DNA of 64,000 nt from Chytridium lagenaria (lineage: Eukaryota; Chytridiomycota; Chytridiomycetes; Chytridiales; Chytridiaceae), in NCBI GenBank assembly GCA_025449115.1, contig JAHLKC010000016.1, forward strand, positions 248,001 to 312,000, in the 5' to 3' direction. The position numbers and the translations under genes were made by a program. The notes under the pieces were generated by a model. It did not search any database. It worked only from the letters and a program-made list of their open reading frames with translations, and was not told where the DNA came from. Shown in pieces: positions 1 through 64,000 of the stretch. Position 1 is the first letter of the stretch. Every line of letters starts with the position of its first letter.

Positions 1-974
1 TTGTGACTGAACAGCTGGTGACTTGAACTGAGGACGACGTGACTGCGGATCCCATATTGAAAGTTAGTATCACAGGACGTGATCGTCCCCTTGTTTCGAA
101 CGCAATGTGGAGGCAATGTCAGCTGAGAGTACCCAGGACTCGTTTTGTAATAAGTTATGCCATAATCCGACCAACACAAACGTTAATAGTAAGTCCAACC
201 ACGATGAAACTGCATGGGGGGTGGTTGGTTATAAGAAAGCCGTAGTTTTAATTGATCTCATGATCGATCAATATATATTACTATTATCAATCTTGTTCAC
301 GTTAAAGGAAACATTGCGGCCTGTCAGCCTGGCCTATAGAGGCGCCTCCATGACATCATATCAGTGCGCATACAAGTATCATATACACACCATGTGTCGA
401 TATGGTGATAATGTTGAGACTTCAGAGAAAAAGCGCCACAAAAAACGAGGTTATCATGTAGAAGGTGTGATGGCACCCTCTGTCGCCTCAAATTGACATG
501 GTGGAAATTTGCGATAGTTCTTATATTCCCCGCATTACTTATGAATTGAAATTAATACTCATCGCGTCAGCCGATCAAACCATGAGATGCAGAAGTCGGT
601 GAAATAGACATACGACGGCGAGAGTTTGAAATAGATAGAGGTGACAGAGAAAGTGTTGGGAATACCGAATACCGATGTTAAGGATTTTATGTTCGCTTTG
701 GGTTGAAAAGCAGTTTAAAAAGTTTGGACTTCAAATAAGTCAATTTATGTAGTTTAGTCTAACATCGTAACCTCGTCAAATTGAAGGGCTTAAAGTAGAA
801 TATCGCTGATATTTTCATAGTATTTGCGTGCAATGCCACGCATGTGCGGTTTCGTGTCATGAAATACTTGCATTAAACGCTCTTCGCAAAACAAAATATC
901 TATTTAAACAATAATTTACAAATATAACCAAAGAATAGAAGTATCAAAATATAATCACGTTATACAACTTGTCG

Positions 975-1050
975 TAAGTACTTGTCCTGCCTCGTCTATC
1001 ATAAGTACTTGTCCTGCCTCGTCTATCATAAGTACTTGTCCTGCCTCGTC
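975..1050. repeat. 27-bp tandem repeat, about 2.8 copies
   Basis: The unit begins TAAGTACTTGTCCTGCCTCG and is repeated head to tail with starts at 975, 1002 and 1029. The third copy is truncated after about 22 bases. The copies are identical over their shared length. There are no unique spacers, so this is a minisatellite and not an array of another kind. Confidence 0.9.
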
Positions 1051-3048
1051 CTTGAGGCCGCGACTAAATCAGGTTGTTCAAGGTGATTTTGACGAAGTCC
1101 CAAATGACAAATGATTGGGATTATTGTTTGACAATTTCACTTGATACAGCTGACATGGTCGTCCCCTTCATCGGTCGTTTCCATCCCGTCACCTCGAATT
1201 TCGTCCCCCTTCAACCATCACATCCTTCGTAAGTCCCTCTATCCCCATGGCTTTAAAAGAATGTGTGTTTTGTAAAATTAGTCTAACTCTTTTCATTTTT
1301 GCTCTTAAGCAATATGGCAACTTCGTCAAAGATGCGACTCTCTACGAAGACCAGAGCACTACCGTACCGGCCCCATTTTCAAAAATACACAAGGTTTCAT
1401 CTTACCTGGATACTGGCTCTAGCGACTCTCCCAACAGGCCTTTTCTTCGAACTGACCAGCCACCATCCTTGATTGCCTTGTTTGACCTCCGAAACACCAT
1501 AACGGAAACCCATTTTCCAACATTTCATTTCCTCTTCGGTAAGATGTCATCGCTCTTGCTACGGTCGTTGTATGCCATCGGTTTTTTTACGTCGGCTGCG
1601 ATGCTCGATGATTCATGAAGTTTGAAGACGTTCTCGAAAAGAGCCCGGATATTTCGTGACTCTGTGAGCCATTCGGCCATTGTATTGTATTCAAAAAAAT
1701 CGGCGACTTCAGGCCAAATCTTGCCATGAGGTGGGATAGATATGGGTACATCAGCGGATACTCGATGATAAGAACTGCTTCACGGATATCAGATGGACTG
1801 AACAAGAGTGGCTGAGAAATACGTCCGTGAGTTGACTTTAGCAATTGCAATGAGTCGAGTTCGACCCTCTTCTCATGGTATTCACTTCCCACGCTCCAAT
1901 TCCTACATTATACTCTTCACAATCTTTTAATTCCCAGGTAATACTTCACACTATTGTTAATCTTTCATGCACTCACCATCATCACATAGAATCTTACTTC
2001 TATCTCTAACCTTGGTACGAATCCGCATATGCACTCTTTTCGAAAGCCCTCTGCTTTGTTTTCGAGCCTTCCGCTTCGATATAATCTGTGTGGCTATGTT
2101 GCTAAAAGGCGCTCTTGGTGAGTTTTGACTTAAGTCGAATATTAGAGGCGAAATATGTGGTGGGAGACTGCAGCAGTCCACTATTTATTAATTGACAGAT
2201 CGAATCCGGCTACGAAGCCGGTTCTATTCCAGGAAAACCCGGATTTTGCTTTCAGAACTTAATGACTCGCAAACCCGTTTTCGATACTATACGCAAACTT
2301 GAAAGGGAGGAAGCACATGCTATATGCGATGGAAGTGTTGATACCTGCGTTGGAGGAGGTGTTCGAGACAGGGGTCAGAGACGAGTATTATGAAAATTTT
2401 CACAACGAGGCCCTAGGGTCCGTCATGCTCAGTCCGTCACCGGTGGATCCATCGCAACCGACCATAAAAGTAGATTCTGACGTTAAGTAGACGTAGGTAA
2501 TAATGATACTGGAATTTGGGATTATTTGGACTTCTGCAGACGCTAAAAACTGGACTTTTTGGAGGTCGCCTTCTCGACCTCGACGACCTCGACGGCTTCG
2601 TCGAGCCTCCGGGGACAGGTCCTCCTCGCTAACCGGTTCAAAGTTGGACATGAACTGTTATCTTCTGCTTCGCTCTCTTTTGCTATGGCTTTGTGGCGAT
2701 AGACGGAAATGAATTGGATAAACGCACGGCACACATTCAAAACTTCGTTTATTATTAAAGTCACTTTATCCTACTCGAAGGAGCACTACTTCCATCCCAG
2801 CACCCCCTCATTCATTCCTCTTCACCAATTCTCTTTATGGATGTGTGATGGACGTTCACCTTCACACAACCCGTCTCGCCTCCCTCTAACACATCTAAAT
2901 TACAACTTACACAATTTCGCTAGAAATCACCCCATCCTCTCCAACACCCTCATTGGCCCAAGCTCACGCACTCCGCAGTTTCTTTTCTAACATCCTGTCA
3001 CTCGGAAAACCTCATTGGCTCATACGAATTCCGCAGTATTTCGGCGAG

Positions 3049-3059
3049 TATAAAAGGGG
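3049..3059 (+). promoter_or_regulatory. TATA box of an unassigned promoter
   Basis: TATAAAAGGGG is followed by a pyrimidine-rich leader (about 3060-3110), the usual appearance of a fungal core promoter. Transcription to the right would run into the insertion site of element A at 3235, about 180 bp downstream. No start codon opens a long frame before the element. Either the element separated a promoter from its gene, or this is the promoter of an older, decayed repeat. Confidence 0.45.
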
Positions 3060-3230
3060 TTTCTTTCCCCCTTTATTTTTCTTCATTCAATTCAACTCAC
3101 CTCGCCCCAACAATTAGTATCACAAACCCCTCTGATTCTATCTCTCTCACGACCTCTGCGACCATTGGCTCAAGCGGTGCGACGGCAAGAGGGCGACGAC
3201 GGCTACCTTTCAAGACGGGCTCCTCGGAGG

Positions 3231-3234
3231 TGGC
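3231..3234. repeat. Target-site duplication TGGC, left side of element A
   Basis: TGGC immediately precedes the LTR terminus TGTGATC at 3235 and recurs at 22666-22669 directly after the other LTR terminus (TTCACA). The perfect direct repeat fixes both ends of the insertion. Confidence 0.85.
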
Positions 3235-4174
3235 TGTGATCTTCTCTTGACCCATCCCTCCCTACCTAGCTTCGACTAGGGGGTAGGGGAGAAGAGTAAA
3301 GGAGTTGCTCCAGCAGAGCAAGTCCACAGAGCACCTAGGGACAGGATGTACTCCTGAATCTAAGTGATGTTGTTGTTGTTTGGCGATGGTGTGGGTGAGT
3401 GATCGCGAGGTTCTGCTTAATTAAAGGGAGAAGGGAACGTGTTTAGTATCTTCTATGTCGACTTACCTTGCTAATAAACCAATATGAGCACCAGATCGTC
3501 TCCTGGCGATCGGGGATGGCTGAAAGCCTCCTTGCCTTCCTGCTATGGCACCTTTTGGAACGTGATGATCTCGTTGCCTCACGAGCTGGCACAGGGTAAC
3601 CTCACTCATCACCTGCCTGCAGCGTCGATCACCGGCTCAGGGATCATCAGAGGTGGAATGTAGCCGACCAAGCCTAAGCTAAAGGACACTGACAATGAGG
3701 AGGACCCTTGGGCTCCCATCGCAGCCTTCTGCTTCAAACAGCTGGATTGCGGCTTCACCAGGTGGCAGGGGGTAGAGGGTGGGCTGCCATCCAAGAAGGA
3801 GTGAAGGGAGATCACGGCGAGGCCACGCGCGTGAGATAGAGGATGGGGGATCAACTCAATATCAATTACTTAATTCAACATGTACAAATTAAATCAAGAA
3901 ATCTCTCATATTAAAGTAATACACAAAATACAAATAAATAATAGACACAACATATGCACAGACACATAAACGGCACATATGCGCGCCACCTCCTTCAATA
4001 AAAACCCTATAAACGTGGGGAAAAACTATATATAAAAAACCCAAAGGGAAAAGAAGGGAGGATTCAATATGACGCGTAAATATACGCGTCGACGCGGGAT
4101 ATAACAGAACTCAACGGACTTAGTCAAAATGTCGTTATGAGCCATAGGCCATGTGAATAATGTAATTCTTCACA
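3235..4174 (-). repeat. 3' LTR of element A (940 bp)
   Basis: The plus-strand text begins TGTGATCTTCTCTTGACCC and ends AATTCTTCACA, so the LTR has TGTGA..TCACA inverted termini. It matches the LTRs at 21734, 24033 and 37605. A variable block about 100-260 bp from the TGTGATC end matches the 3' LTR of copy B rather than the 5' LTR of its own element. It also contains a near-palindrome GACGCG..CGCGTC and a TATATATA motif likely to be the LTR promoter. Confidence 0.93.
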
Positions 4175-4189
4175 TTCTCCCGTTTTTAA
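4175..4189 (-). other. Polypurine tract of element A
   Basis: On the minus strand the bases just inside the 3' LTR read TTAAAAACGGGAGAA, a purine-rich run directly abutting the LTR start TGTGAAG. This is the expected position of the plus-strand primer. The same tract, one G shorter, precedes the 3' LTR of copy B. Confidence 0.7.
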
Positions 4190-4217
4190 GAAAAGACTTA
4201 CGTAAGAAAAGTCTAAC

Positions 4218-4577
4218 TTAGTTGTCAGAAGTACAAGAACTATCTGTATATATATCAGAGCTTGCATTATCGGCAAGTCGATAAGGCCAAGTATTGGCAA
4301 GAGTTATATAATTGTTACCGTCTAGCATCTCAATGGCTAAAGGTACTTCAAAGGTATTATCAGGATAATCATCAGCAAGATGATCATCTATATCAGGTTC
4401 CGACTGAGGAACTTCAATGTCAATAGGATATTGGTCACCAGAATCTATGGGTACAGCCTGCCGTAAAGTACGTTTAGCATTGCGCTTACGTTTCTGTATG
4501 GGGCTAGAAGGGGTATCTTCAAGGATACCCTCGTCTTCATCCTCACTACGATAACCATCATTATCTTCAGGCATCGT
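4218..4577 (-). pseudogene. Pol C-terminal tail of element A (part 2, beyond nested insertion)
   Basis: This is the last part of pol, starting at a MPEDNDGYRS segment and ending with a stop at 4218. It is highly acidic and low in complexity (runs such as SEDEDEG and DIDDHLADDYPD), with a basic KRKRNAKR cluster that could act as a nuclear localisation signal. It follows the chromodomain-like segment and is separated from it by the nested element, whose GTAG duplication lies at 4578-4581. Copy B carries the same tail uninterrupted. No catalytic motif is present. Confidence 0.75.
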
Positions 4578-4581
4578 GTAG

Positions 4582-5532
4582 TGTGAGATTATTGGATAAC
4601 CTCACCGAGAGGCATGAATGCGTCGCTTATATAGACGTCGTGCCCTTATTCTTATTTTGTTGTTCCCGTTCCATTCTTTTCCCTCTCGGGGTTTTTCATA
4701 GTTTTTCCCCATAGATACGAGAGAGGTTTTTATAGAAGGAAGGGCGGTCGACGTGGTATGCCAACTTATGACATGCTACCACGTTGGTCGAGATGCCTGT
4801 TGTTGTTATTTGATTCCCCTTTATGTATTGTTTTATTATTTGTAGAAAGTTGAATAGATTTACGTGCACCTCTGTAGTCCTGGATTGATCCCACCCATAC
4901 ATCCAGGCATGGCTGCCCTTGGGCCATGCTTTCTTCATTCTTCTGTTATTCAATATTGTGTTATTTAGTTGTACCTGCGGGCGCTCGGGGATTACGCCGC
5001 TGGGGGAGACTACACCTTGAACCAAGACACTTGAGTCTAAGAAGGCCTGAGCCCTGGATAGACGCCTCTGTGGCATGATTCCTTCGAAGGTTTGGGTAGT
5101 ATAACCACCTCTGTTCTTTTCTTGATTGCGATGACTGGCTATCTAGTTGCCTGTGAGTGGGAGTGCGGCATGAGCAGGGCCTTAGGTAGAAGAGATCAGA
5201 TGAGAACATGTTAAAACGGCTTATTGCGGCGATTACGAGGCCTTGTACACTACTAGGAGCGGGATGGACTCCCTCCTTGATGACCCTTCCACTCTGGCGC
5301 GTTGGATCTCCGCCTGAGTACCTTTTTCCTTCCTTTTTCCTTCCTTTCTTTCATATGATTAGTTTTAGAGCAGAACCACAGCAACTTAAATCCCCGCTGT
5401 CACTAAAGGCAGAATAGGGCTTGACTCTTGATCTAGGAGTACCTCCTAGACGCTAGTCTTGTCACCTATTATGTGGTTCTCTACCTCTGTATGCCGGGGC
5501 TTAGCAGAGGGGGCCATAGAGAGAACTTCACA
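4582..5532 (+). repeat. 5' LTR of nested element (951 bp)
   Basis: Begins TGTGAGATTATTGGATAACC and ends AGAACTTCACA. Its identity with 8493-9444 extends over essentially the full length; the frames read from both copies are letter-for-letter the same. Short frames inside it (for example 4696-5076 minus) are repeated in the other LTR and are LTR sequence, not genes. Confidence 0.92.
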
Positions 5533-5534
5533 GA

Positions 5535-5547
5535 TGGGGGCCCAACC
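5535..5547 (+). other. Primer-binding site of nested element
   Basis: TGGGGGCCCAACC lies two bases after the 5' LTR end. The same 13 bases follow the 5' LTR of both large elements, one base after their LTR. A site starting TGG pairs with a tRNA 3' CCA end. I cannot name the tRNA without a tRNA set from this genome. Confidence 0.75.
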
Positions 5548-8085
5548 AAATATGGTGGTTTCGGTTTCTTCTACTAATCATATTTTATTGATCTTTATAT
5601 CATGAAAGCTACGAGTCGGGGCGTCATTTGCGCTATCGTCCCACGTCTCTACCGTATACAGTCGTCGAGAGATCGCGGTTTTTGTGTTGTGAGTTATACA
5701 TTTGTTTGCAACCACCCCTTGTCAAAACGTGTGTAACGACACCCAGTGAAGGCCTCCTAGGAGGCATGAGGGATGTTGTTGCAAAAGCTAGACTCACTTT
5801 GATCCATTGACGACCCCTGCTGGCAGGGTAGTCGTAGGATCTTGTTGACATGCGAGGGTTTCGACCTAAGCACATTAAGGGCCTCTGTCATGGAGGCCTG
5901 GCATTGGGTAGTCTTTATGGCACCCCGCCACCTTTGTCAACACTGGACTACCATCCAGTACCCTAGAACGCTCTCAGCGTTTTTTGTGGCTTTTAGGAGC
6001 CTTTTAGTGTATTAGATCTTACTTTTAAGTGAGATCTATATGCTTTTATCACTTCGACGCTTTTTCGATTGCGCGTTTCGCACTCATTTTTATTACTATA
6101 ATTATGAAACTTTACAGGGATGTAGTGCGTAGTACTACGCAAACAGTGGTAAAATATGGTAACGTTTGCGCCCCTATTGGTCTTGTAATCGTTAAGGAGG
6201 CAGTCTTTATTTACAGTTGTATGAGTCCTGGACTTTCACTTTTACCAAACCAGGTTACACAAAATTGGTAATGTTAACAACAATCCCCAGGGTCCAGAGG
6301 TTATGATCTTTATGCCTGTGATCTTGACAACCGCTGCTCCCCAGAAGTAAAACCTTAGTGATTCCGATAGCTATCGTCCAGAAGAGCCGGAAAGTCTTTT
6401 GAAATAAGTTTTAAAACAGTGTTTCGACTTTTTATGAAGAAGAGAATTTTGTCAAATCTTCGAAATAGGATTTCGACTTCAATCCCCAAGTCATTCATAC
6501 CAGATTCGCCAAATAATTCGAAGATGTAGAAATACTTTGGAAAGTCTTGGGTTTCTTCTGATTAATTTATTATTGACGACGAACTTGCCGTTTTACTACT
6601 TCGTTAATTTTTATCGCGATTTTTACTTGAAAATTTCCATACACGTAGCCCTCAATGAGGGCATCATTTTTATATAGGTCGCGTCATCTTGCGACGCACC
6701 GTTCCAGACTTATAACGTTTTGAAAAACTTCGGCATTGGACTTCAGCATTTTTGCTTGACAAATTTGTTAATTTCTTAACACACAAATGTTTCGGGTCAC
6801 CACATCCAATTAGTTGTTGCTAATATAATAACACGGTTATACCTGCCGATAATTATGTATGCAATCTATCTTACTTATGCACAGCGCAACCCTTTGCTCA
6901 CTGTTTAAACCGGGTCACTTTTGTGACTTTGAATATAACAAAGCAAATCATGGCCTCATGGTATATGCTTAAGGAAGGTGCCACCGTTGCCTTCTTTCAT
7001 AATATGCACTAGCTAATGGTAGAATATAATGCTTCTTATTGAAACATTGACGATCACATCAACTTGATATAATTTTTTGACACAGAAATGATAGCGCATC
7101 TGCATTTTTTATTATAAAAATGCTTTGATTATGGAGCTCAACTTGAACCGGGGCCGTTCAACAGAAGAGGGCTTCCACTGATTAAGGAAACTGAATCCTC
7201 TATTAACTTTATTGTACTTACACTGCTGGTCAGTGTTAGTCAACTGTTGCAATTATAGGTGTTGTATTAACCTATATCAACAAAGCTTTATGTCTCATGT
7301 ATCTTGCAATGCGTGAACGTCAACATATTATGGCTAGGCCATTCATTTTGTTGGACACGCTTTGCGCGTACTTCCTCACCCTCCCACCCTTATGTGGATA
7401 TATGTGTGTTTGCTTTAAAGAGTGGGTGAACTGTTGGAGAGTCATATTCTCGTTTGAGAATCTGAGTCAACTTATCGTCATCTGCAGATAATATGTAAAG
7501 ACATAGGGATTATGTTTCGTGTTAATGATGCCTTGATATTGGTTGTTAATAACATTAGAATGCCTTACAAGATAACAGAAGTGACCATAAACAAACGTTG
7601 AATACTAACGTCATGCTTAACGCGCAATGAGCAGAGATGTGGAGTAGAATAAGTTTGATTATGTATACACGTCAGTTAAACTTCTTGAAGTAGTTTAAAG
7701 ATGATTTATCACAACAAATTCGTTCTAGTTTGAGAGTTTTCTTTCAAGCGTAAAGTGCGTTACGTGAAGATAGGATCTGAGGAGTGAGCCTATTTTATTG
7801 TACTAAGTATATTAGTTGTTATATTTTGAGCAGAAGTTTTGATACTTTGTTGTGTTGAAATAATAATTACGTGACTTATCATGATAATTACGTGAATTAT
7901 CGCGTTAAATATATTTTGTTTACTTACTTGATTAATGTAATAGTTGCTATAAGTAGCTCTGTTAATACAGTAGTCCTGATATAGACTCAAGAAGAAGTTG
8001 CTATTGCAACTTTGGCCCATACCACAACACTTGGTTGCTATAACACGAGATTCCTTCCGCAATAGTTAGAGATTATTGGAATGGC
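5548..8085 (+). other. Interior of nested element, non-coding
   Basis: AT-rich sequence without any long frame or retroelement protein motif on either strand. Short frames (60-90 codons) are scattered and lack conserved residues. The stretch presumably carries leader, packaging and dimerisation signals, but none can be pinpointed by eye. Confidence 0.6.
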
Positions 8086-8424
8086 GTGGCCAAGACAAAT
8101 GTTAAAGAGTTCTTGAAACAATTAGCCCATGTTGATAAGCACGGCATACCTAAACGCGAGAAATTAGAAACTCGCTATACAGACGCAAGTGATAATGCTG
8201 GCTTCCAAGAGTTGTCCAGCACAGCGTCAGAAGAAGTCATAGTTCCAGACCCAGAGGTAGAACTTGACGATAGGGTTAATGTGAGTGATGACATTAACGG
8301 TGATATGGACTCACAAGATATGAATCCAATAGAACTTGTCTCTCAACGTGAAGACACGGAAAAAGCTAAGCATGATGATGTACCCTTAGCTTTAGAAGAC
8401 TTTGTATTCACTACACTTTACTAG
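8086..8424 (+). CDS. Small acidic ORF of the nested element, pol-tail-like
   Basis: A 112-codon frame just upstream of the 3' LTR. The product is acidic (for example PDPEVELDDRVNVSDDIN) with no catalytic motif. Its C-terminus contains DDVPLALEDF, resembling the VPLAIEML segment near the end of the large element's pol, and it sits in the same place relative to the 3' LTR. It may be a shortened remnant of a pol C-terminal tail kept after deletion of the rest. The start codon is not certain because the first ATG is not used in this frame. Expression is unknown. Confidence 0.4.
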   Translation: MAKTNVKEFLKQLAHVDKHGIPKREKLETRYTDASDNAGFQELSSTASEEVIVPDPEVELDDRVNVSDDINGDMDSQDMNPIELVSQREDTEKAKHDDVPLALEDFVFTTLY

Positions 8425-8492
8425 TCAATATAAGATATATATATTTATATCGTAAAAACTCACAGGGGACTTTGTTCTCAAGTGTGGGTGCA

Positions 8493-9444
8493 TGTGAGAT
8501 TATTGGATAACCTCACCGAGAGGCATGAATGCGTCGCTTATATAGACGTCGTGCCCTTATTCTTATTTTGTTGTTCCCGTTCCATTCTTTTCCCTCTCGG
8601 GGTTTTTCATAGTTTTTCCCCATAGATACGAGAGAGGTTTTTATAGAAGGAAGGGCGGTCGACGTGGTATGCCAACTTATGACATGCTACCACGTTGGTC
8701 GAGATGCCTGTTGTTGTTATTTGATTCCCCTTTATGTATTGTTTTATTATTTGTAGAAAGTTGAATAGATTTACGTGCACCTCTGTAGTCCTGGATTGAT
8801 CCCACCCATACATCCAGGCATGGCTGCCCTTGGGCCATGCTTTCTTCATTCTTCTGTTATTCAATATTGTGTTATTTAGTTGTACCTGCGGGCGCTCGGG
8901 GATTACGCCGCTGGGGGAGACTACACCTTGAACCAAGACACTTGAGTCTAAGAAGGCCTGAGCCCTGGATAGACGCCTCTGTGGCATGATTCCTTCGAAG
9001 GTTTGGGTAGTATAACCACCTCTGTTCTTTTCTTGATTGCGATGACTGGCTATCTAGTTGCCTGTGAGTGGGAGTGCGGCATGAGCAGGGCCTTAGGTAG
9101 AAGAGATCAGATGAGAACATGTTAAAACGGCTTATTGCGGCGATTACGAGGCCTTGTACACTACTAGGAGCGGGATGGACTCCCTCCTTGATGACCCTTC
9201 CACTCTGGCGCGTTGGATCTCCGCCTGAGTACCTTTTTCCTTCCTTTTTCCTTCCTTTCTTTCATATGATTAGTTTTAGAGCAGAACCACAGCAACTTAA
9301 ATCCCCGCTGTCACTAAAGGCAGAATAGGGCTTGACTCTTGATCTAGGAGTACCTCCTAGACGCTAGTCTTGTCACCTATTATGTGGTTCTCTACCTCTG
9401 TATGCCGGGGCTTAGCAGAGGGGGCCATAGAGAGAACTTTCACA
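8493..9444 (+). repeat. 3' LTR of nested element (952 bp)
   Basis: Begins TGTGAGATTATTGG and ends AGAACTTTCACA. It differs from the 5' copy by one T in the terminal TTTCACA. It is followed directly by the GTAG duplication at 9445-9448 and then by element A pol sequence. Confidence 0.92.
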
Positions 9445-9448
9445 GTAG

Positions 9449-10120
9449 GATATGGGCTTAGGCGCAAGTCTCTTGCGGCCAGCATTCTTTTCATATACTA
9501 CTCTGAGAGCATATGCTGTGGGCTGTGTTTTAGCAACACGGTCCCAGTAATCTTTAACTATGGATGGGGGTAAGGCCTCTTCATCCATTAGAAGGTTATG
9601 CGCGGTTCCATGACCGAGCCATTTAACATAATACTTATACTTTTTGTTATGAGAATCATAAGTATGATAATCCAGTTTCTCAACGTAGAACTCAGGATCA
9701 TTATAGTCAGCGTCAGCAACTCTTCATCAAATCGTCGAAACAATTCACGATTAACTCCAACAGCTACCTTATTCTTAGGCATGCGTCTAATAACTTGGAG
9801 TTCTTTCCATGCTGCAATCTCAGCAGCAAAGTCATCTGAAGCTACTTCTGCAGATGCAGCATTAGCAGTTTCTGTAGGCGGCAAAGACTCAAATGGTCGG
9901 AGTCTAGCAGCATTAGCAAGTCGTGATAAGAGTTGGCCCCCAGGGAGTATCTCTACAACTGTATATCTATTGCTGTCCATAGATTTACTAAGGACACGCA
10001 TGGGGCCAGCCCATCTAAATTGGAACTTCTTAGTGGGGGCATTCTTGTTCTCTTTCCCTCGACGTTCAGTCTTCAAGGGAACAGAGAGCCATACCAGGTC
10101 GCCACATCAAACGAGTGTTT
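9449..10120 (-). pseudogene. GPY/F-like and chromodomain-like part of element A pol
   Basis: In coding order the frame starts with a basic KTERRGKENKNAPTKKF stretch. RWAGPMRVLSKSMDSNRY follows, which fits the GPY/F module found after Ty3/gypsy integrases. Then come an alanine-rich linker and YVEKLDYHTYDSHNKKYKYY..VKWLG..DEEAL, matching the core of a chromodomain (YVEKIL..YLVKW.G....WEP). The Trp of the usual NTWEPE motif is absent (NLLMDEE). A frameshift splits the chromodomain-like part here. Chromodomains target integration to marked chromatin in related elements; whether this degenerate one binds histones is unknown. Confidence 0.7.
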
Positions 10121-10873
10121 GTTGCGACTGGGTTTATTTTGTTGTGCTCGTCTCTTGCGTTTAAGTTCTGCACGCAAGAGTACAGCTTGGAGTAGGCTAG
10201 CCTAGCAGCTAGCTGGGTAACATAATCTTTAGCCTCCAAACGATCATCATCATCGTTGAGGGATTCTTGACAAAGTCCTGAAGGGCTTGTCGAGTATTCA
10301 TGAGCACACTCACATGTGTGTCAGTGTCTATATCATCTTCAGGAGAAACATAGTCATCCTGATCGTCATTGACTTCAAGTTAATGATTCTCACATGCCGT
10401 GCAGGTCCATCGTCAACAAGGGGACGGCCAGCATGGAGGTGTATATTATCTGGGGAAAGTACCAGAGTGTCGTTGACATATAAGTTCATGGCGTTGTCAA
10501 CAAATATGGGGTAACTGTCACGCAAATGTGGGCGTTCGGTCATACAGCCATTATGAATAATAGATACATAGGCATCTTTTTCTTTCCCATGCAGGTCGTT
10601 TTCGCTTTACGAGTTAACGAATGCATCTGGGAGGATTCATTCCTTCCAAAGGATCTCCATTGGAAGGTGTGTCCAAGTCTCTTCATCGCGTGGATGTGGA
10701 CAAGGTAAAATAGATCATAACTATATTTCTTAAGGACGTCAGCTATGAGCAAGTAAGGCTCTCGACCATCAGTCCGAGCAAGTCCATGAGCAGCTCGCGC
10801 TAAGCGGCCGTCAAAGAAGTGTAGCTGTTCAGAGAACATAGCAAGTATTTTGGGAAGAGCATCCCCAGTATTC
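10121..10873 (-). pseudogene. Pol region between integrase core and GPY/F, element A
   Basis: About 250 codons in several broken frames link the integrase core to the GPY/F-like module. Recognisable segments shared with copy B include SEQLHFFDGRLARAAHGLAR and MTERPHLRDSYPIFVDNAMN. I recognise no family. The region is longer than the usual spacer in Ty3/gypsy pol. It could be the integrase C-terminal domain plus an added module. Confidence 0.6.
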
Positions 10874-12069
10874 TTAGTAGTGGAAACAGCTATCAGAGGT
10901 TCTTCTCCTGTCTGAGCCCATATCGTGGGTCAGGATATTCTTCCGCAAACACATCGTCTGTGGATAACCAAACTTGAGGTCAGCCGGCGTAAACGCTTCA
11001 CGGCCGAACATCATCATGAATGGGGCTTCATTTGTGGTTTGGTGGACCGTTGTTCTGTATGCAAACAACACATAGGGGAGTATTTCATCCCAATCGTCAT
11101 GTGTTCTTTGGTTTATATATGCACGTATCATCTGGCATAAAGTTTTGTTTGTTCGTTCAACTAAACCGTTGGCCTGAGGCCAATACGGCATAGAGAAGGA
11201 TTGTTTCATTCCTAGTACAGTAGAAACTCTCTTAAAGAGGTCACTAGGAAATGGTTGTCCTTGATCCGAGTGTAATGTCAAGGGAATGCCGAAGCGGCAA
11301 AAGCATTGCTCAACAACTATTCTAGCAATGGTGTTTGCTTCTAAGTCGGGGACGGCAAACGCATCGGCCCAACGGGTAAAGTAGTCTGTGAGGACAACAA
11401 TATACTTGTTGCCACGTTGGCTAGTGTTCATAGGACCAACAATATCGATGGCCACACGATCCCAAGGTCTATGACCAAAGGGTATGGGCCTTACGGCACC
11501 TTTTCTAGTCAAGTTATCTTTAGATTGTTGACACGTAGGGCATCGTCGTATATATGCCTCTAAGTCTTTTTGGATAGTAGGCCACCAGAACCTATCTAGG
11601 GTAGTGGCGATAAGTCTGCGAACACCGAGGTGTCCTCCAGCCATCATATCATCATGGACGGCATCAAAAGCAACGTCCTGAAGTCTTTTGGGGGACACAT
11701 AAAGCGACTCGCACTGGCGATCGTCGCATGAGGTAGTCCTTCACATAGAGTACACGGTAGAGAACTCTACCACGCATCACCATATTCTGGGCATTCATTA
11801 AAACACCCTTTCTTAGATCAGGATCCTCAGGAAGGATTCCTTTCTCTAGGAACTTGATGACGTCTGCAAATCTCAAGTCATTTCTTTGGGCTTTAATGAA
11901 GTCACCAGATATCTGTCCATTAGCCATGAAGGCATTGGGAATAGTATCTGCATTCCTATCATTGAAAGAAGGCCCGGGGTTGTTTGAGGCTTCATGCGGT
12001 GGCTCTTGATCAGGTAAGTCAAGTGCTGGCAATGAGATCATGTTATCATAATCATTGTGGTGAGCATCG
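10874..12069 (-). CDS. Integrase of element A (HHCC finger, DD35E core)
   Basis: The best frame spans 10874-11698 (274 codons), with the preceding linker in an overlapping frame (11664-12069). Numbering from MSPKRLQ, the zinc finger ligands are H15, H23, C53 and C56. The catalytic triad is D85 (AIDIVGP), D145 (HSDQGQPF) and E181 (GLVERTNKT), with exactly 35 residues between the last two. The product would insert cDNA and process LTR ends in the nucleus. It lies downstream of the endonuclease domain and upstream of the GPY/F-like part. The core itself is uninterrupted in this copy, unlike copy B, so this is the best preserved enzyme of the element. Confidence 0.88.
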
Positions 12070-12885
12070 CTGTGCTCTAAGACCAATTCAACCATTTCAT
12101 GGTCAGTCAGTGAAGCCACGAAATGGTGGTTAACATTCCATTTACAAGGAATTCGTTTATCTACAAAGGCTAGTCTATTCTCCAAACAGCTTTATAGAAC
12201 TCTGTTGGGTCATGCCAAGTATATCCTGGCGTATGCGGATGGCTATGACGAAATCCATCCTTAAAACCTAAGTTAATGAATGAGCTAAGCCAATAGCGTT
12301 CATCGTTGCGGAATCCAGAGTATCCATAAATCTGGATGGTTCTCGAACATCAATTGCTTTGTGAGCAATGTTGAAAATCTCCTACAACAATTGTATTTGA
12401 CTGAGCTTGAGACTCTTTACAAAAGTATGTAGTCTTTCCAGGAACTTCATCTTGTATTCCTGTCTGTGATCATGCCTCGTGCCATTTGGCGCATAGACAT
12501 TCACTATATTCATACCTAAAAGGCAGAGTGTAAGGCACCGTCCTCTTCAACAAAGTGTCAAAGTCGTGCGCATCATATGAGTCCCGCATATCACTGAAAG
12601 TACGGGGATATCTTCGCGGACCATGGTCATAACACCATTGTGTCCATTTCTTTTGTCGTCAGCAAACATCTTCCATCCGCGGACGGACTTCAGTTGTTGC
12701 CAAAACTTTTCATGACCATCGCCGACCATAGTCTCTTGGAAGCAGGCGATGTCACATTCCATTTCATCCAAAAACTTAGCAAAGAACTCTGCTCTATTGG
12801 ATTCATCACCTTCAATCCTCTTTGCAAAGTGTTTCTTAACAAGAGCTTGAAGGCTATTCACATTCCAACTTATAATCTTCAACTT
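12070..12885 (-). pseudogene. Exonuclease III/APE1-type endonuclease domain inside element A pol
   Basis: About 270 codons between RNase H and integrase read as an EEP-superfamily nuclease. Motifs in order: KIISWNVNS (motif I), DIACFQET (metal-binding Glu), GHNGVMTMV, NIVNVYAPNG (catalytic Tyr), VVGDFNIAHKAIDV (Asp/Asn), NDERYWLSSFINLGFKDGFR, PHTPGYTW, WRID and SLTDHEMVEL (Asp-His pair). The segment between GDFN and YTW, with Asp-Val..Pro, ER and GF-D-FR, is typical of ExoIII/APE repair enzymes rather than LINE endonucleases. The frame starts inside the RT-RNase H ORF and is then broken, with a TAG right after WRID. Length and motif order equal a complete domain. Confidence 0.85.
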
Positions 12886-13615
12886 GGAAGAGCGGAATGG
12901 TGTTTGTATATCATCAATGGGATATAACCTTTTCATTGACTCTGGTGGGAAGTCATGGATCATACGAGAAGGAACATCAGGCAGAGCCGTCGTTCTCTCA
13001 ACGCCATATATCTCGCGTAGAGATGGGGGTGATTCTGCAGTAGTTCTCTTTTCATTGAGGGGTGAGAAGAGCTCACGTATCTCAAGTATTTCATAAGCAT
13101 GAAAACTACTTAGAGATTTTGGACCAGTGTCAGGCACTGGGTAGTTTACAGCATCTGGTGGTATACCAGCATTAACTGTTATGACATGGGTAATTTGTCC
13201 AGGTATGTGCCTAGGTGCGCGAGAGGAGTTGACCTCAGGATCAGGCACCTGGCAAATCCAGAATCGGGTAGTTCCTGTGAACTCCCGTTTTTGATATTCA
13301 AATAGTCTGCGTCTCTCGAGAATGTCCTTCAATCGAGATGACTTTATCCTAACAAAGACATTGTCAATGAGCTGTTCAGGGAAGATAACTTCACTGGAAA
13401 GCAATGGTTGATCAGATCCAAACTCCCGTTTTTGAGAAGGAGAAAAGACATGGGCGGGTGGGTGGGTATAATCAATGCTTATCGCAGAAGTTATGGTTTG
13501 CAAAAGTTCTTTGTTCTTAACTTTAGCATCTTTTCCGATAAAGACTCGAGGGGCGGTCTCAGGGAAGTCACCAATCTCTGAGTCGTCATCAGGTATATGC
13601 TTTGGGGGTTTGAAG
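12886..13615 (-). CDS. Linker between RNase H and endonuclease domain, element A
   Basis: About 240 codons continuous with the RT-RNase H frame (ORF 12547-14613). The composition is mixed and partly low complexity, with proline-rich stretches and segments such as VIFPEQLIDNVFVRIKSSRL and REIYGVERTTALPDVPSRM. No family recognised. The fact that it is open and in frame with both the RNase H and the start of the endonuclease shows that the endonuclease is part of the same polyprotein rather than a separate insertion. Confidence 0.6.
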
Positions 13616-15014
13616 CTGCGTGAGAGAGCGTCGGCCACGGCCTGGCTCTTGCCGGGAACATGAACCAACTCAATCTCATGATCCTGTAGAGAGTATGACC
13701 ATCGGGCAAAGCGGCCTTTCAAGTCACCTCTAGCAAACAGGGGAATTAAGGCTGAGTGATCAGTCTCAATGCGGTATGGTTTGCGCCATGTGTAAGTCTC
13801 AAAGAGGTTTGAAGACCACACAACAGCGAGACCCTCGCGGTCAGTGTTAGAGTAGTTCTGCTCAGCATCGTTCAACGTGCGTGAGGCAAAAGCTACAGGA
13901 TGGTATATGCCGTCGCGATTAACAAAAAGCGCAGCACCAATTGCGTACTTAGAAGCATCGCAAGATATGACGAATTTATCGTCTGGTAATGGAGTAACTA
14001 ATAGTACCTCGGATTTGAGTATATCTATTAAGCGTCGAAAGGCTGCTTCACAGGAGGCAGTCCAGTCAAATGAGATCTCTTTGCGAGTGAGATCATATAA
14101 CGGTTTTGCGACGTCAGTGAAGTTGGGTACAAACCGTCGAAAATAATTAGTGAAACCAAGGAATCGTTGAATATCCTTGACTGTTTTTGGTATAGGCCAA
14201 TCTTCAAGCTTAACAAGCTTATCAGGATCTGCTTTTATGCCATCTTCAGAGACAATATGACCCAGGAAGGGTAAGACCTTGAAAAGGAACTGACACTTCT
14301 TAGGCTTAAGCTTTAGGTTGTATTCATATAATCTATCAAATACAAGCTGAAGATTTTCGAAGTGGGAATCCACATCCGTTGAGAATATGATAATATCGTC
14401 AATGTACACCATACATTTGATCCACTTTATTCCAGCGAGGACTAAGTCCATGCATCTCTGGAAAGTTGGTGGACTATTTGTGAGGCCAAAAGGCATCACG
14501 TTGTACTCATACAGTCCATCTGGGGTAACAAAGGCAGTTTTGTGACGATCCTCTGGGGCTACAGGTATTTGCCAAAAGCCTGAGAGGAGATCAAGGGATG
14601 AGAAGAGACACATCCCGGCTAATCGATCAAAGGTCTCATCAATGCGTGGTAAAGGATACTTATCCTTTATTGTAATCTCATTGAGACGACGAAGTCAGTG
14701 CAGAATCTATCAGCACCGTCCTTCTTTTTCGCGAGACACACGGGAGAGGCGTGAGGAGAGCGTGACTTCCTAATGACGCCAGTCTTCAGCATTTCCTCGA
14801 CATGGTCGCGGATGATCTTAGCGCGCTCTAAACCAACTGGGTAAGGAGCCATGTTGGGAGGGCGAGAATATGGTTTTGTCTCAATGGTATGGTAACCAGG
14901 GTCCTTTGTGCCTGTTCTAACGTATTCACGAAAGACATCAGCGTTCTTAGGAATTGACAAGAAACTGGATGAGTCGCTCACGCAGTTGCATATCAGTAAT
15001 GTGCTGAAGATCAA
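13616..15014 (-). CDS. Reverse transcriptase and RNase H of element A
   Basis: RT copies the element RNA and RNase H removes the template. The N-terminal RT part is in the 14667-15014 frame (RSPHASPVCLAKKKDGADRF, the fingers motif). The rest lies in the 12547-14613 frame: FSSLDLLSGFWQIPV with catalytic Asp, MPFGLTNSPPTFQRCMD, then YIDDIIIFS at about 14385-14410. The thumb and connection (GFTNYFRRFVPNF) lead into RNase H with ISCDASKYAIGAALF, EGLAVVWS, ETDHSAL and VADALSR, the Ty3/gypsy arrangement. A frameshift near 14640-14680 separates the two parts. Clearly Ty3/gypsy-like by motif spacing. Confidence 0.92.
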
Positions 15015-16205
15015 ACTTCTTCAAGAGATCCTCAGTGGATATAGGATCCATGTTCTTAAGGTAATCCATGCGATCCTCATTTGTGGTGTCATGAGTCTAT
15101 GACGGGAGGGCTCTTCCAAATCAGGGCCACCGTCAGCTGGGGTTTCTAGCAGAGCTTTTGTGACAAAGTCAGGAAGAGGGGGAATATCAGGCATGGAGCC
15201 GTATCCTTCGTCGACGGGATCTAACTCCTTTTGGAAGTCAGGATATCCGTGTTGGGCACATCCAAGAGGGGTCTCGAGACTCCTCTGGTGGAAGTTTAGC
15301 TTTTCAAGCTTGTGTAAGGTGAGAAGTACGTTACTCTGTGGGTACTTCCCCTTTATTGCTGCTCTTCCTAGAAGGCGGCGGGTGTCAGCACGGCTGACCT
15401 TTCTTTTACCATCGTCATCAACAGCACCAATGCCGTTAATGAGAAGGTTGAGATGGTTTCCAAAATCTTGGAGTGTTTTAATCCGTCTATTTGCGGTGAC
15501 CTCTGTTTTGATATAGAGGCATGCAGCAGGGTCATCTTGATCATCCTCATGAATGGGGATGAAATCAATGAACCGTTGTTTAGGGTCGTCATGAATATAC
15601 CCAAAACACGTTCCTGGTGGTAAAGAGGTCTGGAAAGGTCCTTGATGACCAACCTGTAGAGGGAATGGTTCCATGTCTGGTACAAGACGACCATCGTCGC
15701 AACGTACGGCCTGCATTCCGTTGGGAAACAGGTCTGCGTGTGAGTATACGGTCCTTTCCGCGTCAAAGTCAGTAAAGTCCTGACGAGGAAGAACGGTGTA
15801 GTTTGCGGAAGGGACGTCTGGCAGCCTATCGAAGACACACCACACGGTTGTCCCGTAATCAGGATCGAACTGAGCCTCCTTAGCGAGGACAATTCGTATG
15901 TAGGGTGACTTACTCTTGTAAGTGAACCCATTTGTTATTACTTCAAAGGTGTCTCGTAAGTTTTTACCTTTTCTACCTTTAAGAGTAGGGGAGTAATAGA
16001 AGTAGCGTAGTTTGTGAGAACTAGCTAGAATATCCATGTGGAAGGCTTGCACCGTTGGCATGCCAAGAATCACTGGCCGCGGACAGTTTTCCACTATATA
16101 GAAAGGAAGTTCTTCCTAACTCCAGGAGTAATTCCAGGAGATACGTTGAGTCTGCATATTCCTAGAATTACGCTCTCGTCCACCAATTCCATTAGAGAAC
16201 TTTGG
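15015..16205 (-). pseudogene. Partial retropepsin-like segment and protease-RT spacer, element A
   Basis: The frame 15021-16094 begins MENCPRPVILGMPTVQAFHM, which matches the C-terminal strand of a retropepsin (ILGxxxL). Just upstream, in a shifted frame, comes ILGICRLNVSPGITPG, which may be the preceding strands. The active-site D-T/S-G is not visible between this segment and the end of gag. The following roughly 300 codons (for example FGYIHDDPKQRFIDFIPIHE and LGRAAIKGKYPQSNVLLTLH) are a spacer without a recognised family that leads into RT. Copy B has the same arrangement. Confidence 0.65.
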
Positions 16206-16209
16206 GTAA

Positions 16210-18257
16210 TTAAAATGGAGTGATATCAAACCTCAACTCCACGTTATAATCAAAGCTGTTGGAACTACCTTGACGAGAACGGTTGCCAAAGTCGTTGTTG
16301 CGGGGAGGGTACCCCTGACGGTAAGGCTGGCGCTGGTATGGTTCACGAGCGCCATTCTTAATCATTTCAATGTCAGCGCGAAGGCTAGTCACGTCAACCT
16401 CAGATAACTCGGCATCACCATCAGAGTGGAGGACGGAGTTTAAGGTAGTAACGTACGTGTTTAACGTACGATTGACGAGTTCGTCGCTCATGTTGGGGAA
16501 AGGCAACGGGAGGTCAGTATTCTCGGCGATATGAACCATAAGGTTATCGCGAGTATTGGGAGTCTTTTTTATTTCACGACGAAGTCGGATAACTTCGCGT
16601 TGTCCATCAGAGACTGCTTGAGACAGGGACTCAATTTTCTCTGAAAACGCCTGAACAATGGCCGCAGTTTCGGAGGAGGTATCCAAAGATTTCACCAAAC
16701 GAGGGTGATGAAGTTGCATGTGGTCGACGATGTCGTCGGCACTGACATCTTTGTGGTCCCATTTACGTCCAGAGGTAAAGGTTTCCTTTTTGACGAGGGA
16801 CTTCCAACGGTCATCTTGGCATCCCCGGATGAGGATATCTTTAAGCTTTTCGTCTTGAAGACGGTTAGAGGATGGTAAAGACGTATTAAGGTACGTCAAC
16901 TTATTAAGAGCTTCAAGTGGGCTCATACGCGAGGTATCCCACTGAAACTGTTCAACCTTCGTGGCAAGGTCAGTCACGTCGGTATTAGGTGCAAAATTAC
17001 GACGGAGAACCTTTTTAAGTTGCTCCAACGTCGTCTGAGCTCTGGGAACAAGGTGAGCTACAGAGTCGACGGGGGGCTTCAAGTTGATGGCTGGATTCCA
17101 TGTAACGCGAAAAGCGTGTTCCAGATCATCAAAAGGACGAGCAAGGTCCGGTTTGTTAGGGTCATTAACATACTGATCGAGAATGTTCTCAATCTTTGCA
17201 ATGAAGCGGTAAATGGCCGCCGGTTGAGGGGAGTCCAGAACCACGGTTGCCATATCATCTTTGGCGCTCTTAGCAGTCATGCCATCTTTAATCTTACCAA
17301 ATCCAGGCAAAGAGGCAGACGAAGAAGAGCGGGAAAACCCGCCTGGACCTGCAGCACCGGACATATCGATGGGAGCAGCTGTTTGTACTGGGTTAAAAGT
17401 AGTAGTTACAGTAAGTAGAGACGACGAAGCCGTCGGAATGTTGACTGGAGTCGGAGCTGTAGTCAAAGGAACGACAAGGATGTCGGGTTCGTTGGGTTCG
17501 GCGGGTGGGTCACTTACACGCGGAATCCAAGCAATACTAGAAGACAAAGCTTCTGGAAAGATATCACGAGTATTCCTCAAGTTGGAGAATACTTGGCGAG
17601 ATAAAATGGACCTTGGGCGGAAACCCAGAGGATTAAGAGTGATACCGGCAACTGGAGAGAAGTCCGTTTGGATGGATGGTGAGAAAAGTGCCAACTGAAA
17701 AGCAGTAGCACTTAACTCAGATGTTGACGAGGATTCGTCAAAAGTGTCAGCTGAGGCAGAAGCCTGGGCTGTGTGGCTTGGTGGAGCGAGAACGGTCGCA
17801 ACGCGAGGGTTCAAGACAAGCTCCAAATGAAAAGGGGCTTCAAGATGACGTGGGGCCGTGATAACGGGACCAGCGTGATAAAGAAGCACGAGATCAGCCC
17901 TATTAAATAGGGAATCGCGATGAGAGGCAAGGTAATCTAACGATGCAATCTCACGGCGACCTGATCTGGAATAGGTAACAGAAGGGAAGAAAATGTCGCT
18001 AATTGAAAGAGACTAGGATGAAAAAGAACAGATCCTTCCTCAGTTATCGCGATCACGAGCTGTAAATTCGTGATCAAAGGCGGGGGAACAGAATGGCTTG
18101 CAAAGTTAGCAGCAACAAAAACAAACCACCAGTAAGGCTGTCGGATCACTGGACCACGATGGATGGCAGTGATTAATGTAGCTTGGAAGAAGAATGCGTC
18201 AGAAGAGCGTTCGAGGGTGAAATGGGGGTAGTTCTCCATATCTCTTACTTTTTTCAA
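16210..18257 (-). CDS. Gag-like protein of element A (one frameshift)
   Basis: The main frame is 16210-17889 (559 codons). Comparison with copy B places the true start further up, at MKKVRDMENYPHF (18257, or the second ATG at 18239), with one frameshift near 18000. The N-terminal 150 residues form an aromatic-rich domain (QPYWWFVFVAANF) of no known family. A Ser/Thr/Pro linker follows, then an alpha-helical capsid-like part (IYRFIAKIENILDQYVNDPN, LEQLKKVLRRNF, SRMSPLEALNKLTYL). The C-terminus is rich in Arg, Gln, Gly and Asn (EPYQRQPYRQGYPPRNN) and lacks a CCHC knuckle. It is expected to form the particle that encloses the RNA. Confidence 0.75.
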
Positions 18258-18459
18258 CTTTACATCAAGCGAGAATCGCGAAAATCTTAAAGGAAATCTT
18301 CGGTTTTTGCAGTATTTAACGCGTTTTTGTGTATAATAAAGATCACGTTTGGGGGATAATAAATGATCTATTTTTATTCTATGGTACTTCTTTGTTACTT
18401 ATTTTGACTTATAATAAAGAGTAAAAATGAAAAGGTTAACGCGATAAATCGCATTAACC

Positions 18460-20479
18460 CTATTCAGTGTCCTTCTCGAGGCTAGTAATAGAATCACTGC
18501 CAGCATCACTAGCTTTGGCACTGATGGGAGAAAACTTCGGCGACGTGGAACGCGTCGAGAGAGGTGATTCGTCAATAACCACAGCTTCGGACTCTTCATG
18601 AGCCTTCTTAACGCAAGCGGCATGGGAAGCGACGGCGTTTTCAATACTTTTGCGACGTTCTTCGTTACAGGGGTCGTTGTTCTTCTCTCGAGACGCGACA
18701 AGACGAGCTTTGTATTCTGCTAAGCTCACTTTCTGCTTGACTGAAGCGGAAGCGGCGGCCATGGCATCAGCAGGCTGAAGGTGTCGGCGAACCAAAGCAA
18801 GCGATGAAGAGGTGGCAACCACCTTAGTCTTTGGCTTGTACTCGAGACGATGTAGGAGCGTCGTAAGATCATCAACGAGCATACCATGGTGACGAACTCC
18901 ACGAGGAGCACGTAGAGGGAGGGCAAGAGATTTGCCTTTAACTTGACGAGGGTCAGGAGGTTGGTCAGAAGCATCTGACTCGTCGTCACTGGCATTAACG
19001 GAACCACGAGAGGCGGTTGTCGTATCCGTCGTCGTGTCAAAGGTGTTGACGGCCTCATCAGAAGAGGTCATGACAGTGTCTTTGGTGGGTGTGATGGGAT
19101 CACGGGCGTTCCTCAAGAGCGGCAGCTGGAGGACCACGAGGCTCGGGAGGTGGAGGCGGCATAGCTGGCATGTAACTACCTTGCTTTAAACCAGCCTCGA
19201 GGTCGTGTAATCGCATTTGACTATCAAGAAGTGAAGCCGCGAGCTCTCGACGGATGGAGACGAGAGATGCGTCGGAAAACTTCTTCTCAGGCGAAAGCTC
19301 CTTGACAGTTAATGGAGCGAATCCATCAATAGCGCTGATGCGAGCACTGGTCTCCACAATCATCGTACGAATCTTCACGGCAGTATTGTGAAGGTATTGG
19401 CGCCGTTGCGTCACCAGTGAGATCACAGAATCCAGTTTCTGGCTTCGGTAAGTAGGGTCCCGGTTTAAACGAGACTCGTTAAGGTTAACATCAACCTCCA
19501 GGACCTTCAGTCTATCAGCCATCAAGTGGATGACAGCAATGTTGGATCGACCACTTCCCAACTCCTTCTCACGTCGAGTTGAGGCTTGGGAGGTGGTTTC
19601 AGGAGGAGGAACGACAGGGAGAGCTGGCGCTCGGCGTTTAAGGATGATAACGCGAGGGTCAAGCTGTCCAGCATTCCGTTGGCGGATGGCTTCTTCAAGT
19701 TCAGCCCCGGTAAGTTCCTCCAGAATGGACGGATTATCTTCAGGTTGGAAAAGGTAGATCTCCTCATCCTGCGAGGGCTGTCCAGTCTCTTCCAAAGAAT
19801 TGCGTCGAACATCACGAGGGACATAGGACGATTTCATGTTGCCGTCATCGGCGTCGCAGTCCATGGGCTCAAGAGGCCCTGACGAGAGGGTTTTCTGACG
19901 CTCAACAGGGCGACGAGAGGAGGAGGCGACTTGAGAGAGGTCGTTTTCATCATCACTATCGACAATGATGGTCGTTTTGGCGGCTGCAGCTGCTTTTACG
20001 ACGTTTTTCTTCACTGGCGGGGGTCCAGGAGGAGGAGGAGGTGGTGGAGGCATGCGACCAGCCTCCAGAGCTCTCTGATGCTGAGCGACGGTCCCACGGG
20101 AATCCAGGATCAGAATACCAAGAGACTTGCACTCCTCGTTGGAGAGGTAGCGTTCATCGAGCTCTCCCTTCCTGCGAGGTCTCTGATTGCGCATGAACCG
20201 ATTAAGGTTCTCGTGACAGAAGGGGATCCCCAGCAGAGCGTTCATGGCACGGAATTGAGCCATGATGTTGTTGGAGAGGTCCTTAATGATGGGAAGGTCG
20301 GTGCCTGCCTTCAGCGAGAGGAGGCGCGCGTTTTCAGGGATGCCGGCTCCGTTGAGCCTGGGGCGAGGTTTCTTCTTCTCCACCCTTCCTTTGCTGGCAT
20401 GGTGTTGAGGGTTTCCAGCCTTTCCGCTGGTGTTCTTCTCGGTGGAGGCGTTGCGAGGGCTCACTGAAGTAAACCACAA
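18460..20479 (-). CDS. ORF1 of element A, proline-rich protein of unknown family
   Basis: An extra coding region between leader and gag, formed by frames 19100-20479 (459 codons) and 18460-19137 (225 codons) joined by one frameshift near 19110; copy B reads through this junction. The product would be about 670 residues. Features in order: a basic N-terminus (KGRVEKKKPRPRL), a helical part, a polyproline run (PPPPPPPPGPPP), a SUMO-interacting-motif-like TTIIVDSDDEND, a long helical part (VLEVDVNLNESRLNRDP), a second PPPPPEPRGPPAA and a charged tail ending SLEKDTE. No enzyme motif or zinc knuckle is seen. Most Ty3/gypsy elements have no such ORF. Its role is unknown. Confidence 0.6.
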
Positions 20480-21719
20480 TCATCAAACGATAACGTTAAT
20501 AAAGATGCAAGCACAGCATAAATGGTTTGAATGATGCGTTGGTGCTTACTCTTGAGTCTTTTGTGTGAGGACTTCGATGGGTGGTTGTCAAATCTTTTCA
20601 ACAATTAGACAATTTGTTGTAATAAATGAAATTTCATTTTGAGCTCTTTGCGATGGGAGGCAACTCACGCCAAATGGCGTGAGCTGTTCCCCATCACCTT
20701 GGATTCGTTAATTGTCATTTATATAATTAACGGATCAAACAGGGGTAGCTTTGGAGGATATAGAGCTAAATCCTCCCAAGCCGTCCCGAAATTGTCCTTA
20801 TTTTTTCGAAAATATTTTCTAAGTCTTTTAATGTTATTAATATATTAATAAAATATCGTCGAAAACAAAGAGTTTTCGACGAGAACTTTTGTGAATTCTT
20901 AGTAACTTCTTATAAAGAATCAGAAACGCTTTACAGCAACGTTTTAAGGCCTATTTTGGCCGAGATCCTTTGGACCACCTCTGGCTTCGAGGTTTTGGGC
21001 TAGATAAGGTGGTTCCACAGGGTGGTTTTTCAAAAATGAAATTAATGTGTGTGATGTTTTGATCAAACATCAACACTAAAAATGCACGATCGGCGTCAAT
21101 ATTGACGCTAGAGCGCCCGTTCGACAGCGCAAATGATATGCGTCAGACGGCGCATCTTTTATATAAAAATCGAAAAGAGTTTCTAATTAAAAAGTAAAGT
21201 TTCTATTAAAGTTTATAAAAAGGCAACCTAGAAGGCTGCACTTTTCACAAAATATAGACCAGAGGTCAGGATGACGACAAAGTCGTCAAACGAAAAGGTT
21301 TTGTTAATAAACAATCGAAAAGGTCGAAAGTTTAAGTAACAGGTTTTCTTCTTTTAAGGATCTGGGCGCTCCAGCGCGCAAATCAAGAAGGGTTTTTCAC
21401 ATAATGCTAAGCTTAGGGGGCGAAAGATCGCGGCCTTAGCAAAGCTGTGAAGGTGGGGAGGCTCTGATGCCCATGCAGTGGCTAGGGAGGCTACTAGAGG
21501 GTCCCGGAAGCAGCATGGTGACACAAAATGGACAATGGCCATGCAGAGTGTCAGGGGAGTCCCCTAGCACAATGCAAGGCCACCACCAGAGCTCCAGAGA
21601 CAGCGGGAACGCGTCCACGTTTGTCCAGGGCGGGGGTGCCGATAGGTCATCGAAAAAATCCAAAAGGAAATGACGAAAACCAAAGAGAAATCAACGAAAA
21701 CTCACCAGACACCTTTTTA
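20480..21719 (-). other. Leader of element A
   Basis: About 1.24 kb between primer-binding site and ORF1 without a supported frame. It contains an exact hairpin with 10-bp arms and 5-base loop at 20857-20881 (CGTCGAAAAC / GTTTTCGACG) and a perfect 16-bp palindrome GCGTCAATATTGACGC near 21092-21112; both recur in copy B. Close to ORF1, GTAAGCACC..TTACTTCAG (minus strand) could be a spliced leader intron. Likely holds packaging and translation signals. Confidence 0.6.
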
Positions 21720-21732
21720 GGTTGGGCCCCCA
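21720..21732 (-). other. Primer-binding site of element A
   Basis: On the minus strand TGGGGGCCCAACC starts one base inside the 5' LTR. It is identical in copy B and in the nested element. Its position fixes the element's orientation. Confidence 0.8.
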
Positions 21733-21733
21733 C

Positions 21734-22665
21734 TGTGATCTTCTCTTGACCCATCCCTCCCTACCTAGCTTCGACTAGGGGGTAGGGGAGAAGAGTAAAG
21801 GAGTTGCTCCAGCAGAGCAAGTCCACAGAGCACCTAAAGGACGGATGTACTCCGTCTAAGTGATGTTGTTGTTGTTTGGCGATGTGTGGGTAGTTCGCGA
21901 GGTTCTATTAAATAAAAGGGAGAAGGGAACGGTTTTAGTATCTTCTATATCGACTTACCTTGCTAATAAACCAATATGAGCACCAGATCGTCTCCTGGCG
22001 ATCGGGGATGGCTGAAAGCCTCCTTGCCTTCCTGCTATGGCACCTTTTGGAACGTGAGATCTCGTTGCCTCACGAGCTGGCACAGGGTAACCTCACTCAT
22101 CACCTGCCTGCAGCGTCGATCACCGGCTCAGGGATCATCAGAGGTGGAATGTAGCCGACCAAGCCTAAGCTAAAGGACACTGACAATGAGGAGGACCCTT
22201 GGGCTCCCATCGCAGCCTTCTGCTTCAAACAGCTGGATTGCGGCTTCACCAGGTGGCAGGGGGTAGAGGGGTGGGCTGCCATCCAAGAAGGAGTGAAGGG
22301 AGATCACGGCGAGGCCACGCGCGTGAGATAGAGGATGGGGATCAACTCAATATCAATTACTTAATTCAACATGTACAAATTAAATCAAGAAATCTCTCAT
22401 ATTAAAGTAATACACAAAATACAAATAAATAATAGACACAACATATGCACACACACATAAACGGCACATATGCGCGCCACCTCCTTCAATAAAAACCCTA
22501 TAAACGTGGGGAAAAACTATATATAAAAAACCCAAAGGGAAAAGAAGGGAGGATTCAATATGACGCGTAAATATACGCGTCGACGCGGGATATAACAGAA
22601 CTCAACGGACTTAGTCAAAATGTCGTTATGAGCCATAGGCCATGTGAATAATGTAATTCTTCACA
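21734..22665 (-). repeat. 5' LTR of element A (932 bp)
   Basis: It starts TGTGATC and ends TTCACA in plus-strand text and abuts the primer-binding site. In the block about 100-260 bp from the TGTGATC end it reads CCTAAAGGACGGATGTACTC and TTCTATTAAATAAAAGGGAG, like the 5' LTR of copy B. Its own 3' LTR reads CCTAGGGACAGGATGTACTC there. Other sites agree within the element instead. Confidence 0.93.
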
Positions 22666-22669
22666 TGGC
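22666..22669. repeat. Target-site duplication TGGC, right side of element A
   Basis: Exact copy of 3231-3234, directly after the LTR end at 22665. Confidence 0.85.
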
Positions 22670-23799
22670 CTTCATGACGGTCTCCTCGGCGACGCCAAGA
22701 CGGCCTTCATGACGACCATTCCGAGAGGTGACCTTCAAGATCAAGACGGCTATGGCATGTCGATTGGTCTTATATATGCGTTATATTTTATATTAATCTT
22801 TCTTACGCCTTTAACTAAACTTTTTGTGTTCAGTCTCCTCGCAGCCGCGGTGAGGGGGCTTCATGAGTCCGAGGTTATGAACGGCCTCAAGCTATGGACG
22901 GCCCCAATTATGGATGGGCGTGGAGACGCACCCGCAAGTTATGGATGACCTCAAGTTATGGATGGCCCAGTTATGGATGGCCCAAGGTATGTTCCAGGGT
23001 AGGTTTGTTGCGTTTTTTATTCCATCTTTTTGTATTAGTCAAGTGATGTTTTTTTTTCTTTATTCTTTTGAAGTCATCTACACGTTTTCGCACAACCGGG
23101 TTGAATCTTGACCCGCCGTTGTCGGGCAATATGATGCAAAGTAAACTCGTTTGGTTTCCCGTGATGGACCGCTGGTTCCGGTTTGTCAGGGTAATAACCC
23201 TTGTATGAGACATGGATGAACGTTCTTGATTCTTTCCTTTGTGAATGCAATGTTGCTGATGGTGATGTACTTTTTTGTGCGGTGATAAAAATAAAGTCGT
23301 TTTCAAATATCCCAGTCTACAATATCTGCTCTGTTTATTATTCCGCGAATTATCAAAGAATTTAAACGTCTCTATAGAAAAATACCAAACTCATCCTCAA
23401 ATATATATTGACTTTGAGCTTGAATTTATCTCGTCTGTGAAAATAGGATCTTGCAATTACTGAATATTCTGAAATCGTTTTATTATTTCGGTTATTGTTT
23501 TTAGACTTCCTTATTGCTGCGAGTCACGAAAGTAAAAAACGACGTGCTTCTTCGAAACAGGTGTTGGGTCTTCACAGTCCTAAAGTCATACCTTTTCGTG
23601 GCTGTAGATTGCTAAGAATTCTCCATCTTCTGTTTAGTCTTGACGTCCGATGTTAGACGTTTAACTTTTTTCTATATCCCGTAAATTGCATTTCCGATAC
23701 GATCGGGATGCATAACCCGCAATTCAGATCCAGAAAGTTGCACCCTCTTAGTATTCCAATTAATTCGGCTCCTGTGGATTACGAATGGGTTAGGAAGAA
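22670..23799. other. Spacer between the two large elements
   Basis: Together with the gene start that follows, this is the only non-element DNA between copies A and B. The first 330 bp contain imprecise short repeats based on CTTCATGACGG and on TTATGGATGG (several copies between 22870 and 22990). The rest is AT-rich without a supported frame. A 79-codon frame at 22709-22948 has a hydrophobic stretch but lies in the repeated part and is not convincing. The right end is the promoter side of the disrupted membrane protein gene. Confidence 0.55.
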
Positions 23800-24032
23800 T
23801 TGGCAATCCAGGGGATTTTAAAGACGGAAAGCCACGAATCTGTAACAGACTTACGAAGATGCGACAGCGCTGGAATGGGCCACGCTAAAGAATCCAAGAA
23901 TCCCGATGGTGAGAGTAAACGCACTTCCTTCTTGCTAAAGATTGTCGACGCTGATGTTTTCGTCCAGACTGCTTCTTTGCTCAGATACTGGACTGCGAGG
24001 GCATAGTACCTGGAATAGTGCTTTTCACGAGG
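23800..24032 (+). pseudogene. 5' part of a membrane-protein gene cut by element B
   Basis: An exon with HAKESKNPD is followed by an intron starting GTGAGAGTAAACG and ending GTCCAG. The next exon encodes DCFFAQILDCEGIVPG and runs directly into the element B insertion. The paralogue at 40580 has the same structure: NDA, an intron at the equivalent place, then NCYYAQILDCKNTIP. Removing element B and one GAGG joins this exon in frame to 38549 onwards. The start codon is uncertain; the ATG at 23800 is only the first in frame. GAGG at 24029-24032 is the left target-site duplication. Function unknown. Confidence 0.7.
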
Positions 24033-24966
24033 TGTGAAGAATTACATTATTCACATGGCCTATGGCTCATAAGGACATTTTCTAAGTCCGTTGAGTTCCG
24101 TTATATCCCGCGTCGACGCGTATATTTACGCGTCATATTGAATCCTCCCTTCTTTTCCCTTTGGGTTTTTTATATATAGTTTTTCCCCACGTTTATAGGG
24201 TTTTTATTGAAGGAGGTGGCGCGCATATGTGCCGTTTATGTGTGTGTGCATATGTTGTGTCTATTATTTATTTGTATTTTGTGTATTACTTTAATATGAG
24301 AGATTTCTTGATTTAATTTGTACATGTTGAATTAAGTAGTTGATATTGAGTTGATCCCCATCCTCTATCTCACGCGCGTGGCCTCGCCGTGATCTCCCTT
24401 CACTCCTTCTTGGATGGCAGCCCACCCCTCTACCCCCTGCCACCTGGTGAAGCCGCAATCCAGCTGTTTGAAGCAGAAGGCTGCGATGGGAGCCCAAGGG
24501 TCCTCCTCATTGTCAGTGTCCTTTAGCTTAGGCTTGGTCGGCTACATTCCACCTCTGATGATCCCCGAGCCGGTGATCGACGCTGCAGGCAGGTGATGAG
24601 TGAGGTTACCCTGTGCCAGCTCGTGAGGCAACGAGATCTTCACGTTCCAAAAGGTGCCATAGCAGGAAGGCAAGGAGGCTTTCAGCCATCCCCGATCGCC
24701 AGGAGACGATCTGGTGCTGATATTGGTTTAGAGCAAGGTAAGTCGATAATGAAGATACTAAAACCGTTCCCATCTCCCTTTTATTTAATAGAACTCGCGA
24801 AAACTACCCACACAGCCAAAACAACAACTAACATCACTTAGACGGCGGAGTACATCCGTCCTTTAGGTGCTCTGTGGACTTGCTCTGCTGGAGCAACTCC
24901 TTTACTCTTCTCCCCTACCCCCTAGTCGAAGCTAGGTAGGGAGGGATGGGTCAAGAGAAGATCACA
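24033..24966 (+). repeat. 5' LTR of element B (934 bp)
   Basis: Starts TGTGAAGAATTACATTATTC and ends AGATCACA. A TATATATAG motif near 24170 is a candidate promoter TATA. Its variable block resembles the 5' LTR of A, while at other sites (for example CCCCGAGCC against CCCTGAGCC in the same orientation) it agrees with its own 3' LTR. Confidence 0.93.
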
Positions 24967-24967
24967 G

Positions 24968-24980
24968 TGGGGGCCCAACC
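24968..24980 (+). other. Primer-binding site of element B
   Basis: TGGGGGCCCAACC lies one base after the LTR. Same sequence and spacing as in element A. Confidence 0.8.
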
Positions 24981-26230
24981 TAAAAAGGTGTCTGGTGAGT
25001 TTTCGTTGATTTCTCTTTGGTTTTCGTCATTTCCTTTTGGATTTTTTCGATGACCTATCGGCACCCCCGCCCTGGACAAACGTGGACGCGTTCCCGCTGT
25101 CTCTGGAGCTCTGGTGGTGGCCTTGCATTGTGCTAGGGGACTCCCCTGACACTCTGCATGGCCATTGTCCATTTTGTGTCACCATGCTGCTTCCGGGACC
25201 CTCTAGTAGCCTCCCTAGCCACTGCATGGGCATCAGAGCCTCCCCACCTTCACAGCTTTGCTAAGGCCGCGATCTTTCGCCCCCTAAGCTTAGCATTATG
25301 TGAAAAACCCTTCTTGATTTGCGCGCTGGAGCGCCCAGATCCTTAAAAGAAGAAAACCTGTTACTTAAACTTTCGACCTTTTCGATTGTTTATTAACAAA
25401 ACCTTTTCGTTTGACGACTTTGTCGTCATCCTGACCTCTGGTCTATATTGTGAAAAGTGCAGCCTTCTAGGTTGCCTTTTTATAGACTTTAAATAGAAAC
25501 TTTATTTTTAATTAGAAACTCTTTTCGATTTTTATATCAAAAGATGCGCCGTCGGCGCACATCATTTGCGCTGTCGAACGGGCTCTCTAGCGTCAATATT
25601 GACGCCGATCGTGCATTTTTAGTGTTGATGTTTGATCAAAACATCACACACATTAATTTCATTTTGAAAAACCACCCTGTGGAACCACCCTATCTAGCCC
25701 AAAACCTCGAAGCTAGAGGTGGTCCCAAGGATCTCGGCCAAAATAGGCCTTAAAACGTTGCTGTAAAGCATTTCGGATTCTTTATAAGAAGTTATTAAGA
25801 ATTCACAAAAGTTCTCGTCGAAAACTCTTTGTTTTCGACGATATTTTATTAATATATTAATAATATTAAAAGACTTAGAAAATATTTTCGAAAAAATAAG
25901 GACAATTTCGGGACGGCTTGGGAGGATTTAGCTCTATATCCTCCAAAGCCACCCCTGTTTGATCCGTTAATTATATAAATGACAATTAACGAATCCAAGG
26001 TGATGGGGAACAGCTCACGCCATTTGGCGTGAGTTGCCTCCCATCGCAAAGAGCTCAAAATGAAATTTCATTTATTACAACAAATTGTCTAATTGTTGAA
26101 AAGATTTGACAACCATCCATCGGAGTCCTCACACAAAAGAGTAAGCACCAACGCATCATTCAAACCATTTATGCTGTGCTTGCATCTTTATTAACGTTAT
26201 CGTTTGATGATGTTTACTTCATCAGTGAGC
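24981..26230 (+). other. Leader of element B
   Basis: About 1.25 kb without a supported gene, matching the leader of A. It contains the palindrome GCGTCAATATTGACGC near 25591-25606 and the CGTCGAAAAC..GTTTTCGACG hairpin near 25817-25841. GTAAGCACC..TTACTTCATCAG before ORF1 may be an intron or its remnant. Confidence 0.55.
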
Positions 26231-28216
26231 CCTCGCAACGCCTCCACTGAGAAGAACACCAGCGGAAAGGCTGGAAACCCTCAACACCATGCCAAAAAGG
26301 AAGGGTGGAGAAGAAGAAACCTCGCCCCAGGCTCAACGGAGCCGGCATCCCTGAAAACGCGCGCCTCCTCTCGCTGAAGGCAGGCACCGACCTTCCCATC
26401 ATTAAGGACCTCTCCAACAACATCATGGCTCAATTCCGTGCCATGAACGCTCTGCTGGGGATCCCCTTCTGTCACGAGAACCTTAATCGGTTCATGCGCA
26501 ATCAGAGACCTCGCAGGAAGGGAGAGCTCGATGAACGCTACCTCTCCAACGAGGAGTGCAAGTCTCTTGGTATTCTGATCCTGGATTCCCGTGGGACCGT
26601 CGCTCAGCATCAGAGAGCTCTGGAGGCTGGTCGCATGCCTCCACCACCTCCTCCTCCTCCTGGACCCCCGCCAGTGAAGAAAAACGTCGTAAAAGCAGCT
26701 GCAGCCGCCAAAACGACCATCATTGTCGATAGTGATGATGAAAACGACCTCTCTCAAGTCGCCTCCTCCTCTCGTCGCCCTGTTGAGTGTAAAAACCTCT
26801 CGTCGGGGCCTCTTGAGCCCATGGACTGCGACGCCGATGACGGCATTAAATCTTCCTATGTCCCTCGTGATGTTCGACGCAATTCTTTGGAAGAGACTGG
26901 ACAGCCCTCGCAGGATGAGGAGATCTACCTTTTCCAACCTGAAGATAATCCGTCCATTCTGGAGAACTTACCGGGGCTGAACTTGAAGAAGCCATCCGCC
27001 AACGGAACGCTGGACAGCTTGACCCTCGCGTTATCATCCTTAAACGCCGAGCGCCAGCTCTCCCTGTCGTTCCTCCTCCTCAAACCACCTCCCAAGCCTC
27101 AACTCGACGTGAGAAGGAGTTGGGAAGTGGTCGATCCAACATCGCCGTCATCCACTTGATGGCCGATAGACTGAAGGTCCTGGAGGTTGATGTTAACCTT
27201 AACGAGTCTCGTTTAAACCGGGACCCTACTTACCGAAGCCAGAAGCTGGATTCTGTGATCTCACTGGTGACGCAACGACGCCAATACCTTCACAATACCG
27301 CCGTGAAGATTCGTACGATGATTGTGGAGACCAGTGCTCGCATCAGCGCTATTGATGGATTCGCTCCATTAACTGTCAAGGAGCTTGCGCCTGAGAAGAA
27401 GTTTTCCGACGCATCTCTCGTCTCCATTCGTCGAGAGCTCGCGGCTTCACTTCTTGATAGTCAAATGCGATTACACGACCTCGAGGCTGGTTTAAAGCAG
27501 GTAGTTACATGCCAGCTATGCCGCCTCCACCTCCTGAGCCTCGTGGTCCTCCAGCTGCCGCTCTTGAGAAACGCCGTGATCCCATCACACCCACCAAAGA
27601 CACTGTCATGACCTCTTCTGATGAAGCCATCAACACCTTTGACACGACGACGGATACACAACCGCCTCTCGTGGTTCCGTTAATGCCAGTGACGACGAGT
27701 CAGATGCTTCTGACCAACCTCCTGACCCTCGTCAAGTTAAAGGCAAACTCTTGCCCTCCCTCTACGTGCTCCTCGTGGAGTTCGTCACCATGGTATGCTC
27801 GTTGATGATCTTACGACGCGCTACATCGTCTCGAGTACAAGCCAAAGACTAAGGTGGTTGCCACCTCTTCATCGCTTGCTTTGGTTCGCCGACACCTTCA
27901 GCCTGCTGATGCCATGGCCGCCGCTTCAGCTTCAGTCAAGCAGAAAGTGAGCTTAGCAGAATACAAGGCTCGTCTTGTCGCGTCTCGAGAGAAGAACAAC
28001 GACCCCTGTAAACGAAGAACGTCGCAAAAGTATTGAAAACGCCGTCGCTTCCCATGCCGCTTGCGTTAAGAAGGCTCATGAAGAGTCCGAAGCTGTGGTT
28101 ATTGACGAATCACCCTCTCGACGCGTTCCACGTCGCCGAAGTTTTCTCCCATCAGTGCCAAAGCTAGTGATGCTGGCAGTGATTCTATTACTAGCCTCGA
28201 GAAGGACACTGAATAG
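26231..28216 (+). pseudogene. ORF1 of element B, frameshifted
   Basis: This is the counterpart of the ORF1 of A. It is recognisable from the KKKPRPRLNGAGIPENARLL segment, the polyproline run, the IIVDSDDEND motif and the final EKDTE stop at 28214-28216. It is broken into at least five frames (26305-27159, 27120-27611, 27509-27805, 27854-28036, 27975-28277). Conserved blocks still align with A along the full length, so decay or sequence error is by small indels rather than rearrangement. Unknown family. No enzyme motif. Confidence 0.6.
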
Positions 28217-28415
28217 GGTTAATGCGATTTATCGCGTTTACCTTTTCATTTTTACTCTTTATTATAAGTCAAAATAAGTAACAAAGAAGTACCATAGAAA
28301 AAATAGATCATTTATTATCCCCAAACGTGATCTTTATTATACACAAAAACGCGTTAAATACTGCAAAAACCGAAGATTTCCTTTAAGATTTTCGCGATTC
28401 TCGCTTGATGTAAAG

Positions 28416-30440
28416 TTGAAAAAAGTAAGAGATATGGAGAACTACCCCCATTTCACCCTCGAACGCTCTTCTGACGCATTCTTCTTCCAAGCTACATTAA
28501 TCACTGCCATCCATCGTGGTCCAGTGATCCGACAGCCTTACTGGTGGTTTGTTTTTGTTGCTGCTAACTTTGCAAGCCATTCTGTTCCCCCGCCTTTGAT
28601 CACGAATTTACAGCTCGTGATCGCGATAACTGAGGAAGGATCTGTTCTTTTTCATCCTAGTCTCTTTTCAATTAGCGACATTTTCTTCCCTTCTGTTACC
28701 TATTCCAGATCAGGTCGCCGTGAGATTGCATCGTTAGATTACCTTGCCTCTCATCGCGATTCCCTATTTAATAGGGCTGATCTCGTGCTTCTTTATCACG
28801 CTGGTCCCGTTATCACGGCCCCACGTCATCTTGAAGCCCCTTTTCATTTGGAGCTTGTCTTGAACCCTCGCGTTGCGACCGTTCTCGCTCCACCAACCAC
28901 ACAGCCCAGGCTTCTGCCTCAGCTGACACTTTTGACGAATCCTCGTCAACATCTGAGTTAAGTGCTACTGCTTTTCAGTCGGCACTTTTCTCACCATCCA
29001 TCCAAACGGACTTCTCTCCAGTTGCCGGTATCACTCTTAATCCTCTGGTTTCCGCCCAAGGTCCATTTTATCTCGCCAAGTATTCTCCAACTTGAGGAAT
29101 ACTCGTGATATCTTTCCAGAAGCTTTGTCTTCTAGTATTGCTTGGATTCCGCGTGTAAGTGACCCACCGCCGAACCCAACGAACCCGACATCCTTGTCGT
29201 TCCTTTGACTACAGCTCCGACTCCAGTCAACATTCCGACGGCTTCGTCGTCTCTACTTACTGTAACTACTACTTTTAACCCAGTACAAACAGCTGCTCCC
29301 ATCGATATGTCCGGTGCTGCAGGTCCAGGCGGGTTTTCCCGCTCTTCTTCGTCTGCCTCTTTGCCTGGATTTGGTAAGATTAAAGATGGCATGACTGCTA
29401 AGAGCGCCAAAGATGATATGGCAACCGTGGTTCTGGACTCCCCTCAACCGGCGGCCATTTACCGCTTCATTGCAAAGATTGAGAACATTCTCGATCAGTA
29501 TGTTAATGACCCTAACAAACCGGACCTTGCTCGTCCTTTTGATGATCTGGAACACGCTTTTCGCGTTACATGGAATCCAGCCATCAACTTGAAGCCCCCG
29601 TCGACTCTGTAGCTCACCTTGTTCCCAGAGCTCAGACGACGTTGGAGCAACTTAAAAAGGTTCTCCGTCGTAATTTTGCACCTAATACCGACGTGACTGA
29701 CCTTGCCACGAAGGTTGAACAGTTTCAGTGGGATACCTCGCGTATGAGCCCACTTGAAGCTCTTAATAAGTTGACGTACCTTAATACGTCTTTACCATCC
29801 TCTAACCGTCTTCAAGACGAAAAGCTTAAAGATATCCTCATCCGGGGATGCCAAGATGACCGTTGGAAGTCCCTCGTCAAAAAGGAAACCTTTACCTCTG
29901 GACGTAAATGGGACCACAAAGATGTCAGTGCCGACGACATCGTCGACCACATGCAACTTCATCACCCTCGTTTGGTGAAATCTTTGGATACCTCCTCCGA
30001 AACTGCGCCATTGTTCAGGCGTTTTCAGAGAAAATTGAGTCCCTGTCTCAAGCAGTCTCTGATGGACAACGCGAAGTTATCCGACTTCGTCGTGAAATAA
30101 AAAGACTCCCAATACTCGCGATAACCTTATGGTTCATATCGCCGAGAATACTGACCTCCCGTTGCCTTTCCCCAACATGAGCGACGAACTCGTCAATCGT
30201 ACGTTAAACACGTACGTTACTACCTTAAACTCCGTCCTCCACTCTGATGGTGATGCCGAGTTATCTGAGGTTGACGTGACTAGCCTTCGCGCTGACATTG
30301 AAATGATTAAGAATGGCGCTCGTGAACCATACCAGCGCCAGCCTTACCGTCAGGGGTACCCTCCCCGCAACAACGACTTTGGCAACCGTTCTCGTCAAGG
30401 TAGTTCCAACAGCTTTGATTATAACGTGGAGTTGAGTTTG
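28416..30440 (+). pseudogene. Gag-like gene of element B, frameshifted
   Basis: It begins MKKVRDMENYPHF at 28416 and reads to 28961, showing the intact N-terminal domain that is frameshifted in A (FSISDIFFPSVTYSRSGRRE). The capsid-like part continues in frames 29205-29612 and 29570-30100, and the Arg/Gln/Gly-rich tail in 30129-30503. As in A there is no CCHC knuckle between the basic tail and the protease-like segment. With A it defines a gag of roughly 680 residues. Confidence 0.7.
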
Positions 30441-31660
30441 ATATCACTCCATTTAATTACCCAAAGTTCTCTAATGGAATTGGTGGACGAGAGCGTATTC
30501 TAGGAATATGCAGACTCAACGTATCTCCTGGAATTACTCCTGGAGTTAGGAAGAAACTTCCTTTCTATATAGTGGAAAACTGTCCGCGGCCAGTGATTCT
30601 TGGCATGCCAACGGTGCAAGCCTTCCACATGGATATTCTAGCTAGTTCTCACAAACTACGCTACTTCTATTATGCCCTACTCTTAAAGGCAGAAAGGTAA
30701 AAGCTTACGAGACACCTTTGAAGGTAATAACAAAGGGTTCACTTACAAGAGTAAGTCACCCTACATACGAATTGTCCTCGCTAAGGAGGCTCAGTTCGAC
30801 CCTGATTACGGAACAACCGTGTGGTGTGTCTTTGATAGGCTGCCAGACGTTCCTTCCGCAAACTACACCGTTCTTCCTCGTCAGGACTTTACTGACTTTG
30901 ACGCGGAAAGGACCGTATACTCACACGCAGACCTGTTTCCCAACGGAATGCAGGCGTACGTTGCGACGATGGTCGCCTTGTACCAGACATGGAACCATTC
31001 CCTCTACAGGTTGGTCATCGAGGACCTTTCCAACCTCTTTACCACCAGGAACGTGTTTTGGGTATATTCATGACGACCCTAAACAACAGTTCACTGACTT
31101 CATCCCCATCCATGAGGATGATCAGGATGACCCTGCTGCATGCCTCTATATCAAAACAGAGGTCACCGCAAATAGACGGATTAAAACACTCCAAGATTTT
31201 GGAAACCATCTCAACCTTCTCATTAATGGCATTGGTGCTGTTGATGACGATGGTAAAGAAAAGGTCAGCCGTGCTGACACCCGCCGCCTTCTTAGGAAGA
31301 GCAGCGATAAAGGGAAGTACCCACAGAGTAACGTACTTCTCACCTTACACAAGCTTGAAAAAGCGAAACTGCCACCAGAGGAGTCTCGAGACCCCCTCTT
31401 GGATGTGCCCGACACGGATATCCTGACTTCCAAAAGGAGTTAGATCCCGTTGACGAAGGATACGGCTCAATGCCTGATATTCCCCCTCTTCCTGACTTTG
31501 TCACAAAAGCTCTGCTGGAAACTCCAGCTGACGATGGCCCTGATTTGGAAGAGCCCTCCCGTCATAGACCTCATGACACCACGAATGAGGATCGCATGGA
31601 TTACCTTAAGAATATGGATCCTATATCCACTGAGGATCTCTGAAGAAGTTTGATCTTCAG
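30441..31660 (+). pseudogene. Partial retropepsin-like segment and spacer, element B
   Basis: RLNVSPGITPGVRKKLPFYI runs on in one frame into VENCPRPVILGMP, showing that these two strands belong together in this copy. In A a missing base separates them. No D-T/S-G active site is seen upstream. The spacer to RT follows in several frames (30718-31443, 30989-31426), with the same FGYIHDDPK and LLINGIGAVDDDG blocks as A. Confidence 0.6.
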
Positions 31661-33060
31661 CACATTACTGATATGCAACTGCGTGAGCGACTCATCCAGT
31701 TCTTGTCAATTCCTAAGAACGCTGATGTCTTTCGTGAATACGTTAGAACAGGCACAAAGGACCCTGGTTACCATACCATTGAAACAAAACCATATTCTCG
31801 CCCTCCCAACATGGCTCCTTACCCGTTGGTTTAGAGCGCGCTAAGATCATCCGCGACCATGTCGAGGAAATGCTGAAGACTGGCGTCATCAGGAAGTCAC
31901 GCTCTCCTCACGCATCTCCCGTGTGTCTCGCGAAAAAGAAGGACGGTGCTGACAGATTCTGCACTGACTTCCGTCGTCTCAATGAGATCACAATAAAGGA
32001 TAAGTATCCTTTACCACGCATTGATGAGACCTTTGATCGGTTAGCCGGGATGTGTCTCTTCTCATCCCTTGATCTCCTCTCAGGCTTTTGGCAAATACCT
32101 GTAGCCCCAGAGGATCGTCACAAAACTGCCTTTGTTACCCCAGATGGACTCTATGAGTACAACGTGATGCCCTTTGGCCTCACAAATAGTCCACCAACTT
32201 TCCAGAGATGCATGGACTTAGTCCTCGCTGGAATAAAGTGGATCAAATGTATGGTGTACATTGACGATATTATCATAATTCTCAACGGATGTGGATTCCA
32301 CTTCGAAAATCTTCAGCTGTATTTGATAGATTATATGAATACAACCTAAAGCTTAAGCCTAAGAAGTGTCAGTTCCTTTTCAAGGTCTTACCCTTCCTGG
32401 GTCATATCGTCTCTGAAGATGGGCATAAAAGCAGATCCTGATAAGCTTGTGAAGCTTGAAGATTGGCCTGTACCAAAAACAGTCAAGGATATTCAACGAT
32501 TCCTTGGTTTCACTTAATTATTTTCGACGGTTTTGTACCCACTTCACTGACGTCGCAAAACCATTATATGATCTCACTCGCAAAGAGATCTCATTTGACT
32601 GGACTGCCTCCTGTGAAGCAGCCTTTCGACGCTTGATAGATATACTCAAATCTGAGGTACTATTAGTAACTCCATTACCAGACGATAAGTTCGTTATATC
32701 TTGCGATGCTTCTAAGTACGCAATTGGTGCTGCGCTTTTTGTGAATCGCGACGGCATATACCATCCTGTAGCTTTTGCTTCACGCACGTTGAACGATGCT
32801 GAGCAGAACTACTCTAACACTGACCGCGAGGGTCTCGCTGTTGTGTGGTCTTCAAATCTCTTTGAGACTTACACATGGCGCAAACCATACCGCATTGAGA
32901 CTGATCACTCAGCCTTAATTCCCCTGTTTGCTAGAGGTGACCTGAAGGGCCGCTTTGCCCGATGGTCATACTCTCTACAGGATCATGAGATTGAGTTGGT
33001 TCATGTTCCCGGCAAGAGCCAGGCCGTTGCCGACGCTCTCTCACGCAGCTTCAAACCCCC
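31661..33060 (+). pseudogene. Reverse transcriptase and RNase H of element B, frameshifted
   Basis: The frame 31870-32349 covers the RT fingers and palm: KSRSPHASPVCLAKKKDGAD, RRLNEITIKDKYPLPRID, SSLDLLSGFWQIPV and YIDD at 32257-32268. A frameshift after YIDDIII ends this frame. The RNase H part is open at 32456-33139 with ISCDASKYAIGAALF, LAVVWSSNLFET, ETDHSAL and VADALSR. The junction of RT palm with DFRRLNE is intact here and frameshifted in A, so the two copies complement each other as evidence for the domain. Confidence 0.88.
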
Positions 33061-33773
33061 AAAGCCTATACCTGATGATGACTCAGAGGTTGGTGACTTC
33101 CCTGAGACGCCCCTCGAGTCTTTATCGGAAAGATGCTAAAGTTAAGAACAAAGAACTTTTGCAAACTATAACTTCTGCAATTAGCATTGATTATACCCAC
33201 CCGCCCGCCCATGTCTTTTCTCCTTCTCAAAAACGGGAGTTTGATCTGATCGACCATTGCTTTCCAGTGAAGTTATCTTCCCTGAACAGCTCATTGACAA
33301 TGTCTTTGTCAGGATAAAGTCATCTCGATTGAAGGACATTCTCGAGAGACGCAGACTATTTGAATATCAAAAACGGGAGTTCACAGGAACTACCCGATTC
33401 TGGATTTGCCAGGTGCCTGATCCTGAGGTCAACTCCTCTCGCGCACCTAGGCACATACCTGGACAAATCACCATGTCATAACAGTTAATGCTGGTATACC
33501 ACCAGATGCTGTAAACTACCCAGTGCCTGACACTGGTCCAAAATCTCTAAGTAGTTTTTACGCTTATGAAATACTTGAGATACGTGAGCTCTTCTCACCC
33601 CTCAATGAAAAGAGAACTACTGCAGAATCACCCCCATCTCTACGCGAGATATATGGCGTTGAGAGAACGACGGCCCTGCCTGATGTTCCTTCTCGTATGA
33701 TCCAGACTTCCCACCAGAGTCAATGAAAAAGTTATATCCCATTGATGATATACAAACACCATTCCGCTCTTCC
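33061..33773 (+). pseudogene. RNase H to endonuclease linker, element B
   Basis: Same linker as in A, in broken frames 32955-33317, 33257-33481 and 33523-33726. REIYGVERTTALPDVPSRM ends just before the endonuclease domain. No known family. Confidence 0.55.
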
Positions 33774-34580
33774 AAGCTGAAGATTATAAGTTGGAATGTG
33801 AAAGCCTTCAGCTCTTGTTAAGAAACATTTGCAAAGAGAATTGAAGGTGATGAATCCAATAGAGCAGAGTTCTTTGCTAAATATTTGGATGAAATGAATG
33901 TGACATCGCCTGCTTCCAAGAGACTATGGTCGGCGATGGTCATGAAAAGTTTTGGCAACAACTGAAGTCCGTCCGCGGATGGAAGATGTTGCTGACGATA
34001 AAAGAAATGGACATAATGGTGTTATGACCATGGTCCGCGAAGATATCCCCGTACTTTCAGTGATATGTGGGACTCATATGATGCGCACTGACTTCGACGA
34101 CTTTGTTGAAGAGGGACGTGCCTTACACTCTGCCTTTTAGGTATGAATATAGTGAATGTCTATGCGCCAAATGGCACGAGGCATGATCACAGACAGGAAT
34201 ACAAGATGAAGTTCCTGGAACGACTACATACTTTTGTAAAGAGTCTCAAGCTCAGTCAAATACAATTGTTGTAGGCGATTTCAATATTGCTCACAAAGCA
34301 ATTGATGTTCGAGAACCATCCAGATTTTATGGATACTCTGGATTCCGCAACGATGAACGCTACTGGCTTAGCTCATTCATTAACTTAGGTTTTAAGGATG
34401 GATTTCGTCATAGCCATCCGCATACGCCAGGATATACTTGGCATGACCAACAGAGTTCTATAAAGCTGTTTGGAGAATAGACTAGCCTTTGTAGATAAAC
34501 GAATTCCTTGTAAATGGAATGTTAACCACCATTTCGTGGCTTCACTGACTGACCATGAAATGGTTGAATTGGTCTTAGAG
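33774..34580 (+). pseudogene. Exonuclease III/APE1-type endonuclease domain inside element B pol
   Basis: The same domain as in copy A, at the same place between RNase H and integrase, about 807 bp. It reads KIISWNV, then ACFQETMVGDGHEKFWQQ, GHNGVMTMVREDIPV, NIVNVYAPNG, TIVVGDFNIAHKAID, NDERYWLSSFINLGFKDGFR, PHTPGYTWHD, WRID and LTDHEMV. Small indels interrupt it repeatedly. The stop after WRID is shared with copy A, where the family would have a Tyr (WRIDY). Presence in both independently inserted copies shows that the domain was part of the ancestral element. Confidence 0.83.
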
Positions 34581-35720
34581 CACAGCGATGCTCACCACAA
34601 TGATTATGATAACATGATCTCATTGCCAGCACTTGACTTACCTGATCAAGAGCCACCGCATGAAGCCCCAAACAACCCCGGGCCTTCTTCAATGATAGGA
34701 ATGCAATACTTTCCCAATGCCTTCATGGCTAATGGACAGATATCTGGTGACTTTATTAAAGCCCAAAGAAATGACTTGAGATTTGCAGACGTCATCAAGT
34801 TCCTAGAGAAAGGAATCCTTCCTGAGGATCCTGATCTAAGAAAGGGTGTTTTAATGAATGCCCAGAATATGGTGATGCGTGGTAGAGTTCTCTACCGTGT
34901 ACTCTATGTGAAGGACTACCTCATGCGACGATCGCCAGTGCGAGTCGCTTTATGTGTCCCCAAAAGACTTCAGGACGTTGCGTTTGACGCCGTCCATGAT
35001 GATATGATGGCTGGAGGACACCTCGGTGTTCGCAGACTTATCGCCACTACCCTAGATAGGTTCTGGTGGCCTACTATCCAAAAAGACTTAGAGGCATATA
35101 TACGACGATGCCCTACATGTCAACAATCTAAAGATAACTTGACTAGAAAAGGTGCCGTGAGGCCCATACCCTTTGGTCATAGACCTTGGGATCGTGTTGC
35201 CATCGATATTGTTGGTCCTATGAACACTAGCCAACGTGGCAACAAGTATATTGTTGTCCTCACAGACTACTTTACCCGTTGGGCCGATGCGTTTGCCGTC
35301 CCCGACTTAGAAGCAAACACCATTGCTAGAATAGTTGTTGAGCAATGCTTTTGCCGCTTCGGCATTCCCTTGACCTTACACTCGATCAAGGACAACCATT
35401 TCCTAGTGACCTCTTTAAGAGAGTTTCTACTGTACTAGGAATGAAACAATCCTTCTCTATGCCGTATTGGCCTCAGGCCAACGGTTTAGTTGAACGAACA
35501 AACAAAACTCTATGCCAGATGATACGTGCATATATAAACCAAAGAACACATGACGATTGGGATGAAATACTCCCCTATGTGTTGTTTGCATACAGAACAA
35601 CGGTCCACCAGACCACAAATGAAACCCCATTCATGATGATGTTTGGCCGTGAAGCGTTTACGCCGGCTGACCTCAAGTTTGGTTATCCCACAGACGATGT
35701 GTTTGCGGAAGAATATCCTG
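34581..35720 (+). pseudogene. Integrase of element B, frameshift at the second catalytic Asp
   Basis: The frame 34470-35438 carries the HHCC finger (GGHLGVRR, CPTCQQSK) and the first Asp (AIDIVGPMN). At about 35384 one G is missing relative to A, turning HSDQGQ into HSIKDN. The remainder, with DQGQPFPSDLFKR and GLVERTNKTLCQM (Glu), continues in frame 35345-36034. As assembled this integrase cannot be made as one active chain. Confidence 0.85.
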
Positions 35721-37562
35721 ACCCACGATTATGGGCTCAGACAGGAGAAGAACCTCTGATAGCTGTTTCCACTACTAGAATACTGCGGAGCTCTCCCAAA
35801 ATACTTGCTATGTTCTCTGAACAGCTACACTTCTTTGACGGCCGCTTAGCGCGAGCTGCTCATGGACTTGCTCGGACTGATGGTCGAGAGCCTTACTTGC
35901 TCATAGCTGACGTCCTTAAGAAATATGGTTATGATCTATTTTACCTTGTCCACATCCACTCGATGAAGGACTTGGACACACTTTCCAATGGAGATCCTTT
36001 GGAAGGAATGAATCCTCCCAGATGCATTCGTTAACTCGTAAAGCGAAAACGACTGCATGGGAAAGAAAAAGATGCCTATGTATCTATTATTCATAATGGC
36101 TGTATGACCGAACGCCCACATTTGCGTGACAGTTACCCCATATTTGTTGACAACGCCATGAACTTATATGTCAACGACACTCTGGTACTTTCCCCAGATA
36201 TTATACACCTCAATGCTGGCCGTCCCCTTGTTGACGATGGACCTGCACGGCATGTGAGAATCATTGAACTTGAAGTCAATGACGATCAGGATGACTATGT
36301 TCTCCTGAAGATGATATAGACACTGACACACATGTGAGTGTGCTCATGAATACTCGACAAGCCCTTCAGGACTTTGTCAAAGAATCCCTCAACGATGATG
36401 ATGATCGTTTGGAGGCTAAAGATTATGTTACTCAGCTAGCTGCTAGGCTAGCCTACTCCAAGGCTGTACTCTTGCGTGCAGAACTTAAACGCAAGAGACG
36501 AGCACAACAAATAAACCCAGTCGCAACAAACACTCGTTTGATGTTGGCGACCTGGTATGGCTCTCTGTTCCCTTGAAGACTGAACGTCGAGGGAAAGAGA
36601 ACAAGAATGCCCCCACTAAGAAGTTCCAATTTAGATGGGCTGGCCCTATGCGTGTCCTTAGTAAATCTATGGACAGCAATAGATACACAGTTGTAGAGCT
36701 CCTCCCTGGAGGCCAGCTCTTATCACGACTTGCTAATGCTGCCTAGACTCCGACCATTTGAGTCTTTGCCGCCTACAGAAACTGCTAATGCTGCATCTGC
36801 AGAAGTAGCTTCAGATGACTTTGCTGCTGAGATTGCAGCATGGAAAGAACTCCAAGTTATTAGACGCATGCCTAAGAATAAGGTAGCTGTTGGAGTTAAT
36901 CGTGAATTGTTTCGACGATTTGATGAAGAAGTTGCTGATGCTGACTATAATGATCCTGAGTTCTATGTTGAGAAAACTGGATTATCATACTTATGATTCT
37001 CATAACAAAAAGTATAAGTATTATGTTAAATGGCTCGGTCATGGAACCGCGCATAACCTTCTAATGGATGAAGAGGCCTTACCCCCATCCATAGTTAAAG
37101 ACTACTGGGACCGTGTTGCTAAAACACAGCCCACAGCATATGCTCTAAGAGTAGTATATGAAAAGAATGCTGGCCGCAAGAGACTTGCGCCTAAGCCCAT
37201 ATCCTACACGATGCCTGAAGATAATGATGGTTATCGTAGTGAGGATGAAGATGAAGGTATCCTTGATGATACCCCTCCTAGCCCCATAAAGAAACGTAAG
37301 CGCAAGCAAAACGTTCTTTACGGCAGGCTGTACATATAGATTCTGATGACCAGAATCCTATTGAAATGAAGTTCCTCAGTCGGAACCTGATATGATAATC
37401 ATCTTGATGATGATTATCCTGATAATAACTTTGAAGTACCTTTAGCTATGAGATGCTAGATGGTAACAATTATATAACTCTTGCCAATACTTGGCCTTAT
37501 AGACTTGCCGATAATGCAAGCTCTGATATATTACAGATAGTTCTTATACTTCTGACAACTAA
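35721..37562 (+). pseudogene. GPY/F-like, chromodomain-like and acidic tail of element B pol
   Basis: Counterpart of 4218-10873 of A without the nested element. It contains LHFFDGRLARAAHGLARTDG, PHLRDSYPIFVDNAMN, the GPY/F-like FRWAGPMRVLSKSMDSNRY, KKYKYYVKWLG of the chromodomain-like part and the acidic MPEDNDGYRSEDEDEG tail. The sequence around 37200-37215 (ATCCTACACGATGCCTGAAG) is the empty site of the nested insertion. Frames change at least five times. Confidence 0.65.
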
Positions 37563-37590
37563 GTTAGACTTTTCTTACGTAAGTCTTTTC

Positions 37591-37604
37591 TTAAAAACGG
37601 AGAA
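37591..37604 (+). other. Polypurine tract of element B
   Basis: TTAAAAACGGAGAA abuts the 3' LTR. It matches the tract of A except for one G. Confidence 0.7.
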
Positions 37605-38544
37605 TGTGAAGAATTACATTATTCACATGGCCTATGGCTCATAAGGACATTCCGTCTAAGTCCGTTGAGTTCCGTTATATCCCGCGTCGACGCGTATATT
37701 TACGCGTCATATTGAATCCTCCCTTCTTTTCCCTTTGGGTTTTTTATATATATTTTTCCCCATGTTTATAGGGTTTTTATTGAAGGAGGTGGCGCGCATA
37801 TGTGCCGTTTATGTGTGTGTGCATATGTTGTGTCTATTATTTATTTGTATTTTGTGTATTACTTTAATATGAGAGATTTCTTGATTTAATTTGTACATGT
37901 TGAATTAAGTAGTTGATATTGAGTTGATCCCCCATCCTCTATCTCACGCGCGTGGCCTCGCCGTGATCTCCCTTCACTCCTTCTTGGATGGCAGCCCACC
38001 CCTCTACCCCCTGCCACCTGGTGAAGCCGCAATCCAGCTGTTTGAAGCAGAAGGCTGCGATGGGAGCCCAAGGGTCCTCCTCATTGTCAGTGTCCTTTAG
38101 CTTAGGCTTGGTCGGCTACATTCCACCTCTGATGATCCCCGAGCCGGTGATCGACGCTGCAGGCAGGTGATGAGTGAGGTTACCCTGTGCCAGCTCGTGA
38201 GGCAACGAGATCATCACGTTCCAAAAGGTGCCATAGCAGGAAGGCAAGGAGGCTTTCAGCCATCCCCGATCGCCAGGAGACGATCTGGTGCTCATATTGG
38301 TTTATTAGCAAGGTAAGTCGACATAGAAGATACTAAACACGTTCCCTTCTCCCTTTAATTAAGCAGAACCTCGCGATCACTCACCCACACCATCGCCAAA
38401 CAACAACAACATCACTTAGATTCAGGAGTACATCCTGTCCCTAGGTGCTCTGTGGACTTGCTCTGCTGGAGCAACTCCTTTACTCTTCTCCCCTACCCCC
38501 TAGTCGAAGCTAGGTAGGGAGGGATGGGTCAAGAGAAGATCACA
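37605..38544 (+). repeat. 3' LTR of element B (940 bp)
   Basis: Starts TGTGAAGAATTACATTATTC and ends AGATCACA, then GAGG. In the variable block it matches the 3' LTR of A base for base as far as I compared (for example TTCAGGAGTACATCCTGTCC and TTAATTAAGCAGAACCTCGC), unlike its own 5' LTR. Confidence 0.93.
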
Positions 38545-39788
38545 GAGGATCATGGCAGCGTTTGGATGGTTGGCGGTGTTCTTTACGTCGACATCGTTCG
38601 GCATGTCCCTTTTATCAAATTCAAGGCAAGACAAGGCCGCACGGCAGAGATGGAAGATGCTTTCTCCTTCCTTTGTGGATCGGTTGCCATTTTTAAATCA
38701 CTTAGTCCGTTCCAGTTCTTTCTGTTTGCCAACATCATCAGCGCCTTGCTCAGCTCCATTGGTCTGACATTGTCCGCCTTTATGAACGTGAGCTCCTTTT
38801 GTTTTTTGTAAGTGCCGTTACCTTCATTTTCCTGCTCAATATAATAACCTCCCAACATTCAAAGTATAATAATGGGATCGCGAAACTTTCTTATCTTGGC
38901 CGGTATTGCCGTGTTTATCGACATGGTGCGTTTCAATCTACAACTGCTGGAAGTCTTATACTTTAATCAACAGGTACTTGGCATAAACCAGAAACGAATA
39001 TCCTATCATCCCGCGACTTCGTGCAATCAACGCCATAGCCAATTCTGTCATGGTGCCCATTGCCACAGCGGGTCTATTTTATCAAGGATACAGATCGGAC
39101 ATTGTTCATTTCGTTGACCCATCTCCGTCGAGTAAGAAATCCTACGCAGTAATCGTTGCAGTTTCTTCAGTAGTTTACTGGAGCGCCATATTACTTCCAT
39201 TTTTCCTATCATTCTACTCTCTGCGTTTGTTTCAAAAGAGGGTTCATGAATTGCTGGATCCAACGTCGTTTGGTCAACATATTGGCGAAGAAACACTCAT
39301 GAAGAAGAAGGGTGAGGCTGGAAAGAGCTGCGTCGCGCTGGACGTGACGGCTCCGTTGCAATTATCAAGCAATTCGTTCGTTCCGCGAATTTGTGTAAGC
39401 ATCGCCATGAATCTACAGAGGTCAGGGATTCGTTGAAAGCAAGCATTTTTATGCTCAAGACTCCGTTGTCGCGCTGGGTCTCTTAAACGTATACTCCATC
39501 TTTGCAGCTGCTTCGGGACTAGTGGCGGCGATACCGCGGTGGTCCGTTTATTATCTCACGATGCTTATTCACTGGAGGTAAATCTACCTTCCACCTTAAT
39601 CTACACGCTATTTTCATTACATTTTTTTGACATAATTCTTCCTTTTTCTCAGTGGACCTCATATGTTTGGCCTCGCAGTGGGTATAATGGCGTTTATCAG
39701 AGAGGCCAAACGCATCATGGGATCGAGTCGAGAAAAAAGTCATACGTCCATTTTCTCGTCTTCTTTTGACGGCATCAGCCATAAATAA
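38545..39788 (+). pseudogene. 3' part of the membrane-protein gene cut by element B
   Basis: It starts with the GAGG duplication and continues the exon broken at 24032: IMAAFGWLAVFFTSTSFGM (TM1). A second hydrophobic segment FFLFANIISALLSSIGLTLS follows in another frame, so a short intron or frameshift lies near 38690. Introns starting GTAAGTGCCG (38810) and GTGCGTTTC (about 38924) flank MGSRNFLILAGIAVFIDM (TM3). Further segments are YAVIVAVSSVVYWSAILLPF, NVYSIFAAASGLVAAI and, after an intron with GTAAAT donor, HMFGLAVGIMAFIREAKR. The stop is at 39786. About six membrane segments in all. Family not recognised. Confidence 0.65.
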
Positions 39789-40579
39789 GGGATGAACAAC
39801 TTTACTATACTTTGAAGGCATAGTGCAATGTACTACTAAATTGCTTTTACGTTTAAGTTAGCGTACTGATGATAAAGACCCACCTGGCGCCACAGCCGCA
39901 TAGTTACTAACTTTTATTAAGCTTTTTAAGTTTATAGCATTATTATTACGGTAAATATTATTAGCGTTCCTCATGAAAATTATGGATTTATAAGCCGACA
40001 ACACACAAATTTGGAGGTTGTAAACTTGTAAGCCAAACTTGTAAGCCAAACGGCAAAAAAACCTTGCCTTCAAGTGGAAATAAATTAATGAGCCAAGAAG
40101 GGGACGTAAGGAGGAGAGAGCAGCCAATGAAAGCAGTGCTAATCTTCTCACACGACAACCAAAATGGAGTGGAGGAGGCTCCGAGGTTGAACGTGGAAGA
40201 AAACGACGGACGAGGTGTGACTACAACTACGAATTTGGGAAAACATCAAATCTCTTTTTTACCGCCCGTGTGGCGCCTCTCGTTTTTTGCATGAGAAATA
40301 CATTGAAGCACCAATCAGTGTGCGTGGCGATGGGCTCAAAGTGAGTATGGCGTGAAGGGTGCCATTTCAGCGTTTTGCTTTGTGCACAAAAGAAGGGGAC
40401 GTGGAACAGATGCGCAAGCTTGTGAGCGTTGAGCGCGAAGAGGAGGGAGTACGAGAAGCAACAAATAAAAAAAAAGGTTTTGAGTGCACAAAATCAAGTT
40501 AGATAAATAACACGAACTTGTCACATCTCCGTTTGGGTGCTCAAAACGGAAGCCTTCAACTTCAGGTGACTTTTAGTGG
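39789..40579. other. Intergenic region between membrane-protein paralogues
   Basis: No supported gene. Short frames on both strands have no domain. The sequence changes from AT-rich to a GA-rich stretch near 40080-40480, probably including the promoter of the next gene. I see no clear TATA box. Confidence 0.5.
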
Positions 40580-42205
40580 CAGTTCGTCAGGGGCTTCTGT
40601 CTGAATCTACGTATCCAGGGATCAAAGATCTACACCATCTTTCTAAGAGGCATCTCCGTCGACGACAACGGTATACATGACTCTCTTCCCAACGATGCAA
40701 GTGAGTTGCTGTAGAGAATTAATAAAACGCCGTTCTTCATGCTAATACCAAGTCTTGCAGATTGCTACTATGCGCAGATCCTCGACTGCAAGAATACAAT
40801 ACCCCGGCTTTTACCTGTTTGGTAAGCATGCATCCCATCGTGTTCTCTGTGCTCACTATGCTTTGAAATAGCCAGCTTTTGACAGTGATCGCATGGCTCT
40901 CTGTGGTATTAGGACTGGTGGATGTCGGCCTGTCTGTCTGGCTGAAGCGTGCAAAAGCTGCCACTAGAGGCAGCAGGGTGCCGGGGCTCTTGACTTTAGC
41001 AAATTCGAGTACTTCTTACTCTGTTTTACTGTCGTGGGTCTGATCAGTGGCGTCGCGATGTCTCTGACGACTTTCGTAAACATTTCATCCAAGCTTTTTT
41101 AGTGAGTATCCTCTCTGTTTCTTTCTTTACACCTACCTGCTACAGTTGGTCACCGTCCTTTTGTTATACGTATGCGTCATGGCTAACAATTAAATCCAGC
41201 GCTTTGATGGGAACTCGAAACGTCATCATGTTCATCGCCATCATGGTTTACGTTGACATGGTGAGTAGCTATTCAATGTCAACACATATCTGACATATAT
41301 CTCAGGTCCTTCAAACAAACTCTTTCAAAAGGGTCTTGGAGATCCGAACGCTCTACCTCAGGCTGCTTTTAATTCTGTGGCATCACCTTCGGAATGTTCA
41401 ATTACCAGGGATACATGTCAGACTACACCTCATTACGAGGACACCTCATTGGCGGCGGAGCGCCGATTCAATCTCGTCGTGGCTCTTGCTGCCGTCATGT
41501 GGCAGCTCAGCTTTGTTCTGCTCTTGGTCTTCATCATCATCGCGAGGCGTACGTTTACCGATATCTTACCGACGTCATTCTGCCCGAAATTGAGCGCGAG
41601 AAGAGTTCAACAGGATGGAACTCCAAAGCGGTGGAGTTTCCGGCGGCAAGGAAGCACGAACAGCTGGACGGCCTCAAAAAATAAAAAGAAGTTGAGTACT
41701 TCAATGCCGCTAACGGAGGAGGGTCTGGTGGGAAAAAGTTCAAGTCAAAGTCTACAGCTATGGCATCCGCTCTTCGCTCAGGCGTCATTACTTTGAGATG
41801 GCTAGGATTTGGCGTCATGGTCTTCATTTTGTATTCGCTTTTTTTTACCTGGCCATTCTTACATTGGAACTCCCTTCCTGTTTACTTTTTCACTCTTTTT
41901 ATCAACTGGAGGTATGTTTATTTGCTTTGATTTGTTGGCATTCAAACCGTTAAACTTACTATACAAATATCTTAGCACCCCATTCGTGGTTTGGATTTAT
42001 CGTCTTCATAGTCGTTTTCGTCAGATCAGTCAACCAGATTCGGGACCATCAAGAACAGCAACAAGAAGACGAGGAAGAAGCTCGCTCGCCTTCCGATGTC
42101 GCGCTTCCATATTCTCTCCCTTCCAACAACTCTAATCACAGCTATCCACCTCCGATTCAGCAAATCGCAACTTTGCCGACGACAAACCCAATTCAAGCAT
42201 TCTAA
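40580..42205 (+). CDS. Multi-pass membrane protein, paralogue of the disrupted gene
   Basis: Several exons can be followed. SKIYTIFLRGISVDDNG ends at an intron GTGAGTTGC..TTGCAG, then NCYYAQILDCKNTIPR, a second intron GTAAGCATGC..AAATAG and LLTVIAWLSVVLGLVDVGLS (TM1). Next come FLLCFTVVGLISGVAMSLTT (TM2), GTRNVIMFIAIMVYVDM (TM3), RRFNLVVALAAVMWQLSFVL (TM4), RWLGFGVMVFILYSLFF (TM5) and, after an intron, HSWFGFIVFIVVFVRSVNQI (TM6). A Gln/Glu-rich cytosolic tail ends PIQAF at 42205. Residue pattern and introns match the gene split by element B. Exon joins around TM2 and before TM6 need a frame change I cannot explain by a standard intron. The start codon is uncertain. No known family. Confidence 0.6.
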
Positions 42206-43079
42206 CAACCCGTCTCTATCCGAATATCCTTCAAATGTCCCATCGCGTCCCATGGTTATCAACACTGGGGCAAGACGCGACAGATTTGAACCGGCTGACC
42301 CAGAAATTCACTTCACGACTTCTCCGCCTGTTAACTCGAACCCTAGTTACGCTCGCTTCAAGTAGTCTGTTTGAACACCACAGTATGATTTCTTTATTCC
42401 TCTTTTCTTTCTTTGTTACCCATGTATGTATTCAAACGATTTACTTAACTTTCTTCCATACCGTTGCGCGTCTTTGGCGTAAAAACAATTTTCACGATTC
42501 TTTCTCAATTCCGTACATCTTTGCCGGTTTCTTTTGGTCTTTTTTGACGACATTATGATATGCTTTTTCTCTTTTTTACCTTTTCCCCCTGAACTCATTA
42601 ATACACGACTGTGCGTCGGCCAACTTTGAGGACACTCAACGCTGGCCCATTGGTAAACTCTCATTGATACATGTTGACCTCATGTTGACCTCATCTCAGT
42701 TTTTTCGAGAACCTAATAAACAGTTACAAAGCATTCAAGGATTTACTGGTCGAAAAACAATATACACGAAAAATTCTTATCTGAGTTCTCTATTTTAAAT
42801 ACAGGAAAAGATAAGCACCAGGAAAAAATTATGTGGAAAAAAAAAAAATAAAAAATTGCGTAGCTGGAGGAACCTAAAGACCAATTAAAAAACCCTTTTA
42901 AACCGTTCACGTTGAAGGAACAGCTGAACGTGGAAAATGCGGGGCCTGCGGCCAAGGAGTTTCGTTGGACAATGTAACGGTTGCTCACACGCGACGGGAT
43001 TTGCTCAAAATGGACTAGACGATGCTTCTGTAAGCATGCATCTTCTCCATGGCTCACGGTCTTGCCCTATAACCTAGAA
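42206..43079. other. Intergenic region
   Basis: AT-rich, with an A-run near 42840. Short unsupported frames only (42235-42558 plus, 42743-43057 minus). No signal beyond likely 3' flanking sequence of the upstream gene. Confidence 0.5.
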
Positions 43080-43530
43080 GGTCACCTCCTTACAGTGATC
43101 GCCTGGGTCGGATCATGACGTCTCTGTCGACTTTTGTCAATATCACATGAAAACTAGTGTGTACTGTTATCCTGTCGCTTTATCTGTTGTTTTTTCTCTT
43201 CCTTTTGGCCGTTTGTATTCATTTTTAATAACCTGAGTGAACGTTATGGGAACTCGAATTATAATCATGTTCATCGCCATCATGATCTACGTTGATATTG
43301 TGACCTGTTTACATTTAAATGACGGCACGACAAGTATTCAGCTGCAGACCAATTTCCAAAACAGGGTCTCGGACGCTGCACCCCAGGTTTCATCTGAGTA
43401 CAGTTAGCATCACCTATGGACTTCTTCTTCACCAAAATACCCATCGAACTATACCCATTACGACGATGAAAGCCTATTTAATCTCATCGCGGCTCTCAGA
43501 ACCGACACGTAGCAGCTTATAATCGGTTTG
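43080..43530 (+). pseudogene. Decayed third copy of the membrane-protein gene
   Basis: Three blocks match the paralogue at 40580 in the same order. A TM1 scrap (LLTVIAW-like CTTACAGTGATCGCCTGG) is fused to MTSLSTFVNI of TM2, so the DNA between them is deleted. MGTRIIIMFIAIMIYVDI follows at about 43246, then SLFNLIAALR before a stop. In-frame stops and the internal deletion make it a relic. It shows that the family expanded in tandem at this locus. Confidence 0.65.
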
Positions 43531-44449
43531 ATTTTTTTTTTTTTTTCATGATTGCGAGACGCGCACCGCTACGTACTTCAAAGTGATATTGACCGCAGGA
43601 AGAGCTCGACGGGTTGAAATTTCAAAATGCTGGTGATTTTGTTTGGAGCCATTACAGTGGACTTTGACATTAATTTCGTTCCGCCAGAGCCTCCGCCAGC
43701 AGTCGATAACATGAAACTTCCCCATCCTACCTATATCCTCAGCACCCACCCGCCAACTCCCTTCTCAGAATTCAAGTCATCCATACGCCATTTCTAAACC
43801 TTAGCAAATATGTCTAAAAATCCATCGCCGCTTAGCTTTTCGTCAATTGGCCCTATGCTCATGAAAATTGACACCAAAGCGAAGTTTGAAGCGATTAGTA
43901 AATACGGCGTTGCCGTCTGCTATCTCTGATACAAGTTACATTCGATTTAAGTAGACTAAAATTCTAAAATGCTGCAGATTTAGATTTTGGGTTCTTATTA
44001 AATTTACTCTCTCAGCATTTTATGTATGTTCATATATACATAGGCCCGAGGATGTACTGCCGCGCATCTTTTGCCAGTGAAACTTGCCTCGCACCATCCA
44101 CCATCTTTATCTTTTTCTGCGTATCAATGTCATTTCTACGCCACTACGTAAGTATTCCTGACTTCAACACACCAACATTCATTGTTGAGCGCAAGTCTAA
44201 AACATGTGCTGTCCAGTGAAAGTAGTAAAAATAGTTTTTTGAGTTGTCAATTTACCCTTTTCTTTTTTTGGAACTCCGATATATAATTTCCTTGCAGCAT
44301 GAAATTGTCTCAAACTTATAAACGGCTTCAGTCTCTCCTTTTTAATTAAAGTGGAAAGAGGGATCTACGGTCGCCCCAATCAGGAACCGTATCGTTCATA
44401 ACTGCTTCCCCTCCCGCTACAGTCTACACGTGCCCGTTTTGGCTGGTTT
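43531..44449. other. Intergenic region before secreted-protein gene
   Basis: No supported gene. Contains T-runs and short frames. The last part is the promoter of the gene at 44547. Confidence 0.5.
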
Positions 44450-44456
44450 TATATAA
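44450..44456 (+). promoter_or_regulatory. TATA box of the secreted repeat-protein gene
   Basis: TATATAA lies 97 bp before the ATG at 44547. A purine-rich leader (AAGAAAAAGAAAG) and the context GCAACCATGCG lie between them, typical of a well-expressed fungal gene. Confidence 0.55.
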
Positions 44457-44546
44457 GAAACAAAAGTTGGATCAAAAACGCACAGCAAGAAAAAGAAAGA
44501 AAAAAAAACACTCTCAACTATCGTAACATCCAAAGAAGCAGCAACC

Positions 44547-45664
44547 ATGCGATACGCCTTCATCCTCTCTACTCTCATTCTGGTCGTTGCGTCAAGCCTG
44601 GCTGTTCTTGCAGCCCCTATCCCTGTGAAGTTGCAAGAGGTCCTCTATGCGCAAGACGATGACGATGCCGATGCCATTAGGACTCCTCCGTTCGTTGATT
44701 GGGATCAATATGACCCTCAGCCCGATGATGACGAGGACGATGGTGCCATCCGCACCCCGCCCTTCAGACCGATCCCGCCTAAGGAAAAGAACCCAAACCG
44801 AGGCAAAAGTGATAACATCTTGCGGCAACACCCCTTCGCAGCGGAGAGGTTCGCGTCAATGTTCCAGGCCATGGCGTTCTTCATGTTCTTCACTACCAGA
44901 ACAAGTTCAATAGCAAGAGCGCTATCTTGTTCCTGGAATCCGATGATGGGAAGGTTGAGCTCGTTACCCTTACTGGTCGCAGAGCCAGAATTCTTGGAAA
45001 GGCCGTCTCAAGGGCCTTGACTGTAGACGCGGCCAGCAAGAGAACGGAAGACGTTCAGGCTGCTTCTATTAATCGCGGCAACAAGGCCGGGGATGAGCTC
45101 CCGCTCCTTCCAATCAAAGATTACGGCAGAGTATATGATTTTGGTGTCAAGGATGGGGATATGAACATTCTTCCCATCAAGGATGCTGATGGCGAGGTCA
45201 ACATTCTTCCCATTGACAATGATGGTGAAGTCGACACTCTTCCTATTGACGAAGATGGCGAGGTCGGCATTCTTCCGATCAAGGATGATGGAGATGTCAA
45301 CATCTTGCCCATCAACAATGACGGTGAAGTCAGCATTCTCCCAATTGATGAGGACGGCGAAGTCAACATCCTTCCCTTTAACGATGACGGAGAAGTAAAT
45401 ATTTTACCTATCACGGACGATGGAGATGTCAACATCTTGCCTATTAATGACGGCGGAGACCTACACATTCTCCCCATTGGCAAGGGCAAGGACGAACGCA
45501 CCAGTTCATTCGCTGATGAGGACGGCGAAGTCAGTATCCTTCCCATCAAAGAAGGTGATGAGGTCCACATTCTTCCCATCAAGGACGAGGAAGGAAAAAT
45601 GGACGGCAAAGCTCGCATTCGTAGTGTTCTTGAGAAGAAAGCAGCTCAGTTGCGTCGTCCTTAA
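44547..45664 (+). CDS. Secreted acidic repeat protein (LPI repeats)
   Basis: The product starts MRYAFILSTLILVVASSLAV and LAAPIPVK, a clear signal peptide with probable cleavage after LAA. An Asp-rich part with two copies of AIRTPPF follows. The second frame, from about 44900, carries AILFLESDDGKVELVTLTG and then 13 units with LP[IF], consensus DGEVxILPIxxD, about 12 residues each (for example DGEVSILPIDEDGEVNILPF). The C-terminus is basic (ARIRSVLEKKAAQLRR). The two frames overlap and must be joined by an intron or a one-base frameshift near 44850-44900; I found no clean intron. No Kex2-type KR sites separate the units. No known family; presumably a cell-wall or extracellular protein. Confidence 0.65.
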
Positions 45665-46185
45665 GAAGCTTCCACGTAATTATTGGTAAGATACGGCCAA
45701 TTCATTATAACAAATAATTTAAGCTCGTGTTTTTTGTTTTTTTTTTTCCGAATACATACTGATGTTTCTGTTTCTAGGCCGTTATATTTCAATTGTCTCT
45801 TTGACCATTTCCCTAAATTCCTTGCCCATACTTAACTTTTTTCTTACTTGTTCAAACACACTTTATTTTTGACATTGAGACATTGCTCTCCCAATTATTT
45901 CTTTCCGTTGAGACGCTGCTCTCCATCATCTGTGATTGTGTTCTCCCAAACGCGGAGCTATCATGTTTCCTTCTCCCTATGAGTTCCCGCGTTAACTGAG
46001 CGGCGCAACCATCCCCCGATATCTCTTCTCTTCTTTAGCCTCTTTGAAATGTGCAGGCCTCACCTTTCTTTCTAAAATAAAAACCCGAACGCTTTCTCTT
46101 TTTTTTTACTTAAGAAATCTCGATTGTTGTTATTTGTTCAGACCGAATGTGACGAAATTGTCACTGGTTCTCGTTGAAATCCAGC
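45665..46185. other. Intergenic region
   Basis: 3' flank of the repeat-protein gene and 5' flank of the exportin gene. Pyrimidine-rich with a T-run at about 45740 and no supported gene. Confidence 0.5.
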
Positions 46186-49100
46186 ATGACAGAAGACGTT
46201 GAGTTGAGGGATCTGATTGCAAGGATCCAACAGGCGATCGAGATCACTTATGCACCCACCTCCACAAATGAGCAAAGGGCTGAAGCATTGAAGGCATGAT
46301 AGAATGAGTCTTTAGTTCTCTATTCCCTCTGTATCAGAAATGCATACAGAATCTCCTTTTTTACAGCGTTGTTTTTGCTGACGTTTCCATTCCCAAATCT
46401 ACATGCACTCGACATACATGATGCCATCATCTACACCTCTGTCTCAAGTTCTGCGAAATGTTCAAAGCCCGGCCAGACGCTCCTGTGATTGCGCATCGCA
46501 TGGCGCATAAGGACTCTGAGCTTTCGGACCAAGTGAGACATTTCGCATTGTCGTTCTGGAGGCTTCCGTGGCCGCTTCTGGAGCAATCATGGCAAATAAG
46601 AATCGTGGAAACCAGGGAAGCGATATGCCGTGGGAGAATACAATGAAGCCAATTCTTTTGGACATTTTGAAGAATGTGATTATCTTTTCTCTTGACACCA
46701 TGCACCACGAATAGGCATCTTATTAATGTTCTGTCAGGGAACAAAGGACATCACTGTAGAAAAGCTATTTATTAAAGAGAAGGTTGTGAGACTCGTTGTC
46801 GAAGCAGCAAAGCGATTTTGGCCTCATTATTGGGTCGATATGGACGACGTGTTGCGGCAGCTTTTCTATTCATCTGTACGTTTCTCTTTCCTTGACAAGA
46901 CTCAACCTCATTCACTATTTGTAGCAAAAACATCAAGAATTAGTGTTAGGGATCTATCGAACGCTTTCTGAGGATATTTATATTTTGGAGGACGACGTGG
47001 CTACTCTCAGAAAACGGGACCTCTCCACCTCCATGTCGCCGTTTTCTTTAGCAAAGATTTGTTGCCTACCCTTTACGGAGATACGTTTGCGGATCCTCAT
47101 GCGAAGCGGTCGAAAAAGGGCCTCGACTTGGAAAGCATCGTGAACACGATTAGGTCGGATAAGACCAATGAGGGCTGGCTGAGGATTCTTTCAGATACTG
47201 TTCAAAACCAGCATCGGAGCTGGATGAACGCCGTGGTACTGGCCCTACTTGATTATCGCATGTTTTTGTGCGCCGGGGGTTTTTTTCGTCTCTAACATAT
47301 TGATATAAAGGCAGGTAACCTTTCAGAAGCACAAGTTTTCCATGTGCTGGCTTTGGACGCGATAAGAACGACCGGCTCCTGCTTGGCCTGGATGTCATTA
47401 AGGTTTTGAAACGCCAAACAACTTATTCACAAATACTAGGCATTAGGGAGCTCCGATATGTTATGGTCGCTATCACAGCTTCTTCAATCACCATCTTCCC
47501 AAATCCGCCAGGTACGGGCTTACGGTTGCTTATTCTTAATTTCGCAAGGCCACGGCAGACGCACTTTTCCTTCTAACAGACAGAGCAAACATGGCACCGG
47601 AAGACTTGTTTTGGTCCAACGTGTTGGTTCCGTTTATTGATGGAGTTGAAGAGCAGCAAACGGGTACCTCGCAGAAACCTGCAATAATTGAAAACATTAT
47701 CGCAACTTGGGCGGCATGTCGCGGAAGTCCTGGCGAGGAAGTTCAAGCTAGATCCCCCACCGGCGAATCCGTATCTTTCACGTGTTTGACGGAAGAAAAT
47801 TACAAATTGGCAATCACATTAGCGAAGGTAACGTAGGGTTATATTCCGATACTCATTATTTAAAGATTGTGGGAGTGTTTGGAGAACGCCACATGTGTAA
47901 TAAGAAGTGTACAGGGAGGCCGGCGAAGATTGAGAGGTAACATACTATTTATACATTTTCTGATTTCGATAGGTTTTTGGTGTTTTGTTTGGAGATGCTG
48001 CAACACCCTTCTCCGACTATTTGCATGAATATCGTTGGATTCTGGTATGAGTTTTTTAGACATGAAGTTTATTCAAAGGTAATTTGCATCATTCGAACTT
48101 TATTGACGTAGTTACAAGTGGACTGAAACTAAAGCACTTGTTCCTCATATCCTCCCTATATTACTCGACAAGCTCCTTTACGTAAGTTTCCTTCACATTT
48201 ATAGTATAACCTGTATAGCCAAATTATACTATCTTAACGCAGTCGCTGAGTACTATTTGGACATTGATTTCGATGACGAGGCAGACGCTCATTCAATGCT
48301 GACATCCATCAAGCAAAAATTTAATGATGTGATTCGGCATTCGTCGCCTTTGGAACCGCTAAAAGCCCTAAACTGGATATCAGAGAAAGTGCTGTCTGCA
48401 ATATCGCGGAGGTTTCAACAAATATACGTAAGTATAAGAGCACTGTTGAGATTTTGGTTTAAATCACGTAAAGGAGTAAAAAAGGACCTCGAAATATATG
48501 TTTTGGTTTTCGATGCAGTGCTTAAAGGCATTTCACAAGCTCCTGTTTGTATTTTGGATCCATGCCATCACATTAAATTTTTTTAATAGGACTACGATGT
48601 AGCTGCGTTTGCCTCATACTTCATTTCTTTTAGCGAGCAGCTGATTGCAGCGAACAATGAGGTTTGAAACTCTATGTATAAAATAACAAATATAACTTTG
48701 ACAGTTTCCGTCCGCAATTGTTGCCGTGGCAACCATTTTAACTACGATGAAAGAGGTTCTTACCGCTAGACCAGACATTTTGATAAAATGCTTAAATAAG
48801 GTAGTTTTTTCGCTCAGGCATGCTGATTAAATAGTTTAGCTGTTCCAATTGTTAAATATGAGAAGTTATAGTCCTATACCCGGCTTTACTCTGCAACAAA
48901 TTACTGGGGAGTACAAGGATGCGAAATCAAAGGCCGTCCACTGTCTGCTTAAACTTGCTCAGGCCGTCCCCGACGTGTTGATTGTACGTAGATTACTGTT
49001 TACTTTCTCTAAACTACAAAAGAACATGTATGAGGAATTTGTGAATTCCATCCAGCCCTTGATGGTTGACCTATCTCTCAATTTAGTAGACCGGCAAAGA

Positions 49101-51365
49101 ATTTATCAATTTCTTATCACAATAATGTAGTGCTCGGTACCTTTAATATGTACTCATTTGTTTATAGACATTGCTCAACCATCCCTACGAGAGAACAGAA
49201 GGCAACAGTTTTCGCGTCCATAGTAGACCCCATCGTTACCAAGCTTACGAATTATCCTTTACACCTTTTCGAATCCGTTGAAGGAACTCGGGATCTTACT
49301 GGAATATCTTTTGTTGCGTCAAACAGTTACGTGGCCACTGCACTGCAATTCTGATTTGTTCATAGAGGATTGGTTGGAAAGCTTTAAAGAACAGATTCTT
49401 TTGCCTCCTTCCGACGAGCGTAGCAAAAAGTACCAAGATACTATAGGTCAACGAGTAGACGTAAAAAATCATTATTTGAAAATAACTAAAGCGATTAATA
49501 GATGTTTGCGACGGTGACGTGCCTGCACATGCTTATGAAAAGGACCGGAGAAGATAAAGGCGCAAAGGAGGTGAAAGATCTTTTTATTACAATATCTAAA
49601 TTTCAGAGCGATTTTCTTTGGTCGCCTTACGCTGGAGTCCTTATAAAAAGCAATCTTCTTTTCATTAAGTAAGGCGTTCCCGCAAACCCTGGTTGACTTT
49701 CTGCAGAGGCTTAAATCAGTTTTTCCACCCAAGCTTTTACATCGGTCTTCCTGTTGAATTTCAGGCGGTGGTTGACTTTTCTCCTCGCGAAATGGACACT
49801 TTTTTGAGTAAGCTCTCTTTGTTTCGGGGTCGGGCTCTTTTTCTTGATGCTTATTGTGGACAGAGAGGCATCCGGGAAAGACGGTCTTTGCGAATGAATA
49901 TGACGTTTTCGTGGATAAGACTCGGAGTTGGTTGGCGAATATGAGAGAGCAAAGGTAGTTTTAATCATATCCTCTTACGAAGGAGGTTTAATTGTTTCAA
50001 AAACTATATCCTCAAAGCTTTCGCTGGCTGGCAGATTTATCCAATCTCCCTGGATACGTATTCTGCGGTACTCTGATTACAGGTACCCCTCTGTTGGACA
50101 GTCTTTTCTGGAACGCGGAGCATTTATCCGACCGTTACTGGAGATCTTTGATAGATATCCTTTTAGATTTTTTTCTTTCTCTATATTTCCTTCATTTTAT
50201 ATATATCCTTAACTCATACTTTGGGTAATGAGTCCGCTCATAAAAAGCTGCCCACCTGGTGGCGTCGCTGGTTTCTTAGGATCGATTGTACCGCCGTTTT
50301 TGTCGTTCATGCAGATGCGGCTGAACGTGGGATGGAAAACTTTGCAAGAGAATGGTGTTTTGGGAAACTTGACAAGGTGCTTGTTGATACGGCCAGTGAT
50401 TTTTAACTTTTCTTAGGGGCCAAGGGTCGGAGGAGCGGGAGATTGTTGCGGAATTGATGTTTAGACAGTTAACACGATCGTGTGGTGATTTTTTGGGCGA
50501 GGTGGTTGGGACGTGCTTTCCTCCTCCCGAGCATGTGAAAGGTATAAATTCCAATGCTTTGCTTTTCTCTTATAGTAAATCTAGAGCCTACAACAGAGCA
50601 GGAAACGATGGCGCAACAAACACGAGTCGAGAGACAGAAGGAGTACGTTGCATTTTTTATGGAAACGCCGGTACGTATCAACTTACTGAACGCCTTACTT
50701 AATGTTTGATGTAAGATGGTTTGCGACCTTGTCTTTACATCTCTACTCGGCTTTCTCAGCTACAAAGACACACCTGCTTGTCGCAAATCGCTTAATCTCT
50801 TTATTCGTCTTCTTCCGCCTTTAACCGGTGATAAGCCATCCTACTCACACGCGCTTCTTTGCGGACACGCTCTTGCCGGCCATTATGAAGGTCTGACGTG
50901 TTAATATCCTCGCCTTACATTATTCTTCAGGTGTTCAGCGACGGATATTTCTCGGAATGTGTTAACGAATGCGTAGCACTCATATCTGAGATTTATCTAA
51001 AGTGCGTTGACTATTGTCCGGAAGTGAGGCAGATTATGATGGGGGTTTCAGGGGTTGATGAGGTTGGGTTACGGGTAAGAAAAGTTCACGAAGAGGCTCG
51101 TTAATATGTTTTTTTAAGTTTTTCGAGGAAGATATGAGGACAAAGACGTCGCATAAGGAGCAGCATGCTTTAGTGAGGACTTTGCTGAAGCAGATTCAAG
51201 GGGTATGGCTAAAGTCCTTGCTCATTGTAGATACCTATCAATGTGCTTGAATTACAGGTACAGGTCAGTCAGCTTTTGAAAAACGATACGGGTTCTTCTG
51301 TGCCAACACCGGATGAGACGTTGTCACGAAAACCCGCGGTCAGGAGATGTGATGGACGGAGATGA
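46186..51365 (+). CDS. MSN5: Exportin-5/Msn5-type karyopherin, many exons
   Basis: A nuclear export receptor of the importin-beta superfamily, a solenoid of HEAT repeats that carries phosphoproteins or structured RNA out of the nucleus with Ran-GTP. It starts MTEDVELRDLIARIQQAIEI. Later exons read KVVRLVVEAAKRFWPHYWVD (typical of exportin-5), GIYRTLSEDIYILEDDVATL, LYGDTFADPHAKRSKKGLDL, LEPLKALNWISEKVLSAISR and FFEEDMRTKTSHKEQHALVR near the end. About 20 short introns with GTAAGT/GTACGT-like donors interrupt it, so no single frame exceeds about 110 codons. Length fits a protein of roughly 1,200 residues. The stop at 51363 follows the last clear frame; a shifted frame would end at 51399. Individual exon borders were not all resolved. 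Confidence 0.75.
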
Positions 51366-51565
51366 CGAAGCCCTATTAGCTATACTGGAGTTTGAATGAA
51401 ACCAGAAAAATACCCGTAACTCATATTATGATGCATTTTTCCTTTTCCTCGCTGATGTGCACGCGATTGTAGGCTATACTTCTTAAGAATATAATTGAGG
51501 TTCGCGATCTCTTTTCCTGATGGAACAAAGCCGTCCACTGTTTTTGGGCATTCCAAAAAAAAAGC

Positions 51566-51820
51566 ATGACTGACGCCGACAAACCTACAGAGCAACCCCG
51601 CGAGCCGGAAGATGCTCTCAGAGCTACCTCCGACACCAACAAAACCACCCGACGCACGTTCACTATCTCCGACAAGTTCGCATTGTTGAAGAAGCGTTGG
51701 AGCAAGGTCGCAACACGTTTCCAAAAAGTACACCTAGACCCAGCCATGCTCGGACGTTGGATGCGATCACTGGACTCCTTCAATCCGCTCCTGAACAATC
51801 TTCACGTCGACGACTCCTGA
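51566..51820 (+). CDS. Small hypothetical protein, 84 residues
   Basis: A complete frame from ATG to stop between the exportin and CobT genes. The product is hydrophilic, with a disordered Thr/Glu-rich start and a helical KFALLKKRWSKVATRF segment. No family recognised. It ends 12 bp before the ATG assigned to the CobT gene, so it might be a 5' exon of that gene or an upstream ORF on its mRNA. The plus-strand reading is more protein-like than the overlapping minus-strand frames. Confidence 0.35.
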   Translation: MTDADKPTEQPREPEDALRATSDTNKTTRRTFTISDKFALLKKRWSKVATRFQKVHLDPAMLGRWMRSLDSFNPLLNNLHVDDS

Positions 51821-51832
51821 TGGTGTTTTGCG

Positions 51833-53121
51833 ATGGTGAGAGGGGGTGTTGAGGTTGAGGAGGACCAGATGTGGTATCAAAGGGCCGGCTGGGCGATGGA
51901 TCATAAGACGAAGGCCGATGAAGTCATTGGGGTATTTGGAAAGTTGGAGTATGCAATTGATGGTTATTCAGAAGACGTTGGAGCCAAAGTAAGGCTTTCT
52001 TCTATGCGGTTTATTGATGGAAATAGGATTACCAAGGGGACGATTTTGCTTTTTGCGGCGGATCATGGAGTCTCGGATGAGGATGTGAGCCAGTACCCTA
52101 AGAGCGTGACGAAAGAGATGCTTCGAAACCTGAACGCAGGAGGCGCGGCTATAAAGTACGTCACCAGCTCCTTCACTGCCAATGCTTATCCATTCAGCGC
52201 TTTATGTAACGCCAATGGTCTTGACCTCATCGTGACAGATGTCGGTGTAGATACTACAGAGATCTTTGAAAACGTGCTCATCCGCAAACCCGTCGGTTCC
52301 GTTGGTTCCCGCTCCATTCTCCACGTTGACGGCGCGTTAACAGACGACCAACTCCAAGGCTTTCGACGCTGGTGCTGAAATGACCAAAGACGCGATCCGA
52401 CGGATGCGACATTCGACGTCGTCCGAGATAAACTATGCGATAGGGCTGGGGGAGTTAGGGATTGGAACACGACGATCGCGGCTGCGTTGCTGTTGGCGGT
52501 GATGAAGTATCGGGGACGACCTGGGACTGCTGATGATGTGACGGGGAAGGGAACGGGTGTGACGGATGAAAGGCTTGAGAAGAAGATGGATGTGATTGAT
52601 CGCGCTGTGACGCTTCATCAAACGGCTTGTTTGTCGAATGTAGATCTGCAGCCTTCAGAGCGTTGGGTGGAGGTGATGAAAAGGCTTGGTGGACAGGAAG
52701 TTGCAGCAATGGCTGCTGCCGCGAAAGAGGCGGCAAATGCGTCTATACCAGTGTTGGTGGATGGGTTTATTTCGTCCGTAGCGTATTTGATGGCGTTGCT
52801 GATGTTTCCGGAAAGTATTCCAGCGTTGCATCGGTGTGCATTTTTCTCGCATAAGAGTCATGAGAAGCGGCACAGAATGTTTTTAGGGAGATTGAAAGTA
52901 TTTGCAGTTGGCGGAAGGGTCGATTCAACCCGCCTTGGATTTGGGGTTGAGGTTGGGAGAAGGGTGAGCTATAGGATTTGGTATAAAGTGTTCAACTAAA
53001 GAGGACTTTTATTTAATGTAGAACCGGCGCAGCTATGGCTTATCCTTTACTAAAAGCGGCTGCACATGTTGCATCCGACATGGCAACTTTCGCCCAAGCT
53101 GCAGTCAGCGAAAGCAAGTGA
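51833..53121 (+). CDS. cobT: CobT-family nicotinate-nucleotide:dimethylbenzimidazole phosphoribosyltransferase
   Basis: In bacteria CobT activates the lower ligand base for cobalamin. The sequence follows the family throughout: FAADHGVSDEDVSQYPKSVT, then GGAAI, VTDVGVDT, GLGELGIGNTTIAAALLLAV, GKGTGVTDERLEKKMDVIDR, LGGQEVAAMAAAAKEAA, PVLVDGFISSVAYLMALLMF and ALDLGLRLGEG. After an intron (GTGAGC..AATGTAG) comes TGAAMAYPLLKAAAHVASDM. The Glu of LGEG-TG is the catalytic base in the bacterial enzyme and is kept. One intron splits that motif, so this is a real fungal gene and not contamination. Frame changes near 52372 and 52915 may be introns or sequence errors. The start (51833 or 51898) is not settled. 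Confidence 0.82.
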
Positions 53122-53277
53122 AGCAACCATCCCCCAAAGTTTGACAACGCGACAAACTGATTCTACAACAACAATAACATTGTCTTGCCCTGACTCAAAC
53201 AACTAGCAAGTAACTCAATACATCGTATTCAAAAATAAATACATGAAGAAAATAAACAACACGCTTTTCAGCAACAT

Positions 53278-56200
53278 CTATGATAATTCACCGCTGCCCA
53301 AACCTCCCACCCCCATACAAATTCGAACCCCAACAATGCCGGATTTGCATTTTGGAGTTGCGCCAGTATATTCTGGATATTTTGACTTGGGCTGCACCCA
53401 ACATGGTTGCTGCTGGACGGGTTGTTGCTGATGCTGGAGTTGCGCGAGAAGCGCTGAGACGGATGACGTTGGTGGGGCCAATGTTGATGCGGCGGATTGG
53501 AGATTTGATAAGGCGCGAGGGACGCGAAGATGTTTGCGGTCGGGCGGGAGCGTTGACAATGGGGGTGTGTAGGAAGCGAGGAAGTGAGGGGTAGGGAGGG
53601 GATGGTGGAATCATGGGTGCGACGGGTGCAGGTGGTTTCATGGCAGGTTCGGGAGCTACAATGGCAAGAATTTTGTTAGTTATGATATTACTTCGAAACA
53701 CAGCGAAGCTGATAGGAGAGATAACTCACCATGCTTCTTCCTTGACTCATGTGCTGATTTCGAGCTCCTCTTTGCAGAACTTCTCTCGGCTTTCATCGAA
53801 GTTTTTACAAAAAAGTTCTTATCCAAGATGACCACCCCAAAAATGCAATCATAACTCCTCTGTCCAACATCCACATTACAATTCTTCAACACAGTTATCA
53901 TTTCAGGTACAGACTCCCCCGCCTTTATAGGCACCAAATACATATCCTTTACGCTAATATAATTCTGTCCAACAACCGCATACCGATTCTTATCATAAAA
54001 GTAATCAAACAACGCCTTGAATCCTTCACGGTTTTTCTCAGCATCTTCAGAAGTCTCGTCGGGTCTGAATTCAACGGCTACAATTTCTTTTGACGGGGAT
54101 TGACGTTGCAAACCGACATAGTCTTTCGCACGACGCGTGTCAATGCGGCCTTCAATCGTAACGGTGGGCGGAGGATATCTTCCCAAACTTTATGGGCTCC
54201 AACATCACGACCGGCAATTTGGCGGCTTTTGCCATTAAACATGCCGACACTGGCCATCCGGATGATCCCGTTCCAGATGTGGCGGCTTGGGGAGGGGGAG
54301 GTGGCATGTCAAGGTCGACGAGAGGTGACCGGGAGGGCGAGTAGATGGGGGTGATGGTGTCATCGGCAAATCCTTCGTCTGCAGCTTCTTCCCATGTAGA
54401 GGTGAAGTCGACGGGAGACCGCACGACAGGGTTTGAGTAGTCATGATCAACATGCATGTCAACGTCGTAAGGTGCGTCCTCTTGAACTCGGGATTCTTTG
54501 ACTCGCGATCATCGAAACTATCATTATGGTCGGGCGAACGTTTGACAGTAGTGGTACCTCCCATCTTTGCAAGAAGATCATCGAGAGAATGAAAAGGTTT
54601 TTGCTCTCCAACTGGAGAAGGGCTACGTAACTTCTCCACAAGACGCGCCAGACCACGCGTAGCCGGTACACCGTAGATACGGTCTGCCTCAGCATTGGAA
54701 GCAGAGGTATCTTTAATCGGAGCAACAGCTGGGTCTGACATTGAAATCTCCACCTCCCCCTTGTGGGTTTTCTTGAATAGAGCTGGGGCGACATCTTTTG
54801 GTTTTATTGCGTTACGAATACCCTCTAAGCGAATTGCCTCTGACTTAGCCTTAATCTCCTCGTTGGCCAAATCCTCAGCTTCAAGGCGAACAAGGACATC
54901 TGCGGAAAGCGCACCGATAGCAATGCGCTTCCTCAAACTTAAATTCACTTGTCTTTTAAGTTAAACTGCAAGGTCCTAAACTTGCCCTTGTACTAGAAAA
55001 GAGAAAGTTAGCATGGGCCGCCCAAGTTAAATGTAACGAAATAAATGCTAAGTACCTTTTCGCCGCAGGACCGCCTATGTCCACGAATACCATCTGACAA
55101 AAAGTCAAAAAGTTCATCTTCGACCTGAGCCGCAAATGATGCGGGGTTCAATTTTATTGACATCCTTCTCCAACAACGCCGACTGCAACTCTGGATCCAC
55201 AAGTATCGCCGAAAAAGTGTCGGTAAAAGCCTTCCTGACAGCTGATCTGACCTTGTCGCGCTGCCACGCCGTAGAATCGGGCCCAACATCAGATTCTCCA
55301 GGTCTTGGGGTTGATGCCTCATAGCCGGGCGTGAGGGAAGTGAAGTGACAGAAGTGACAGAAGCCTTTCTTTCCAAAGGATTTACCAGAGAAGCATGTCT
55401 CTTTGAGCTACTCGCAGGAGCTACTGTGGGTGGTTGGATGACCTGCTTGCCGTGCACCCAGAAAGTTGCAGGTGAGACGGCCTCCGCCGTCTTTGGAGCA
55501 GCACGACGTGCAGATGAGGGTCGTTGTGTGCCTGTTGTTGACGTCGTTGATTTGTGCCATAGTTCAATAATTGAATTTTCAAAGGGAGAAAATATTCCAA
55601 TGTGATTGGTTGAAGCCAAAAAAAAATGAGAGAAATTGTTACAGGGCAAAAGAGGTGGTGGATGGTGGGATGATGGACGGACGATGGTTAGTTGAGGTTG
55701 AGGTTAAGAGCAGGTCAAAGTAAAAAGTTGGGCATCGGCAAACATGTGTTAGTACCCAAATCAATAAGCGGGAACGATGCGAGGAGAACTTGAGAAATGG
55801 AAAAATGCATTACCTTGGATGGTGCTGTTGTGGCAACAGTAATAGGGTCAGGCCTCGATGCCTTCAAACGAGCCTCCGCATCTGCCTTCTCTCTACGGAT
55901 GCGAGCAGCCTCAGCCTGCTGACGTCTCCCTACGACGAAAAGTTACTAAATGCACGTCCATTATCGTCATTAAGGTGAGTTAAAGAACGGCCGTAAGGTG
56001 GAAATTGAAGATCTAGACGAGACGACATGCTTGTCTTTAAGCATAACAGAACGAGGTGGGAAATGGTTTATTTCCTCCAATCCATCACGGTCTGCCTGGC
56101 TGTCATGTAGCAAGCCTACACTAGCGATAAAAAGTAGTGGATAAAACACCACATTTGAAAAACGTAGTATTTCGAATGTAATCGTTCTCAATTTCAACGC

Positions 56201-57030
56201 AAATACAATGGACGTATCGTATTATCGCATGCATCGCCAAAAATAGTATTTGAAATATAGTAATCTGCCATAACGAAGAGAAACGGGAAAATGGAGAAGA
56301 ACAGAAAGGAAACATGGCACTTACTCTCTTCCAGCAAGACTTCATTCTCCTTCCTAACTTCAGCGCACTCCTCACAATCATAAGAAGGAATTTCTCTCGC
56401 CATCTTTTCTGTAATTCCAATACAAGAACCATGATACCTTACAAACATCAGTATAAAAAACGGCCTTTTATCACCCACCAGTCTTTACAAGAATCACACT
56501 GAATCATAAACTTTCCGTTATCAGTTTTCCGGCACAAACAATAAACCCTCTCCCCTGCTTCATTATACGGCTGCTTCCTCTGCCTCACAATCTTCTTTAC
56601 AACAACAGGACCATCCAATAACGCTTTGTAATCAACGGGTGCTTTGTTCGCATTCCTTGAGGGCCGTCGACCTTGCGATTGATCAATGGCGTTTTCCGCC
56701 GGGACAATCGCTTCGCTCGGACCAACGACATCGGATACCTGTACAGCAGCAATCGTCTTAATAGTAGAGTCCTGCTTCTCATCCTCAGTGGATGTGGCAA
56801 TGACTTCAGATTCGTCGTCATCACTGTCCTGCTCAGCGTTCGACATCTCGTCATCTTCATTCCGCGGCCGCCATTTCCTCCTCTTGCTCAGATTCAACGT
56901 AATCCTCGTCATCCACCAAAGCTATGACATCGAGCCCAGCTTCCTCTGCAGCAGCACACACTTCTTCCTCTTCATCTTCATCTTCTTCTTCTTCGTCAAC
57001 GTCAAAAGGCTCGTCGTCGTCAACTGAGTT
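53278..57030 (-). CDS. BYE1: Bye1-like transcription factor: PHD, TFIIS-central, SPOC domains
   Basis: In coding order an acidic N-terminus (VDEEEEDEDEEEEV) is followed by a PHD finger, ERVYCLCRKTDNGKFMIQCD and SCKDWW (56460-56570), which is completed after an intron by YHGSCIGITEKMAREIPSYD and CEEC (about 56340-56470). A coiled charged stretch follows (RRQQAEAARIRREKADAEAR, about 55850-55930). Next is a TFIIS central domain (WQRDKVRSAVRKAFTDTFSA, LRKRIAIGALSADVLVRLEA; 54860-55290). Then comes a SPOC domain (HIWNGIIRMASVGMFNGKSR to FDYFYDKNRYAVVGQNYISV; 53690-54270). The tail is Pro/Gln-rich. This order is that of yeast Bye1, which binds RNA polymerase II and H3K4me3. Start and final exon are uncertain. 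Confidence 0.78.
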
Positions 57031-57032
57031 TC

Positions 57033-57354
57033 TTAAGCGTGGTTGTGGTGGCTTGGCGCTGGGATATTGCTTGATTCAAATCCAGCCCCACCCCAAACAC
57101 CCTCGAGACCGCCAGCGGCCGCAGGGATAACGGTAGAGTCCAGCACCTCCATATCGACGTCAATAATGGTTAATGATACTGGCAGCTTGTGGTTCTTGCG
57201 TAGGTGGTCTGATGTGCCGTTGCTGCGAGTGGTTGAAGTCAGCATCACTCGTCAAAGCGCCACCTTTTGCTTTTTTTCTCTCAAAAAGATTTTTTCGCAG
57301 TCGTTGCACATATGCTTTCTCGACACTACTTCGTGATCTCAGAAACAAAACCAC
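57033..57354 (-). pseudogene. Short F-BAR-like or unassigned coding fragment
   Basis: The minus frame 57160-57354 reads VLFLRSRSSVEKAYVQRLRK, resembling the start of an F-BAR (FCH) domain (keR..iE..Yak.L..L). It is followed in another frame by SLTIIDVDMEVLDSTVIPAA (57033-57248). No further F-BAR helices are present in the 490 bp between BYE1 and the epimerase gene. It may be a gene relic, or a 5' exon of BYE1 whose resemblance is accidental. Low confidence. Confidence 0.25.
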
Positions 57355-57517
57355 AAAGTTGATACAAACAAAATGATATCAAAAGGCAACAGCAAAAGCA
57401 ATAAGCAGCGCATAGAGTACATGAAACATCAACACTGGTTTGCAGCTATGTAATATACGTAAAGTTCACGGTAAATCATCATCATCACAACAGAGCAGCA
57501 ACAACAAATGGAAAGGC

Positions 57518-58914
57518 TCAAGCATGAGGGTATCCCTTGGGATGAGTCTGATGCCACTTCCACGCAGACCCAACAATATCCTCAACAGATTTGTACTTCC
57601 TCGTCCATCCAAGAACCTGTTCAGCCCTCACAGACGACGCAATAAGCGCATCAGGGGTCTCCGGGACGCCTGAGAAAAGACAATGTTAGGAATATCCTTT
57701 TACAAAGTAATAACGAAATAAAAGGCGAATTTACCTGGGCTTGATCTCAGCAGGAATGGGTGTCCGGTGACCTTGCGAGCGGCGTCCACAATTTCCTTCA
57801 CAGTGTATCCTTTCCAGATCCCAAGGTTGAAGCGGTTACTAACATTAGTCTTGACGAGATATCCGATAGCACCGATATGGGCCTGCGCGATATCGGTCAC
57901 GTGAACGTAATCACGAATGCATGTTCCATCGTGAGTGTTGTAATCATCGCCAAAGATAAAGATCTTTTCCCTCTTTCCAAGAGGAACCTAAAACAATGAT
58001 TAGTCCTGGAAATGAGGGAGGCTTGCAAACCTGAAGGATAAGGGGGATAAGATGCGTTTCGTCAGCATGGTCCTCGCCAATTCACCGGAAGCGTCGGCAC
58101 CGCATGCATTGAAATACCGGAGCAGACATACTTGATACCGTGCGCCTCGTCGACCCTGACATCATGATTTCAGCGTTCGGCACCATTTTATTCAGTAACC
58201 TTACCATTTCAATGCAAACTCGATAGCGAGCTTAGTGTCTCCGTAGGGGTTAATAGGGAAAAGTGGGGTCCTCCTCCTCAATAGGCGTCTTCTTGGGGTA
58301 ACCCAAAGAGAGCCGCAGTGGAAGAAAAGACAAAGAACTATGAAAAAAAGGCTGAGTATGGACGTCATCAAAAGCGCGTTTGATCACCTTAGATCCATGT
58401 TTCTTCATAGCCTGAAGAAGAGTGATGGTTCCAGAAACGTTGTTTTTCGTAGTAGCTGAGAGGATCAACAACACTCTCGCCGACAGAGATAGAGGCGCAA
58501 AGGTGCTAAAGATCATTGACATGCGATCATCTGGGATGAGGGGCTTACCATCACGGCCTCAGGTTTGTGGGTGCTGAACACTCGCTCGAGGAACTCTTTA
58601 TCCCTAATATCACCAATTTCGACCGGGATTCCAGCCGGGACAGCTTGAGTGTGGCCTAGATGTAAATGTGGACCAGGTTAGGCAATGATCATGCATCGCG
58701 TTGGAGACGTAGTGGATGAAGTGCATACCAGTTGACAAGTTGTCGGAGAACGACTATAGAGTACTTTTCGCTCTCCTTGACGAGCTCACGGACGACATGG
58801 GAGCCAATGTACCCGGCACCACCGCATACGAGGACCTAAACAAATGAACTGTGTCAACACGACCACGCACTCGTCAACCCAATACTCCGATCACATGCTT
58901 ACCTTCATTGCCAT
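57518..58914 (-). CDS. GAL10: UDP-glucose 4-epimerase (Gal10/GalE type)
   Basis: Interconverts UDP-glucose and UDP-galactose in the cytosol (Leloir pathway). It starts MAMK at 58914, then an intron GTAAGCATG..TTTAG and [20 protein letters not shown] (the Rossmann GGAGYIG). Further blocks are [54 protein letters not shown] with NPYGDTKLA (the Tyr-x3-Lys pair), [33 protein letters not shown] with [10 protein letters not shown], and the end [10 protein letters not shown] (stop at 57518). No mutarotase domain follows, so it is the short form. At least four one-base indels disturb the frame (for example at FGYP, PINPYG and SGELGED), mostly in short homopolymers. I regard these as probable sequence errors. 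Confidence 0.85.
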
Positions 58915-59223
58915 GATAAATGCAAGACTCAAACTGTTGACGGAGGCGATGGAATAGCACAGACGACTCGAGAGGGACTTTGGAAGGAGCAAGGGATTTA
59001 GGAAGGAACAAAAGAAGTGTCTACGAAACAAGAAAAATTCAAAGTCCTTTTCTGTGAAACGTGTCGGAATTTGTTGGCAGGGGCTGGCCTCCGTTTTGTG
59101 CATCTCATCCGCATCCCATCCTGTCCACTTTCATTTTTTCACCATCGAACAAAGTAGAAACGATCACGGCTGCATGCTCATTACACCCCTCTTACCGCAC
59201 CTCTAACCACTTTGCATGCAACC
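58915..59223. promoter_or_regulatory. Shared divergent promoter region
   Basis: 309 bp between the start codons of the epimerase gene (minus) and the carrier gene (plus). Pyrimidine-rich on the plus strand close to the carrier start. No clear TATA box in either direction. The two genes may share regulatory sites. Confidence 0.45.
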
Positions 59224-60491
59224 ATGTCCTCATCCACCGCCTCCCCTCCACTTCCCACACTCGATGATCAGACCCCTCTTTGAAGATCGTCACCAAAGAC
59301 CCTCTTCCCAGCCGACCCCACCATAGACTATGACGATCCCTTCTCCTACATCCCCAACATCATCGCCGGATTCGCCCGCAGTGTCGCCACCCAAACCACT
59401 ATCGCATTAACAGGTTTCAGCAAAGGACTCCTTAAAATGTGGTTCCGAGTCCCCATCAAACTCTTTCGTCCCGCAACCGTCAACCCTTTCCTCATTTTCG
59501 CTGCAATAGCTGAACAAGAAGGACGGAGGGGTCAATGTTGGATTTATACGGGGTTTGCTTAAAGTCGAAGGGGTGAGAATAGATTATTATATGATGATTA
59601 CTAAACCATCACCAGCTCGCCCTTTTTATCTAAAAACATGCTCCCCCTTCTCATCTGCAACAGCATCGTCGGTGCAGTCTTATTCAATGCCTACAGTCTA
59701 AGTATGCACCTTCTTACAACCGAAGTCCCAACGCATGACGATGAATACGAAGTCAAACACCACCCTTTCACGTCCGGAGCTATAGCGGGTGCATTCCAAT
59801 CCCTCCTAGCGACACCTATTGACAATATTACGAGACGTGTCGATCCGGCTCAAGTTGCGGCTAGGAGAGGGGAGGGTGTGTTGGGGTCATGACGCAAACT
59901 TTTAAGGAAGCTATGCCGAAAGAGGGTGGGAGGTGGGCCAAGATGAAATTCATGTATCATGGCTTGCCCTATAATCTTGTAAAAGATTCGATGGTAAGAC
60001 CTCTCTTTCCCTTTATAGTAATCTGACGTGATTTTTAGGGGTTTTCTCTTTTTTTCGGATTGTTTGAAACTACTCGAACTATGGGAAAACGCTTCGTCAT
60101 TGACCTTCATGACACATATTTTTGGCCACGCCGTTATTTCTACCCCCCTGAATACGGTCTCGACCCTGTCACCGGTGATCCTAAAAGTCGTCCCACGCTC
60201 TCTGTCACGCTCGGCACCGTAGCCGCCGTTATCGGAGCTGGCAGTCTCGCAGGAGCTGGCTACCAAGTTGTCGCGTATCCATTTGATCGGCTACCAAAAG
60301 TGAGACCAAAGGCTGATGAGATGGAAGTGAAGGTGGATTGGGGGAAGGCATGGAAGCTGGTGAAAAGAAAGGGCGTTGCGCCGTTTTATAGAGGGATTGG
60401 GACGCAACTTGTGAGGGTTGCGCCGCCGAGTGCGGTGGGGTTGTTGATTTTTGAGTTGGCGAATTCGCAGCTCTGGGATGAGGATGACTGA
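59224..60491 (+). CDS. Mitochondrial-carrier-family-like membrane protein
   Basis: It probably resides in the inner or outer mitochondrial membrane as a solute carrier or a Ugo1-like relative; the substrate cannot be told. Segments: YIPNIIAGFARSVATQTTIA, VNVGFIRGLLKVEG before an intron, HPFTSGAIAGAFQSLLATPI with DNITRR (a weak P-x-D/E..R signature), KFMYHGLPYNLVKDSMGFSL, GTVAAVIGAGSLAGAGYQVV with AYPFDR, and FYRGIGTQLVRVAPPSAVGL. From the ATG at 59224 an in-frame TGA stands at 59281 and a frameshift near 59530; the downstream coding is otherwise well kept. Either these are sequence errors or the gene is a recent pseudogene. The stop is at 60489-60491. Confidence 0.62.
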
Positions 60492-60843
60492 TACATCATA
60501 CGGGTTTAAAGGGATACGGCTCATACCATTCGGGAGTTTTAAATTATATAGATAGATACACCGTTTATAACGTTCACCTTTCTTTTTTTTATTCTGTACT
60601 CATTTTCTATAACTCAAGACACATAAAAAAAAAAAAGAAGAATGAAGGGATGTAGATACATGCTTGCGATGACTGCAAACGACAACACAGCAAACAGACG
60701 AGAGTCCTTTAAGAACCAACTTAAAGCAAAATAATGATACAAAAGAACAGAAGCAAAAACACCAAAAAAAGAAGTGTTTTCAAAACTTCAAAAATGGTGG
60801 CTGAATCCAAAATAGAAAACAAAAAGACTAAAGAGAAGAAGTT
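60492..60843. other. Convergent 3' flanks
   Basis: Intergenic stretch between two converging genes. A-rich (run near 60630) and without a frame. Presumably both 3' UTRs with their polyadenylation signals. Confidence 0.5.
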
Positions 60844-63038
60844 TTAGATTGACTGCTCCTCCTCAGCAGGCTCCTCCTCAGCAGCCTCCTTCCGCGGCCG
60901 TCCCCTCTTCTTTTTAGGCGGTAAATCAGAGCCATTCGCCTCCGCACCCTCCTCGCCGGGCACCTTCTTTGGCCTCCCTCTCTTCTTGGCTGACTTTAAT
61001 GACTCCCCTGGTGGCGCCGCAGTCTCCGGACTCTCCAACTCCTCCTGCAACTCTTGTTCCTCAACACCACCCACAGCGCCATTGATCGCATCCTGGATAA
61101 CCCCTTGAATATCATGCTGCTCCTCCACCGCAGCACCTGTGCGCCATTCTCATCCGTTGCAGGTTGATACACAGGATGAGCGTAATGACTCTGATCGAAT
61201 TGACTTTGTTGAGAATCGATAGGGTTGCCGTTGGCGTCTATGGGATGGCCGTTGCCGTCGACCATTTGGGGAGTGGGTTGGTAGGCACCTGCTGTAAGCT
61301 GTTGCTGGGCGTAGTGGAGGGTGTGGTCTTGCGGGGCACCGGTTTGGGGGTCGAATTGGGTAGCTTGGTGGCCCTGTTGAGCCCATAGATTGGAGTCGTA
61401 CGCTTGGGTTTGGTAGTAATGAGTGACGGTTTGTTGGGGTTGTTGGTGCATGGGTTGATAGTAATGCGCGGAACTGTCTGGGTGTTGCTGTGTTTGGTAT
61501 GTGCTGTAGTGTGCTTGTGGCGTGTGGTGGGCAACCTATATGTGAGGAGAATGATAAGAAACAAGACTTTATTCCAAAACGAATGAATTCAAATTACGTA
61601 CCTGCTGGCCTGCAGCTCATAGTGCACCACGTGATCGTAGGCGCCGGGACCCAACACATCACCAGTGTGGATACCAGCCTGCTGTGCGGCCTGCTTGCTG
61701 CTCATTGCAGCATAGTGACCGGGAGCACGACCACGAACAACCAAAGGCGCGGATTCGGCAGAAGCCACCTTAAAACTGATTGCCATCATCACACCTGACA
61801 TAGAGCTCTACAAGCAAAACGTGATACTGTTGGGCAGCACGACGTTTTCCGTTGTTAGCCGTAGCGGACTTTGAATTGAAGGCGTTCAAAGGTGACGCTG
61901 TGGAAAGAGTCTTCATGGCGGACAGTTGGGTCCATAGGCTCACAAAGACGTGCTTGAGGCTGTGACTGAGGCCCCTTGTCACGCTTAGCAGTGTGCTGCA
62001 CCAATTCAATTTCCTTATTGCCGTTATGAGTCTTGGCCACGCAATTGATCAAGAACCCAGTAACGGTACGAAGCCTGTCCTCAACCTCAACATAACATGG
62101 CAGCTCTACACGCTGGCCATGCACGTCGACAGCTGTGAATGTGGCGCTGACCTGGAAATAGTTACGCCGGTAACATGTCCAGTCATTGTCAGCAAGGAAA
62201 AAGCCTCTATCGATCTTGGGATAGATCCGCAAAGTGTAACTGGAAATGAAGAAGATTGGGTTAGGTCAGTGTGCGACGGACGCCTCAACTCAAACCGCGA
62301 AAAATCGGCGCAAAACACCAAAGGAGTCACACAATAAATGTAAAAAACCTACTTCCTTGTCCGGTCCAAACTCCACAGGGTTGACTTCTGGACAGTCTGT
62401 TTGAACATGGGACCGTGTTCAGATATGCCTCGGCCGCGCCTTGTTGCGTTTGGCGTTGGCGGAGGCCGTGCCTGTGGGAGAATCCGGCCCTTGTGCGTAG
62501 TCCCCACACTTTGGGCCTGCAAAGCTGGGTCTGATTCAGCACCTGCAGACTGTTGAGCGTGATGGGTACCCGCCGGATGGTAGGCATATGATTGAGCTTG
62601 CACAGGATGATATTGGGGTTGGGTAGGATTGGAGTTGTGTTGGTTGGGATCACTAAGCAAGGAGTTAGATTTCGGCAATAAATACGTGAATATTACTATC
62701 CGTGATATGTTGCTGTCGGCATGTAAGCAGGTGTGCTGCTAAAAGGAAGTTAGACTAGAGGTTTCTTTGTTACGTAAAATCATTTAAAAGGATTCAAAAA
62801 AGCGAGAGTAAGTTAATACTCACTACTGAATCGGCCGAGATGGATCTTGGAAAGAATAAGACGGAATGTATGATTGCTGAACGGGCATGTGGACTTGAGG
62901 TATGGGTATGGCTAATGGAACTCCTGGAAGGACTACGGTGTTTTGGCCGACGGCACTAGCGTCGCCACCTTCATCGCCGACCATTTGACCAGGAGCGGTG
63001 ACGACAACGCCACCCTGCTGGTCTGATTGCTGCTGCAT
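60844..63038 (-). CDS. Ndt80-family transcription factor with two C-terminal AT-hooks
   Basis: The DNA-binding domain is of the Ndt80/PhoG type: RIYPKIDRGFFLADNDWTCY, RRNYFQVSATFTAVDVHGQR, HEDSFHSVTFERLQFKVR, then after introns RRAAQQYHVLLVELYVRC, VVRGRAPGHYAAM and GAYDHVVHYELQASR (about 61590-62250). The N-terminus (MQQQSDQQGGVVVTAPGQMV at 63038) and the region after the domain are Gln/Pro/Tyr-rich. The C-terminus has two AT-hooks, KKRGRPKKVP and KKKRGRPRKE, and an acidic end (stop at 60844). Family members control meiosis, starvation response, protease secretion or cell death in fungi. Several small introns; exon borders near 62340 are not certain. Confidence 0.78.
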
Positions 63039-64000
63039 GCTTGATGAATCAACAGCCGAAGGACCACGTATGAATCTTTTGTGGAATGCGCGTGTGGTTG
63101 GTCGCTTGGTTCTATTTCAATGAGCCTATCATTAGAAATTTTGAAGGAAATTTTGGGGGGGGATGGGGTCTTTGGTCTTGAAGGGGGGAATAGAGTCTAG
63201 TGGGTTGGTTGAGTGAGGGGGTTATAAAAAGTAGTGGCGGCATGAGTAGAGACGGAAAGGAATTTAAAGACGGCAGCGCGGGCGTGTGGCACGCAGCAGA
63301 AAAGGGTTTTAGAATGCCCTTGTAAAACGTCTTACGGTTTAAGTCAAGAATCAAGAAAGATGGGAGTACCACTGTGCTCCGTTACCTCAATCGCCATCCA
63401 CCACCAACCTGCGCATCGCTTAACTTGTTGTACACCTTTTTGACATCTGCAACAATCATCGTGCCTCCAACCTTTTCACGCTAAGCCTCTCCCCTCGTCA
63501 CGATGGAAGGAAGGGCACTCATCCATCCATCCATATCCCACAATAATACAATTCCATCACCGCCTCGACGGATCACAATCCCAATCAGGACATCGTTTCC
63601 AGCAAATAAGCCAACGACGAAGGCAAAACCACCTCTTGCCATCCAAAGGCGATGTAAGATCCCCAACCATACTATCCATGGGTCCCATTGCTTTCGGCAC
63701 CCTCACTTCTTTCCAAATTTCAACAATGTAGACAGAGTGGAGGATACAAGTGGAGGTTGAGAGGGAGGGAGGGGGGAGGGAGGAAGGGCGGTGAAGGAAG
63801 GAAGGACGGGTGTAGTGATTGATCCGGGCACTAAAACTGGGATCCAAAGGGGGCTCACCGGTTCTGAACTGGAATGGAGGGGCAGCAAGTAAGCTTCTCG
63901 TAACGTTACGCTGGTCGGTGGAACTCGAGAATAGTTGGGAATAATTTCGAATTTGAGACTTTTTTTTTCCCTCCCTCTTTTTTTCTCCTTTTTTTTCTTT
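63039..64000. other. Upstream region of the Ndt80-family gene
   Basis: No supported gene on either strand. The stretch is rich in polypurine/polypyrimidine tracts (63170-63190, 63750-63810, 63960-64000), which produce spurious proline- or serine-rich frames. Probably a long 5' UTR and promoter, which is common for regulatory genes in fungi. Confidence 0.5.

What the first reader, a model, noticed from the sequence alone, without database searches (positions are those of the whole stretch)
33774..34580. An ExoIII/APE1-type endonuclease built into the pol of a Ty3/gypsy LTR retrotransposon
Seen directly: between RNase H (VADALSR) and the integrase HHCC finger, both element copies encode about 270 codons with the ordered EEP motifs SWNV, ACFQET, NVYAPNG, GDFN, GFKDGFR, GYTW, WRID and TDH. 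Known: such endonucleases are a hallmark of non-LTR elements, which nick their target for priming, while LTR elements use only integrase. I know of no described Ty3/gypsy family with an APE domain at this place. The segment after GDFN (Asp-Val..Pro, ER, GF-D-FR) resembles cellular ExoIII/APE repair enzymes, suggesting capture of a host or bacterial repair gene. Inference: the element may nick DNA itself, repair abasic sites in its cDNA, or integrate in a mixed mode.
Basis: partly seen in the sequence, partly recalled or inferred. Interest (0 to 1): 0.92.

Follow-up and report, generated by a model that had tools for sequence, protein, structure and literature searches.

The report
Retrotransposon carrying a DNA-repair nuclease
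A family of jumping genes, probably from chytrid fungi, that pastes itself into DNA with an integrase has also built in an enzyme of the kind cells use to repair damaged DNA, a combination for which we found no earlier description.

Summary
Confirmed, and stronger than reported. Both window elements (Ty3/gypsy type, 0.93-0.94-kb LTRs, 4-bp target duplications) carry an ExoIII/APE1-class nuclease (EEP) segment between RNase H and integrase: 33768-34604 (+) and 12051-12891 (-). It is frame-broken in both. The same 41.9-Mb genome has open frames, one of 2573 aa with RT, RNase H, EEP, integrase and a sub-cutoff chromodomain match; a 3585-aa metagenomic polyprotein has the same order. Of 35 RNase-H rows of this RT lineage, 32 have EEP downstream, 3 show neither EEP nor integrase, none goes straight to integrase; 29 other rows do. 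Catalytic positions are kept in the rows aligned; dN/dS is 0.04-0.10 in the three EEP pairs with unsaturated dS. Profile E-values: best ExoIII 1e-42, APE1 1e-32, LINE nucleases 1e-9 to 1e-10. A second, distant lineage has an ExoIII-type EEP in the same slot, possibly captured independently. Target duplications and integrase argue against LINE-like priming. I favour repair or 3'-end cleaning of the element's cDNA, parallel to lentiviral dUTPase at the same pol position. Biochemistry is untested. Ten open-access full-text searches listed no prior description.

The parts
24033..38544 (+). Element copy 2, LTR to LTR, target duplication GAGG
   Evidence: Self-BLAST and end inspection
24033..24967 (+). 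5' LTR of copy 2 (TGTGAAG...TCACA); primer-binding site TGGGGGCCCAACC follows
31870..33055 (+). RT and RNase H of copy 2 (frame-broken)
   Evidence: tblastn with C198 RT-RH, 71% identity in two pieces
33047..33767 (+). Linker of unknown fold between RNase H and EEP, copy 2
   Evidence: tblastn with the C76 linker; no Pfam match to the C95 and C198 linkers, no PDB match below E 2.2 to the linker profile
33768..34604 (+). ExoIII/APE1-class EEP segment of copy 2 (the finding), frame-broken
   Evidence: 97.8% DNA identity to the open-frame C76 copy
34848..35710 (+). Integrase (H2C2 and DDE core) of copy 2
   Evidence: tblastn with C198 integrase, 63-71%
36895..37228 (+). Chromodomain region of copy 2
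   Evidence: tblastn with the C198 segment around the sub-cutoff Pfam Chromo match
37605..38544 (+). 3' LTR of copy 2
3235..22665 (-). Element copy 1, target duplication TGGC; interrupted by a nested LTR element at 4582-9444
21733..22665 (-). 5' LTR of copy 1
3235..4175 (-). 3' LTR of copy 1
16210..18012 (-). 600-aa ORF in the gag position of copy 1 (named by position only)
   Evidence: no Pfam match over cut-off
13609..14792 (-). RT and RNase H of copy 1
   Evidence: Pfam RVT_1 2e-32, RT_RNaseH 2e-28; tblastn
12892..13617 (-). Linker of copy 1
   Evidence: 96% to the C76 linker
12051..12891 (-). EEP segment of copy 1, frame-broken
   Evidence: 96.5% DNA identity to C76; Pfam 24.8 bits on the first part
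10967..11804 (-). Integrase of copy 1
   Evidence: Pfam Integrase_H2C2 1e-17, rve 1.5e-12; tblastn
9460..9720 (-). Chromodomain region of copy 1
   Evidence: tblastn

Best explanation
The window holds two decayed copies of a Ty3/gypsy-type LTR retrotransposon whose pol polyprotein includes a conserved ExoIII/APE1-class nuclease between RNase H and integrase. Shown: domain order, open frames elsewhere in the genome, kept catalytic residues, purifying selection, presence throughout the RT lineage, integrase-type target duplications. Inferred: the nuclease is made as part of Pol, sits in the virus-like particle next to RT/RNase H, and acts on the element's own cDNA. There it would cut at abasic sites and clean blocked or mismatched 3' ends so that RT can extend and an intact duplex reaches the integrase. 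Integrase, not the nuclease, inserts the DNA. It would thus be a built-in piece of base-excision repair, parallel to the dUTPase that non-primate lentiviruses carry at the same pol position.
For: Single 2573-aa ORF with RVT_1, RT_RNaseH, Exo_endo_phos, H2C2, rve and a sub-cutoff Chromo match; 1604-aa ORF with the same RT-to-integrase order; metagenomic 3585-aa polyprotein P0001. All 18 checked positions (catalytic Asn, Glu, Tyr, Asp, Asn, Asp, Asp-His; pocket SGF and Trp; roles and APE1 numbering recalled) are the common cellular residues in five of five own-genome lineage-A rows of the 24-row alignment. dN/dS 0.069, 0.042, 0.097 in the three of six EEP pairs with unsaturated dS. Of 35 lineage-A RNase-H rows, 32 have EEP downstream, none goes straight to integrase. 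ExoIII/APE1 rather than LINE type. 4-bp duplications. In dUTPase-bearing lentiviruses that gene lies between RNase H and IN, and uracil repair passes through an apurinic endonuclease (PMC4531489, passages).
Against: No activity was measured. ExoIII-class folds also serve as 3' phosphatase, exonuclease or uridine endonuclease (titles), so the substrate cannot be read from fold or residues. In lineage A the loop before the pocket Trp is shorter than in ExoIII/APE1. The pocket Trp is not universal: in the divergent C6 nuclease (L078, not in the 24-row alignment) two positions that are Trp in the other lineage-A rows read Cys by eye, and lineage B differs at 3 of the 18 positions. No glycosylase or ligase domain was among the Pfam matches of the open frames. 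EEP diverges faster than RT (40% vs 70% identity, C198-C95).
Confidence: 0.52

Rival explanations
1. The nuclease serves as a 3'-to-5' exonuclease or RNase-H-like trimming enzyme: it proofreads RT errors, removes untemplated 3' bases or remaining primer RNA, and prepares cDNA ends for integrase, with abasic sites incidental.
For: ExoIII-family enzymes have 3' exonuclease and RNase H activities (recalled); APE1 exonuclease complexes and the 3' phosphatase NExo are among the fold matches; it sits near RNase H in pol; the pocket Trp is lost in the C6 sublineage (by eye).
Against: In the six EEPs and the five own-genome rows the abasic pocket (SGF, Trp) is kept, more than trimming alone would seem to need.
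Confidence: 0.27
2. The nuclease nicks chromosomal target DNA, LINE-like, to prime synthesis or to help integrase choose damaged or uracil-rich targets.
For: LINE elements use an EEP nuclease for target priming (recalled); a chromodomain region that could tether Pol to chromatin is present.
Against: Both window copies run LTR to LTR with TG...CA ends and perfect 4-bp duplications, and so does the nested element; only these three insertions were examined. The domain is ExoIII/APE1 type, LINE nucleases matching at 3e-10 to 3e-9. Integrase domains are kept in the open frames.
Confidence: 0.1
3. The segment is a nuclease-fold spacer or nucleic-acid-binding part without needed catalysis.
For: In some cellular relatives the fold has lost catalysis (catabolite repression control protein is among the distant matches; its loss of catalysis is recalled).
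Against: The catalytic positions are invariant in six EEPs 40-73% identical to the first.
Confidence: 0.05
4. Artefact: one-off insertion or mis-assembly next to a retrotransposon.
For: Window copies are frame-broken; copies 1 and 2 face each other as a 13-kb inverted repeat of 97.9%.
Against: The two copies have different target duplications; many contigs, a metagenome polyprotein and chytrid proteins carry related sequence.
Confidence: 0.01

Closest known systems
Ty3/gypsy (Metaviridae) chromodomain retrotransposons
   Same: LTRs, primer-binding site, RT - RNase H - H2C2/DDE integrase, sub-cutoff chromodomain match, 4-bp duplications
   Different: An ExoIII/APE1-class nuclease, and in many copies a long unknown linker, between RNase H and integrase; 29 other RNase-H rows of the same genome lack it
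ExoIII/XthA and APE1 AP endonucleases
   Different: Part of a retrotransposon polyprotein, own clade 100/98, shorter loop before the pocket Trp; E. coli ExoIII itself is a weaker match (2e-16)
APE-type LINE (non-LTR) retrotransposons
   Same: A retroelement with an EEP-fold nuclease
   Different: LTRs, integrase and target duplications of an LTR element; nuclease after RNase H; LINE nucleases match only at 3e-10 to 3e-9
Non-primate lentiviruses with dUTPase
   Same: A DNA-integrity enzyme between RNase H and integrase in pol (PMC4531489, passages)
   Different: Different enzyme; acts on the nucleotide pool rather than on DNA
Orchid Ty3/gypsy with AlkB demethylase (PMC9289625)
   Same: A repair-type nucleic-acid enzyme acquired by a Ty3/gypsy element (abstract and passages)
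   Different: There a separate additional ORF acting on RNA, not a domain inside pol

Membership tests
Ty3/gypsy LTR retrotransposon | Paired LTRs with TG...CA ends and short target duplication | tested here: met
   0.93-0.94-kb LTRs, duplications TGGC and GAGG
Ty3/gypsy LTR retrotransposon | pol order RT - RNase H - integrase | tested here: met
Ty3/gypsy LTR retrotransposon | RT groups with Ty3/gypsy in a reference phylogeny | not tested
   no reference RT set was aligned; domain families and order only
Chromovirus branch | Chromodomain after integrase | tested here: inconclusive
   Pfam Chromo at 20.7 bits (C198) and 18.7 bits (C95), both under the 25.1-bit cut-off, right position
ExoIII/APE1 class of EEP nucleases | Match to the xth model over cut-off | tested here: met
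   TIGR00633 130-160 bits vs cut-off 99 in six of six relatives given
ExoIII/APE1 class of EEP nucleases | Catalytic residues | tested here: met
   (APE1 numbering recalled); rows are intact relatives, not the broken window copies
ExoIII/APE1 class of EEP nucleases | Abasic-pocket positions (SGF, Trp) | tested here: inconclusive
   Kept in five of five own-genome rows; two Trp positions read Cys in C6 (by eye); lineage B has Phe for one Trp
ExoIII/APE1 class of EEP nucleases | AP endonuclease / 3' repair activity | not testable with these tools
   needs biochemistry
LINE with APE nuclease | No LTRs and no integrase; EEP upstream of RT (recalled) | tested here: not met
   LTRs, integrase, EEP downstream of RNase H

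The most novel reading that the evidence does not exclude
Two distant Ty3/gypsy-type lineages in one chytrid-like genome acquired ExoIII-class nucleases independently at the same pol slot, so that RT, RNase H and the nuclease form an element-encoded DNA repair or proofreading machine for cDNA, the first known among LTR retroelements.
Probability: 0.3. Interest if true: 0.9.

Novelty: new variant of a known kind. Interest (0 to 1): 0.82.

Why it matters
LTR elements and LINEs are told apart partly by integrase versus EEP nuclease; here one polyprotein holds an ExoIII/APE1-class EEP and a DDE integrase. It makes testable whether retroelements repair or proofread their cDNA, and suggests that the RNase H/integrase junction is a recurrent docking place for DNA-integrity enzymes (dUTPase in lentiviruses, ExoIII here, perhaps twice). 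It is also a practical warning: a survey of fungal TE-derived domains puts Exo_endo_phos down to LINEs (PMC10799480, passage).

Tried and rejected
LINE origin of the nuclease: rejected on profile scores. One-off insertion: rejected. Monophyly of the lineage A and B nucleases: not decidable. A+B is in the best tree at 34/80 support, but holding B with four ExoIII rows (two named Oceanithermus) is not rejected (p-AU 0.496); by BLAST B scores higher with cellular ExoIII (126 bits) than with A (80 bits).

Linker as an ASCH/PUA-like nucleic-acid reader: by eye only. No Pfam match, PHROGs only E 0.044 to an unknown family, one PDB sequence match at E 2.2, and the AlphaFold model is too poor to search (mean pLDDT 39.9).

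Relatives elsewhere: in viral contigs 1 of 65 pattern matches encodes a relative, and none of the five ORFs of 250 aa or more on it looks retroelement-like; the RT query gave none. Genome contigs: the best 80 of 551 kept, 26-31% identical, titles all bacterial; their surroundings were not examined. Lineage B protein search: 8000 candidates scored, none at E<=1e-20.

Choices to know about: the genome map used all 105 places plus 16 of the 120. Lineage A was set at RT identity of 51% or more; a 94-aa piece of the conserved RT start on C355 at 49%, whose RNase H goes straight to integrase, falls just below and was counted as 'other'. The five lineage-B rows were picked because an EEP hit lay downstream, so their 5 of 5 is by construction. 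Trees used 23 of the 117 other listed hits (1710 in all). Rows are matches, not loci: C168 and C298 each give two. Of the three lineage-A rows without EEP, C273 lies at a contig end; C115 and C296 are unexplained.

LINE nucleases did not appear among the rows shown by Foldseek and VIA; no inference drawn.

Full report
WHAT IS THERE. Window positions 24033-38544 (+) and 3235-22665 (-) are two copies of one LTR retrotransposon. Self-comparison gives four LTRs of 0.93-0.94 kb and a 13.26-kb inverted match of 97.9%. LTR ends are TGTGA...TCACA, and each copy has its own perfect 4-bp target duplication, GAGG and TGGC; both have the primer-binding site TGGGGGCCCAACC. Copy 1 is interrupted by a nested LTR element at 4582-9444 with 953-bp LTRs and duplication GTAG. 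Pfam finds RT, RNase H, the start of an EEP nuclease, and H2C2/DDE integrase in copy 1. The EEP segment is at 33768-34604 (+) and 12051-12891 (-), 97.8% and 96.5% identical in DNA to a copy on contig C76 whose frame is open. In the window itself both EEP frames are broken.

INTACT RELATIVES. The genome of the window (41.9 Mb, 356 contigs) has a 2573-aa open frame on C198 with RVT_1, RNase H, Exo_endo_phos (5e-12), H2C2, rve and a sub-cutoff Chromo match, and a 1604-aa frame on C95 with the same order from RT to integrase (EEP 3e-19). One metagenomic protein of 3585 aa, the only hit of its search, has RT, RNase H, EEP and integrase in one chain, 41% identical. Among the 120 listed of 1710 relatives of the EEP profile, three carry fungal names: Irineochytrium annulatum, Phlyctochytrium bullatum and Dinochytrium kinnereticum, all Chytridiaceae; the Dinochytrium fragment also contains the linker. 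The host is therefore probably a chytrid; it was not identified directly.

PRESENT THROUGHOUT ITS LINEAGE. RNase H rows (82), integrase finger rows (84) and EEP rows (105 plus 16 of the 120) were put in order: 32 RNase H-EEP-integrase, 7 RNase H-EEP with no integrase seen, 29 RNase H-integrase with no EEP between, 14 RNase H alone. Two of the 32 have EEP 6-10 kb away, one of the 7 at 4 kb, one of the 29 has its integrase at 5.9 kb. For rows in RT lineage A (51% or more identical to C198) the four counts are 25, 7, 0 and 3 of 35; for the rest apart from lineage B they are 2, 0, 29 and 11 of 42. A 49% RT fragment on C355 whose RNase H goes straight to integrase is among the rest. The five rows labelled lineage B were chosen because EEP lies next to them, so 5 of 5 there is no test; two further rows have B-like spacing. 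Counts are of match rows (C168 and C298 give two each), and the search scores only its best candidates.

ORIGIN. Lineage-A EEPs, including metagenome and chytrid rows, form one clade, 100/98, in a tree of 36 rows and again in one of 34. Lineage B (C11) is a long branch: with A at 34/80, with four ExoIII rows not rejected (p-AU 0.496). RTs of A and B are 29-32% identical; integrases of A and B 23-24%, each no nearer to the other than to two EEP-less elements (25-28%). Independent capture at one slot is thus open, not shown. The host's probable APE1, two pieces on C71 each with a stop inside, was not among the matches of the element EEP, which is weak evidence, and its sequence could not be fetched.

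HOW IT PROBABLY WORKS. LTR-to-LTR insertions with integrase-type ends say that integrase inserts the DNA. A nuclease fused into Pol, with its active site kept under selection and, in most rows read, an abasic-site pocket, fits action on the element's cDNA: incision at abasic sites and 3'-end cleaning for RT. In the dUTPase-bearing lentiviruses that enzyme sits between RNase H and IN, and uracil repair runs through an apurinic endonuclease (PMC4531489, passages). Proofreading or end trimming is the main rival; target nicking is less likely.

NOVELTY. Ten full-text searches of the open-access library (88 was for dUTPase) listed no paper whose title, abstract start or term counts point to an EEP in an LTR element; most hits were not opened. 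The survey of fungal LTR elements mentions additional domains in complex elements, but no such nuclease in the passages seen (PMC3248453), and a fungal co-option survey assigns Exo_endo_phos to LINEs (PMC10799480, passages). Repbase, subscription journals and supplements were not searched.

Noticed in passing
L073 (C11:220901-224400), L075 (C94:155501-157800): Second, distant Ty3/gypsy-type lineage with an ExoIII-type EEP between RNase H and integrase, short spacer; no relative among 8000 scored candidates at E<=1e-20.
   Followed up: partly
window 12892-13617 (-), 33047-33767 (+); L012:5488-6651: Linker between RNase H and EEP, in C198/C324 types apparently two repeats by eye; much shorter in P0001 and C135. 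Looks ASCH/PUA-like by eye; not confirmed.
   Followed up: partly
window 18460-20479 (-) and 26251-27611 (+): Proline-rich extra ORF(s) between the 5' LTR and the gag-position ORF; no Pfam match over cut-off for the copy 1 ORFs.
   Followed up: partly
window 4582-9444: Nested LTR element (953-bp LTRs, duplication GTAG) with the same primer-binding site and a chromodomain region 60% like C198; no C76-EEP match inside it, perhaps a deletion derivative.
   Followed up: partly
window 35700-36550 (+); L012; P0001: Long unexplained stretch between the integrase core and the later chromodomain region, judged by eye.
   Followed up: no
window 51821-52999 (+): DBI_PRT (CobT-like) phosphoribosyltransferase in two frames (7e-16, 4e-28), a cobalamin-pathway gene in what is probably a fungus.
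   Followed up: no
window 45164-45447: 33-bp tandem repeat, 8.5 copies, coding for repeated ILPI..DGEV units.
   Followed up: no
C71:40042-40957 (-): Likely host APE1 in two pieces (52% and 41% to a ctenophore APE1).
   Followed up: partly
L078 (C6), L059 (C135): Divergent lineage-A nuclease with Cys at two positions that are Trp in the other lineage-A rows (by eye): possible shift of substrate.
   Followed up: no
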